64,000 nt of DNA from Macrocystis pyrifera (taxonomy: Eukaryota; Sar; Phaeophyceae; Laminariales; Laminariaceae), in assembly GCA_031763025.1 (NCBI GenBank), contig JASSKH010000003.1, positions 15,186,992-15,250,991 on the forward strand, in the 5' to 3' direction. Each line of letters starts with the position of its first letter. Position 1 is the first letter of the stretch. This document shows, piece by piece, positions 1 to 64,000 of this stretch. The translations under genes and the position numbers were made by a program. Under the pieces are notes generated by a model that had not been told where the DNA came from, did no database searches, and was given only the letters and a program-made list of their open reading frames with translations.

Positions 1-3000
1 CAAGTCCCCGCTCACACCTGCAGTCCCGGCGTCTGGCGATCGGATCGACACCGCCCCACTGCTCGTCGTTGTACCCGATCCACTTAATATCGTCACGGCA
101 CCTCCCGTGGCATCAGTTGACAGCCCGGCCGTCATCTGCACAAGACCACCAGCCCCGCTGTCAGTGTCGCCCACGGTCAGACTCAGGAGCCCGGCCTGCC
201 CATTCGTGGCTGCCCCGCTGCCGATCATGACGCTGCCTGTGTTGCCGGACGTGGTGGAACCCGAGCTGAAGGCCATGGTACCACTGTTGCCTGTGGTGCC
301 GGCTGCGGCCGACAAGATGGTGACCGTCCCGCTGTTTCCGGTGGTGACGGCCCCGCTCGTCATCTCGACCACACCACCACCGGTATCACCGCTGCCACCC
401 ACAATCGTCACGGAGCCTCCATCAGACGAGGTGCTACCTCCGGCCGACACGCTCACGTCTCCTCCGTCGCCTGAGCCCCCAAGACCGGCTTTGATGCTGA
501 CGGCCCCGCCCATCGTGCCTCCTTCGCCCGCGTCGACGGTGACTGCCCCACCAGCATCGGTAATGCCTTCTCCAGCCACCACAGTGAATGCTCCGCCAGT
601 GAACCCGAGGCCCGCCGCCGTGATCACGGCACCGCCGGTCGATGTAGAGCCAGTCCCGGCTGCCACCGATACCGGTCCGCCCGTAACTCCGGTACCGGCA
701 GCGAGCGTGAGCGACCCTCCTGTAGTAAACGTGCTTGTACCCACCGTCAGACTCACCGCTCCTCCAGCGCCCGACGTGGCTGCACCACTACCTACCCATG
801 AGTACCGTGCCGCTGTCGCCGGAGCTGCTGCTGCCCGAGCTGAACACCATGTCCCCGCTCACACCTGCAGTCCCGGCATCTGGCGATCGGATCGATACCG
901 CCCCACTGCTCGTCGTTGTACCCGCTCCACTTGAGATTGTCATCGCACCTCCCGTGGTATCCGTTGACAGCCCGGCAGCCATCTGCACAAGACCACCAGC
1001 TCCGCTGTCAGTATCTCCCACGGTCAGACTCAGGAACCCGGCCTGTCCATTCGTGGCCGCGCCGCTGCCGATCATGACGCTGCCGGTGTTGCCGGACGTT
1101 GTGGAACCTGAGCTGAAGGCCATAGTACCGCTATTGCCTGAGCTTCCCGCAGGCGCCGACTTGATGGTGATGCCTCCACTGTTGCCGATCCCGACGTCTC
1201 CACTCGTCACGGCTACAAGACCACCACCGGTAGCCCCGTGCCCGGCAGTAATAATAACTTTGCCTCCGGTAGTGGCCCCTTCGCCTGCAGTGAATGAAAT
1301 TTTCTCCACCCGCAGAGACGGTTCCAATGCCTGCCGTGATATCGATCTCACCACCTGCACTTCCCAGACCAGCCGCAACGCTTACACTACCACCCGTCGA
1401 CGTAGAACCAGTGCCGGCTGCCACCGACACCAGTCCACCCGTGACTCCGGTACCGGCAGCGAGCGTGAGTGACCCTCCTGTGGTAAACGTGCTCGTACCC
1501 ACCGTCAGACTCACCGCTCCTCCAGCGCCCGACGTGGCCGCACCACTGCCGATCGACACCGCGCCGCTGTTGCCGGAGCTGCTGCTGCCCCGAGCTGAAC
1601 ACCAAGTCCCCGCTCACACCTGCAGTCCCCGCATCTGGCGATCGGATCGACACCGCCCCACTGCTCGTCGTGGTACCCGATCCACTTAATATCGTCACGG
1701 CACCTCCCGTGGTATCAGTTGACAGCCCAGAAGTCATCTGCACAAGACCACCAGCCCCGCTGTCAGTGTCGCCCACGGTCAGACTCAGGAGCCCGGCCTG
1801 CCCATTCGTGGCTGCCCCGCTGCCGATCATGACGCTGCCGGTATTTCCGGACGTTGTGGAACCCGAGCTGAAGGCCATGGCACCACTGTTGCCTGTGGTG
1901 CCGGCTGCGGCCGACAAGATGGTGACCGTCCCGCTGTTTCCGGTGGTGACGGCCCCGCTCGTCACGTCGACCACACCACCACCAGCATCACCACTGCCAC
2001 CCACAATCGTCACGGATCCCCCCTCAGCCGAGGTGCTACCTCCGGCCGACACGCTCACGTCTCCTCCGTCGCCTGAGCCCCCAAGACCGGCTTTGATGCT
2101 GACGGCTCCACCCACCGTGCCTCCTTCGCCCGCGTCGACGGTGACTGCCCCACCAGCATCGGTGACGCCTTCTCCAGCCACCACAGCGAACGCTCCGCCA
2201 GTGTACCCGAGGCCCGCGGCCGTGCTCACGGCACCCCCAGTCGATGTAGAGCCAGTTCCAGCTGCCACCGACACCAGTCCGCCCGTAACTCCGGTACCGG
2301 CAGCGAGCGTGAGCGACCCTCCTGTAGTAAACGTGCTTGTACCCACCGTCAGACTCACCGCTCCTCCAGCGCCCGACGTGGCCGCGCCACTACCCATGAG
2401 TACCGTGCCGCTGTCGCCGGAGCTGCTACTGCCCGAGCTGAACACCAAGCCTCCACTGACACCTGCAGTCCCCGCATCTGGCGATCGGATCGACACCGCC
2501 CCACTGCTCGTCGTTGTACCCGATCCACTTAATATCGTCACGGCACCTCCCGTGGTATCCGTTGACAGCCCGGCCGTCAACTGCACAAGACTACCAGCCC
2601 CGCTGTCAGTGTCGCCCACGGTCAGACTCAGGAGCCCGGCCTGCCCGCCAGTTGCTTTGCCGCTGCCGATCATGACGCTGCCGGTATTTCCGGACGTGGT
2701 AGCACCCGAGCTGAAGGCCATGGTACCACTGTTGCCTGTGGTTCCGGCTGCGGCCGACAAAATATTGACTGCCCCGCTGTTTCCGGTGGTGACGGCCCCG
2801 CTCGTCACGTCGACCACACCACCACCAGTATCACCGCTACCGCCAACAATCGTCACGGAGCCCCCCTCAGACGAGGTGCTACCTCCGGCCGACACGCTCA
2901 CGTCTCCTCCGTCGCCTGAGCCCCCAAGGCCGGCCTTGATGCTGACGGCTCCACCCACCGTGGCTCCTTCGCCCGCGACGACGGTGATGGCGCCACCACC

Positions 3001-4510
3001 ATCGGTCGTGCCTTCTCCAGCCACCACAGCGAACGCTCCGCCAGTGGACCCGATTCCTGCCGCCGTGCTCACGGCCCCACCCGTCGATGTAGAGCCAGTT
3101 CCAGCTGCCACTGATACCAGTCCGCCCGTAACACCGGTACCAGCAGCGAGCGTGAGCGATCCTCCTGTAGTAAACGTGCTTGTACCCACCGTCAGACTCA
3201 CCGCTCCTCCAGCGCCCGACGTGGCCGCACCACTGCCGATCAGTACCGTGCCGCTGTCGCCGGAGCTGCTGCTGCCCGAGCTGAACACCAAGTCCCCGCT
3301 CACACCTGCAGTCCCCGCATCTGGCGATCGGATCGATACCGCCCCACTGCTCGTCGTGGTACCCGATCCACTTGAAATCATCACGGCACCTCCCGTGGTA
3401 TCCGTTGACAGCCCAGAAGTCATCTGCACAAGACCACCAGCCCCGCTGTCAGTGTCGCCCACGGTCAGACTCAGGAGCCCGGCCTGCCCATTCGTGGCTG
3501 CCCCGCTGCCGATCATGACGCTGCCTGTGTTGCCGGACGTTGTGGAACCCGAGCTGAAGGCCATGGCACCACTGTTGCCTGTGGTGCCGGCTGCGGCCGA
3601 CAAGATGGTGACCGTCCCGCTGTTTCCGGTGGTGACGGCCCCGCTCGTCACGTCGACCACACCACCACCGGTATCACCGCTGCCACCAACAATCGTCACG
3701 GATCCCCCCTCAGCCGAGGTGCTACCTCCGGCCGACACGCTCACGTCTCCTCCGTCGCCTGAGCCCCCAAGACCGGCTTTGATGCTGACGGCTCCACCCA
3801 CCGTGCCTCCTTCGCCCGCGGCGACCGTGACTGCCCCACCAGCATCGGTGACGCCTTCTCCAGCCACAACGACGAATGCTCCGCCAGTGTACCCGAGGCC
3901 CGCCGCCGTGCTCACGGCACCCCCAGTCGATGTAGAACCAGTCCCGGCTGCCACCGACACCAGTCCGCCCGTAACTCCGGTACCGGCAGCGAGCGTGAGC
4001 GACCCTCCTGTAGTAAACGTGCTTGTACCCACCGTCAGACTCACCGCTCCTCCAGCGCCCGACGTGGCCGCGCCACTACCCATGAATACCGTGCCGCTGT
4101 CGCCAGAGCTGCTGCTGCCCGAGCTGAACACCACGCCGCCGCTCACACCTGCAGTCCCCGCATCTGGCGATCGGATCGATACCGCCCCACTGCTCGTCGT
4201 TGTACCCGATCCACTTAAAATAGTCACGGCACCTCCCGTGGTATCCGTTGACAGTCCGGCCGCCAACTGCACAAGACCACCAGCTCCGCTGTCAGTGTCG
4301 CCCACGGTCAGACTCAGGAGCCCGGCCTGCCCATTCGTGGCCGTGCCGCTGCCGATCATGACGCTGCCGGTGTTTCCGGACGTGGTAGCACCCGAGCTGA
4401 AGGCCATGGTGCCACTATTGCCTGTAGTGCCGGCTGCGGCCGACAAGATGGTGACCGTCCCACTGTTTCCGGTTGTGACGGCACCGCTTGTCACTTCGAC
4501 TACACCACCA
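1..4510 (-). repeat. Higher-order repeat array, left block (843-bp units)
   Basis: The anchor gcatctggcgatcgg (gcgtctggcg in the first copy) occurs at 29, 876, 1631, 2474, 3317 and 4160. Spacings are 847, 755, 843, 843 and 843. The 847 equals 843 plus a 4-bp tandem duplication (ctac) at 788-795. The 755 equals 753 plus two 1-bp insertions (about 1305 and 1588-1591). The left and right blocks share the 843-bp period but differ in sequence, so each block was homogenised separately. The array continues past the window edge. Confidence 0.88.
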
Positions 4511-7500
4511 CCCGTCGCTCCCTGCCCCGCAGTAATCGTCAATGAACCACCTGTAATGCTGGTGCTTGTACCGGAAGAAACGCTCACATCCCCTCCAAGG
4601 CCTGATCCACCGAGTCCTGCAGCAATTGATACTGATCCACCTGTCTCACCACCTTCTCCTGCTTTCACAAACAGCGCCCCGCCCGAGTTTAGTACCCCTT
4701 GTCCGGCAGATATGCTCATTGAGCCACCGCTTGAAGCTCCAAGCCCTCCTGCAAACGTTACAACCCCACCGGTATCGCTTAGTCCTATTCCCGCGGCGAC
4801 GTTAACAGCACCACCCGTGGATGCGTCCCCAGCACCCATATTCACAGCACCGCCTGTGCCTGTCGTGCCTGTACCCGCTGCCAATGATACGGCACCACCG
4901 GCTACACCCGTCCCCGCCGCCAAAGTCAGCGCACCCCCCAATGAAGAGGTGCTCGTGCCTACCGTGAGACTAACCGCACCACCTGCCCCCGAGGACGCAG
5001 CACCGCTGCCAATGAGCACCGTGCCGCTGTTACCGGAGCTCGAGGACCCCGAGCTGAATACGAGATCACCGCTCACCCCATTCGCGCCGGCATTGGGCGA
5101 CCGAATCGTCACCGCCCCACTGGTGGTGTCAGCGCCCTCGCCGCTGGTTATCGTCACGGAGCCCCCCGTGGCCACAGTCGACTCGCCAGCCACCACTCGC
5201 ACCAGGCCTCCCGCGTCGCTATCGCCGCTGCCGACGGTCAGACTCAGAAGGCCTCCTGTGCCACCGGCAGCAGCGCCGCTGCCGATCATAATGGCACCAC
5301 TGTCGCCCGAGGTTGTTGACCCTGAGCTGAATGTCATCATTCCACTGTTGCCTGTCGTGCCGGCTGCAAATGAGACGATCGTGACCGTACCGCTGTTGCC
5401 GTCGGTGACAGCCCCACTGGACACAGCAACACGCCCGCCGCCGGTTGCCCCTTGGCCCGCCACCATGGTCAACGCACCTCCGGTGACGTCATTGCTGATG
5501 CCTGCTGATACACTCACGTCACCCCCTAGACCTGAATCACCCAACCCGGCCGCTATGCTGACAGCACCGCCTTCAGCTGCCCCTTGCCCTGCAGTGACGG
5601 TAATCGCCCCTCCAGCGTCTGCGTTGCCCTGGCCAGCCTCGATCGAAAATGCACCCCCCGTATTACCGACGCCGGCGGCCATACTCACAGCACCGCCTGT
5701 GCCTGTCGTGCCTGTACCCGCTGCCAAAGATACGGCACCACCGGCTACACCCGTCCCCGCCGCCAAAGTCAACGCACCCCCCAATGAAGAGGTGCTCGTG
5801 CCTACCGTGAGACTAACCGCACCACCTGCCCCCGAGGACGCGGCACCGCTGCCAATGAGCACCGTGCCGCTGTCACCGGAGCTAGAGGACCCCGAGCTGA
5901 ATACGAGATCACCGCTCACCCCATTCGCGCCGGCATTGGGCGACCGAATCGTCACCGCCCCACTGGTGGTGTCAGCGCCCTCGCCGCTGGTTATCGTCAC
6001 GGAGCCCCCCGTGGCCACAGTCGACTCGCCAGCCACCACTCGCACCAGGCCTCCCGCGTCGCTATCGCCGCTGCCGACGGTCAGACTCAGAAGGCCTCCT
6101 GTGCCACCGGCAGCAGCGCCGCTGCCGATCATAATGGCACCACTGTCGCCCGAGGTTGTTGACCCTGAGCTGAATGTCATCATTCCACTGTTGCCTGTCG
6201 TGCCGGCTGCGAATGAGACGATCGTGACCGTACCGCTGTTGCCGTCGGTGACAGCCCCACTGGACACAGCAACACGCCCGCCGCCGGTTGCCCCTTGGCC
6301 CGCCACCATGGTCAACGCACCTCCGGTGACGTCATTGCTGATGCCTGCTGATACACTCACGTCACCTCCTAGACCTGAATCACCCAACCCGGCCGCTATG
6401 CTGACAGCACCGCCTTCAGCTGCCCCTTGCCCTGCAGTGACGGTAATCGCCCCTCCAGCGTCTGCGTTGCCCTGGCCAGCCTCGATCGAAAATGCACCAC
6501 CGGTGTTACCGACGCCGGCGGCCATACTCACAGCACCGCCTGTGCCTGTCGTGCCTGTACCCGCTGCCAAAGATACGGCACCACCGGCTACACCCGTCCC
6601 CGCCGCCAAAGTCAGCGCACCCCCCAACGAAGAGGTGCTCGTGCCTACCGTGAGACTAACCGCACCACCTGCCCCCGAGGACGCGGCACCGCTGCCAATG
6701 AGCACCGTGCCGCTGTCACCGGAGCTCGAGGACCCCGAGCTGAATACGAGATCACCGCTCACCCCATTCGCGCCGGCATTGGGCGACCGAATCGTCACCG
6801 CCCCACTGGTGGTGTCAGCGCCCTCGCCGCTGGTTATCGTTACGGAGCCCCCCGTGGCCACAGTCGACTCGCCAGCCACCACTCGCACCAGACCTCCCGC
6901 GTCGCTATCGCCGCTGCCGACGGTCAGACTCAGAAGGCCTCCCGTGCCACCGGCAGCAGCGCCGCTGCCGATCATAATGGCACCACTGTCGCCCGAGGTT
7001 GTTGACCCTGAGCTGAATGTCATCATTCCACTGTCGCCTGTCGTCCCCCCCTGGCGCAGAAGCAAATACAACTGGTCCACTATCTCCCGTTGTCGCGTCT
7101 CCGCTTGTAATGCTTACAGTACCGCCATTATTTCCGCCGAGTCCCGCGGCCATGGTGAGGTCACCTCCATCCGTCAAACCTTCGCCAGCAAATATCGAAA
7201 CCGAGCCACCGGAATCGGCCGTTCCCCGTCCGGCCTCGATCGAAAATGCACCCCCCGTATTACCATCGCCGGCGGCCATACTCACAGCACCGCCTGTGCC
7301 TGTCGTGCCTGTACCCGCTGCCAATGATACGGCACCACCGGCTACACCCGTCCCCGCCGCCAAAGTCAGCGCACCCCCCAATGAAGAGGTGCTCGTGCCT
7401 ACCGTGAGACTAACCGCACCACCTGCCCCCGAGGACGCGGAACCGCTGCCAATGAGCACCGTGCCGCTGTCACCGGAGCTAGAGGACCCCGAGCTGAATA

Positions 7501-10500
7501 CGAGATCACCGCTCACCCCATTCGCGCCGGCATTGGGCGACCGAATCGTCACCGCCCCACTGGTGGTGTCAGCGCCCTCGCCGCTGGTTATCGTTACGGA
7601 GCCCCCCGTGGCCACAGTCGACTCGCCAGCCACCACTCGCACCAGACCTCCCGCGTCGCTATCGCCGCTGCCGACGGTCAGACTCAGAAGGCCTCCTGTG
7701 CCACCGGCAGCAGCGCCGCTGCCGATCATAATGGCACCACTGTCGCCCGAGGTTGTTGACCCTGAGCTGAATGTCATCATTCCACTGTTGCCTGTCGTGC
7801 CGGCTGCAAATGAGACGATCGTGACCGTACCGCTGTTGCCGTCGGTGACAGCCCCACTGGACACAGCAACACGCCCGCCGCCGGTTGCCCCTTGGCCCGC
7901 CACCATGGTCAACGCACCTCCGGTGACGTCATTGCTGATGCCTGCTGATACACTCACGTCACCTCCTAGACCTGAATCACCCAACCCGGCCGCTATGCTG
8001 ACAGCACCGCCTTCAGCTGCCCCTTGCCCTGCAGTGACGGTAATCGCCCCTCCAGCGTCTGCGTTGCCCTGGCCAGCCTCGATCGAAAATGCACCACCGG
8101 TGTTACCGACGCCGGCGGCCATACTCACAGCACCGCCTGTGCCTGTCGTGCCTGTACCCGCTGCCAATGATACGGCACCACCGGCTACACCCGTCCCCGC
8201 CGCCAAAGTCAGCGCACCCCCCAATGAAGAGGTGCTCGTGCCTACCGTGAGACTAACCGCACCACCTGCCCCCGAGGACGCGGCACCGCTGCCAATGAGC
8301 ACCGTGCCGCTGTCACCGGAGCTAGAGGACCCCGAGCTGAATACGAGATCACCGCTCACCCCATTCGCGCCGGCATTGGGCGACCGAACCGTCACCGCCC
8401 CACTGGTGGTGTCAGCGCCCTCGCCGCTGGTTATCGTTACGGAGCCCCCCGTGGCCACAGTCGACTCGCCAGCCACCACTCGCACCAGACCTCCCGCGTC
8501 GCTATCGCCGCTGCCGACGGTCAGACTCAGAAGGCCTCCCGTGCCACCGGCAGCAGCGCCGCTGCCGATCATAATGGCACCACTGTCGCCCGAGGTTGTT
8601 GACCCTGAGCTGAATGTCATCATTCCACTGTCGCCTGTCGTCCCCCCTGGCGCAGAGGCAAATACAACTGGTCCACTATCTCCCGTTGTCGCGTCTCCGC
8701 TTGTAATGCTTACAGTACCGCCATTATTTCCGCCGAGTCCCGCGGTCATGGTGAGGTCACCCCCATCCGTCAAACCTGCGCCAGCAAATATCGAAACCGA
8801 GCCACCGGAATCGGCCGTTCCCCGTCCGGCCTCGATCGAAAATGCACCCCCCGTATTACCATCGCCGGCGGCCATACTCACAGCACCGCCTGTGCCTGTC
8901 GTGCCTGTACCCGCTGCCAATGATACGGCACCACCGGCTACACCCGTCCCCGCCGCCAAAGTCAGCGCACCCCCCCCAATGAAGAGATGCTCGTGCCTAC
9001 CGTGAGACTAACCGCACCACCTGCCCCCGAGGACGCGGAACCGCTGCCAATGAGCACCGTGCCGCTGTCACCGGAGCTCGAGGACCCCGAGCTGAATACG
9101 AGATCACCGCTCACCCCATTCGCGCCGGCATTGGGCGACCGAACCGTCACCGCCCCACTGGTGGTGTCAGCGCCCTCGCCGCTGGTTATCGTTACGGAGC
9201 CCCCCGTGGCCACAGTCGACTCGCCAGCCACCACTCGCACCAGACCTCCCGCGTCGCTATCGCCGCTGCCGACGGTCAGACTCAGAAGGCCTCCTGTGCC
9301 ACCGGCAGCAGCGCCGCTGCCGATCATAATGGCACCACTGTCGCCCGAGGTTGTTGACCCTGAGCTGAAGGTCATCATACCGCTGGACCCACTTAGCCCG
9401 GCATTCGAGGATCGAACGATAACTGCTCCTGAGGTTGTTGATGTCCCTTCTCCGCTAGCGATATGTACAATGCCACCGGTTAATACCGTACTTTGTCCAG
9501 CATAGAGCTGAAGTAGCCCTCCAGATCCACTGTCTCCACTGCCTACAGTCAAGCTTACCATGCCTCCTCTGCCTGTGGAGCTGGCCCCGGACCCAATCAA
9601 TATTTCACCGCTGTTACCTAGGCTGGTTGCGCCAGAACTGAATGCCAGGTACCCACTTGTTCCTGCCGTCCCAGCATCCGCTGATTGAACCACAACCGAA
9701 CCGCTGCTTGTGGCCGCACCAACACCGCTTGCGATAGAGACGTCCCCTCCCGTCATCACCGTACTTATGCCTGCATATATTTCTATGGATCCACCAGACC
9801 CGCTGTCACCGCTCCCTACCACAAGGCTGAGTTTTCCTCCGCGTCCACCGGTGCTTGCTCCACTCCCCAAGAGAATGGCACCGGTGTTGCCGGCGCTGCT
9901 TGTTCCTGAGCTGAATGTAATCGTGCCGCTCACGCCGCTGCTACCAGCATTTGCCGTGCGAAGCGATATCGACCCGCTTGAGGAGTACTGGCTGTATCCA
10001 GAGGTGATTGAAATTAAGCCTCCCGTAAGACCAGATGCAGTTTTGGTGGCTCCGGCACTCAAAGCAATATCCCCCCCAGCTCCACTTGTTCCTGTGCCCA
10101 CTTCAAGCTCAATATCGCCACCTTTTCCACTGGTCGCTTGTCCCGTGACGATGGTGATGGCTCCAGTATCGCCGCTGCTGCTTGTACCAGTGTTGAAAGC
10201 CAGGACCCCACTGGCGCCAGCGGTACCTGCATTGGATGACTTGATGTATACTGCACCACTGGTACTGTATGATGAGTATCCCGACTGGAACAGCAAGTCG
10301 CCTCCCGTTGCTACCGCACTTGAACCAGACAAGATGTTTACGTCCCCACCATCTTCAGCATCAGACACGCCAACCTCTATAGTTACGCTTCCGCTTTGTG
10401 GGCCGTCACCCGTGCTGAGCAGAATGTCACCCGCAATACCAGAGCTGGCCGTCCCTGTATCAAAGTATAGAGTGCCGCTGCGTCCACTGCGCCCTGCGTT

Positions 10501-13500
10501 GACAGTTCGAACAAAAATATCACCGCTTGTCGTTGCGGTGCCCCGCCCACTTTCAATGACCACGCTGCCACCTGTAGCCGCGGTACTTTCCCCGGACCGC
10601 ACCAAAATTTCGCCGCCCTCACCAATTCCACCACTACCAACCACGACGCTAATCATACCTGCCCGCCCATCTTCAGCACTACCCGATCCGATTTCGATGC
10701 TCCCACTGTTACCCTCTGAACTTATACCAGAAACGAACGTCAAACTACCACTACTACCATCTCGGCCGCCATTCGCTGTTTGGACAACAATATCTCCGCT
10801 CGAATCTTCGCCTCCGTATCCACTGCTTAAGAGAACCGACCCCCCTTTTGACGCAGAGCTTTCTCCCGCTTCAATGAAGATGTCGCCACCATCACCAGAG
10901 ATAGGGTTTGTCCCCATGCCAGCCACAATCAAAACAGAGCCCCCTTTGCGTTCAAGATCTGCAGCGTCGCCTGCGAACATGCTAACGCCGCCGCCGTCAC
11001 CGCTTGCGCCTGCACCAACGGCGAGAGTGATGGACCCACCACGACCCGTTTGCGCATTAGCTGTCGTCAGTAAAACTTCCCCGGTATTTCCTCGGCTTGA
11101 AGTTCCAGTAGTAAGCGCGATGGAGCCACTGGCTCCAACGAATCCAGAGTTCGCTGTTTTAATTAGTATGTCTCCACTGCTGCTCCACTCGCTTCTTCCT
11201 CCCTCCAGCAAGATACTACCACCCGTGAGTAAATATGTGTCCCCTGCGCGTAGCGACAGCACCCCTCCTACGCCACTGTTGCCAGCGCCGACCGAAATGT
11301 CCACCGCACCACCGCTTCCCCCCCATCCGCGCGTCCTGTACCGATGCTGATAGCTCCTGAGTTGCCAGATCCTGACGAACCTGACCGTAGCACAACAGAC
11401 CCGCTAACACCGGTGGCACCCGCGTCAAGCGAGCGGATAGATATTGCACCACTCGTTGCACCGGTCCCTTCACCGCTCAGTAATGATACCGATCCACCTA
11501 TTCCGCCAGACCCAACGCCGGCGGTCAGAGTGACGTTACCCCCCCCCCCCGCCCTGTCTGCTCGTGCCAGATCCTGCAGACAGCACAATAGATCCTCCTG
11601 GTTCGTCATCGGCTGTGGTGTTTCCTGCTGTCATTGACACGGAACCACCGCTCCCACTGGCACCTTTGCCAACGGCTAGCGTTACCCCCCCCCCCCCGGT
11701 AGACCCCTCGGTAGCATTTCCCGTGGCCATATAGATTGCTCCTGTATTTCCTAGTAGACTTGACCCAGTGTACAGTTGAGCTTCCCCGCTAGAACCCTTG
11801 TCACTCTGGGCATCTGCAGTTGACAAGACAGCTCGACCGCTGCTTTTCCCGTGCAAAGAGCTGCTTCCAGTTCCAGACGAAAGAATGACACTTCCACCAC
11901 TTCCCCCTTGCGAAGAACCTGCTAATATTCCTATATCACCTCCTGCCCCAACTGCACCCGTGCTATTCCCCGCTCTGAACGACAGCGATCCTCCAGTGCC
12001 TGATACGTCACCTCCTCCTTGCGGAAATGCGTTGCCCGCCGACACTTCGATAGTTCCTCCTGCTTTATTAGGATCAGTCTGGTTACCGGCCGAGAGGTAC
12101 ACATCAAAAGGTGACATACTGACCATGGCAGACCCTGCGCCTTCTTCTCCCACGCGCAAACGGATACCTCCGGCCTCTCCACCGTATTCCGCGGATCCAG
12201 TGGTCAGAGCAATCGCGCCACTGTCGCCCAATGATGCCGTCCCCGTCGAGATCGTGACAGAGCCACTGGCACCCGTTGGATTGGAGTTAGAGTATGACCC
12301 ACCGGCTTCAGTCGCGACCGTGATATCGCCGCTCTTCTCCCCGGAGTTGGGTCCGAAGCTGAAGTGCTTGTGCTGTGACTGCATAGCTGATATGAGGTCA
12401 AGTGCAAGTGCGACCTTGTCCACCTGTTGAAAATCGCTAATCGCAAAGTTCTGGTCGGGAAGGTCGAAGTCGGAGATAGTTTCGACGTGCTCTGGAAATA
12501 CCTCGGCTAGCTGCTGCGCGATTACCCCTCGAACCCGCGGGTTGCCTTCGAGGTTTCGAACTTCGCGCCACTCCTCCGTGTATGCGTACTCCACCATCTC
12601 CACTTCCATGAACCGCTGAAGAACGTCATCGACATCGACGTCAATGACGCTTTCCTTTATCCTCTCGTCGGATGAGTACTGGATAGTGGTGACCTGCAGC
12701 GGAACGTTTGCCACCACACGCGGCTCGCCTTCTTCAAACTCTTGCAGCCTGAAATCATACTCGACGGGTTCATTCTCGAGGCTGTCCACAGGATGAGTGA
12801 TACTGAATCCAATGACGTTTTTCGTGGTTTTGTCACCGGCGGGCACAGTCAGATAGATCCCCCCGCCGTCCCCACTCGTCACGCTCACGTCATCATCTGA
12901 CGTCACGATCCGTTGGTCCCCCGTCGACGATTGTACCTCTGCGGTACCGTTCAGGAGTCCACCACGTCCAGGCCTCAATACGATACCGCCTCCCGTACCA
13001 CCGCTGCCCGTACTGTTTCCTGATAATAATACCAGCGCCCCACCGTCCCCAGAGGGATCTCCGTTGGACGGAGCCGTAGATCCTGCCGCAATCTCGATCC
13101 GACCCCCGGCCTCTGAAGCGTCTGCTTGTTGTCCGGCGGAAACCCAGACGCCGAGCTCTGACATGTGGACGCCGGGTCCATCTCCGCCAGTGCCGCCAAC
13201 TTCGATGGCGATGCTTCCAGGCCTGTTTCCATTTCCTGAAGGGCCAGTGGTCAGAGCAATCGCGCCACTGTCGCCCAATGATGCCGTCCCCGTCGAGATC
13301 GTAACAGAGCCACTGGCACCCGTTGGATTGGAGTTAGAGTATGACCCACCGGCTTCAGTCGCGACCGTGATATCGCCGCTCTTCTCCCCGGAGTTGGGTC
13401 CGAAGCTGAAGTGCTTGTGCTGTGACTGCATGGCTGATATGAGGTCAAGTGTAAGTGCGACCTTGTCCACCTGTTGAAAATCGCTAATCGCAAAGTTCTG

Positions 13501-16500
13501 GTCGGGAAGGTCGAAGTCGGAGATAGTTTCGACGTGCTCTGGAAATACCTCGGCTAGCTGCTGCGCGATTACCCCTCGAACCCGCGGGTTGCCTTCGAGG
13601 TTTCGAACTTCGCGCCACTCCTCCGTGTATGCGTACTCCACCATTTCCACTTCCATGAACCGCTGAAGAACGTCATCGACATCGACGTCAATGACGCTTT
13701 CCTTTATCCTCTCGTCGGATGAGTACTGGATAGTGGTGACCTGCAGCGGAACGTTTGCCACCACACGCGGCTCGCCGTCTTCAAACTCTTGAAGCCTGAA
13801 ATCATACTCGACGGGTTCATTCTCGAGGCTGTCCACAGGATGAGTGATACTGAATCCAATGACGTTTTTCGTGGTTTTGTCACCGGCGGGCACAGTCAGA
13901 TAGATCCCCCCGCCGTCCCCACTCGTCACGCTCACGTCATCATCTGACGTCACGATCCGTTGGTCCCCCGTCGACGATTGTACCTCTGCGGTACCGTTCA
14001 GGAGTCCACCACGTCCAGGCCTCAATACGATACCGCCTCCCGTACCACCGCTGCCCGTACTGTTTCCTGATAATAATACCAGCGCCCCACCGTCCCCAGA
14101 GGGATCTCCGTTGGACGGAGCCGTAGATCCTGCCGCAATCTCGATCCGACCCCCGGCCTCTGAAGCGTCTGCTTGTTGTCCGGCGGAAACCCAGACGCCG
14201 AGCTCTGACATGTGGACGCCGGGTCCATCTCCGCCAGTGCCGCCAACTTCGATGGCGATGCTTCCAGGCCTGTTTCCATTTCCTGAAGGGCCAGTGGTCA
14301 GAGCAATCGCGCCACTGTCGCCCAATGATGCCGTCCCCGTCGAGATCGTAACAGAGCCACTGGCACCCGTTGGATTGGAGTTAGAGTATGACCCACCGGC
14401 TTCAGTCGCGACCGTGATATCGCCGCTCTTCTCCCCGGAGTTGGGTCCGAAGCTGAAGTGCTTGTGCTGTGACTGCATGGCTGATATGAGGTCAAGTGTA
14501 AGTGCGACCTTGTCCACCTGTTGAAAATCGCTAATCGCAAAGTTCTGGTCGGGAAGGTCGAAGTCGGAGATAGTTTCGACGTGCTCTGGAAATACCTCGG
14601 CTAGCTGCTGCGCGATTACCCCTCGAACCCGCGGGTTGCCTTCGAGGTTTCGAACTTCGCGCCACTCCTCCGTGTATGCGTACTCCACCATCTCCACTTC
14701 CATGAACCGCTGAAGAACGTCATCGACATCGACGTCAATGACGCTTTCCTTTATCCTCTCGTCGGATGAGTACTGGATAGTGGTGACCTGCAGCGGAACG
14801 TTTGCCACCACACGCGGCTCGCCTTCTTCAAACTCTTGCAGCCTGAAATCATACTCGACGGGTTCATTCTCGAGGCTGTCCACAGGATGAGTGATACTGA
14901 ATCCAATGACGTTTTTCGTGGTTTTGTCACCGGCGGGTACAGTCAGGTAGATTCCACCATTGACGCCACTCGAGAGAGAGACATCGTCATCTGACGTCGC
15001 GATGCGTTCGGCCCCTGTTGACGCTTGAATATCGACTTTACCGTTGGTCACATCGCCCTCTCCGGGGCGAATCATGACACGTCCCCCAATACCGCCATCA
15101 GCTGACCCTGCGTTCAAGACGATGTCTCCACCGACTTCAAGCGGGATAGCATTGCGACGGTCGCGTCCCTTACCAGGTGATGACGCTCCACCCAATATCT
15201 CAACTCCACCACCAGGACCAATCATACCTTGCCCACCGACGATTTTGACGGCGCCACCAACTCCATCAATACCCCGCCGTTCGTTACCTGCTCCCGTTCC
15301 GGCCGTAATTATTACATCGCCACCTAATCCGTGAGTTGCCTGGCCAGCCTGTAGGGTTATACCACCCCCTTTTTTGGCGGGGCCCTCTGTGTCGCCGGCA
15401 GTGATCATGGTCTGGCCTCCATCTGAAGATCTTGCAACACCAACCCGTGCAAATATGCCGCCACTGGTCGAAGCATTCCCTGTGGTGAGCAAAACCGACC
15501 CGGACGGCCCAGAGGAAGAGTCCCCGGTGGACATACGAATGCCACCACTTTGTCCATTTTTATCTGCGTGTGAAGTACGTAGGGCCAATCCTCCGCTGGC
15601 TCCGTGCCAGCTTCTTCCTGATTGAATCATAACTGAGCCTCCTGTTTGACCCTGCAGGGTCTCGGTTGTTCCGGCAGTGATGTTTACGTCGCCGCCCTTT
15701 CCTACAGCGCCGGGTCCAACGGACAAAGTAATTCCGCCGCCAGAGCCGGAAACCGAGCGCCCGGTTCTGAATGTCAATTCTCCCGACTGACCCCGAGTCG
15801 AATTTCCTGTAGACATTGTTATATTCCCACTGGTGCCAGAGCGGCCTGCGCTTGCGGTTTCTACCCGCACTGACCCGCTAGTCGCGTCTTTGCTAACACC
15901 GGTTGTGATGACAACTGATCCACCCGTGCCTTTAGCTGCAGGCCCTCCGCGCATGCTGACAAATCCCCCACGATCTGCCAGATTTCCACCTTGCGCTTCG
16001 CCACCCTGGATATTGACGCCTCCTCCTCGCCCACCACCTGCTCCATGTCGGTTACTTCCGACGCCTCCGATGAATGACAATGCACCGCCGACTCCTTGGC
16101 GAGCACTTGATTCACCTGCCCTAAGATTGATAGCACCACCCTGCGGACCAGACCCTGGTCCGGCTACAAAGTCCAGGGTGCCTCCACCTCCCGTGACCGC
16201 CGTTCCAGTACCGACAAGAAGAGACCCGGAATCACCAAGTGTCGATGACCCTGTAGACAATACGACGTTACCGCTCACACCAGCTGGTCCCGAGTTCGCC
16301 GTGAGGATCACGATTGGCCCACTGGACGAAGCCTCCCCAGAGCCTGACTGCAGAAGTATGGAGCCACCAGTGGCGGCGGCGGCCGGGCCTGCTGTGAGTT
16401 CGATGTTGCCTCCCGGGTCGCTTTTTGGATCTAAACCGTGCGCCCGCCCAGCATCCATAAAAATAGAACCACCATCCCCACCGCCGCCATGACTGCTTCC

Positions 16501-19500
16501 TTTGGCCGCACTAAGCCCGTCTCCTGCCGCCATCAAAATGTCGCCCCCACGCTGTCCTTTTGCCGTTGTATCTCCGGCCCGCAACATCACGGCTCCGCCG
16601 TCATTTTTCGCTCCAGTACCGACAAAGAGCTCGATATTACCGCCGGAATCGCCCCCAGCATCTCCGGTGGTGAGAACCAGCCCACCAGAAGTGCCTTCGG
16701 GACTGTGGCCCGTAGAAAGAGCCGCCCGCCCACTATCTCCCTGGCGCCCAGCGTTAACAGTTTGCAATATTAATGCGCCACTGCTTGACCCGAACGAGTG
16801 CCCAGTACGAATCGAAACGTTCCCGCCGACTTCTCCGTGAGTGTCTCCTGCGATGAGAGTGATGTCGCCTCCTTCTCCCGAGTCACCTGTTCCAACGTAC
16901 ACCTGGAAGCTGCCGCCGCGGCCATGGGCAGCGGTGCCAGTCTGAATGCTGATCGTCCCTGAGTCGCCTCGGCTCGATGTGCCTGAGTATAGAGAGATAC
17001 CTCCACTAATTCCGGCTTCTCCAGCATTAGCAGTCGACAAGTGGATTGGCCCGCTTGAGCTGTGCTCTCCGTACCCACTTCGAAACTGCATCGCCCCGCC
17101 GCGACCTTGTCGAGAAAACCCCCCAGCAACTTCAACACTCCCTCCATCATCTCCCGAGCCCCCCCCTTGCCCCGCCCCTCCAAAAATCTGAACGCGACCA
17201 CCGTCGCCGCCATTGTAGCGGTCCCGGTTACTTCCTTCCCCGGCAACAAGGAGGATATCGCCACCCACGGCTTCCGATGCCTTTGTCTCTCCCGCGGCCA
17301 GGATGATGTCTCCTCCCCCCCCTTCGGAACCAGGCCCGACTGCGACAAGAACATCCCCACCATGGCCGTTTTCCGCCGCGCCTGTAACCAGCTGAATCGT
17401 GCCGCTTTCACCATGACTAGACGTTCCCGTTGAGAGTAGAAGCCCCCCGCTGGTACCGGCATCCCCTGCATTCGACGTGCGGAGAATGATCATTCCGCTC
17501 GATGTGCGGCTGCTATACCCGCCACTGATGGCGATGCTTCCTCCATAGGCCTTGTCGGTGGTCATGCCCGCCGTAACTTCAACGTTTCCACCAGATCCCG
17601 AGTCACCGTCACCCACACGAACGATAACACTTCCTCCTCCTCCGACTTGGGCATTTCCGGTCGAAAGAGACGCACTACCGCTTGAGCCGTAGTTAGAAAT
17701 ACCAGTGCGAATAGATACGTTACCACTGGATCCCTGTATGCCGGCGTCGCCGGTTTGTACAACAACGGATCCGCTGGAACTTAGCGTGCTCAGGCCCGAT
17801 CCTATAAACACGTGACCGCCGCTACCGGCAAATGAGATCCCGCCGTGCAAATCTATATGGCCGCCGCCATCACTGCTGGATTGTCCTTTAGCTGAACCAC
17901 CAGCGATGTGAACATCTCCTCCGTTCCCGCCATCAGTATGATGGGGGTTGGAGCCTTCACCACCCTTCTATCATCACCTTACCTCCTGCCCCACCAATGG
18001 CGGAAGTCCGACCGGCAGAAAGCTTAACATCGCCTCCATCCCCATAGTCGCCCTCACCAACGGACAAGTAAATGGACCCCCCCGCACCAGCGGTGGCTGC
18101 ACCCGTGTTCATGAATATACTACCAGACGTTGCAGCAAGGGAGTCACCGGTCGACGATGAGATGTCACCGCTGGCGCCATCGATTCCCGATGCCGACGTC
18201 GAGAGCGAGACGGGACCGCTTGAACCTCCACCGCTTGTGCCAGACTGAACACTTACGCCCCCGCCGCGGCCGGCAACAGAATCACCACCAATAATTTCTA
18301 CTGTACCGCCACGGTCGAGGACTGACGTTCCCTTCGAGCTTCCACCGCTCACTACGACCGGACCACCGTCGCCCCCGTCCCCCTCGTCCGCACTGGATCC
18401 TTCCCCAGCTGTGACGAAAACGGTACCTCCTCGTGCACCCGTAGCCGAGGTATCACCCGCGTACAGGTACAGATCTCCACCATCACCAGTGCCGCCGGTG
18501 CCGACAAATACCCCGACAGCACCCCCCGCTCCCTCTGGCGCATCGCCAGAACCAAGTAGTACCGTTCCAGAGTCGCCGCTGCTGGATGTCCCAGTGGAGG
18601 CGACAATCATTCCACTCGGCGCGAAGCCTAGGGTATTACTGGTGGAAATGAGTATAGCTCCACTCGCAGACACGTCGCTTGCTCCACTGCGGAGCTCTAC
18701 TGCCCCACCCGTACTTGCTGAGCTGGTGCCACCTACCATAGATACGATTCCACCAGCCCCGTCAACGGCAGACCCGCCAGAAAGAACGATATCTCCACCG
18801 TTTCCGGTGCCGCCTCCCACGTCCGTTCCGGAAGCACCTCCTCCGGATATAGACACCGTACCGCCGGCGCCGCCGTCGGCGTTGGTCCCATCTCCAGCAC
18901 TGAGAAATACGGCGCCGCCGACCCCATCAACAGCGCTGGTGTTTCCTGCCATGAACTCGATGTCACCACCGGAGCCAACCAAATCAGCTCCGCCAATGCT
19001 GAAAACGATATCGCCGGCGTCTCCGTCCGTCGAGGATCCGGTTTGAAACTCGATGTCTCCGGCACTCCCGTCCGTAGCCTGCCCTGTACTCAGAATAATC
19101 GCTCCAGATACACCTTGCGGGCCCGCATCCATGGTCTGTATCAGAACGTCGCCACTAGAGCTTACCGTACCTGAACCGCCAGAAATTCGAACCCCTCCGC
19201 CTGTTTGATGACTGCTGGTGCCGGCAGTGATTACTACCCACCCTCCAACTCCTGAATCCCCGCTACCAACGGACATCCGAATGTCGCCAGCGCCACCTCC
19301 AGCAGCATCCCCTGAGAGGATTGAGATTTCTCCCGTGTTCCCGGCAGAAGATGTACCGGTGAGCAATTGCAATACACCGCTAACCCCCGATGTTCCTGCA
19401 TTCGCGGTGGTGATAGTAGCGCCACCGCTTGACGTAAGCCTGCCGACACCCGTGGAAAGAAGCAGAGCGCCGCCGGTGCTTGCTGCGGCGGAACCACCTG

Positions 19501-22500
19501 TAAGCAACACCATGCCTCCTAGGTCAGAGGGTCCCAAACCGGACGCCTCGCCCCCCTTAACTAACACATCACCTCCCGATCCACCCTCGTAGGAAGAAGG
19601 GTCGGTGCCTGCCCCAGCTGTAATCAACACATTTCCTCCAATGGCCGAGGGTGCGGTCGAGTCACCTGCGGAAATTTCGACGGATCCTCCGTCCCCGCCG
19701 TTGCCGCTACCGACGGCGAGGGTGATCTGCCCACCCTTACCGCCAACGGCAGAGTTCGTGACCAACGAGATTGAACCCGAGTCCGCGGCGCTAGCGGCGC
19801 CCGTCCTCAAGAGCAAATCACCGCTGGCGCCTGCAACGCCGCTGTTGGCAGTTTGTAAGTACACGCCTCCACTGGAACCATTCGTGGCATACCCGGATTG
19901 GACACGCACGCTGCCCCCCGGAGCGGTGCTGTCGGCCGTGTCTCCCGCCGTTACCGTTACATCGGAACCTTGTCCTGTGCCTGTTACCCCCGACTACAAT
20001 GCTGATGAAGCCGGCCTCGCCCTCGATGGCTTCACCGGTTTCCAGGACGATCGATCCGGTGCCATTGGTCATTGAGTCCCCGGACGACACGACAACATCA
20101 CCGCTGGCGGCTGTACCCTGACCGTCACCCGAGCGTACATTCACCTGCCCGGAAGTGATGCCCTGGCTTGACCCACTGGTAAGAGACACATCTCCTCCGG
20201 TCCCACTTTCGCTCGTCCCTCCGGCAATGTCCAAACCCCCGCCGACCCCTTCTATCGAAGCACCCCCGGTGATATCCACGCTTCCACCTGCACCCACGTC
20301 GCCTCCGAAAGCCTCAAGCCCTTCCGCAACCCCGCCGCTGATCGAAACCCTGCCGCCACTTCCACCGATGGGGTTGACCCCGTTACCGGCGGAAAGCGAG
20401 ATGGCGCCTCCGGCGTCATTGGCATTCTGAGAATCTCCGGAGAAGACGCTAGCGTCGCCGCCGGACTGAACCCGAAACGATGTCTCGTTCAAAACCAAGG
20501 AGAAGTCCACGCCAGAGTCTGTAAAACCAGACGCCGATAGTTCCCCCCCGCCAAACTGAGGATCGGCTTCGACGATGAGGTTGCCCACAACCCGATTTTC
20601 TACGGCAGGGACAAACGCGCGATGACAACCCATGAGCACGGCGAAAAAAATTGTAGCGTTGTACTGCAACTGTTATCTGGTTGCCCGGGAGCGCAGAGGA
20701 GCAAGCGTTCTGCAACGTACTGGTATATAGCGTGCAGCAACAGGCGATGAGAATAATTAACTTAGGAGAGCGAAGCATAGAGCCGGCAAAACGTCGTTTT
20801 AACAAAACAGCTCGGACGAACGAATGCGCATTTGTTCCATCTGCAGGACTCTACCTCTCCGAACCACCGCACCTTGTGAGTGGCATAGATTTTCTTCTAT
20901 ACTTTTGATTTTGGCGGGCATAACTTGAACGTTTAGGCGCAATCGCCAACATCTAATATGTGATAACCGTTGGCATGTACTGGTATAGTACAAGCGGAGT
21001 TAGCAAGGTGCTGCGTCATCAAACGAAGGGACACTCACGAATGTTTGCCTGCGAGGTAGGTGATACGTTTTGCAACCCTGTGGGCATTCCTTTGTGCAAA
21101 CAACGTTGAAAAATATGAGGAAAACATCCACACACAGAAAGTGAAGGTTGACCCTATTTAGTGCCTGAGGTCACCATGGAGACCAAAAGCCATACAATTC
21201 CATCACCAGCTCTTGTAGTAGCGCTTTTCTCGTATTCCTTCTCACTTTGAGGTGCAAGAACGTGGACTGCGGCGATCCCCTCCCCATCTCACCCCACCAG
21301 TCCATAAAAAATATCCCCGACCGTCGAATGGTGCTGAGTTTATGTACACAACGTCGCGATTATTGAGTAGAATGAGTGCAAAGAGCTGTAGGTTAATCTT
21401 GATGGCACGTGCGACAATTAAGAAGCTTTTCGCCGCTCACCATGCTAGCGAAAGCGTCACTGGCTCAATCTATGTAAGGCTTACACAGATACTTCGTAAA
21501 TGTTTAAGACAGATATTCTTGACCTCCGTTACTTTCTTGGTTTTGATAACAGCGTTGAGTGGTGCATAGATATTACCTGCCACGAAGGACGTCGGACAGG
21601 GAAGATCAAACACAGTTCCGCGGCAGTCAATGCTGAATATCTCTGAGACGGTCAGGCACGCCCCCTCGGAAGCGCACCACGCACAGTCTTCGTCTTCCGC
21701 ACATGATGCGCACTCCGGATACTCGCTGCACCTCGGGGTCTCTGAAGATTCCGTGGCGTTTTCGAGGTGGAGACGGAGAACGGCAGCGCAAAAGAAAATC
21801 ATCGTGACTTCTTTGACAGAGCAAATGTAGTGATGTACGTGCAACATTGCTGCAGATGCTGCTTTAATTTCAGTGAATTGTCGCGTTGATCACCGCTTCA
21901 GAACTAAAAACAGAGCGAGCTGCTATTTTCTCTGTCGCCAGACCTTGTTCGAATATTAGGAGCATTGATTCACTGTGCATCGCGCCCCTTTGGCTCGCTG
22001 CTTCAGTCCACGGCGGGCATTCACCTTAGTACTCGCTGCGTAAGCACAGCCTGGTTCGGTGGCAACACGGCCACGTTCATCTTGACCTAGCACTCTCTCG
22101 AAATTTTAGTACTGCGAAAAACTATCCCACACTATAATAAATACAAGTAGTGTGTTCCCATACACTTGGGTGCAGTTCGAAAGGGGCTAACGTCTTGCTC
22201 CATTTACGATGAGCGGCATAACTTGCGGGGCAGTAATCGATAGAATGGGTGACAAGAGGATCTCCATAGGTAGTACAGTAGTTCTCTCAAGCACACAGGC
22301 TGACCTATATATATATGTATACATGTATACATATAGCGCCGAATCGTAGCATTCAATTCCACTCTCGAGCCCACGTGTAGTACCAACTCTCACCCGGGCA
22401 AACGTCTGCCTCGAAAATCCACGACGGGCACGGCGACCCGTCCGACGGCCCGATAGAAGTGCCATCGACACATTGAAGCGTGGACAAGCAGTAACCGCAG

Positions 22501-22542
22501 CCTCCCACGTCAACGCAGTCCGTGCAATTGCCAACATCAGTC
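1..22542 (-). CDS. Giant PSI / glycine-rich repeat / triple peptidase-S74 protein gene (partial, frame-disrupted)
   Basis: The gene reads right to left. Exon 22542-22394 (PSI 1), exon 21741-21577 (PSI 2) and one exon from 20599 to beyond position 1 join in matching phase 1 (donors GTGAGA and GTAATA; acceptors end TTCAG and CGTAG). The large exon encodes about 6,860 residues of Gly/Ser/Thr-rich repeats of the form GGxVxIxAG or SGxLxFxTG, with three S74 domains near visible residues 2050, 2400 and 2750. The pattern suggests stacked beta strands (a beta-solenoid or trimeric fibre); that is inference. PSI domains imply an extracellular or secretory location. The frame breaks at about 19987, 17963, 11539, 11318, 8970, 7045, 1588, 1305 and 788, mostly in C/G runs. 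So the copy is either a decaying gene or carries assembly indels. The acceptor of PSI exon 1 is in phase 2, so at least one upstream exon (signal peptide) is missing from this model. I cannot name an orthologue. Confidence 0.78.
5030..9370 (-). repeat. Higher-order repeat array, right block (843/753-bp units)
   Basis: The anchor ggcattgggcgaccga occurs at 5089, 5932, 6775, 7529, 8372 and 9127. Spacings are 843, 843, 754, 843 and 755. The 754 and 755 values equal a 753-bp (251-residue) unit plus the homopolymer excess at 7045-7051 (C7 against C6 in the sister copy) and 8970-8977 (C8 against C6). Units are nearly identical and encode 281 or 251 residues. Confidence 0.9.
9370..12196 (-). CDS. 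Middle diverged Gly-rich repeat region of the giant protein
   Basis: Same strand-turn repeat grammar as the N-terminal region, with little nucleotide repetition. Frame breaks lie at a C12 run (11539-11550, where 11 would keep the frame) and a C7 run (11318-11324, where 5 or 8 would). A C13 run at 11685-11697 is in frame. Translation on either side of each run continues the repeat pattern directly, for example GGNVTLTAG after the first and AVDISVGAG after the second. Confidence 0.7.
12360..12696 (-). other. Peptidase S74 domain, copy 3
   Basis: Third tandem copy, again 1,047 bp further along. The serine codon is at 12670-12672 and the lysine codon at 12655-12657. It carries ALALD where copies 1 and 2 have ALTLD. 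After it the protein returns to Gly-rich repeats for at least 4,000 more residues, so the domain is not at the end of the chain. Confidence 0.85.
13407..13743 (-). other. Peptidase S74 domain, copy 2
   Basis: Almost identical to copy 1 and exactly 1,047 bp away. The serine codon is at 13717-13719 and the lysine codon at 13702-13704. A visible protein difference just upstream of the domain is EFEDGEP in place of EFEEGEP. The dyad and the GVIAQQ block are intact. A Gly-rich stretch of about 150 residues separates it from copy 1, so cleavage at both sites would release a 349-residue piece. Confidence 0.85.
14454..14790 (-). other. Peptidase S74 (intramolecular chaperone) domain, copy 1
   Basis: The domain runs from VTTIQYSSDERIKES to LISAMQSQHKHF. 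The S-D-E-R-I-K signature places a serine (codon 14764-14766) five residues before a lysine (codon 14749-14751). This is the spacing of the catalytic Ser-Lys dyad in phage tailspike S74 domains. Later family blocks RGVIAQQLAEVFPEHV and VDKVALTLDLISAM are present. In known members the domain trimerises, assists beta-helix folding and cleaves itself just before the serine. Here it is internal, near visible residue 2050, not C-terminal. A conserved linker of about 85 residues precedes it (IATSDDDVSL through VANVPLQ). Confidence 0.85.
15050..20599 (-). CDS. N-terminal glycine-rich repeat region of the giant protein
   Basis: About 1,850 codons begin with a non-repetitive lead (VVGNLIVEADPQFGG). 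Irregular repeats of roughly 13-17 residues follow, each with a hydrophobic-x-hydrophobic strand framed by GG or SG turns. Repeats here are diverged from each other, unlike the near-identical 3' arrays. Two breaks occur: a C5 run at 19987-19991, where C4 would restore the frame, and near 17963, where one extra base makes a TGA stop. After a one-base shift the same repeat logic resumes at both places. There is no RTX-type Asp pattern and no collagen Gly-X-Y pattern. Confidence 0.72.
21577..21741 (-). CDS. Exon encoding PSI-like domain 2
   Basis: This 165-bp exon has introns in phase 1 on both sides. It encodes CSEYPECASCAEDEDCAWC, a further cysteine in the GACLTV segment, then SIDCRG and LPCPTSF. 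The cysteine spacing matches PSI 1, so the two exons look like a duplicated module. The acceptor follows a long pyrimidine-rich stretch ending TCTTCAG and the donor is GTGGCAG/GTAATAT. Joined to the exon starting at 20599, it reads into the segment NRVVGNLIVEADPQFGG. Confidence 0.74.
22394..22542 (-). CDS. Exon encoding PSI-like domain 1
   Basis: This 149-bp exon encodes about 49 residues with six cysteines spaced as in plexin-semaphorin-integrin (PSI) domains: NCTDCVDVGGCGYC, then C-V-D-G, then GSPCPSW and VCPG. The acceptor follows CAACAAAG, with a branch-point-like TTCTAAT about 35 nt upstream. The donor is CCCGG/GTGAGAG. It starts in phase 2 and ends in phase 1, which joins exactly to the next PSI exon. 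The alternative of a separate short cysteine-rich gene is less likely because the phases of all three exons agree. Confidence 0.72.
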
Positions 22543-22599
22543 CTTTGTTGTGGAGGAGCGAACACGACGCATTAGAATCACACGAAGGAGGCGGACAAG

Positions 22600-24000
22600 G
22601 GTCGTTCAAGGAAACTCGGCGGAAGAACATACTCTGGGATCAAGGACCGGGTGCGAGGTTATTTTGTTGGCTAAACTGCCTCTATCTCTAACGTGTTACG
22701 AAGTGCATAGGAAAGTGTATTTCGAATAGGGAACACGCGTTCCACATGGAGACACGTCCGTGAACTGCAAGCGCAAAGTTTGCATAGGAATAATACCAAC
22801 AGTAGTACGGTACCAAGCAACTTAAAATATTGTTTGACGAGATCATGAAGACAGGGGAGTGGAAGGCAGAGAGAATAGAGAAGTACTACATAGGATCGAC
22901 GACGAGTGCATGCGTCTCAGAGTCCAAGAGGAAACGGGACCGTGACTGTACGGCTGTGAGCGAGCTACAACTGCCTCAAGCATTTGAGTCGAACTTCTCC
23001 ACGTGCGCACCGAGGTACACCTAACGAAGACGGTAACATAGGAAAATTGGGTGAGACCACACAGCACCTGGCAGGATCACCTAAGAAATACATCGAAGGT
23101 TGGGTGAGTCCATCGACAGGAGCAGGACGTCTCATCCAACCCAATACACTGAATGATCGGCGGCAGCGTAAAATAATAATAACTGTCGTAAAATCGTCAA
23201 ACAATCAACGGAAGCTCAGGTCAGGCCGGATACCAAAAAATAGTTCCAGTTTTTCGTGCGATTTTCTACATTTTATAAGAGCCCCCCGATGTATTCAACC
23301 CTGAACGAGCTTCGCAGTGAGGACAGGGAAATAGGTTCAGGTAAGAATACAGACCTTTCCGCCGCCCCTACAAGCTTAGTTTAATCTTTTCTGCACGACT
23401 ATTTTAATCCCAGGAAGGGACACCGCGCTGAGAGCGCACTCAGCGCAGAGTTTATCCCGGACGAGGCCCCTTGCCACGGGGCAGAAGATCTCATACTGTC
23501 CAAAACTTAAACTGAATGATAGGCGGCAGCGTAAATTAATCCTTTAGAGGTACCAAGTATCTTGAAACATTATTTTGAACCACCAGGATCTCTATCTACA
23601 GAATGCACCACCAAACAGTGCAAAATAACTCGCAGCCAGGTGGAAGGACAGGGAGCTCCTCGAGTTCCTACTGTACTAGACCGTGGCGACACCGAAAAGC
23701 CGCCACGGGACAGGGAAATGTGAAAATACTGCGCGGTCACGTGCCACTGTTGTGTGAGTAGTGGTCTAAGCAGTAGGGCTACAACCGTTTTCGTATTGCG
23801 TACAGCAAATGTATACCAGGTACGCTCGTACCAATACGTCCCCAAGTATAAGGAACGTTGTATTTCAATATTCATATAAAACGGCCCTTATGTTTTGGCA
23901 CAGAGTGGAAGTTGCTTACGGTCAAGCAGTAGACTCAACCCTGTTAGGAGTGCACCCACGTTTTTGGGTACATGATTACCCGGAATTACTGCAGTGTCGG
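22600..24000. other. Interval without recognisable gene
   Basis: No convincing exon or domain was seen. The missing first exon or exons of the giant gene could lie here on the minus strand, but I found no signal-peptide exon ending in phase 2. The segment 23401-23530 holds a short palindromic stretch (gcgctgagagcgc), nothing more. Confidence 0.4.
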
Positions 24001-24009
24001 ATAATATTT

Positions 24010-24325
24010 TGCAAAGGTCGTTCAAAATATCGGCTGGTGTTTAGCGGAAGGCGATGCCTTTTCTGAGTCTCTTTCCGTTATCTATACGAGATATAAAGAA
24101 GCCGAAAGTGCGAAAGCGCGAGTTGTCGAAATCCGGTGAAACTCGTCGAGCGGAGGGAACGCTGAACCATATATGTGCGATACAAATGAAGGCAAGGACT
24201 GGGGGGAAGAACAGAAGACACCTGCGACAACGGCTTGTCACTGCAGATCGCTGAGGCGAGGGTGCAACCTCCGAAGGGTTAGGATGGTAACGACAACTAT
24301 TAATAATCAAATACAGAAATAAAAA
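24010..24325 (+). mobile_element. SINE copy without intact head (same family as 26835-27170)
   Basis: The segment around gcgcgag...cggtgaaactcgtcgagcg...aacgctgaacc...acctgcgacaacggcttgtc...gatcgctgaggcgagggtgcaacctcc aligns stepwise with 26940-27140. It ends in an A-rich tail (aataaaaaa). The tRNA-like head of the other copy is not recognisable here, so this is a diverged or truncated copy. Confidence 0.5.
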
Positions 24326-24331
24326 ATGTGC

Positions 24332-24411
24332 CAGTTTGATCGTGAATATAAGGTCGTTTAGATTGCCACAAAACCTCTGAATTTACCGTTTATTTACGAT
24401 CAAACTGATCG
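24332..24411. repeat. Short inverted repeat, about 80 bp
   Basis: Arms ccagtttgatcgtgaat and atttacgatcaaactg face each other across about 45 bp. It could be a tiny MITE or the relic of one. Confidence 0.4.
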
Positions 24412-25629
24412 ACTTTATTATATCCGTGCAGCACAGGACACCTCTTAAGGCCCCTGAGGATCTCATCCACCCCCATCCCCGGTTTTCCGAGTGTCTCTAA
24501 TATCTAGATGTTTTGTCGGAATAGAAAATTTAGTCGCTGTTTTTACACGCCGTGGTCGGACCTTCGGCTGGGCCGTGCCTTAGAAGAGAGAGGGTGCACC
24601 AGCTTAGCGTCTCATATACAGCAACATGTACTTCATTTGCGGACAGCTTCAGCTTCTGACAGGCAAGCACAGCCCGCGAAACCCAGGCACGCTCCTGATG
24701 AGGTGTGTGAGAGTGTCGGGTGCGACAGACAGTAATCGCAGGCTACCAGAAACAACTTTAGAGGGGTTTTCGTGAATTCGAAGTTGCGAACCAGAAGCAT
24801 AAACAACTCTAAATATCGCCAAATACTTCATTTTACGCGCGGGGGCCAGAGCACTATGGCTATGTCACCGATGAAAAAACGGTCTTCAACGAAAACTAGC
24901 TGTTTTACAGGCGGATATTTTGAACGCACCCGAAAAGAGTGCGGACAGGAAAATTACGTTCCCATTAGGGGTAGTAAGTTATTGGCCCAAACAAAGGTGA
25001 AGGGGCCAGAAAGCTCGGGATTCTTGTTTTTTTCTGAAGCTTCGAAAGACGGGTATTGGTTGCAGATCCCTGACTCCATGCCCAAGTCGTATGTATATGT
25101 TGCCGAAAGACCTTCGCGCGCCTAGTCGACAGCATACATCTGAGTGTTCCTCCGTGGCGCTAATAAAACGATTAATAAGAAAGGCAGTTTGAGATTTACA
25201 GGAAAATATAATGTCGGGACCCGTTATACTCAAGTTTGTGTACAGTAGAACGAACCCATTGTTAAATAACACATACAGGCTGAAGCAAATTCCTTGTTGC
25301 TTGTTGTTGTTGTAGTTGTCCTGTTGAGTGTGCTCAGAGTGCAGCTGTGAGCTATGAGTATTGCACTGTCATGTTCAGTGGAATACGTTAAATCAGTATG
25401 TGGTAGAAGGTTTGTTTATTCCGGGAAGTATCTGGGTCCTGGATGTAAATGTCAGTGTGAACTACGCCCGACGCCCGAGGTGGACTCACTTCTCCTCCTT
25501 GATATGATCCAACACGAGATCCCTTCCAACCTTCATCATGAGTGCTGCTTGTCTCGCCCAACTGCGTAACACCGGTCACGCCCCACAGTCTCGATCACGC
25601 TAGTGTCCGCTGAGACTCTGTGGGCTACG

Positions 25630-26050
25630 GGCAGCGATTATAGTGATTCCCATCTTTAAAAAAAAGCGGAAAGCCCATAAGAGAGGATGTCAGAAATGCA
25701 GGCACGGATTGACGAGCAATTCCGCTTGCTACACGAAACGACGGAAAAACTGGAAAAGGAGAGGGGCTCTCGGAGAGGCGAAAGAGTGGCGTGTCCGTCG
25801 AGACTTCGAGGCTAGGGGCAACGATTAGAGCGATCCCCATCTCTCAAGGATGGCGGAAAGCCTGAAAGAGAGGATGTCAGAAATGCAGGCACGGGTGGAC
25901 GAACAATACCGCTTGCTGCAAGCAACGACAGGAGAGCTGGAAAAGGAGAGTGCTTCTCGGAGAGGCGAGATAGTGGACGCCGGGGAAGAACCTGGGAATC
26001 CCGCCATCGCCACCTCCGACAGAGTGCCCGACTCGCTACTGAACTATTAA
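25630..26050 (+). pseudogene. Tandemly duplicated coiled-coil ORF fragment
   Basis: Two copies 187 bp apart share gaggatgtcagaaatgcag and flanking sequence. The second copy reads as a 66-residue ORF from 25850 (MAESLKERMSEMQARVDEQY, then LLQATTGELEKE), with heptad-like spacing as in a coiled coil. The first copy encodes the same segment (MSEMQARIDEQFRLLHETTE) in a broken frame. It resembles the N-terminal coiled coil of some retroelement Gag proteins, but no further domain supports that, so the origin is unknown. Confidence 0.4.
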
Positions 26051-26834
26051 TAATTCGTCGGGCAACTGCAGCTGCAGAGCGGCGAAGGAGCTGATTGAGC
26101 GACCTCTTCGTCAACAACCATGCTACCGTCAGAGCCTAAGGCTCGCCCAGGCATGTTATTAATCACCTCTGAGTTAAGCGGCGACTCGTCGAAAGGTTTC
26201 GTTCGAATCAAGCTCTTTGTGTCTTGGGCTATGTCGGCCAACTGTTACGATGCCCTCACAGCAGAAGAACCTTGCAAACTTGGGGGTGGAAAGAGCGTAA
26301 TAGAATTAGAGAGGGCACATTCGAAAGTTAACTTTACTGAAGTCCAGATAGCCTGGCAAACGTTAAACTGAGCTATTCACCCTCCCATTTGGGATGTCAT
26401 ATTGACTGCTGGCTCTCCCTCCGAGGTATGGGCAGTATTCCCCGCTTGGTATTCCCCAAACGACGAGACCGCGAAGTATCGCACGATGAATGGAGTGCAT
26501 AAGGATTACTTTCTCCCGGTCTGGCCTACAGTACGAGTAGAGGTGGATGGAGTACAAAAGGAAGATTTTCTCCAGTCTCCGCGTACAGGAAAAACGGATG
26601 ATGATTTAGAATCCGGGGGTCAGATCCCCCTCACACCCGCTCTAGGACGATGTGCAGAGCCTACGATATCGGTTCCCCCCTCGATCTCCCCGGTCCCCCC
26701 CACACACCCCCTGTTGCTAAAATCGGGATGGCCGTTGCATTACCGGTCCCGAGCAAACGGAAATGTTTGATCGGTAAGCGTCCTGTCTTTTTGAGGTATA
26801 ATAGAAGTCAACACCTTTCATGCAATTTACGCCC

Positions 26835-27170
26835 ATGCCGGCGTCCCCGGTGGCTTGGTAAGTGGTCCGCGTGCCTATCAAGATCAATTTCGTGGGTTCA
26901 AGTCTCACCGAGTGCATGCTCATAGGGACTTTTTCTTGGATAAAAAATTGATTAGCGGAAAGCGCGAGAGGGTGAGTTAGCTACATTCGATGAAAATCGA
27001 CGAGCTGTGGGAATGCTGAACCCTATGCGTGACAAAAAATAAAGGCACGTACCGGGGGGGAGAAGGGACGACACCTGTGACCACGGCTTGTCCAGAAGAT
27101 CGCTGAGGGTAAAACCTCCTACGAGTTAGGCTGGAAAGTAAAAGTGATGATTAAAAAAAAAAAAAAAAAA
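26835..27170 (+). mobile_element. tRNA-derived SINE with poly(A) tail
   Basis: The head holds an A-box-like ggtggcttggtaagtgg and a B-box-like gggttcaagtctc. The latter can form a perfect 5-bp T-arm (GUGGG/CUCAC). The acceptor stem does not pair, so this is a tRNA-derived element and not a tRNA gene. A body of about 230 bp follows and ends in A19 at 27152-27170. A second copy at 24010-24325 confirms a dispersed family. Confidence 0.6.
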
Positions 27171-27647
27171 AATGCCAACGAATCTATTTTGAGAGCAACG
27201 GCAAGAGAGGATGATATCCGTGTCACGGGAGAGCCCATTCCCAGCGCTGGATATGCGATGGCACAGGCGATCAGAGCGCGAGTGTCAAGATCGGTGTTCT
27301 CCCAGGGGATGGCGTTGGCGTCCCCTCGCACCTCGGTGGTGGCGCCGCCGCTGACAGTGGGGGGCGGGCGGGGGGCGACTTCGTCCGCTGCTTCACCGAC
27401 GCCACCGGAAGTGCCGGATGTGTGGTGTATGCCAGCACCTGTCCTGCCGCCACCGCAGCCACCACCACCACCGCAGCCGCCGCCGCGACAGAGAGTTAAC
27501 TTTCCCATGAACTTGGATTGGGTTTGATGCTGTGTTTGATGTTGTTTCAATATTTGTTATTTCGGCTGTAATGGGGGGAATAGGTTTGCGTTGAATCGAA
27601 CATGAATAAAAAACATCAAAATCATGGAAGAAAAAGGCAACGAAGGG

Positions 27648-27865
27648 TCATTTTTATCGGAGAGCTTTCTTTCCATAGTTTACATATTTTTTTCGCGCAA
27701 TTTTTCAGTCCTACAGATTTTTCTGTTTTTTTTTCAAATACGTGAAAATTCACTTTCCTGGTTTTTTCTGGAGAATTTCGACAGGACGCCTCCGTATCTT
27801 GACACATACCTCCAATTATTTCCAAGCTTTGAAATTCTGGAAAAAAAACTCTCCGATAAGAATGA
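27648..27865. mobile_element. MITE-like element with 30-bp terminal inverted repeats
   Basis: Left end tcatttttatcggagagctt and right end (reverse complement) tcattcttatcggagagttt match over about 27 of 31 positions. The 218-bp interior is AT-rich and non-coding. No clear target duplication. Confidence 0.5.
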
Positions 27866-28603
27866 GCCTAACAAAGTACCAGGTAAGAGGTTTTGCAGCG
27901 GATCGCCCACTCTGCCTATTTCGTGTACTCGAGTACGCACGAAACGTAGGGGGGGAATATTTATTTTCCGAATTCGGGGAGACGAAATGGATGAATATAG
28001 GTGAAGTGAAAGGGGTCGCTATTTCGATTGGAGAATGTTTTAGGGTAACCGAGAACATACAATATAGTCGGGGGAGACAATTAGTATCACGTCCAAATGA
28101 TCAGTATTCGACAAAGCGGATCGATGTTCCGAAGATTGACGTAAACCTGGAAGTATTATTAATATAAGTTTTCAATGTTTAGGGAGATTTTGTATTCCTC
28201 AAAACATACAGCTTTGAATTTTGTACACTATTAATAGGACGATTTTATTGTTATTGGTTAACCCATAATAACTAAAACAAATGTTACGTTCAAGGAGAGG
28301 GTCAAGGTCTCAAGCAAACATCACACGCTCCATACCCAACAGTTTTTTCGTCAGGTAGCATAGTAGTAGTGGGAGTAGTACCCCAGTAAAAGAGTACGTA
28401 TATTATTAGTAGTGTACCTGGTATAGCAGTACTATTAATAGTGGTATATGGGACCGGCTAAGAGAAGGAGCACCTATTTTATAGCACTAAATATACGTAT
28501 CATACTCCTGCTGCACGTATCGTCTGTTGTACCTGCTAATTATTCATACTACAATAGTGGTAGTGATAGAGGTACGAGTATTGATATAGTAGGAGGAGGA
28601 GGA

Positions 28604-28944
<341 letters not shown>

Positions 28945-29220
28945 TAGGCATGGGTACATCAATCAGTAGGATTATGTGTACATAATATAATACTGCTAAG
29001 TAAAACTAATTAATCCGCCGAAACAACGAGAATCTGTGGAGAGAACGACCGGACGCCAGGACAGCATGGCGCGAGCACGGCCGAGGCCACCTTCGGCAGA
29101 GTAGGCAGAGTAGGGGTCGGCGAGCACGATGAAGAAATAACGGACGGCGAGGTGGACCTTATCGACAGGACGGGCGGAAAATGGCTCGAAACAGACCGGT
29201 ACGAGTACATGTTAGAAATG

Positions 29221-29331
29221 TAAAATTAGGTAAAATGGAATATAGACGAGGCGTATTACGCAGCTTGCAAAGTTGAGTATCAACTATTTAATCACAGTCG
29301 AACTCACAGCTGACGTATTTAAAAAAAAAGT
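29221..29331 (+). repeat. Dispersed repeat copy (attagg...cagctgacgtattt)
   Basis: Begins aaaattaggtaaaatggaat, continues gacgaggcgtattacgcagc and ends cagctgacgtattt plus an A-run. The same sequence recurs at 31150-31260 and 31405-31476. Non-coding; a MITE or SINE tail is possible. Confidence 0.6.
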
Positions 29332-29604
29332 TAAAAAATGCTGAAGGGCGCTCACAAAACAGTACCTGGAATTGTATTCGTACGAACATGTATTTATTTT
29401 ACAAGCACAAACAGTTGCTGTACAAAATACCTGGTACCAAGTGCCATGCGGCGTGATGTGCGCGTTTCGACTTTCGAGCTTGACGAAGTTGCAGAAACTT
29501 ACCAAAATTCTCCTGTGTCAACAGAGTAGTCCTGGCAGACCTGGCCAGCAACGAATCGCCACGCCCCAGCGAGTGCGAGAAGCCAGTATCCTGCGGTAAT
29601 AAGT

Positions 29605-29638
29605 GGCACCGGGCGGCCCGAAGGCGCCCGGTGTTGCC
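29605..29638. other. GC-rich hairpin
   Basis: Stem caccgggcg (29607-29615) pairs perfectly with cgcccggtg (29625-29633) around a 9-nt loop. Isolated in AT-rich DNA; function unknown. Confidence 0.4.
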
Positions 29639-31149
29639 TTTCCATGGCCCTTGCCTTTCCTGGCGTAAGACGATAATCAAGAGTCAAGGGCGGTGGGACT
29701 GAGTTCAACTATGAAAATACTATACTACTATTAATACTACTGCTGCAGCTGTTATACTTGTATGTCATCATGGTTTCTGCTGTAAAATGCCATGACAACA
29801 GTTAGTGTACCTGGGACTTGTCACTGCTGAAGGTCTACCACGAATACTGTTTGCTGTATGCTACATACATACTTGGTACCTGGTACGTGCCAGCATGTAG
29901 ACTAACAAGTACCATTGATATGTACAGATAAAAAATCATGAAGTTTCCGGCGCACAAAAAAGTGAGAACAGGGCTCGAGATGGTTTGGCAAGCATTCCAG
30001 GTACCGCTGCATGGAGGGCGATCAAGGTGATTGTCTGCTCTACAAAAAAATCATACTAGTATGCTATAGGTATTCTTGATTCACACGCCTACACCTGGAG
30101 CTGCCAACACACGGGCGGCACAGCACAGATGGGTGTCTTGTCCACCAGCACATCTCGCAGATACGTTCGAAATTAGCTCGTTGAACTGTCAAGTCGCATT
30201 CTGAGGACCTGACACCTTCAATGATGCTGCACGTGGCCAGCCGCAGCTCGACTGTTTGCTCTGCCGCAGAGAGGAATACAAAGACTTGTGGAGCACCGTG
30301 CGCAGGTTTGCGACGACCGCACCGACTCTGTCAACGCTAGATTGGCCCGTGGATTTACGGGGAGTATCATACCACCAGCGATACTGCTGTAAGTATGTAC
30401 GTACCGAATCTCCGACGTGCGAGACATCACGGAATAAGTTGGTCGACAAAAGATATGCGATCCCACGACTGTCAGAAAACAGAGAGAAGTATACTCGTAC
30501 CTTGGCGTAACGTGGCTGCGTGGAGAAAAGCCTCCTCTCGTAAACACACCACCACAGCTCACGAAACAGCGACTCTGTTCAGCCTTCTGTCACGTATCAA
30601 ACCATGTGCATGGTGAATGAACAGTGAAGCTCGCAGCGGTCGGCACGAAGAAAGATACGCGTATGATATCATAGATACGAGGATCCACGATCGATCCCCG
30701 ATCTCACCGTTTTCCGAAGGAGGAGTTACAAAGAGGCATTCGGAAGTCGGGGCTTTTCGAACAGAATGGTTGCTGAGCAGAATGTTCGTGGTTCTCTGTT
30801 GTTCCTGTTTTTAGGAGGGGGTTGTTTCGAGTGCGTGAGCTTCTGGCTACTCTGCACGCGGATCCCTGCGACGCTTGCTGTGGTGGGTGGTAGGTGGTAG
30901 GAGCCGGCGAAGGCGAAGAGTGCGTAGTCGCATTTTCCTACAAGCTGTACTCCTTTCTGCTGCAATTGGCACTGCACGAATGAGTGCATTCAATCGGCCT
31001 TCGAAAGCGAGTTGCCGCTTCTTCGAAAAAAAGTTCGACACAACAAGCATACGTCGTACAGGACAACAACTGCTGTATACTCGTAGTAACAATAATAAAG
31101 AAGCAGGAGAGCTGATCTCTGACGACACAAGCTGGATTTCTTCGTTTAA

Positions 31150-31800
31150 AAAAAAAAATTGAATTAGGTAAAAATGGAATATAGACGAGGCGTATTACGC
31201 AGCTTGCAAAGTTGAGTATATCAACTATTTAATCAGTCGAACTCACAGCTGACGTATTTCAAAATTTATAAAATACGTCAGCTGTGAGTTCGACTGATTA
31301 AATAGTTGATACTCAAATTATGTTTGAGAATCTGTGTGTTCTACAGAGTAGTATGGTGTAGTATGTTGTAACGACTCCCGAAATTATTATTATCATATTA
31401 ATACTTGTAAAATTAGGTAAAAATGGAATATAGACGAGGCGTATTACGCAGCTTGCAAAGTTGAGTATCAGCTATTTCGTGTGCCCGAAGACGGAAAATA
31501 AATAATTCTCGCTATTTCCAGTACGAAATAATTAAATTGAAATTGGGGTCAATTTATTTAATTGTTTTGGTCAGATAGCATTTCCGAATCGAAAAATAAA
31601 TAATTACCGATAGGTTCCTCGAAGATTTTATAAGAAACTAAGAAAGCACGTCAGCTGTGAGTTCAACCGATATATTTGAATAATCATTTCGTGTGCCCGA
31701 AGACGGAAAATAAATAATATTCTCTCTATTTCCAGTACGAAATATTTCCAGTACGAAATAATTAATCAGTCGAACTCACAGCTGACGTATTTCAAAATTT
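31150..31800. repeat. Cluster of dispersed-repeat copies with a long hairpin
   Basis: One copy (31150-31260) is followed at once by an inverted copy of its 3' half. Arms 31211-31259 and 31270-31316 form a near-perfect stem of about 47 bp. A further copy starts at 31405. The segments 31476-31560 and 31685-31800 share tttcgtgtgcccgaagacgg and ccagtacgaaataatta with each other. No coding signal. Confidence 0.65.
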
Positions 31801-32311
31801 ATAAAATAATAATACGTATTTTCCTGTAAATCTCAGCCTCCCTTACATTTATTTATTGCTCGTTCTTTTGTTACCCCCACGCTTTGGTGATATTATACCT
31901 CTCCTGTACTACTCCTACTTACTACTATTTGTACGAATGATATTACTGCAGCAGCTGTTGTTGTAGATTGTACCATACCTGGTACGACCGGTAGGAATTT
32001 ACTGCTTTGTACTTGAAACATTTTGTTTGTTGTACGAGTATTCCCTCGGACGGATGACCCTACGTCCTCTTTTATTGACAAGTCCTATACCAGGTTCCTG
32101 GTACCTGGTATATTATATGTGGGAGGTCTTCTACGACTACTTATACTGCTGTAGCTACTACTACAGAAGTAGCGTAGCAGTTACCGGCTATCTGGTATGC
32201 ATGTATGTGAGCGCATGTAATTTCTGTGATACATTACAACATACTGCTGTTGTGGGTGGCTCCACCAGAGTTGGCGCACGTGTGATCCTAATCTAAGTGG
32301 GGGTGGGGGGC

Positions 32312-33679
32312 GTACTCATTTGTTGCTTGCCTTATTCATTTGAGCATAGACCATGCATCCCTTTCGAGACGGAGCACCGTTCCAACTCCTAGTAGAGACA
32401 CCTCCAACAATTGGGCGCTCATTACGTTGTTTCCACACCACCAGGTATATTACACAGACACTTTTGCTAATCTGATCCCCTCCCTGTTTGGCCGCCTGTT
32501 GTTATGATACTGCTTAGTCCTAAGCTGACGACGCCACTTGTTAAGATCAAGGTTGCAGGACACTTTGTATCCCTGGACAGGTCTGCCTTTTAAGTCGGTA
32601 TTCGTTGGTACTCACGTGTGTTGCTTGCTTAGCGATAGAAGAAGAGCGGTTTTACTCCTTCCGTGCACGCGGAGACTGAGACCAAGCTCGTGCGTCTCTG
32701 GAAAACCTGGTTTTTCATCTAAGATACGCCTTCCAAGTACTACAAATACATTCCCAGTGACTGAACCCCTGGCAGGCAATTACCGGGCTTTCAACCTCAT
32801 ACAAAGTAGTATCATAACACTAACCCCCTCTGATGAGCCGTGTATGTAGAATTATGGGAAATTCGTGGAAACCCCGATTCCACGAACTAGAACATAAGTC
32901 GAAGATGCGGCTCCTCAAAACCCACTCCCACACCTCTGAACGGCGAGGCAACGAAGCCGGCAAAGTGCGTAAAAAAAATAAAGGGAAGACCTAGCCTTAA
33001 GGGGCAGGAAGAAATCGTCAACGAAAACCATCGCCATGCCGCCCGCACGGGGGGGGGGGGGGGGCGAGGAAGATGCATGGAAACAAAGTGTCCCGCAACC
33101 TTGATCTTAACACTGTGGCCACCATCTATCTCTCAGCATAGCGATTGTTTTCTCGCTGCTATCTAGTGTATCATACTCCTCCATGTCACATTCGTCTATT
33201 TCCCTCGTCTCTTCTTTTAACACATCCCGTTCCTCCTTGTACATTTCACATTATCCTACTATGTGAGCTCTACTCTCTATTGCTTTGCCACACGGGCACA
33301 TCTGTGTGCATCTACTTCCTCCTCCTCTCGGCTACTGGTATAGCTCTTCTTTCTGGCAGGTCCAGGTCACCTACACGAAATCGCAGTTTCAGCGTTTTCG
33401 CGAAGTCCATTGGGCCGTGCAAATACGTTTCCATTCCTATTCCTTCGCTGAATCCCCCGTATATCAAGTGTTTTTCCGATTCCATCTTGTTTCTTAGCAC
33501 TAGCCTTTCTCTTTCTACCCCTTCTTCTACTCCTGCCCTGTACCTCCCAAACTTCCCGGTGGACATCACCTCTTCTTGATTTCCCCCTACATCCTTCCAT
33601 ACTTTCTCAACTACGACATCTCACCTTATTCCAGCTCCCCCTTTCGTTACTTTCTCCCATACCGCTCTATCAACTATGG
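32312..33679 (-). pseudogene. 5'-truncated LINE copy (3' part only), interrupted
   Basis: The minus strand encodes the C-terminal part of the same LINE found at 45486-51413. Both encode GKFGRY, then KTLKLRFRVGDLDLPER, and both DNA copies end caacaaatgagtac. The 5' end starts at the position matching ccatagttgatagag of the full copy. The frame has stops and indels. A 613-bp insertion (32500-33112) interrupts it. Both ends abut C/G-rich tracts (gggggtgggggg on one side, a G-run with interruptions on the other). Confidence 0.82.
32500..33112. mobile_element. TG...CA insertion in the LINE copy, solo-LTR-like
   Basis: The insertion begins tgttatgatactgc and ends gatcttaaca, that is TG...CA, and is flanked by CTGT at 32496-32499 and 33113-33116. 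Removing it restores LINE continuity (ggccgcctgtggccacc). Near its ends it carries inverted copies of gttaagatcaaggttgc (starting about 32542 and ending 33111). A MITE is therefore an alternative to a solo LTR. It contains a G16 run at 33049-33064. Confidence 0.55.
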
Positions 33680-33721
33680 GGGAGGAGGGGGGGGGGACAA
33701 ACATGAGCGTGAAAATGTTCA

Positions 33722-33893
33722 TCTATAAAGGATAGAACACTGAGCTACTCTCAGTCAGCGCTGACTGAGTAACTCAGTGGTCTATCCTTTACAGACGAAC
33801 AAAAGAAGTACCTTTGGGCTCGATGCGGCCCCTCGCCGATGACATCCTCCTCCGGGATTGATCAAGCCCCTAATCAGCGCCTGGTTTTTCGTT
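33722..33893 (+). mobile_element. tRNA-related SINE, type A, with palindromic head
   Basis: Reads gctgactgagtaactcagtgg (A-box-like), then gggctcgatgcggcc (B-box-like), then a tail ending gcgcctggttttt. The head is duplicated head-to-head: 33722-33759 is its inverted copy. A reverse-oriented sister copy lies at 34700-34838. Confidence 0.6.
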
Positions 33894-34164
33894 ATATTAT
33901 TGTTATGCTTGCCTTCCGACAATATAGCATAGATGCCGTTCCGATATAAACCGAATATCCTTCCGTAAATCAGCAGTATCCCTCATACGCTTCTCTGCCA
34001 GCCGTTTCCCATTTTCCATTCCCCACATCATTTCATTTTAACTACCGGTATAGTATACCCCCTTCCTCATCAACGTTCCATCCCCAGGTCATTGGCCGCA
34101 TTCCTCCGGCTTCTTCCTCCCTTCCCCTAGCGTATATGTATACTGCTGTCCCCCTCCCTAGTCG

Positions 34165-34450
34165 TGTACCTGGTATTCTTTTACTTAAGTGGTTCACTCC
34201 ACTTTCGACTCTCTGGTCGAGTGTTCCTTTATCGTGGTTCTCTCCACGTGACTTCCCTTTTTCTACCCACGGCAGAAAAAGTGGAAACATGACGTCTGGC
34301 GGGACTCGAACCCCGGACTTTTTTTGTTCGAAATACAAAAGATAGACCACTGAGCTACTCAGTCGGCGGAAATACGACGTCTGGCGGGACTCGAACCCCG
34401 GACTTCTTTTGTCCGAATTATAAAGGATATACCACTCACTGAGCTATCCT
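34165..34450 (-). mobile_element. tRNA-related SINE, type B (minus-strand copies)
   Basis: On the minus strand the head reads ctgagtagctcagtggtcta with B-box ggttcgagtcccgcc, followed by a body containing ctttttctgccg and ggagagaaccacgata. A second, head-only minus copy (34376-34450) abuts it. T-arm pairing is imperfect (a G:G mismatch), so a functional tRNA is unlikely. Confidence 0.65.
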
Positions 34451-34464
34451 GTATATTTCGGACA

Positions 34465-34680
34465 AAAGAAGTCCGGGGCTGACTGAGTAGCTCAGTGCAC
34501 TATCCTTTGTATTTCGAACAAAAGAAGTCCGGGGTTCGAGTCCCGCCAGACGTCGTATTTCCGCTTTTTCTGCCGTAGGTAGAAAAGGGAAGCCAAGTGG
34601 AGAGAACCACGATAAAAAAACACTCGACCAGAGTGTCGAAAATGGCGTAAACCACTTTTAAGTAAAAGAACACACGGCGT
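34465..34680 (+). mobile_element. tRNA-related SINE, type B (plus-strand copy)
   Basis: Head gctgactgagtagctcagtg, then gaagtccggggttcgagtcc, then the same body as the minus-strand copy at 34165. The two face head to head and form a large inverted repeat of about 250-bp arms around 34450. Confidence 0.68.
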
Positions 34681-34699
34681 AGGGAGGGAGACAATATGA

Positions 34700-34838
34700 A
34701 AGAAAAACCAGGCGCTGGTTGGAGGCTTGATCAACCCCGGAGGATGTTATCGGCGGTCGGCCGTATCGAGCCCAGAGGTACTTCTTGCGTTCGTCTATAA
34801 AGGATAAACCACTGAGCTACTCAGTCAGCGTTGATCCC
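34700..34838 (-). mobile_element. tRNA-related SINE, type A (minus-strand copy)
   Basis: On the minus strand: gctgactgagtagctcagtgg, gggctcgatacggcc, then ggttgatcaagcctccaacc and gcgcctggtttttc. It mirrors the copy at 33760-33893, so the whole 33.7-34.8 kb block is a nested palindrome. Confidence 0.6.
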
Positions 34839-35261
34839 TAACAAGCAGTTGTTTCGCAACGACAGTCCGACCTATTTTCAACAGCGGAGTTATTATTGTA
34901 GTACCGAAATATGCGATGGGGATCGCAAAATGAAGGAAATAGTACACAATGAGGAAGCCCACAAACATAAACGGGGATAAGAGATCCCCAACAAGCAGTC
35001 AGAGAGCTGACGACGCTCTGTTGGCCAATGAAAAATATGTCATCGGTTGTTTACTACCAGGTATTAAACGACAGAATGACAAGAGATCGCTGTACCGCGA
35101 AATATTAAAGATCTTCTTGTGCACTTGACGCTCTATCTATACTCGTTCCTGCTCTGTCGCCCTGAGGCGTAATATGCTCTTCTTGTGCACTTGACGCTCT
35201 GCCATCGCTCGTCATATAAGAGGTCCCCAACAAGCGTTTAGGTACTCCAGCAGTATGATAT

Positions 35262-35624
35262 CTAATGAGCGATACCATGCTCTTGTACGCTTGTTGTTGC
35301 TGCTGTTGTTCTTCGGGGTGATCGCCGCAAGCGCTCAGCGGGCCCACTTGGTCCTGCTGCTGTTGCGGACGTGACTGCTGGCTGCTGTTGCCTTTGCGGC
35401 AGCTGCTGCTGCCTGGTGTCATCGCTCTCCCTTTGCACCTTCACCTCACTTACCACCTCATCAAATTGCACCTTCGACGTATGCTCTTCTTGTGTACTTG
35501 ATGTAATATCGTATGATGGTACAAGGTTCCCCTTCGGGATGTGGGCAACGTGAAATCCCGGGGGCGTCGCAAGGCGAAAAGGGAGTACACCCGTATAGCT
35601 GTTCTTGGCGGAAACGGGAGCCAT
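35262..35624 (-). CDS. Unrecognised Gln/Ser-rich ORF (120 codons)
   Basis: The ORF starts MAPVSAKNSYTGVLPFRL and has Gln-rich tracts (RQQQLPQRQQQP) plus a TSSTQEEHTSKVQFDEV segment. A neighbouring frame repeats an SAQEEH-type motif at 35100-35230. No domain recognised. It could be the low-complexity part of a dead Copia polyprotein or a chance ORF. Confidence 0.2.
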   Translation of the reverse strand: MAPVSAKNSYTGVLPFRLATPPGFHVAHIPKGNLVPSYDITSSTQEEHTSKVQFDEVVSEVKVQRESDDTRQQQLPQRQQQPAVTSATAAGPSGPAERLRRSPRRTTAATTSVQEHGIAH

Positions 35625-35881
35625 GAGCTAGCGCGTTGCTCGAAGTAAAGAGTAATAAATATTAATAGTAGTCGGCAGGAACTAAGTCCTACTCTTTCTG
35701 TGGTGGATACTACACTACTACATGCACGCGGTAGCATGGGTTGACTGCTATATATACCGTCACTACACACCACTACTACTACTGCGCAGATGTAGTACAG
35801 GTAGAAGCAGCATACACTCTACAAAATACTGCGTAGTACACTACTGGTACTACAGTACTACTACTACTATTAATACGACCA

Positions 35882-35992
35882 CTATTACGGGGGTCCATAG
35901 TTAACGGGACTAAATTTTGATAGTAAAAACAGGTAAATATATAGGTTTTAACGTATACCATAGGTCCTATTAACTTTGTACCCCCGTAATAG
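35882..35992. mobile_element. Short MITE, 111 bp
   Basis: Terminal inverted repeats ctattacgggggtccatagt and (reverse complement of the other end) ctattacgggggtacaaagt extend with mismatches to about 29 bp. The interior is AT-rich. Confidence 0.6.
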
Positions 35993-35999
35993 CTATACT

Positions 36000-38290
36000 A
36001 CTACTAAGTACTACTGCTGACCAAACGCTCATACACTATACAGACAACCTTTCCTTTTTCGTTCGTCTTTCTTTGTTTTCACTTTGGGTGATTTCTCCTT
36101 TCGCCTCCGCTTTGAGTTCTGTCTCTCTCTTTCTCTCTCTCCTTTAGTCTCCCTTTTAGTGTTTGTTCTCAGCGCACACCCCCTCTTCGTGGTGTTTGGG
36201 TCTTAGTACGAGGTGTGGGGGGATCTATAGCCTCATTTCTTTTGTTTCGAATAGCCGCATCTTCGACCACCTTTTCCTGGCCGTTTGGGATGAACTTTGT
36301 CATCACCCCTCCGACCATATTGTGGTCTGCATATACGACTATTCAGGATGGGCTCATGTGATATGTGTGGAGTACTCATGGGCTATAGATATAGATAATA
36401 TGTTGCAGTCTTGTAGTCCCACTAATATGAGAATAATCCAAAGAATGGATTGACCCAGCGGATATTCCGTTAGTCGAGAGTAACGTTCTTTTAGGAATGT
36501 TCCCTCGGACGGATAACCCCTTGGACGAGAGTAATGTTCCTTAACGCAGATAGGACCACGAAGTGAGAAGTTCTTATATTAGCAGAAGAACGATCGGTAG
36601 CCAAGTACATCAGATAAGAGGAATTTAGGAGAGCTTGTGGCATGGGGTGGGACGAGTATATCTGGGCGTCGAGTCCTTCCCCCCTACCTCTCACTTCTCT
36701 ACCAGAGCATCTCCTCAGCTCTCGCCATCAATAAGATCTACATCAGAAGAAGCGAAGCACTGCTTCCCAGCTGCCAGAACCACCTGCGTCCCATACCCTT
36801 ACCCTACCCACGGGCGCCGCTTCACAGAGGCCAAATAACCACGCGATACCATGGATTGGGGCATGCATACCCCATTTCACATGACTGCTATACCTGGTAT
36901 GTAATACTGTTACTAATATATATACACAACCACCAGTAATACTTAGATGCAGTACAGGTAGAAGCAGCATGAATAAAATATTACCTGGTACACTACAATA
37001 CCTACTACTACTGTTCCTATAGTACTAACACTTCGATACAACGGCGACGTAGCATGCAAGCCGTACCTGAGTTGGGGGCATGACCACTATACTGTTACTG
37101 TTTATGTACACCACTACAACTACTACGCAGATAGATGTACTGTAGTAAGGGTAGAAGCAGCATGCATGCCACAAACTACCTGATACCATACTACTACGAC
37201 TATACTGATGATATGTAAAATGTACAGGCTACGTATTGTATACGATTAAGGGCATCTATCTACTACTGCTTCTATTGGCCAGGTATTGGTCAGGTAGAAG
37301 CATTATTCAGAGGTAGACGGACCGAGGGAGCCAGTTTCGTGTTCACGTACGTGCTCGGTGTGAGGTGTGTGGTGTACGTCAAAGGGCTCAGGTGAAACAT
37401 GTATGACGCTCGACAGCTCGACAGACGTGTATTGCTGCTCCTGTATCTGCTGCTGTATCTGCTGCTGTATCTGCTGCTGAGTGAGGTTGATAATAAAAAC
37501 GGGTGATTTCAAAATTATTGAGATTTTCAACGCAGAGATAATTCAGCAGAGGAAATTCTCGTGCTCGTGCGGGGTTGGTTATTGTTGACTGCTCGCCACG
37601 ACCGGGTAGGTTTCCCAGCCTATTGCACCGAAAAAAAAGAACACGAGACCACGATCACTCGGTTACTCGACCTGGTGAACACTGCACACACATACTATAC
37701 GAACACTGCTGTTGTACTGCTGCTGCGATTGTAGTGCGCACCGTGACTGGGCGTTGCTTTTGAAATACGGAAGAAGTTCGTACGAATCGTCGTCCTGCCC
37801 CTGCGCAGCATCCAATTAATTGCACCTTTCTCGAGATTATTATGTATGTGTTCGTTCCTACTTCCTAGGTCGACAGGAATCACGGCCCACACACACAAAA
37901 ATGCGCTATCCGTGGCCGCCACAGAAGGGAGAGCTTGATGAACGACTGTTGCTGTGCCGTGGCTGCCTCTGTAGAGAGCTCAAGGGACGGTGTGATCAGA
38001 CACGATACAGCAGCAGCTAGCAGCAGACAAAAATCTTAAAACTTGTGGGGTCTCCATTGTCCTGCTTGGCTCTAGCAGGTCGGAATGACTCCCCGTAGTT
38101 ATTTGCCAAAATTCCCGATTTCGGAGGCCCAGAGCACGCGCCACGGACCTCGGCCGGGGCTCGCATTTGCGCCGTGGTGCACACGCGGGCTCCCTGTGCC
38201 ACGCCACGCAGCCTAGAGTGCGAGAGAAGACCCGCGGCCGGACGAGAAAAGAAAAGTATTCCGGAAAAAAAGTTCATTTGGTACAAAGTA
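36000..38290. other. Gene-free interval
   Basis: AT-rich DNA with ACT/AGT-rich patches (36900-37300) and a short CAG-type run near 37440-37480. Short ORFs on both strands show no domain, signal or conserved pattern. Confidence 0.5.
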
Positions 38291-38309
38291 ATATATGGTA
38301 CCTGGTATG

Positions 38310-38490
38310 ATGGTACTACCGTTTGATATATTATATGGGAAAAACCCGGTATGGGATATGGGATATGTTGGTGGTATGGTATATGGGAAAAACACCGTAT
38401 GTGGTATGGTATGTGTTGGCGGCATGGTACGGGAAAAACACAGTATGTGGTATGGTACGTTGGCGGTATGGTACGATGGTACCATGTCGT
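38310..38490. repeat. Minisatellite, about 55-bp unit
   Basis: Three to four imperfect copies of a unit containing gggaaaaacaccgtatgtgg and tatggtatgtgttggcggca. Non-coding. Confidence 0.6.
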
Positions 38491-38689
38491 GGATATTTTA
38501 TGGCTAAATTCGCCTGGTGGTATGGTATGTTTCAGTATATAAGGTCCGTAAGGGTCGAATACGTCGTACGAATATCATCTGTAACGACCTTAAATATCGA
38601 CCATTGGAAAGTGTTCGAAAATAAAGCCATGCGGACAGACAGACAGAGAGACAAATTTGCAATTACCACAGCTGAGACTCAGTTATACA

Positions 38690-38825
38690 AACTGAGAATA
38701 GACCACTGAGCTACTCAGTCACGGACTGAGTAGCTCAGTGGCTGACTGAGTAGCTCAGTGGTCTATCCTTTATACACGGCTGACTGAGTAGCTCAGTGGT
38801 CTATCCTTTATAAACGAACATGTAA
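38690..38825. mobile_element. Stacked tRNA-like SINE heads
   Basis: Three direct copies of actgagtagctcagtgg (two followed by tctatccttta) are preceded by one inverted copy (ccactgagctactcagt). Only the A-box half is repeated; no B-box follows. These are the same heads as at 33.7-34.8 kb. Confidence 0.6.
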
Positions 38826-38829
38826 AGGC

Positions 38830-40427
38830 TGCCAAAACGGCTGATCGACCCCGCTCCCTTATTGTTGGCGTCGTCGTTTTGAAGCCATCCCAACAGCCCA
38901 CCCTCCGCGGAGTGGAAAAGACCACTCTGGCTAAGCCCATGCATGGGGACTTTGTCCATTCACGAAGGCGTTCGCCCCACCCCACCTCGTTCCGGACCAT
39001 TTAATGATTATTTCAATGAAACCTAGCCGTGAAAGGCCAAAGCTTAACTCGGTCGCCCTGGTTTTCGTCTCAGCGACGCTGACGTCGTCATTGGCGGTAT
39101 AGCATCGTTGCCGTTATATAGTAGTACCAGTTCGCGACAGCATTTCTTACTTGAGAAACAGGAAGTTCCGTTTAGTAGACTCAAGTTGCCGTTATACAGA
39201 ACCAGTTCGCGACAGCATTTCTTACTTGAGAAACAGGAAGTTCCGTGTAGTAGACTCAAATTAGTAGACTCAAATTAGAGCAGGACACACGCTACCTCAC
39301 ATGATAATTTAGAGCGTGACGCGACGAAAAATTCCGTGTACAGTTACTGCCGCGACGTTGACGGTTGTCTGTATAAATATCTCTACGAGTGTAAATATCG
39401 CCACGAGTTTATACACTGGTGCTCTACTTGCACCTGGTATACCGGCACGTATATATACTGCCGACTCTACGTATTCGTAATGCGTGTACTACGCTCATCG
39501 CCGATTCTTTCATGCATCTCAACTATCAGCTGCACACAGACGGTACGGCTTAGCGGAAGGAGGAAGGAACGGTGGTTTTCTTCGGGCAGACAGGTATTTT
39601 CCGGACAGCAGCAGCAGTATACGAGTACGCATTACCCGTCAGAATTGGCAAGACTCGTGAGCAAGACAAAGTACAGGAGTTGCTGTATTTGGCCAAGCGG
39701 GGCGCGTCGGGAGTCACGAAGCGCCATTCCCTTTCAAGGTGGGGCAGAGCGTACGACTGGATTCGCTTCGTGCGGAACAGAAGCGGCGCGAGCCGGGCTA
39801 CGCGTGACAGCACCGCGTCGCCTGGGCGTAGAAAATACTTCCGTTACAGGGCACGAAGAGCTATTTATAGAAGGTGGAGAGCTACCAACACCCGCTCGCT
39901 GTGAACCCTGTTTCCCACTAAAGAAAATGCAGGCAGCGCATGCGAGTGCTCCCGCCGTCAATAATGCCTCTACGTGCAAACACGCACAGAAAATTTCACG
40001 TCCCCTTCCTGGCCAGGCGGCGTTCGACAAAAGCCAAAACGCAAAAATACGAAAAACAGTCATTCCGCAACACACGGCAACGACAGGAGGAACGATCTTC
40101 CCCTCAATCTGTACGTACTACTGGTGTGTTGGGGATACCGGCGTGGGGCTGCTTGCCGCATCGCACAGCAGTTGCAGCCTTCGAAAATGTGCGCTACTGC
40201 GACAACCATGAAAATACGCACGCGGTATTGTTCAAGCTCCCGATGCAAAGGACGGCAGATCAAAGGAGACATTTGCAACAATGAGCGTTCTACACGCCCT
40301 CCAGCGGTACGCCAACAATACGGTGTGTCATACATGGCGCGTGGGAAACAAAACGAGTCGCCGGCGCGACAGACAAGCCACGACGCCAACCGTGCATCAC
40401 ATCAGTACTTCCAACGCCGAGTAGACC
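38830..40427. other. Gene-free flank of the Copia element
   Basis: Overlapping ORFs up to 291 codons occur (39336-40211) but have Cys/Tyr/Arg-rich, domain-free translations typical of chance. Apart from the tandem repeat at 39109-39280, nothing was identified. Confidence 0.45.
39109..39280. repeat. Two-copy tandem repeat, about 76-bp unit
   Basis: The unit contains accagttcgcgacagcattt and cttacttgagaaacaggaag, ending in tagtagactcaa, which is itself repeated twice more at the end. Confidence 0.7.
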
Positions 40428-40698
40428 TGTTGGAAGGGCCTCAAGCTCAGACGGATATCAAGGACGATCGAGAAGAGCTCACGTAGCTCATAAGAAAACA
40501 CACAGATGTATATTATTTAGTACAATGATAGATGCTTCCACGACATCATACCAGCACACAAAGCGGGAAAACATATTTCCCACCAGTCATCCCGACGGAC
40601 CCTCTTCGCCACATCATGAAAGCCATCGTCCATATATAACTCCTCAGTAGTCTACGATAGATCGATAGATCCATGTCCATCTCCAATCACAACCAATA
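40428..40698 (-). repeat. 3' LTR of the Copia element
   Basis: Starts tgttggaagggcctcaagc on the plus strand and ends cacaaccaata. It matches 52474-52740, with an extra 8-bp duplication (gatcgata) and a 4-bp deletion. Confidence 0.88.
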
Positions 40699-40849
40699 GT
40701 CCTTCTGATCGGAATCGTCAAGGCACAGCGTCACATCTCTCAACGGAGTAACTCCGAAAAAAAACGAATTTCAACGGCGTCCCTCCCTTATTGGGAACAT
40801 GTCAAATCATCCACCAAGAGTTCACCAGAAAATCCCCCAGAAACGTAAA

Positions 40850-41256
40850 TAACAAATCCACAAAAAAATCCAGTCCTCCTTCAGGAAACTAATCACAAAA
40901 AATCACCAGAAAAATCCAGTCCTCCGGAAACTCTCTATCACAAAAAAACACTAGAAAAATTCAGTCCTCCGGAAACTCTATAATCACAAAAAATCACCAG
41001 AAAAATCCGGTCCTCCGGAAACACTATATCACAAAAAATCACCAGAAAAAATCCAGTCCTCCGAAAGCACTATATTACAAAAAAATCACCAGAAAAATCC
41101 AGTCCTCCGGAAACTCTGTATCACAAAAAAACACTAGAAAAATTCAGTCCTCCGGAAACTATATCACAAAAAATCACCAGAAAAATCCAGTTCTCCGGAA
41201 ACACTGTATCACAAAAAATCACCAGAAAAATCCAGTCCTCCGGAAACATTATATCA
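40850..41256. repeat. Minisatellite in the Copia 3' region, about 45-bp unit, nine copies
   Basis: Units of the form atcacaaaaaatcaccagaa, then aaatccagtcctccggaaac. Copies of the agtcctcc core are spaced 40-48 bp apart. It lies between the RNase H stop and the 3' LTR, so it belongs to the element. Confidence 0.85.
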
Positions 41257-42854
41257 CTAATTCATCAGAAAATTTCGGTGGTAACGGAAATCCGATGAGC
41301 AGAGTGGCTTTGTGGGGAAGTCTGCACGTTGTTGCCCAGACTCTATGTGGACAATGTCAAACTCTCCCCGTAGTACAAGCTCCCTCAGAAAATGGTGTCT
41401 TACATCAACTAGTTTCGAGTTTGACGTGCACACTGGATTCTTCGCCAACTGAATCGCCCCTTTGTTATCCTCGAAAACCCTGATAGACGGTGAACCAAAG
41501 CCCGGAAAAATAAAACTCCACACATACCGCATTAATAATCACCTCCTTGATTGTGTCCGCCATGGCTATATATTCTGCCTCGGTGGTCGAAAGCGTGACA
41601 CATTTCTGCGTCCTCGAGAACCAGCACATGCAGGCACCTGCGCATGTGATGACTCCACCTGAGACGGACCTCCTGTCCGTGGCTTTGCTGGCATAGTTCG
41701 CATCAGCAAACGCTACCAGCTCAAGACCACTGCCTCTCTGAAAATAAATACCGAAATCACTAGTACAAGACACGTACTCCAAAATACCGATCGATGCTCG
41801 TCAGTGCTTTTCTTTCGGCGAACATGTATACCTAGCTACCGCTCGGACAGCGTTCGAGATATCCGGCCGCGTCTGGTTTGCAAGCCACATCAAGCACCCG
41901 ACTAACTCACGAAATAGCCAGCCGCCCTCAGGTTCAGTCACGTCAAACTCCTCGAGTTCTAGGCCTGCTGCGAGCGGAGTCATCCTACTCGAGTTGACAT
42001 TGAATCTTGCAGCCGTGCTTTCAGCGAAAGATTGCTGCGAAATCGTCAAACCTACCAGCCTCCCAGTCCCTAGAAAATCGGCATCCAGCATACCACCTCA
42101 ACTCGCCGGGATTATTGATCGGGACAAGTCGATTCAAGTCATCGCAGAACTGGTCACACCTGTCCTTCCGCCCCACCGCAAATATGTCATCCACATGCAC
42201 TACGATTACTATGGAAACAGAACTCGACTCGATCAAACGCATAACACAAGCATCCGCGGGGCACTGCTCAAATCCAAGACTATTCATGTGCATCATCAAG
42301 TGGTTGTGCCACGATCTCGACGCTTGCTTCAAGCCGTAGAGACTGCGGTTCAACCGTACTATCGTACCGGACATTTCACCGCAACCCTGAAGTAGACGCA
42401 TAAAAACATCCTCATCCAGATTCGACTGGACAAATGCCTGCTCGGCATCAAAGTGGCACAAATCCCAATCCAAGTCGCACGCAATACCAGCCAACAAACG
42501 AAAACAAATCGCCGCTGGCGTCGGAGAAAAAGTCTCAAAGAAATCAATACCCTCACGCTGTTTGAAACCCCTCGCCACCAGCCTCGCCTTCGCCCTAACC
42601 ACCTCGCCGTGCTTGTTGGTCTTCCACGTGTACACCCACTTCGCCGATATGACGTTTAAGCCCTTTTGTTGCTACGAATCTCCAAAGGTCCCCGCCTCAG
42701 CCAGGCCTTGAAACTCCTTCCCCATCGCCCGTAGCCATAGATGGGGGTACTCGTCCGCGCAGGCCTCGGCGTATGAATTCGGCGTCGAGAGCTCACTTGC
42801 CGGGCGAGTGGGCCTGGGAGGGTTCTGGTGTGGTGCGTTTTGGTGAAAAAGCAC
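41257..42854 (-). pseudogene. Copia reverse transcriptase and RNase H (frameshifted)
   Basis: Segments in several frames: SYAEACADEYPHLWLRAMGK and ARLVARGFKQREGIDFFETF, then YGLKQASRSWH and VVHVDDIFAVG (the Y-V-D-D box appears as HVDD). Next come the connection SQQSFAESTAARFNV and the RNase H pieces VAFADANYASKATDRRSVSG, LSTTEAEYIAM, VFEDNKGAIQLAKNPV and HIESGQQRADFPTKPL. At least three frameshifts separate them, so the product cannot be made in one piece. Confidence 0.88.
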
Positions 42855-42881
42855 GTGACCTATCCCCTCCCGAGCCGTCCA

Positions 42882-45485
42882 TCAACGACAGCAGTCCATC
42901 CTCCTGGCCTCCGTGGCTACGGGCGGTCTCCCCGCTTGTACGGCCCCTCTGCACATCACCATCCTCCGGGCCAGGTTGTATGATCCCAGTTCCCGCGCAG
43001 CACGCGCCGACATCCGCGACTGTTCCGGCGGCTGTGGCTGCGGCCGAGGTTGCAGCGGCGACGACGATGGTGGCGGAGACAACGGCAGCGGCGGCGAAGG
43101 CGACAACGGCGACGATGGCAGCGGCAGCGATGGCGACGACAGCGGTGGCGATGGCGACAGCGGCGGCGATAGCAGCGGCAGCGATGGCGACGACAGCGGT
43201 GGCGGCGACGACAGCCGCAGCCGCGGCGATGACGTAGACCCCAAGCTCAGGTCGTCCGGGAGGTCTTGCACCTCCGGGGCCGGCGGCAGCGGCGGTGGTG
43301 TCGGGAAGACTCCCTCCGCCACCGCCGGCTGCAAACCAACAGAGGGCTTCCTCGCGTGTTTCCAAGTAAAGTCGCGAGTGTAGGACTTGAAGCCAGACTG
43401 TAGCAGGATCTTGCAGCAATCCTGGGGGTGATTGCTGCCGCTGCTCAGGTAAAAACATAGCTCCGCCTTCGGCTCCGATTTCAGGGCCCGCCTCACGTGG
43501 TGGAACCCCGGCTGCAGAAATGGGAGCAGCCGCGCAAACGGTGCTCTGCCGTATAATTTCTGGAACGGGGAGAGCATGTCCGGCTTGTCCTTCACTCTCG
43601 CCGTCATGTTGATGACGTCGCTGGCGTGGTGGCACGCCTCCGCCCATAGAGGCGCCGTTGGCGGCAATTTCTCACCGTCGAACAGGCGCTTGGCTTCCAG
43701 GCAGGACGCCATCGCAAGCTCCAGCGTGCATGCAATGCGTCGCTCAACCACACCATCGTGCTTCGGAGAGGCAACGGGCATGTGCTCAGCGTTTAGAAAC
43801 TCGGTACCGTTGTCCGAACGGACGCACTCCACGACGGACGGGCAGCCATCAGCACGGACGTCGGCCAGGAATTTAGCGAACACCGATGCCGCATCAGACT
43901 TCTTCAGGAAGTACGGCCAGCCTAGTCGCGAGAAGTCGTCCACGATCATCATCAGGTACATCGCCCCGCCAGCAGACGGAGGCCGTTTCCCCGAGAGGTC
44001 CACGAACACGGGCTGCAGGGGCTTCGTTGAGCGGCACTTGGTCGACCACGACACAGCCATCCTCCTCCCCTTAGCCTCTGAACAACCAACGCACGGCACC
44101 ACTTCTCCAGACACTTTCACGCCCAACTGGCGTGCAGTCTCTCGCAAAGTCACCTCATGGGAGTGGGCAAGAGCAACGTGGAGATCGTTAGTATCGATCT
44201 TCTGCATCTTGCCCGGGGACAAAACAGCGGCTGCGATAAATGTGTCGGTCTTCACTCTGGTGGCTTTCACACACGACCCCGAGACCCCACGAGCAAAAGT
44301 CACACGACCACCCATAAGGTGCACACCAGCAGAATCCATCGTTGCGCTACACTTGGGTGTGACCTCGTGCAGCGAAAACAAGTGAAACTTGAAACCAGGG
44401 ACACATGCAACGTTCATCAAGACCACGTCCAAATCTCCCCCGGCACTGTGCATCACCATGCTCAACTTGCCAAAACATTCTACCTCCATCGACCTCATGT
44501 CGCCTACCAACAGGAAACCCTTACCTGCGGCGGGGGGCTTGCACTCAAACATAAACGTAGGATCGCCAATCACATGGTAAGTTGCACCGGAATCTGCAAC
44601 CCACACTTGACCAACATCAAAACCAAAAACATCAGACTTAAAACCAGACTTGCAGTCGTTCTTCCCTGGGTGCGCAAAATGCGCGGTGAGGAGGTGGGCG
44701 TTGAACATAGAAGCACTGCTGTAGCCACTACCTTCAGGCTCGAGGGGAGAACTGGTCGGGAGAACAGCAGGCGGGACAGCAACGGGGGCACCCCCCGGGG
44801 TATAGCCACCACGGCCGTCACAGATCGAGGTGTACCCCCCGTAATATACTGACGGGGAGGGAAGAGGGCGGGCGATGTTCGCGTGTGCTGGCGCTTGATG
44901 CTCATACGGGCACTGCACAATGAAGTGGCCCGGCTGGTTGCAACGAAAACACAGCCAAGGGCCCGTTGGTACACCACCCTGTCGTGGAACCCAGCTGGCC
45001 ATCACCGGTGGCAGTGGGGCCTGCGGCAGCTGCCCTGGCGGCGGCTGACCAGGGGCCCAGCCCATCGGAGGTACCTGCCCCCCTGTGCCGAACGGGTCGA
45101 GACCCGTATCGTCCCAAACATAACGATTGGACGCGACATCCCAACACCATTGAGGTCCTTTGATGGCCCCCGGCGCCGGCTTGCCGCCCCCCCCACAGCT
45201 TTGCTTCTGCTGCTGCGGCTGCTGCTGCCGCTGTCGCTGGTGTTGCTGCCGCTGCTGCTGCTGCTGCTATTGCTGCTGCATCCAGGGCGGCGCTTGCTGC
45301 TGCTGTTGCTGTGGCTGCTGCTGTTGCCGCTGTTGCTGCTGATGTTGTTGCTGCTGCTGCTGCTGCTGCTGCATCCAAGGCGGCGCTTGCTGCTGCTGTT
45401 GTTGCTGTTGCGAGCCCTTGGGTTTTCCGCTCCCCTTCCGTCCTTTCCCATTCCCCCCACCTGCCGCTCCACTCCCCCCCCCCCC
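42882..45485 (-). pseudogene. Copia gag C-terminus, protease and integrase
   Basis: Reading leftward: a Gly-rich then poly-Gln segment with two APPWMQQQ repeats (45485-45200). A zinc knuckle follows, CFRCNQPGHFIVQC (CX2CX4HX4C). Then the aspartic protease VWVADSGATYHV. Then the integrase HHCC zinc region (H-x3-H before VVPCVGCSEAK) and core residues in PVFVDLSGK, MIVDDFSR, RSDNGTEF and SPKHDGVVERR. A Pro/Ser-rich linker closes the 727-codon ORF. The poly-Gln part and the main ORF are in different frames. Confidence 0.85.
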
Positions 45486-45739
45486 TTTCACCCCCCTTCA
45501 CCTCTTCCACCTCCTCCCCTTTCCCCACAAAATCTCGAGCTGGATGGGTTGGCGTCGAGTGGCGACGACGCTGTAAAACAAGCCACCAGACACTAGACAT
45601 GCAATGTACAGACTGCTCCTTCTGGCACAAATGCCACATAGACCAGACCAGACATAGACACTATGCAAACAACAGCTCAGAAACCAGACCCACCGGTAAA
45701 GCAAGCACAACACAGAACACACGATTCACCGATATTTCC

Positions 45740-46400
45740 CATAAAAATACAAACCAGATTTAGACATGAAATTACTCAACTAACTTTTTTTTTTTTTCCC
45801 CATACCGAAACGCAAAAACCGGATTTAGACATGAAACAATTGAACTAACCATTTTTATTTTTATTTTCCTCATACGATTACAAAAACCGGATTTAGACAT
45901 GAAATTACTCAATTTACATTTTTTTCCCCATACCGAAACGCAGAAAAAAAAAACGGATTTAGACATGAAACAATTGAACTAACCAGTTTTTTTTCTCCAT
46001 ATGATTACAAAAACCGGATTGAGACATGACATTACTCAACTAACTATTTTTTTTTTCTCATACCAAGAACGCAAAAAAACCAGATCTAGACGTGAAACAA
46101 TTGAATTAACCAGTTTCCCCCCCCCTTTATCATGACAAGAAACCGGATTTAGACATGAAATTACTCAACTAACTTTTTTTTTTTACCATACCAAAAACGC
46201 AAAAAATAGATTTAGACGTGAAACAATTGAACTAACCAGTTTTTTTTTTCCAATATCATAACACAACCTGGATTCAGACATGAAATTACTCAACTAATCA
46301 TTTTTTTTTTTTCCGATATCGAAACCCAAACCAGATTTAGAAATGAAACAACTGAACAAACCAGTTTTTTTTTTCCCCATATCCGAACTCAAACCAGTCA
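45740..46400 (+). repeat. LINE 5' tandem monomers, about 65-bp unit, ten copies
   Basis: The core ggatttagacatgaaa recurs at 45757, 45826, 45893 and onward to about 46340. Two alternating subtypes (attactcaacta and caattgaactaac) are each followed by a T-run and ccataccgaaacgc or catacgattac. The position upstream of the LINE ORF recalls L1 promoter monomers; that role is inference. Confidence 0.8.
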
Positions 46401-47277
46401 TAGACTTGAAAAAGTATAATAGTTTCTCCCATATCATAATACTGGTAGTAATGGCATAAAATATAGACCAAAAACCGAGCATGAAGGTGGACCGCCTCAC
46501 ATGCACACACATACAGTAGATACAGCATGGTCACCCCAACATGTTCAATTCACATGAAGGTTGGGTCTTGTGGTAAGATACCCGTAACACCATACCGATT
46601 TCCATTGAGCGGTGGAAATCTGGTCTGACATTATTCCTAAAATCCCCGACATTTGGTGCACATACCAAGCGCTAAATGAAGGGGAGGGGTGGATGATGCA
46701 TGACATTAAGTCAAGACCTGTTATACTCATGAAACAAACACCTTGCATATGACCGACCACATGACCTAAGAGAAGGAGCACCAAGCGGTACGTAGATATC
46801 TTGATATCTTGAAGGATAGAAGCCGGTACAAAATGTGGGGGGATTGTTGGCCAAGCGTTCGGCAGTGAAGGTCTACTCGGGAGCATTGGTGGGGTAGTTA
46901 CCATGGTGAAACGTACATATGACGGAGAAAGCGACGTACGGGGCATCCCGATGTGTGAGTAAGACTTTGTGTTATGCAAGCCGTCCTTGAACCTTGCACG
47001 GTGAAAATGACCTCCCTGGAGGAAAGTAACCAGTACAGCAGCGGGGCAAGAAGATAGAAGATACGATCGTGGGACGCCAGGATGGTTATCATGCAGATCG
47101 CCTGACACAAACGTGGGGTACTTGTGTTAAGGGTGTTGAACTTGGCTCCAGGCTACGAGCCCGTGTTGGAGACACTATTTAGTGTGGTGCGCCGGCAAAA
47201 GAACTGAAAGACGCCAGACCCTCAACGAGTACTAGGATTGGGAAGTCCCAGTAACTTGAACACTTCCCACTACCACT

Positions 47278-50200
47278 GTGAACACAAACAAGCTGGAGAT
47301 ATTCTCGGAAGAGATTAGGAGAAAGACGGTGAGGAAGGGTGGGTGGAGAAAGAAAGATTGGCAGGGTAAAGTACTAGTAGTGCTGATATTTGGAGTTCCT
47401 AGCGACATGACAAGGATTGAGTTCAAGAGGAAGTGCGACGAAGTAGGACTGTATTGCTTTGTAATAGGAAACGTAGAACGAGAGGGAGAACACTTTCGAG
47501 TCACTCTGAAGCTGAAAGCGAGCATGGAGTGGCAGAGGATAGAGACAGAAAAAGTGTCGGCATGGGTTAGAAGGCCAGGATGGAGAGTATGTATAGCTAA
47601 TGGAATAACGAAACTAAGACGTATCCCTAGGGTGAACGAAGGTCGGGGGAGGCAGGAAACAGCAAGTGGCTCAAAGGGAATGAGGGAGAAACATAGGGGC
47701 GCAGAACAAGCAGACAAGAACAGGAACGGAAACGAGAATAATGCTCAAAGAAGAGATAGGAGAAATACTCGTGGCGACAACGGAGAAAGAACAGGTAAGA
47801 CTAGAGCGGATAGTGAAACGAAAAGGAGGCTGAGAATAGGATCATGGAACGTATGTGGCTTCGCCACGGAAGAGCGCAAAAGAATCGAAATTGCCGAACA
47901 AGTAAGTAAGCGTGACCTAGACATAGTGGGAATTCAAGAGTCGTGGGAGAAAGAAGGAGGGGAGATAGGTTCCACAGTTGGAGAGTACGCATGGAAAGGG
48001 AAAAAGAGGAAGGGACAGAATAGCAAGAATAGGGGGGCGGAGGGTGTGGGGTTCCTAGTCAAAGAATACCTGTGTAACATAATAGAGGTGATCAAAGACA
48101 CTAAATTCGACGAAAGCATATGGATTAAGATTCCAGGGGAGCGGGGAGCGAAAGATTACTTCTTAGGAAACATATATATGCCCCCAGAGTCGAAGAATAC
48201 GATAAAAGATATACAGAGGAAGTTCGGAGAAGTAGCAGTAGATGTACAGAAGTATAAGAGGCAAGGAGAAGTAGTACTAGTGGGAGATTTTAACTCAAGA
48301 ATTGGGAGGGCAGGCAAACTGAATGAGAACATTGGACAATATGGGGAAGTAACAAAGAATAAGAATGGGGAAGATATGTTGAAGTTCCTCAAGCACAACG
48401 AGATGAAAACGTTGAACGACAGAGTAAAAAAGGCAGAACCGGAATGGACAAGACAGTGCATACAAAAGGGAGAAAGCTCTATCCTTGACTTTATAGTAGT
48501 AGAAAATGGAAGTGGTAAGGAAACGGAAATACATGTATGCGCAGCGGACATAGGAACTACGGATCACTGTCTAATATGGACAGACAGTCAACAGACGAAA
48601 GTTATCAAACATAGAAGAGGCAGGAAATTGTATCGATGGAGAATAGATAAACTAGAAGTAAAAGAGAAACGGGAAGCGTTCCAAGAAGAGATGCCCAAAA
48701 ATGCAGAGAAATTTTCCGAGCTGTTGGAAAGAATAGGTACAACAAGGAACGATATAGAAAGGGATGATGCAGGAGCTAGGATAATGGAAGGTTGGGAGCA
48801 GTTGGTCAAGACCACAGCAAGTAAAGTAATAGGGAATAAGTTGATAGTATGCAGCAGAGCGGTAAAATGGTGGGATGAAGAAGTGAAAGAGGCTATAAGA
48901 GCAAGGAGAAAGGCACACGCAAGGTATACATCGAGTAAAACTTCGACAGGGTGGGAGGAGTATGCTATAGCTAGAAAGAAAGTAAAAGAGATGGTAGAGA
49001 AGAAGAAGAAAGGGATATGGAAAGACGTAGTAAATAAAACGAATGAAGACTTTGAGGGCGGGATGAAGCAGATGTGGGTAGGGATAAAAGGGATACTTGG
49101 CAAACAAACAAGAGAGGCAGACACGGGAATAGCTACTCTAAGAGCACAGAACGGTAAAATGGTTAGTAGTTCGAACAGGAAAAGGGAGGTACTAGTAGAG
49201 CATTACCGAAAGCTAGGAACACCCACAGCCAACGAAACGTTCGATGCAGAATTCGATAAGGAAATCAACGCGTGGGTAGAGGCGAACGTAGATACACCAG
49301 AAAGAGAAGACAGTGGTTCGGGAGGGTTACAGAGAGAGTTCACAAGGGAAGAAGTAAAGAAGTGTGTAGCTAAACTTAAGAATAGAAAGGCAGCAGGGGC
49401 AGACCAAATAGTGAATGAATTTATGAAGTACGGGGGAGAAGGGATGCTTACCATGAAGGTTATGTTGTATAACTGGATGTGGAAAAACGAGTACGCACCT
49501 AGGAGGTGGAGAGAAGGAGTAGTAGTAAAATTATTAAAGAAAGGAGATAAGGCTGGCCCGGGGAACTATAGAGGGATAACGCTACTAAGCACAGTAGGCA
49601 AAACATTTTGTGAGATTTTGAACGATAGAATGGGAACGATGATGGAGAAGGAAGACAAAATAAGCGAAGGACAAGCAGGGTTTAGGCCAAACCGTAGCTG
49701 CGTAGACCATGTGTACACCTTAGGTAAGATTGTTCAAGGTGGGAAAGACGCGGGACTAACAACGTACTGTTTCTTTCTAGATGTGCAGAAAGCCTACGAC
49801 ACAGTATGGAGAAATGGATTGTGGAAAAAACTGTGGGAAATAGGAATCAGAAGAAAGATGTGGAGAATGATGAAAAAGATGACGGAATGTGCGAGAAGTG
49901 CTGTGATGCTGGACGGGGAAATATCGAAGTATGTTGATATTTTACAAGGTGTTGCACAGGGATGTACGTTGTCACCTAACTTATTCAAGATGTATATTAA
50001 CGGCCCGATAGTAGCAGTCGAGGGAGCAAGGCAGGGAGTCACGGTAGGGGAAGATACGGTGTCGGGATTGATGTTTGCGGATGACTTCGTGGGGATATCA
50101 GAAACACCCGAAGGATTGCAGAAACACATAGAGAAGGCGCTAGAATACACCAGGAAATGGAGGGTGACGGCGAACGTCAAGAAATGCGCAGTAGTTGCTT

Positions 50201-50673
50201 GCAACGAAGATAAGGTAAACCCGGTAAATTTCAGTTGGAAGTGGGGAGAAGATGAATTGCCGATCGTAGACCAGGATACATACCTTGGCGTAGAGATCTC
50301 AAAAGACTGCTCTTGGGATCCACATATAGCAAAAGTAATAGGAAAGGGTAAGGCACAAGTAGGCAATATGGATGCGATCCTAACAGACCCGAACCTTGAC
50401 ACTAGGATTAAGAGATGTATCTTGATGAATGTGATAGTACCAAAGCTAGAATATGCCGGAGAAGTATGGGAAGGGAACGCGAAACTCGCAAAACAGTTGG
50501 AAACAGTACAAATGACAGCAGCTAAAAAAATCCTAAGATGCTCAAGCACGATTAGTAATACAGTGTTAAGAGCAGAACTGGGAATGCGCCCACTCAATAC
50601 AAATAGAGACATGAGAAAGTTGAGCTGGCAATATAAGGTAAGGAACATGCCAAAAAGAGGTTGCCAGCCATAG
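47278..50673 (+). CDS. LINE ORF: APE endonuclease and reverse transcriptase
   Basis: An open frame of about 1,131 codons. The first in-frame ATG is at 47407, so the true start is uncertain. Residues 1-185 are basic and charged, perhaps RNA-binding. The endonuclease covers about 187-440 with IGSWNVCGF, DIVGIQESW, LVGDFNSRIG, SSILDFIVV and TDHCLIWT. The reverse transcriptase covers about 690-1000 with KNRKAAGADQIVNEF, YRGITLLSTVGKTF, SEGQAGFRPNRSCVDHVY, FLDVQKAYDTVW, VAQGCTLSPNLF and the catalytic box FADD near residue 933. The frame slips at about 50660 (ccaaaaagagg, one base short) into the segment ending at 51410. Confidence 0.9.
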   Translation: MNTNKLEIFSEEIRRKTVRKGGWRKKDWQGKVLVVLIFGVPSDMTRIEFKRKCDEVGLYCFVIGNVEREGEHFRVTLKLKASMEWQRIETEKVSAWVRRPGWRVCIANGITKLRRIPRVNEGRGRQETASGSKGMREKHRGAEQADKNRNGNENNAQRRDRRNTRGDNGERTGKTRADSETKRRLRIGSWNVCGFATEERKRIEIAEQVSKRDLDIVGIQESWEKEGGEIGSTVGEYAWKGKKRKGQNSKNRGAEGVGFLVKEYLCNIIEVIKDTKFDESIWIKIPGERGAKDYFLGNIYMPPESKNTIKDIQRKFGEVAVDVQKYKRQGEVVLVGDFNSRIGRAGKLNENIGQYGEVTKNKNGEDMLKFLKHNEMKTLNDRVKKAEPEWTRQCIQKGESSILDFIVVENGSGKETEIHVCAADIGTTDHCLIWTDSQQTKVIKHRRGRKLYRWRIDKLEVKEKREAFQEEMPKNAEKFSELLERIGTTRNDIERDDAGARIMEGWEQLVKTTASKVIGNKLIVCSRAVKWWDEEVKEAIRARRKAHARYTSSKTSTGWEEYAIARKKVKEMVEKKKKGIWKDVVNKTNEDFEGGMKQMWVGIKGILGKQTREADTGIATLRAQNGKMVSSSNRKREVLVEHYRKLGTPTANETFDAEFDKEINAWVEANVDTPEREDSGSGGLQREFTREEVKKCVAKLKNRKAAGADQIVNEFMKYGGEGMLTMKVMLYNWMWKNEYAPRRWREGVVVKLLKKGDKAGPGNYRGITLLSTVGKTFCEILNDRMGTMMEKEDKISEGQAGFRPNRSCVDHVYTLGKIVQGGKDAGLTTYCFFLDVQKAYDTVWRNGLWKKLWEIGIRRKMWRMMKKMTECARSAVMLDGEISKYVDILQGVAQGCTLSPNLFKMYINGPIVAVEGARQGVTVGEDTVSGLMFADDFVGISETPEGLQKHIEKALEYTRKWRVTANVKKCAVVACNEDKVNPVNFSWKWGEDELPIVDQDTYLGVEISKDCSWDPHIAKVIGKGKAQVGNMDAILTDPNLDTRIKRCILMNVIVPKLEYAGEVWEGNAKLAKQLETVQMTAAKKILRCSSTISNTVLRAELGMRPLNTNRDMRKLSWQYKVRNMPKRGCQP

Positions 50674-51410
50674 TTGATAGAGCTGTCTGGGAGAAAGTAA
50701 CAAAAGGGCGAGCTGGAATAAGGTGGGATGGCGTAGTTGAGAAAGTATGGAAGGATCTAGGGGGAAACCAAGTAGAGATGATGTCCGCCGGGAAGTTTGG
50801 GAGGTACAAGGCAGAAGTAGAAGAAAGGATAGAAAGAAGGGAAAGGCTAGCGCTAAGAAACAAGGTGGAATCGGGAAAACACTTGAAGATATACGTGGGA
50901 TTGAGGGAAGGAATAGGAATGAAAACGTATTTGCATGGCCCAATGGACTTCCTGAAAACGCTGAAACTGCGCTTTCGTGTAGGGGACCTGGACCTGCCAG
51001 AAAGAAGAAAGAGGTACACCAGTAGCCGGGAAGAGGAGGAAGTAGACGCACAGATGTGCCCGTGTGGCAAAGCAATAGAGAGTAGAACTCACATAGTAGG
51101 AGAATGTGAAATATACAAGGAGGAACGGGATGTGTTAGAAGAGGAGATGAGGAAAATAGACGAATGTGACATGCAGGAGTTTGATACAATGAATAGCAGG
51201 GAGAAAACGATCGCTATCCTAGGAGATAGATGGTGGCCACAGGAGGCCAAACAGGAAGAGGATACGATTAGCAAAAAGTTTCTGTGTAATTTATGGAAAC
51301 AACGTAATGAGCGCCCAATTGTTGGTGTCTCTATTAGGAGTAGGAACGGTGCTCCGTCCCGAAAGGGATGCGTGGTCAATGGTCAAATGGCTAAGGCAAG
51401 CAACAAATGA
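50661..51410 (+). CDS. LINE ORF C-terminal part after a 1-nt frameshift
   Basis: Continues the previous frame after one missing base. It holds VDRAVWEKVTKGRAGIRW and KTLKLRFRVGDLDLPERR, then a zinc-knuckle-like C-x-C-x8-H-x4-C (CPCGKAIESRTHIVGEC), as found near the C-terminus of several LINE clades. It ends AKASNK with TGA, three bases before the C16 run. The homologous fragment at 32312-33679 shows the same domain order. Confidence 0.85.
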   Translation: MPAIVDRAVWEKVTKGRAGIRWDGVVEKVWKDLGGNQVEMMSAGKFGRYKAEVEERIERRERLALRNKVESGKHLKIYVGLREGIGMKTYLHGPMDFLKTLKLRFRVGDLDLPERRKRYTSSREEEEVDAQMCPCGKAIESRTHIVGECEIYKEERDVLEEEMRKIDECDMQEFDTMNSREKTIAILGDRWWPQEAKQEEDTISKKFLCNLWKQRNERPIVGVSIRSRNGAPSRKGCVVNGQMAKASNK

Positions 51411-51429
51411 GTACCCCCCCCCCCCCCCC

Positions 51430-52398
51430 TTCCACCGCCACCACCTGCGCCGGCCGGCTGGACACCGCCGACGTACAGAGCGAGCGGGTCCACCGACCCC
51501 TGTACTACCATGACCCTCTGTATCAGGTCCTTTTCCACCTTGTCGTCAGTGTAGGTTCTCATTGATGGATCTCAGAACGAGGGATACCGGGGCGGGAAAG
51601 AAGGAACTTCTTTTGAATAGCACATAGCGAAGAGAGATTTTGCACAATATGATGGTTCACCTCTTCCTCACTCTTGCCATCACCTAGCATGGCCAGTTTG
51701 TCAGCTGCCTTGTCAACCCTACTCAGGAAGTCAAGGGGGTCCTCGCCTTCCACCATGCGGATCGTCTCAAACTCTACCTTCAACCTACGTTTTGCTTCAC
51801 GAGTTTTCGGCATGTAGAAATCCTCCAACGCTTGCCACGCCCCGCTGGGGGATTTTGCTTTCTGCATGTCAAACTCTACCGCGGGGTATCCGACCATCGA
51901 CTCCATCAACAAGCCGTACACCAATTTAGCATCCTTGATCTCCTGAGTGGAGTGCCTAACCTTCAGCTCTTCCTCGGGCACGCCAATGTCCCCAACCATC
52001 ACAGGGAAATCAGTGGGCTTGATAACATAAAGGCAACCAACTTCCTGGATGTAGGCTATCATCTTACCCCTCCACATTAAGAAAACCATCTCCTCTCGAC
52101 CAAATTTAGGCGGGCTAGACTGAGACAAAATAGGGCGGGACGAGGAAATTCCGTGGGCCGTGCCTGTTGGGGCACCCTGCCCTGATGTCGTAGTTGCTGA
52201 CTCGTTCGGCGCTGTTCCCGTTCCCCCTGCGGATCGAAGACGTGAAGAGGCCAGTAGCGCGTCCCTCTCGTCGCTGATCTCTCGCTCCCTCGCGGCCTTC
52301 TTGAGTAGGCGGATTTCTTCAATCATGGCGACATGTTCGTCACTCACTTGTATATCTTCACCAATACCATCACCGCCACCACCACCACCACCACTCAT
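51430..52398 (-). pseudogene. Copia gag, 5' part (frameshifted, split by LINE)
   Basis: A 279-codon ORF starts MSGGGGGGGDGIGEDIQ (a (CCA)n tract) and includes DAKLVYGLLMESMVGYPAVE and AWQALEDFYMPKTREAKRRL. This is the pattern of Copia Gag (UBN2/retrotran_gag type): W-x-x-L...Y followed by DPLDFLSRVDKAADKLAMLG. A one-base shift at about 51560-51570 changes frame. The continuation MRTYTDDKVEKDLIQRVMVV runs to a G-rich segment at 51430, where the LINE begins. Confidence 0.78.
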
Positions 52399-52473
52399 TT
52401 ATCCCGAGAACGTCCAACCCCTCACTGGGCTGACCGGTAACTGCCCAAGTCAGAGGCTTCCACTGCGCTAGCG

Positions 52474-52740
52474 TGTTGGAAGGGCCTCAAGCTCAGACGG
52501 ATATCAGGCGAGGACGATCGAGAAGAGCTCACGTAGCTCACAGGAAAACACACAGATGTAAATTATTTAGTACAATGATAGATGCTTCCACGACATCGTA
52601 CCAGCACACAAAGCGGGAAAACATATTTCCCACCGGTCATCCCGACGGACCCTCTTCGCCACATCATAAAAGCCATCATCCATATATAACTCCTCAGTAG
52701 TCTACGATAGATCCATGTCGATCTCCGATCACAACCAATC
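52474..52740 (-). repeat. 5' LTR of the Copia element
   Basis: 267 bp, tgttggaagggcc...cacaaccaatc, followed by AGACC. The inner boundary at 52473 is followed (minus strand) by a tRNA-like cgctagcgcagtggaagcc, the expected position of a primer-binding site. I cannot assign the primer tRNA. Confidence 0.88.
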
Positions 52741-52745
52741 AGACC

Positions 52746-53026
52746 TCAAGAGGTGATGATGCCTGCAAGTAGACGCAACACTGAGAAAATCCAAAAGAAC
52801 ACACGTGCCCTTTTCAGCCACCGTAGACTGGGAAGCGCGCAATCAAGTGTTGATAGTAATTTGCCTAAACCGAACGCAGTTCCCTTTTTAAACGCAGTGA
52901 TCCAAGCAAGCTACACACATTCGCAGCCACTTGCGTCACATAGGTACGGCTTCGTGTGTTCGATCGTAAATAAAGTACCATTCCGCGGTCTGCCGAACGA
53001 CGAGCTCATTGTGCAACGAGACGCTA
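52746..53026. other. Short spacer between Copia element and helicase 3' end
   Basis: About 280 bp that would include the helicase 3' UTR. No polyadenylation signal stands out on the minus strand. Confidence 0.4.
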
Positions 53027-56000
53027 CTATGTGTCGTACGGGTTGCGGGATTCGATCTCCAGCAGCCGGGCGAGACAGGAGACAAGCAAACCCGACAAAG
53101 GTCCGGTGTCCTCGTGTGGCGCCTCGATCTTGCGCACCAGAAGGTTGCTCAGCTCCCGCCGCATCGCCTTGAACGCTACCGCCGTGCTCTCCCTCATCCG
53201 AAATCGCAACCATCGGTCTTGTTGGCGTATATTGGAGGCGTGTTCCCGACAACGAGGAGAGGCCAAAAGAGTGGAAAATCGGGATAGGGGGGGGAGAGGT
53301 AATCGGTGTCTTGCGTTTTTTCGAATGCGCGCGCGCCCTTCACTGAACCCCTTCGGAACTGTGCCCACGTTTTCGGGACAAACTACTCGGAGCTGGCATG
53401 GGATACGTGTTATGCAGTACCAGGCATGTAGTGAAAGGGTTCACGGTATATACCACGTACCCCCCAAAAAAATGACGCTTGAGGAGGTGCGGAGGCGCGA
53501 GCAAATCAAAGAAACTTTGTTTCAATTTCAAGCGATGCCACGGTACAGAGGGTGGTGCTTCAGGGCCCAAATATCTCTGACTGGCGGGGCGGGGCTCCTC
53601 GACTGAGGAGCCAAACACCCCGTATGTTTGAAATTCGAGCCGCTTTTTTTTCTACAATATTACTCATTTTATGCCCAGCACATGATATTGATAAAATTGT
53701 GGGTACAACGTTTATAAAAATAATTCATCTTATCTTATTGAGGCATCGATCTCACGCCAAGAACCTAAGAGAATGTAGGTACCACCTGCCTGTAGCAGGC
53801 TGTTTGATCGCGAAAAGAAACGACCCATTCCACCCTCTGTTGTTCCCCTATCCAAGGACCAAGTTTGACACCACAGGAAAAATTACTGTTGATTTTTTCC
53901 CCCAGCGCTCACCAATGACGACCTCGACCGCGTGCTTCTTCCCAGACGGTCGCTCATGGCGGACGCGCGCGCCCCAGAGCAGGAGACTGAACGGCGTGGC
54001 GTAGGTGGAGTCCTGCAGGTACACCTGCTTGGTCTTCATTTTGCTGTGATACACGATCCACACCTGCAGTAAACGGCAAAGACAATGGAAGCAAGTAGAG
54101 TTGTACTGTGACTACGAGCGAAGGGAGGTGCTAGACTTACACGGGCGTTTGAGATGGGTGAAGCTGGAGATCCGCGCCGTCCGACCGACAATCTCAGAAA
54201 ATCTCAGTTTTTTTTGTAATTTTCTACGCCTTCCATCAGCGTTCTCTGTTGACGACAGTTACGAAAATCCGCCCAGGGCGAGTGATTTGCTAGCGAGAGC
54301 TACACTGTCTTGGCTCGAGCAGGAGGGCAGAGCTCGGACCAAAGGACTGTGCATAGAAGACATCCTGTGTTTTGAGACTTGAGGCTTCGTCCAGCTCCTA
54401 TTTCACTGTCTGAGTGGCGATGATAGTACCCCGTGTGTAGGAAAGAGGTGCGACACGATCACGCCGTTTCGTCCGTCCCCTACTCCCCCCCCGCTCCCTG
54501 TTCCCGAACAACTTGGAGCTCACAGAGCCACGGATGCCATGTGCACCATACAGCTCCCAATGGTACACCCAACCCCGTCAAACAATCATTGGCCGGTGGG
54601 GGCATCGATGCCGAGGAAATAGCCTTACCAAGAAGTCTGTTTTCGTGCAACCTACACCTCACGAGTGTATGATAACCCATACACGACTGCAAGTATAACC
54701 CACACATACTACAAGTACAATAGTTCGTCGCCTAAAGGGTGGGTGCGGTTCTGAAGGGACGACCAAGCAACAGTGCGCGGTCCTCGTCAGCCGTCTAGAG
54801 TACACGATTTGCACGTATAATACGAACAGTACACATACTGCCTGTAAACGTGTGGTACATTACCTCCTTCCAGGGCAGCTTTGGTAGGGCGGTTTCGGTA
54901 GTACAGTAAATGTACTATCCCCTAAGCCAGCAGCGCCGCGTTGCTATGACCACGTTTGGCCGATGACGCGATCCGTGCAGGTTTCGTCTCTCAAGTCCCA
55001 AAAAAAGGCCAATAAAACGGCCAAAGAAACTACTACTCGGCAGTGACAGGGGTACCCACCAATGCACTGGCGCTCCCAAGGGTACATACAGCCCGTGAGC
55101 TGGCGCAAACAGCTGCGACCACAACGCCAACGGCAACCGCGGCGCTTTCCGCGCAAACAAACACGGACACACCTGTCGCCCCGATTCGGCGGCTCCCGAG
55201 AAACGCTGGTGATTCACGGAGCTCGGGTGCAGAAACGCCGGCTCAACGTCGTCGCGAGTGATGAAGTGCCCCTTGCGCATCTGCAAGGAAACAAGGCACG
55301 CAGGAAGAAGGCGAGCAGAATGGTCCTTAAGTTAACCCTTACTTCGAATACTACTGCAAAACGTATCCCACACTAATTCCAAGTAGTTTGTCCCCGAAAA
55401 ACGTGTGTGCAGTTCTAAAAGGGTTAATTGGGGCGAGAAGGGGGACTGAGGAGCGTTGACACAGCGTCTTCGCAGCCGTTTTACACCTTAGAAGGGAGCA
55501 CATCGGCAGATCCACACGGAAAGCGCACGTGCAGGGTCGCCGCAGGGAAGGAACCGGGACTCCTCAGCAATAACACGTTTATTGCTCGTTTACCGTTAGC
55601 GCTGTCTGCGCCTGCCATGCCAAAAGGGCATGCTTGCTGGACATAAATAAGCACCGCCCTCAACTAACACCTTTCCCGAGAGGCTCATAACTTCACAGGT
55701 CGAAAAAAAATCGAGCAGCAAGACCAAAGCAGTGTGGTAAAACCTAACCAAGCAACCAACTCAATGGCACCTTAAGCTTGGAGTTTGGTCGACGGAACAT
55801 GGCCACGTGAGGGTAGAGTCCGGCCACGAGCACGCTCTGAACTAGCGCAATATTTCCTGCGTTCCTGTCGGAATCTTGAGGTGTAGGACCCCCCCCTTCC
55901 TCCGAGGACGCCGTGGTCCTGCTTTCCTCGCCCTTCTTATTTCTCCAGTTGTTCGAGTCGGCGCCAAAGCTGCCACCACCGCCGCCGCCAGCCGCTGCCG

Positions 56001-58268
56001 CGGCGTCTCGACCTGACGCCCGGTTGTTCGGCACCACCGGAAACGCGAAGCCGACCTCGCAGAGCTGCTGCCGGAATTGCTGGCGAATGCTGTCCAGCCT
56101 CTCCAGAGTGGCAGGCGAGAGGAACATCTCCCGGCACCACCTGCGCATCTCGCTGTAAGAACATGTGCGACGCTGGTGTTGCCGTTGCGCCATGGAGAGT
56201 CAAGGAAGGGGCGGGGACGGGACGGGGGGACGGGAAGGGGTGCGGGTGTGCTGACCAACAAGTAACTGTGAGTCTCCTAGTCGAATTTGCCAAAACCCGG
56301 CGCGACGGGATGACGTCGTGTTGGGAGCGCGAGCAATCGTCGCGATCTCGCACACGGCAAACAAGTCTGCCTCGGAGAGACACTGCACAACGCGCGAGTG
56401 GCACTGCTTTGTTGGAAGGCCTGAACATCAAGGTTCCGAGCCCCGCCCACCTCAAGTGTCAGGAGCAGAGGCAACGTCAGTTTTGGCTGCAGGCAGTCTG
56501 GACGCTTTGGCGGTCGCCCTGAAGCTCGATTAGGTTGACAGTGGCCATCTGTCTCTTCTAACGCTGTCAGCTGGCTGAGATCGAAACTTACTAAATATCG
56601 AACTAACAACCACAAACAGATGTTATGTCGCTCGATGTCGAAAACTACACGTTCGGGGACAGGCTGGTATGTAACAATAGTCGTATTTATTTCAGATGAG
56701 AGAACAACGAAACGGCGCACTGCTCCAGCGGCAAATGAAATTTGGACGGTGGTCGCAGCCAAGACAGCCACGCACTTTATTTCTCCAAGCGCTGAAAGCA
56801 TCGACGATGGCCAAGTGGTCGCTCTTGTGCTGTGCAAATTGCTGCCGCGCCGCGTCCGCCCTACCCTGCTCGCCGAACGGTCTCTGGAACGGAGCCTTAT
56901 CGCTCTGCGTGCGTCGAAAGGCGTCAATGAACAAACGTCGCACGCGTGGGGTGGGTAGAAATCAATTCAATGTAGTCCGGATGGCGAATAGCACAATCCG
57001 AAGGGAGCATGCTTATGAATGAGGTGGCCCCAATAACCCCCGAGAGCGGTGGCAGGCTTCTGAAGAAAACAACTTCCGAGAAAAAGAAACAGTGCAAGAA
57101 CTAGACGCGCTCATAATAGCCCGTAGATCGGGTGGGAAGTTTCGACAACATAAAATCAGAAACAGTCAAAACAAATGTACTAAAATTACCAACGCGCGGT
57201 GGACGGTTGCACCCTTGCCTATGCACCGAGCCCATGGGAAATCGGTACAAAAATAAACGCAAGGCTCGATCCTTCAACCCTCGTGCGCTGCTCGTTTCGC
57301 TCACCATACCGGGCACACCTTCCGTTTCAGCCGGGTGCTCTATTTTTATACTTCGTACACACGCACGTACACACCAAAACGATATATTGTCGGTGGAATA
57401 TCAGCGCCCCTCTATTCAGGTGTACATGTAGACGGCGGGGGCGTTGTGCCACGTTTGTCGTGAACTCACCAGCGCTGCCGCGACAGTAAGGATGGGGTCA
57501 AGACACTGCAAGGTGGCGGCAACGAGGAGAAGTTTTCCAACGCGCGCGTCCATGGGGAGCTGGGCCAAGTGGTAACCGAGAGGCGTGAGAATGGGCGAGC
57601 TTTTGGAGATGATGATGGCCTGAATTGCGAGAGGTGCGAAAGAAATCGGAGCGTGTGGCAAAAATAGATACAATTAGTAAGCAGGTCAACAGGTTACGAA
57701 CGAGTGAGAGGAATGCAGCCACGGAAAGTGTTGCAGTAGCTTGAGGCTCTCGAGCCTTCTTGCGACAAGGCAGTGGGGCAAAGGTAGATCCATTTTTATG
57801 ACAAATGAATCAACGACACTTGACATATGCCACCGGGATTGGCAGGCAGGCAAGCAAAACGCCATGCTAGTAATAGGTACACCGGGGCGAAATAACTAGC
57901 CCCCCCTTTAGACATCAAGTCGGAGCACGCATAATCAAAACAAGACAGCCGGTCGCAAAAGGATTCTACGTGCGTGTCGACCGCAACTCACCGTAACTCA
58001 TAGGCGCAGAGCAACTAAAACCAGGGCTGGCCGCAGTCCATTACAACTAAACCCACATTTTTGTGGACAACATACTTCGAAATAGACTAGGATGATTTCT
58101 GCAGTAGTAAAAGGGGTCAAGCGTACCGTAGAGGTGAAACAGCAAAAATCACCACCCCACCTGGAGGTCGTACAGGTTGCGCAGAGCTGCGCGCAGCATC
58201 TTGGGCGGGGGCGGTTCCACGGCTCTGGCCAGAAATTCTGCCGGGGAGCCCAGCTCTAGAAGGAGCAC
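53027..58268 (-). other. Helicase C-terminal exons (winged-helix/HA2, OB fold, tail)
   Basis: Exons 58268-58161 ([18 protein letters not shown]), 57619-57470 ([20 protein letters not shown]), 56904-56776 ([15 protein letters not shown]), 56172-55771 ([20 protein letters not shown] plus a Gly/Ala-rich insert), 55280-55173 ([11 protein letters not shown]), 54063-53913 ([19 protein letters not shown]) and 53217-53027 (RWLRFRM to NPYDT, TAG). The acceptor of the 56172 exon was chosen at CAACACCAG to keep phase 0 with the previous exon; an alternative acceptor at about 56158 would need another donor. Confidence 0.83.
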
Positions 58269-61200
58269 CTGCAATATCGATACGGGTTGCGGCATATAAG
58301 GCGGAGGATAAGTTTCCGGGGCCTTGACTCGACCACGGTGTCCGTCAGGCGAAGGATTCATGCGTCCTTAGACGTCATCCGCATTCCACGGGGCTTCGGC
58401 TGCTGCCCACCTTGCGCGAGTGGCAAGATATTAGAGAAAGTTTGCCGCGACAGAACAAGGGCTTTTGGGGTACTCGTGAGCAACCTTTAACGACCCCGGT
58501 GGATTTTTTTACCACGTGCGGCATGTTCGTTCGATAATTTTAGGTTCACGGAGGCTCGATCGGGCGGCTTCTACCCCCCCCCCCCCCCCTCGCTCGCCCC
58601 CTGCTTCCCCTCCGCCAAGCCCCCCCCCCCCCCCCTAGGCAACGTGTACCCCGTGATACAAAACAAAACAAATCACCTTCGTCGAAACGGGAAAATCACT
58701 TGTTCACCCACAGTCCGCACGCACATACAGGCACCTTTCGCCCCCCACCCCTCGTTCTTCCCCTCGCGCGACCGGGTTCATTCACCTGCAGCACGAGCTC
58801 TTCCAGCGGGGTCCGCAGCATTTCTGCGAGCGTGTGAGTCGGCATGTTCGTCTCGTGGAAAGCCTCGGGGTAGAGGCGCCAACACTTTCCAGGACGTACA
58901 CGTCCCGCTCGACCAGCTCGCTGACTACCGCTTGCCTGGTAATCGGGCCGCGCAGGGGAAAAGGGAAGACCAGGGCAAGGTAACGCGAGACAGGAGACAA
59001 GATAAGACCAGGTCGCAGCGAGCGTTCGGCGTCCTCCGAATCAATCGCCTTGAAAAGGAGGTGGCCAGTCTGTGTTTTCGCCTTCGCTACTCTGCACTCT
59101 GGCGACGAGAGAAGGCGCATCACGCGTCTCGGCGAAGTTGTTCAAAAATTGTGTCGCCAAAACATAAGACGCCGCCTGGCAGCACGAAAACCTTTGGCGC
59201 ACTACGAGAAGAGGCGCGTGTTTAGTTGCGGTGCTTCTCGACAACGCCCCACGACAACACCCCACGGACGCACCTTTGAGATCCAGACCTCAAGCAGGCA
59301 GGACATGCGCGTGATGGGATCATAGCGCATTTCTCGCACCCGACCCGCGTCTATGACGTGAGTGCAGTCGTCGATCGTCACCTGCACCGATCAGCAGCAT
59401 TCGCAAAACAGGGGATATGTTACACATGAATTTGGGCCGGGAGGGCAGGAGGCTCTCACTAATCTATTACACCGAAAAACAGCATTGTAGGACACACTAT
59501 GAGGCAATGTACTATCATGGTACGCGTAGCGCACCCCTCTGTGGAAAAAAAAAACATAACGAGCCTCACAATGGAGCGGATGGACGGGCTTTCCACACCA
59601 AACAATCGAATCCCGGTACTTACGGCTGTTTACGACAACAATTGAAACACCAACACAGAACTACATTTTACGCACGTTCTTCCGACCGCCCCGACTCTAA
59701 AACCAATACCAACGTGTACGCGCTCGTCGCTCCACCCAAATGGTGATATATACGCGCAAACTAGGGATCGAACCAGGTAACGCCACCCCTGACGGAACTG
59801 CACCAACAGAGGCAGCACCAGCACCAGCAGTTACCGGAAATTTAGCCCCCCTCTCCAAACTGGGGGGGGGGGGGGGTGATTCGGGCTCACTTTTCTCGCT
59901 CGACTGGCGTTGCGCTCCTTCGACGCTCGACGCTCGAAATGCAACCGAGCCGATTTATTTTACGGCCGCTCGCAACTCACCGACGTCTCCGCGATGTTGG
60001 TGGAAACAACGATTTTTCGCACCCCGGGAGGCATGCGCTGAAAGATGGACTTCTGCTGGTGCGGAGGGAGCGAGGAGTGCAAAGGAAACACCCGGGATCC
60101 CCCGCCGATCCTCGGGTGCGTCTCTAGCGCCCTCACCAGCTGGTCAATCTCGGCGAACCCCGGCAAGAACACTAGTATCGCACCAAGTGGCTCCCCATCG
60201 CTGACTCCCACTGCCGTTTCTGCGGCGCCTCTGCTACTGTTCGACTGCCCCCCGTCCCGTCGTTGCGCCTGTTTCTTAGCATTCCTACGGCCGCCAGTAC
60301 GACCTTTGTCGTTTGAATTGCCTCGGCCACCCCTACCGCCACTACCACCACCACTACAACCACCACCACCATCACCCCGTCCACATGCACCGTCCTCTGT
60401 GCTCATGATGTGGTCGATCAAGTCCACCATGATGTCATAGTCCACCATGTCTTCGCACTTGGGTGACACCATCGCGGAAACAGCCACGCGGTCGCCGGTA
60501 GACTCCAACGGCTCTCCCGTCAACGGATCGTACGCCATCGACATCGCGTCGTTTTCTCCCACGCCCCCCTCTGCCGACCGTCTCCCCCCCGTACCCCCCG
60601 CCCGCCGGAGTTCACGTGCGTGCTGCCGTTCCCACGGCCCGCGGCTGCTTCGGGGCCGGAAGATACCCGGGGCATGAGCGTCCGGGCCTTAGGACCCCGA
60701 ACCAACCGGTTCACGCTGTCCAGGTAGGTTATCTGCGATAAAAAGTCGTGGGTTTCGAAGAAAAGCATGCACGTTGTAACTCGAACAGGTCGAAATCGTT
60801 TGCCACGAACGTCTGCGAGTATTGCTGTTGCAACCGATGATACGGCGGGGTTTAGAGCAGCAGTGCCTATCAAAAGTCCCGTGGGCACGCGCTGGGTTGC
60901 GGGCGAGTTCTCCCCTTGAAGCGCTACGTACTCGCGCAGTGCGGGAAATTCGTTCTGGAGAAACCGGAAAGCGGGTATCTAGGCGGGCGTCTTGTTCACT
61001 GTATTAATCAAATGATGCCATAGAAACACTAGAATATGGTTGAATGAAGGGTGAAGAGCGCGCACACCCAACGACGAAGGCGACTTCGGCGAAACCGTGT
61101 CGGGGGAGCGACCAACATTTTCCTTCTTCCAGCCGGCCACTCGCGTAACGACTACGAACGGATCAGACGGTACGAAGAAAAACACGCGGAACGGGCCAGG

Positions 61201-63801
61201 AGGGGCACCCTTTGGAAGTTTTGACACCCATGCGCGTGTCTAAGCCATATCAAGCTGATTTGCTTTTACTCGCGTTTTCCAATTCGACCTCACCTCGACT
61301 GGAAATGTTCGGCCAGGGATAGTGATAGCCGGGCATCTGTTGAAATATTTCGTGAACAGATCAGCCTGGGGCGGGAAGGCACACGTCGCAGTAGATTGAT
61401 GGGCTTGATTAGACAGTATCAGGCAAGTGTCAGGCACCAGGTAGGCGGGACGCGAAAAATGCTAGAGATATCCGACCATGCATTGCAGATATTAAGACAC
61501 TTTCCCCTTTCTTCCTTCCCGTGATGCGAGAGGTTTCAGGCGGGCCGCTCGTTGGGATTTTGTCTTGTTTTCCACCCGACACCTGATACGCTCTAATACT
61601 CCACACCACACCAAAATCTATACATCAACGGACGGCATTCTCCAAGCAAGGGGTTGCATTCCCTTAACAACGTTGTTGCAGCATCGTTCGTAGCCAGACG
61701 AATGGTAGATATCAGAAACGCTTTAACTAAGACAGCCTTCCCCTCGCCTGCAAGGTCGCGCTCATGAGCACCACGCGGAGCTCCGGCCTCTTGGGCAGGA
61801 GGTCCCTCAGAATGGACAGCAAAAAGTCCGTCTGCAGATCTCGCTCGTGCACCTTTCGCCGGAATTTCATCAACAGGGAGGGGAGGCAGAAGACAAAAGA
61901 AGGGAGGCGTTGGGGCATGTTTTTGACAGACACGAGCGCAAGGATACAAAAGCGAGGCCGATTGCTCACCGTACCACCTCCGGAACCCACAAGCTCGTGG
62001 CAAGACAGCAAAACCTCACAGCCGACTAAACTCATCAGCAAAACCACGTAAAAACGCTAACTATAACTCACAGCTGGCCAAAAGTCGCCATCAAGAGCTA
62101 ACTGTAACTCACAGTTAACTTAAGTCATCAGCAAAAGCACGCCAATGCTAACTGTGTTTTTTTTTTGTTATCTTCCGGCGGATTGGTCAAAATAAAGCTT
62201 AAGCTCACCACACTCCCACGTTCAAAATTTCGTGTCGTGTGTCAGTTTAACCCATTGCTCCCGTTGCAACATCAGAACAGGCTGCTGTTACCACTGGCAC
62301 TTGGACACGTTCACCCGACCTGACCCCCGAGAGGGGCAGGTGCTGTGGAGATAGCCACCCGGGAGAGTCATCTCCGGGTACTGTGGGACTCGGGCGAGAG
62401 CTCATCCGCTAACAAAAACCTAGGCTATGAGGCCTTCCCGTCGGACTTGGTTCAGATACGGTCCACCCTGCCCGTTGGGGCGTTGGTGGTGATTCTTCCC
62501 GCAGATCTCCCCATATAATTGGGGGAAAAAAAAAAACATCGCCTGTGAGATCGAAAACGTTTTCAATATACAAAGAATACCAAATATTCGGCCCAGGGGG
62601 GGCGCAAGCAAGGCCGCCGCTCCACCTATACCTCATCCACCATGATGTGGGACACGCCGGCAAGCATTCCGTCCGATGTGAGGCGGCGGAGAAGGATGCC
62701 CGTAGTGCAGAAAGTCAGCCGCGTGGACGGTCCCACACGCGAATCCAACCGAATCTGGTATCCCACCGTACCCCCGACACTCTCGCGCACCTTCATTGTC
62801 CATAGGGAGGGGTACAGGGAGGGAGGAGACGCGGGGCGGGAGACAGCGGCAAATTTTTCCGTTCAGATCGACAGGAAACACAGTTCCCTTCAGCGAGGGA
62901 ACGGGTTGGGAGGTACGCGAAAAAAACGGATCACCTAACAACTCTACCTGGTTATAAGTGCAGGCGCTTGTGGCGCTGCCCCAAACAACTGCCACAATGC
63001 TCCCGCCCCCCTCTGCGCGTAGAGCGAACTGGAACTACCCTGGAGCGAAGGGCGGACAATTCTTCCCCTCCTCTTCTTCCTCTAACGGGACCAGCACGCG
63101 GAAGCGACGCTGTCGGAATGTTGCGTTTGGGCTCACTCGCCTCTCCGACGCCACCCTGTCGGCGACCCCCACTGCGCTGATCCGTCGCGGCTGCGTACAC
63201 ACGATGTTGCACCTCCCGCCTTGACCCTGGTCGATGAGGCCATCCAGCACAAACTGGGGCACCTGCGTCGTCTTTCCGCACCCGGTCTCGCCGCTCAGAA
63301 CGACCACCTGCGTGTTTAGAGGTAGTGCACAGACCAGGGTCAAGGAGGGGCATTGGGGATGCCCACAAGAACGACGTCAGGCCGGATGAGCTCATAATTT
63401 CTGCCAAACGCGGAACGTGTTACCATGATGACCCCCGACACGCCGACACGCAGCAAGCTTTCACCACCAAGGTTGAACGTGCTGGCCCGCTCAAAAACGT
63501 TCGGCGTGCGTCAGAAAATCTTCACGGAAGTTTCTTCAGCTTCGCGGTACTGGAACCAGCAGAAAGGTGGTCCAACTCGTGAAGTTGTTAAATGTTACGG
63601 TATATTAGAAGCACCGTTTCAGCTCCTCAGCCAAGAGACTCAGTTTTTTATTCGGACATGCGATTTAGCAGGCAGCCGCGATCAACACGCGCATCGATTG
63701 GCATTGCGCCGCGTTATAGACCTCACCTGGTTGTCGCGGATAGTCCTCACGATGTCCTCCCGCTGTGAATAAGCTGGAAGGCTCTGCCTCTGTGTCATCA
63801 T
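53027..63801 (-). CDS. DExH-box RNA helicase, 15 visible exons, 5' end missing
   Basis: Exons (minus strand): 63801-63727, 63307-63137, 62790-62632, 61852-61748, 61365-61294, 60732-59981, 59381-59274, 58935-58786, 58268-58161, 57619-57470, 56904-56776, 56172-55771, 55280-55173, 54063-53913, 53217-53027. All lengths keep frame except the sixth, which is one base short. Introns are phase 0 except the last (phase 1). The protein shows [10 protein letters not shown], motif [11 protein letters not shown], Ia [43 protein letters not shown] and [16 protein letters not shown], then HA2 and OB-fold regions. This is the DHX29/36/57/YTHDC2 group of ATP-driven 3'-5' RNA helicases. About 940 residues are visible; the N-terminus lies beyond 63801. 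Confidence 0.9.
58786..61365 (-). other. Helicase RecA2 exons with Gly-rich insertion
   Basis: Four exons: 61365-61294 ([11 protein letters not shown]...GRTFPVE), 60732-59981, 59381-59274 and 58935-58786. The large exon starts [11 protein letters not shown] and has a Gly/Arg/Ser-rich insert of about 150 residues, including [19 protein letters not shown]. It then reads [20 protein letters not shown] and [13 protein letters not shown]. It is 752 bp, one base short of frame; the slip lies in G-runs around 60560-60610. Motif VI lies at 58900-58935. Confidence 0.85.
61748..63307 (-). other. Helicase RecA1 exons (motifs I-III)
   Basis: Three exons. 63307-63137 (57 codons) holds the Walker A loop [14 protein letters not shown] and CTQPRRISA. 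62790-62632 (53 codons) holds [25 protein letters not shown] and VDE. 61852-61748 (35 codons) completes the Walker B box VDE/VHERD and carries [11 protein letters not shown]. The intron between the second and third splits DEVH. The intron after the third begins GCGAGG, a GC-AG intron. All junctions are phase 0. Confidence 0.88.
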
Positions 63802-64000
63802 CTACCAGCGAGGTGCAAACCGGGCGGAACAAACAGTAGTGGGGCGAAAGACAATACATTGGACCACCCGGTAGTGGGCCAACGCAGCCACAGCATTGAA
63901 TCCGTCGAATGCGATGTACCGAGCTATGAGTACGGGCGTCCGGCCAACGTGCATGACATATTTCACGTTTGGAATGCTCGTACCAGCAGTAGTAGTCTGA

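Follow-up and report, generated by a model that had tools for sequence, protein, structure and literature searches.

A candidate gene for a megadalton extracellular fibre with internal Peptidase_S74 domains in Macrocystis pyrifera

The 64,000 nt stretch of the Macrocystis pyrifera genome analysed here, termed the window, carries on its minus strand a gene in which two short PSI-type exons precede a giant exon of glycine-rich repeats containing three Peptidase_S74 (S74) domains (Table 1). The two short exons share the cysteine spacing C-x2-C-x5-C-x2-C-x5-C. The second scored 26.8 bits against the Pfam PSI cut-off of 23.1 (ORF piece 21473-21799); the first alone scored 18.8 bits, under the cut-off, and the raw ORF holding it (22356-22571) had no Pfam match at an E value of 1. 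When spliced, the pair reached 32.7 bits in two stretches, as expected of a member of the PSI family, and a splice check on the DNA found that both joins leading to the giant exon are GT-AG introns in phase 1. An earlier note on this DNA had described PSI exons spliced in phase to one large exon: the PSI assignment and the joins stand at the level of sequence, but in the assembly the large exon is not one open frame. In a scan of positions 22543-30000 for a signal-peptide exon, five rows with three donor sites passed the filter, and one of these rows was chosen by eye; it is an unproven candidate for the signal peptide of the giant gene.

Table 1. Features of the putative fibre gene within the window
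Feature	Position	Strand	Details
Candidate signal-peptide first exon	29503..29645	-	Donor GTAAGT, phase 2, the phase in which the exon at 22542 begins
PSI-like exon 1	22394..22542	-	149 bases; acceptor AAAG/G, donor CCCGG/GTGAGA; ends in phase 1
PSI exon 2	21577..21741	-	165 bases; GT-AG; phase 1 on both sides
Giant repeat exon, visible part	1..20599	-	Acceptor CCGTAG/A; runs on past the window edge
Repeat shaft, PSI exons to first S74	14950..20597	-	15-residue rungs, GGxhxhxxG plus turn
Tandem copies of 1,047 bp (349-codon) unit	12201..14950	-	About 99% identical at that lag; contain all three S74 copies
Peptidase_S74 copy 1	14578..14766	-	Putative catalytic Ser codon 14764-14766, Lys codon 14749-14751
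Peptidase_S74 copy 2	13531..13719	-	Putative catalytic Ser codon 13717-13719
Peptidase_S74 copy 3	12484..12672	-	Putative catalytic Ser codon 12670-12672
843 bp (281-codon) units, one of 310 codons	1591..8407	-	Mainly synonymous differences between similar units

The giant exon ends at a stop at window position -65214 (C211:15121777 in the genome), 65 kb past the window edge, giving a length of approximately 85.8 kb and a product of about 28,600 residues (2.5 MDa). The single open exon of over 20.5 kb reported earlier was therefore too small in extent, and its frame shifts nine times between 20599 and 1 (counted from 16 listed shifts, the other seven being upstream of the giant exon). There are 22 such changes in the assembled exon overall, and a path that follows them carries only the final stop. 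Introns at these points were considered and rejected, as the path requires shifts of one or two bases only, one of which corresponds to a 4-base duplication, with no intron-sized gap. The figure of more than 6,900 residues in view was borne out: frame blocks from 20672 give 6,887, around 24 of which lie ahead of the splice acceptor, and the PSI exons add a further 104 or so. The giant-exon product contains three cysteines in 28,594 residues. A megadalton product encoded by one exon of about 86 kb would stand near the top of the known size range for both proteins and coding exons.

The glycine-rich character of the repeats was likewise confirmed. Outside the S74 stretch, 5,960 residues hold 307 rung motifs, far more than chance would give: 100 shuffles yielded 31 on average and never more than 46. 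Glycine autocorrelation is at its maximum at a lag of 15. The eight commonest repeat lags are all multiples of three, and the gene is best explained as having grown largely through tandem duplications that kept the frame, with units including those of 281, 349 and 813 codons. The number of repeats in the assembly may have been affected by misassembly.

All three S74 domains previously proposed were recovered from the minus-strand ORF 11536-17967 (PF13884, 134.5 bits for the protein in three stretches, cut-off 22), and each copy scored 52 bits in a profile search of the genome. They are 99% identical to one another, being derived from the tandem 1,047 bp unit. Counting from where the PSI exons begin, the S74 domains come after about 2,050 residues, and about 26,000 more lie between them and the C terminus. 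The Ser-Lys dyad (SDxRxK) is kept in all three, and both residues align with the same columns in three phage S74 domains and in MYRF; in a four-sequence alignment with phage tail fibres and tailspikes (for example Achromobacter phage 83-24 gp22; PHROG 1980), the S-D and K of the motif are invariant. MYRF chain 7dc3 has alanine in the serine column, matching the S587A mutant described in PMC8326128.

As Ser and Lys are present in every copy, trimming of the product by its built-in S74 domains is plausible. Alternatively, these domains could act purely as trimerisation clamps rather than proteases, leaving an uncut, continuous fibre of around 28,700 residues. Such a role would fit the relatives described below, where alanine or aspartate replaces the serine in three of the ten aligned S74 copies but the domain and its lysine persist, but it is rendered rather unlikely by the retention of both dyad residues in all three window copies. 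The deep branches of the S74 tree are long and weakly supported, so that it favours neither a viral nor a MYRF-like source for the domain.

The frame changes could also mean that this is a decaying pseudogene, functional as a fibre gene until recently, in which they are real mutations. Twelve of the 22 changes in the 85.8 kb are away from any run of five or more identical bases, and the 4-base duplication at 793, one of four changes that can be compared with sister units, is seen relative to those units. Against this, the other ten are near homopolymers of five or more, although such runs cover just 7% of the sequence, the frame-following path meets no stop before the last, and the repeat units diverge as expected of a live gene. 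Among the 18 unit pairs above 60% identity (three of 21 were dropped by this filter), 15 had dN/dS of 0.00-0.20 in the minus frame, with dS saturated, above 2, in nine of these; three pairs that include one longer unit gave 0.56-0.59, and the other two minus frames gave values of about 1 to 4 where defined. Near-identical copies outside the window had ratios of 0.23, 0.20, 0.00 and 0.27, with one pair free of differences. Between units that are 99% identical, synonymous changes outnumber replacements by 6:1, 8:1 and 8:0, indicating that selection acted after those duplications. Mostly synonymous differences of this kind argue for a live gene, and decay is considered improbable. A plus-strand ORF (1487-7327; 1,946 aa) was also tried as a gene and is taken to be a shadow, since replacement differences across the four unit pairs compared are more numerous in its frame (9, 33.5, 27.5 and 1) than in the minus frame (7, 27.2, 23.2 and 0), though by a small margin.

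Relatives with the same rungs were found: this rung type is common to the window protein, P0006 and P0017 (both from NCBI contigs), P0011 (EukProt) and P0021, a protein labelled as from a Nephroselmis pyriformis transcriptome. P0006 is collinear with the window protein (39% identity over 2,116 columns) and has three internal S74 domains by Pfam; P0017 has three by motif and alignment, the identity of these two relatives to the window protein being 36-39%. By contrast with the window gene, PSI domains were absent from P0006, P0011 and P0021 in Pfam scans, and P0021 lacks S74 and matched neither a PHROG nor a Pfam family; the relatives' proteins may be fragments. Other relatives carry kringle or EGF domains, and P0012, P0014 and P0021 have hydrophobic N termini that, by eye, resemble signal peptides; together, these features support secretion. 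A second S74 gene was found in the same genome (537 Mb in 223 contigs searched), where a repeat ORF of 1,328 residues at locus L013 of contig C207 runs, by eye, into the start of an S74 domain. It is 29% identical to the EGF-type P0014 and 25% identical to P0001, and its S74 follows the repeats, whereas those of the window gene lie among them.

The resemblance to phage tail fibres extends beyond S74, as the phrog_1980 tail fibre profile spans both repeats and S74 in P0001, P0006 and P0011. However, in three phage fibres the S74 match ends approximately 14-35 codons from the C terminus, whereas the window gene has three internal copies, some 26,000 residues beyond the last S74 serine, PSI domains, and spliced exons in a 537 Mb genome with retrotransposon neighbours. 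Phage relatives were absent for the S74 unit at an E value of 1e-5 and for the repeats at 1e-3 (BLAST with the low-complexity filter on); at an E value of 1, the S74 domain retrieved 203 phage records, every one under 60% identity. NCBIfam gave nothing relevant, and one pattern scan of prokaryote genomes found no relative.

These tail-fibre profile matches might nevertheless reflect a viral insertion, in which case the fibre gene would have arrived with a giant virus or a polinton-like virus that integrated here. According to PMC12220804, S74 genes occur throughout the polinton-like viruses of most groups of eukaryotes, ochrophytes excepted, and their fibres resemble the window gene in combining long modular repeats with S74, but these are viral proteins of up to 3.9k residues with a single, often C-terminal, S74. 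Such an origin appears very improbable given the GT-AG introns linking the repeat exon to the PSI exons, the retrotransposon and helicase domains in the ten ORFs scanned with Pfam, the EGF or kringle domains of relatives, the lack of any viral hallmark gene recognised by eye among the listed ORFs and the lack of relatives in two pattern scans of IMG/VR, which are sensitive to close relatives only.

MYRF/MrfA, whose ICA domain is also a eukaryotic internal S74, shares the dyad columns (28% identity over 103 columns) and provides the best PDB sequence match to the window S74 (E value 2.1e-8), but an intracellular MYRF-like regulator can be set aside almost entirely, as neither an NDT80-type DNA-binding domain nor a MYRF C-terminal domain was found in the pieces scanned with Pfam, the window gene has giant repeats and a PSI head, and relatives bear EGF and kringle domains.

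The AlphaFold model of the rungs, a monomer, was of moderate quality (pLDDT 75.6, the five models spanning 40.6-75.6); it matched nothing in the PDB and one phage protein in BFVD (E value 8.3e-5). The S74 model was poor (50.7) and too weak to use, and no S74 structure appeared in the Foldseek list obtained from it. The C terminus of the giant protein had no significant match in the PDB, no PHROG match and no match among the proteins collected here.

The locus is probably a functional eukaryotic gene whose product would be a secreted structural fibre of megadalton size, trimerised and probably cut by its internal S74 domains. Of the earlier proposal, the domain calls, the splice joins and the notion of a fibre carrying its own chaperone domains hold by sequence, and the gene's own signal exon is a candidate. 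We infer secretion, cleavage and an extracellular role as follows. The chain would enter the secretory path, and the S74 domains would bring three chains together, by analogy with phage tailspikes and MYRF, and would assist folding of the rungs, giving a rigid shaft rich in beta structure. Cleavage by each S74 may follow, directly ahead of its serine; this would separate the PSI-headed part, a fibre of about 2,050 residues, from the C-terminal shaft, which is far longer. Outside the cell, the fibre may contribute to the wall, form surface hairs or scales, or act as an adhesive.

Searches of the open-licence PMC literature listed no description of an architecture combining PSI, glycine-rich repeats and internal S74. 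More tentatively, and with slightly less than even confidence, the window gene and its relatives may represent an undescribed, widespread class of algal or protist extracellular fibres, in which the phage tail-fibre cassette of glycine-rich rung shaft and S74 recurs, S74 lies within the chain as a repeated station for assembly and cutting, and domains such as PSI, EGF and kringle are attached. In phage spikes S74 is known to serve as a folding clamp that works once, and in MYRF as the switch. If the proposal is true, it would here be used as a serial assembly station within a megadalton eukaryotic fibre, with three internal copies, some inactive in relatives, and phage fibre modules would be tied to the extracellular material of algae or protists.

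The giant fibre gene has a defined domain order, in which two short PSI exons precede a huge repeat exon carrying three Peptidase_S74 domains, each with the Ser-Lys dyad, and it has identifiable relatives. As the earlier note proposed, the PSI exons join the large exon in phase, both introns being phase 1 and all joins GT-AG at the DNA level. Profile searches likewise bear out the two families: Peptidase_S74 scored 134.5 bits over three stretches inside the large exon with Pfam, and the two short exons, once spliced, scored 32.7 bits over two stretches against a PSI cut-off of 23.1, although of the exons taken singly just the second exceeds this value. The large size reported for the gene is real, but its extent was underestimated, as repeat ORFs run leftward past the edge of the window (C211:15186992-15250991, in a 537 Mb genome of 223 contigs) to a stop at window position -65214. 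A frame-following path through the whole exon gives 28,594 residues (~2.5 MDa), only three of them Cys, and 1,552 rung motifs; the sole stop on this path is the last codon. Its C terminus is a non-repeat stretch that matched nothing in PHROG, the PDB or the proteins of this study.

Features of the giant fibre gene, other S74 loci and neighbouring elements (window positions unless a contig is named)
Feature	Position	Strand	Details
PSI-like exon 1	22542-22394	minus	18.8 bits alone, below PSI cut-off of 23.1
PSI exon 2	21741-21577	minus	26.8 bits alone, above cut-off
Giant repeat exon	begins at 20599	minus	in-phase join from PSI exons
Continuation of giant exon	C211:15121777-15186991 (window -65214 to 0)		65 kb, same exon, to stop
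L013, second S74 gene	C207:2287300-2297200		1,328-residue repeat ORF running into S74 start
L012, short ORF	C206:7409600-7419500		C-terminal part of S74, then Gln-rich stretch
TAG microsatellite	28587-28943		119 units, 96% matches
Minisatellite-like tandem arrays	40864-41257, 45744-46411		45/91 and 63/127 bp; adjoin Copia element
Copia-type retrotransposon	41465-45266	minus	Pol_BBD and zinc knuckle pass cut-off, integrase core does not; reverse-transcriptase-like ORFs adjoin (by eye)
Non-LTR retrotransposon	47260-51410	plus	endonuclease and reverse transcriptase; ORF seems to go on in another frame past 50673 (by eye)
Copia-type gag ORF	51562-52398	minus	Retrotran_gag_2
Helicase exons	59963-63376	minus	Helicase_C above cut-off, ten-residue motif by eye; probably DEAH type

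Outside the S74 domains, the large exon is built from rungs of 15 residues (GGxhxhxxG and a turn). The rung motif was found 307 times in 5,960 window residues, whereas 100 shuffles averaged 31 and none exceeded 46; glycine autocorrelation in the window part peaks at lag 15. Part of the exon is organised into 91-residue modules of about six rungs, and DNA repeat units measure 843 and 1,047 bp. Every one of the eight most frequent repeat lags (2439, 4878, 843, 2421, 834, 4842, 7317 and 1587) is a multiple of three, as are 16 of the 25 listed; frame changes inside units could account for the other nine. Because the units are near-identical, exact exon length depends on the assembly. The single open frame originally described did not hold, nine shifts of 1-2 bases being needed within the visible part and 22 over the whole exon. 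Of four breaks comparable with sister units, three showed an extra G and one a 4-base duplication. Ten of the 22 shifts are no more than 14 bases from a homopolymer run of at least five, compared with 7% of sequence so placed. This pattern agrees with read errors in many cases, though not with certainty in every one.

Selection has acted on the giant fibre gene. Seven 843-bp units form 21 pairs, of which the 18 with >60% identity were counted; in the minus frame dN/dS was 0.00-0.20 in 15, with dS saturated (above 2) in nine of those. Three pairs involving unit 7053_643 gave 0.56-0.59; its next spacing is 310 instead of 281 codons, making it partly out of register. The remaining two minus frames gave values of ~1 to 4 where defined, and the frame of a long plus-strand ORF was intermediate, its replacement changes outnumbering those of the minus frame in all four pairs tested. 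Pairs of units 99% identical differ by 6 synonymous to 1 replacement change, 8 to 1 and 8 to 0. Beyond the window, five segments each supplied one near-identical comparison. In four of them pN/pS was 0.23, 0.20 (2 to 1), 0.00 (1 to 0) and 0.27, and in the other, where the copies did not differ, it was undefined. Another ten comparisons, poorly aligned at 40-46% identity, gave 0.71-0.85.

The three window S74 copies are 99% identical in protein, and all retain the Ser and Lys aligned with the dyad, the roles of which are described in PMC8326128 and PMC3742443. The compared chain of MYRF has Ala at the serine position. Of the ten aligned S74 copies of relatives, all keep the lysine and seven the serine, which is Ala in two (P0006 third, P0017 second) and Asp in one (P0017 third). 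This count omits a shifted, duplicated P0011 row that the tree does include; the alignment lacks the P0019 copy as well as the second copies from P0013 and P0018, which are truncated and both have Ser. Later copies in P0006 and P0017 thus replace the putative catalytic serine while the lysine stays. Window S74 identity is 48-52% to P0006 and P0017, 45% to P0011, 32% to P0013 and P0018, 28% to a MYRF fragment, 26-27% to three phage S74s and 21% to P0014. In the S74 tree, the first and third copies of P0006 each pair with their counterparts in P0017 (98/99, 99/95), so the triple predates the split of these proteins; their second copies lack a resolved placement. The window copies form one group (97/99), implying that one copy was amplified or that copies were homogenised.

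Searching with P0001, from this gene, found 11 of 7,989 scored proteins, P0006 found nine of 7,990, itself included, and a six-protein profile found 35 of 7,989. Some of these 35, P0038 among them, may be fibres of viruses or phages. P0006 and P0017 are 39% and 36% identical to P0001 over 2,116 and 1,610 columns, respectively. Pfam analysis of 17 of 40 relatives placed S74 above cut-off in six, kringle in three and EGF in two; search tables carry precomputed annotations of S74 in P0017, P0018 and P0019 and kringle in P0009. Only P0011 (EukProt) and P0021 are flagged eukaryotic by source, the latter being EukProt Nephroselmis pyriformis (taxid 156128) from MMETSP0034, MMETSP being a transcriptome project. 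A six-frame genome search, with all nine candidates scored, gave five S74 matches, though exons split inside the domain can escape it. Of the other loci, L013 resembles the EGF-bearing relatives P0014 (29% identity) and P0019, and around L012 no ORF was found to carry more than one rung motif.

The tail-fibre family phrog_1980 spans both repeats and S74 in P0001 (98 bits), P0006 (113) and P0011 (73), and was not matched in P0021 in the PHROG search. An AlphaFold monomer model of ~12 rungs (pLDDT 75.6) had a single match below E 0.001, an uncultured Caudovirales phage protein (8.3e-5); no PDB structure matched. Together, the phrog_1980 span and the Caudovirales match suggest that shaft and S74 are shared with phage fibres as one unit, without settling direction or date. 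The idea of an S74 fibre is already known in phages, whereas here the domain is internal and repeated in a spliced eukaryotic gene with PSI, an arrangement of which a literature search of open-licence papers found no description.

The protein would be secreted, its chains trimerising at the S74 domains and its rungs folding into a shaft, and it may serve as wall, hair, scale or adhesive. Cutting before the S74 serines would, from segment lengths, yield four products: a PSI-headed one of ~2,050 residues, a pair of 349 each and a last of ~26,000. Beta-solenoids gain about half a nanometre per rung, and at that rise the shaft would be near a micrometre long.
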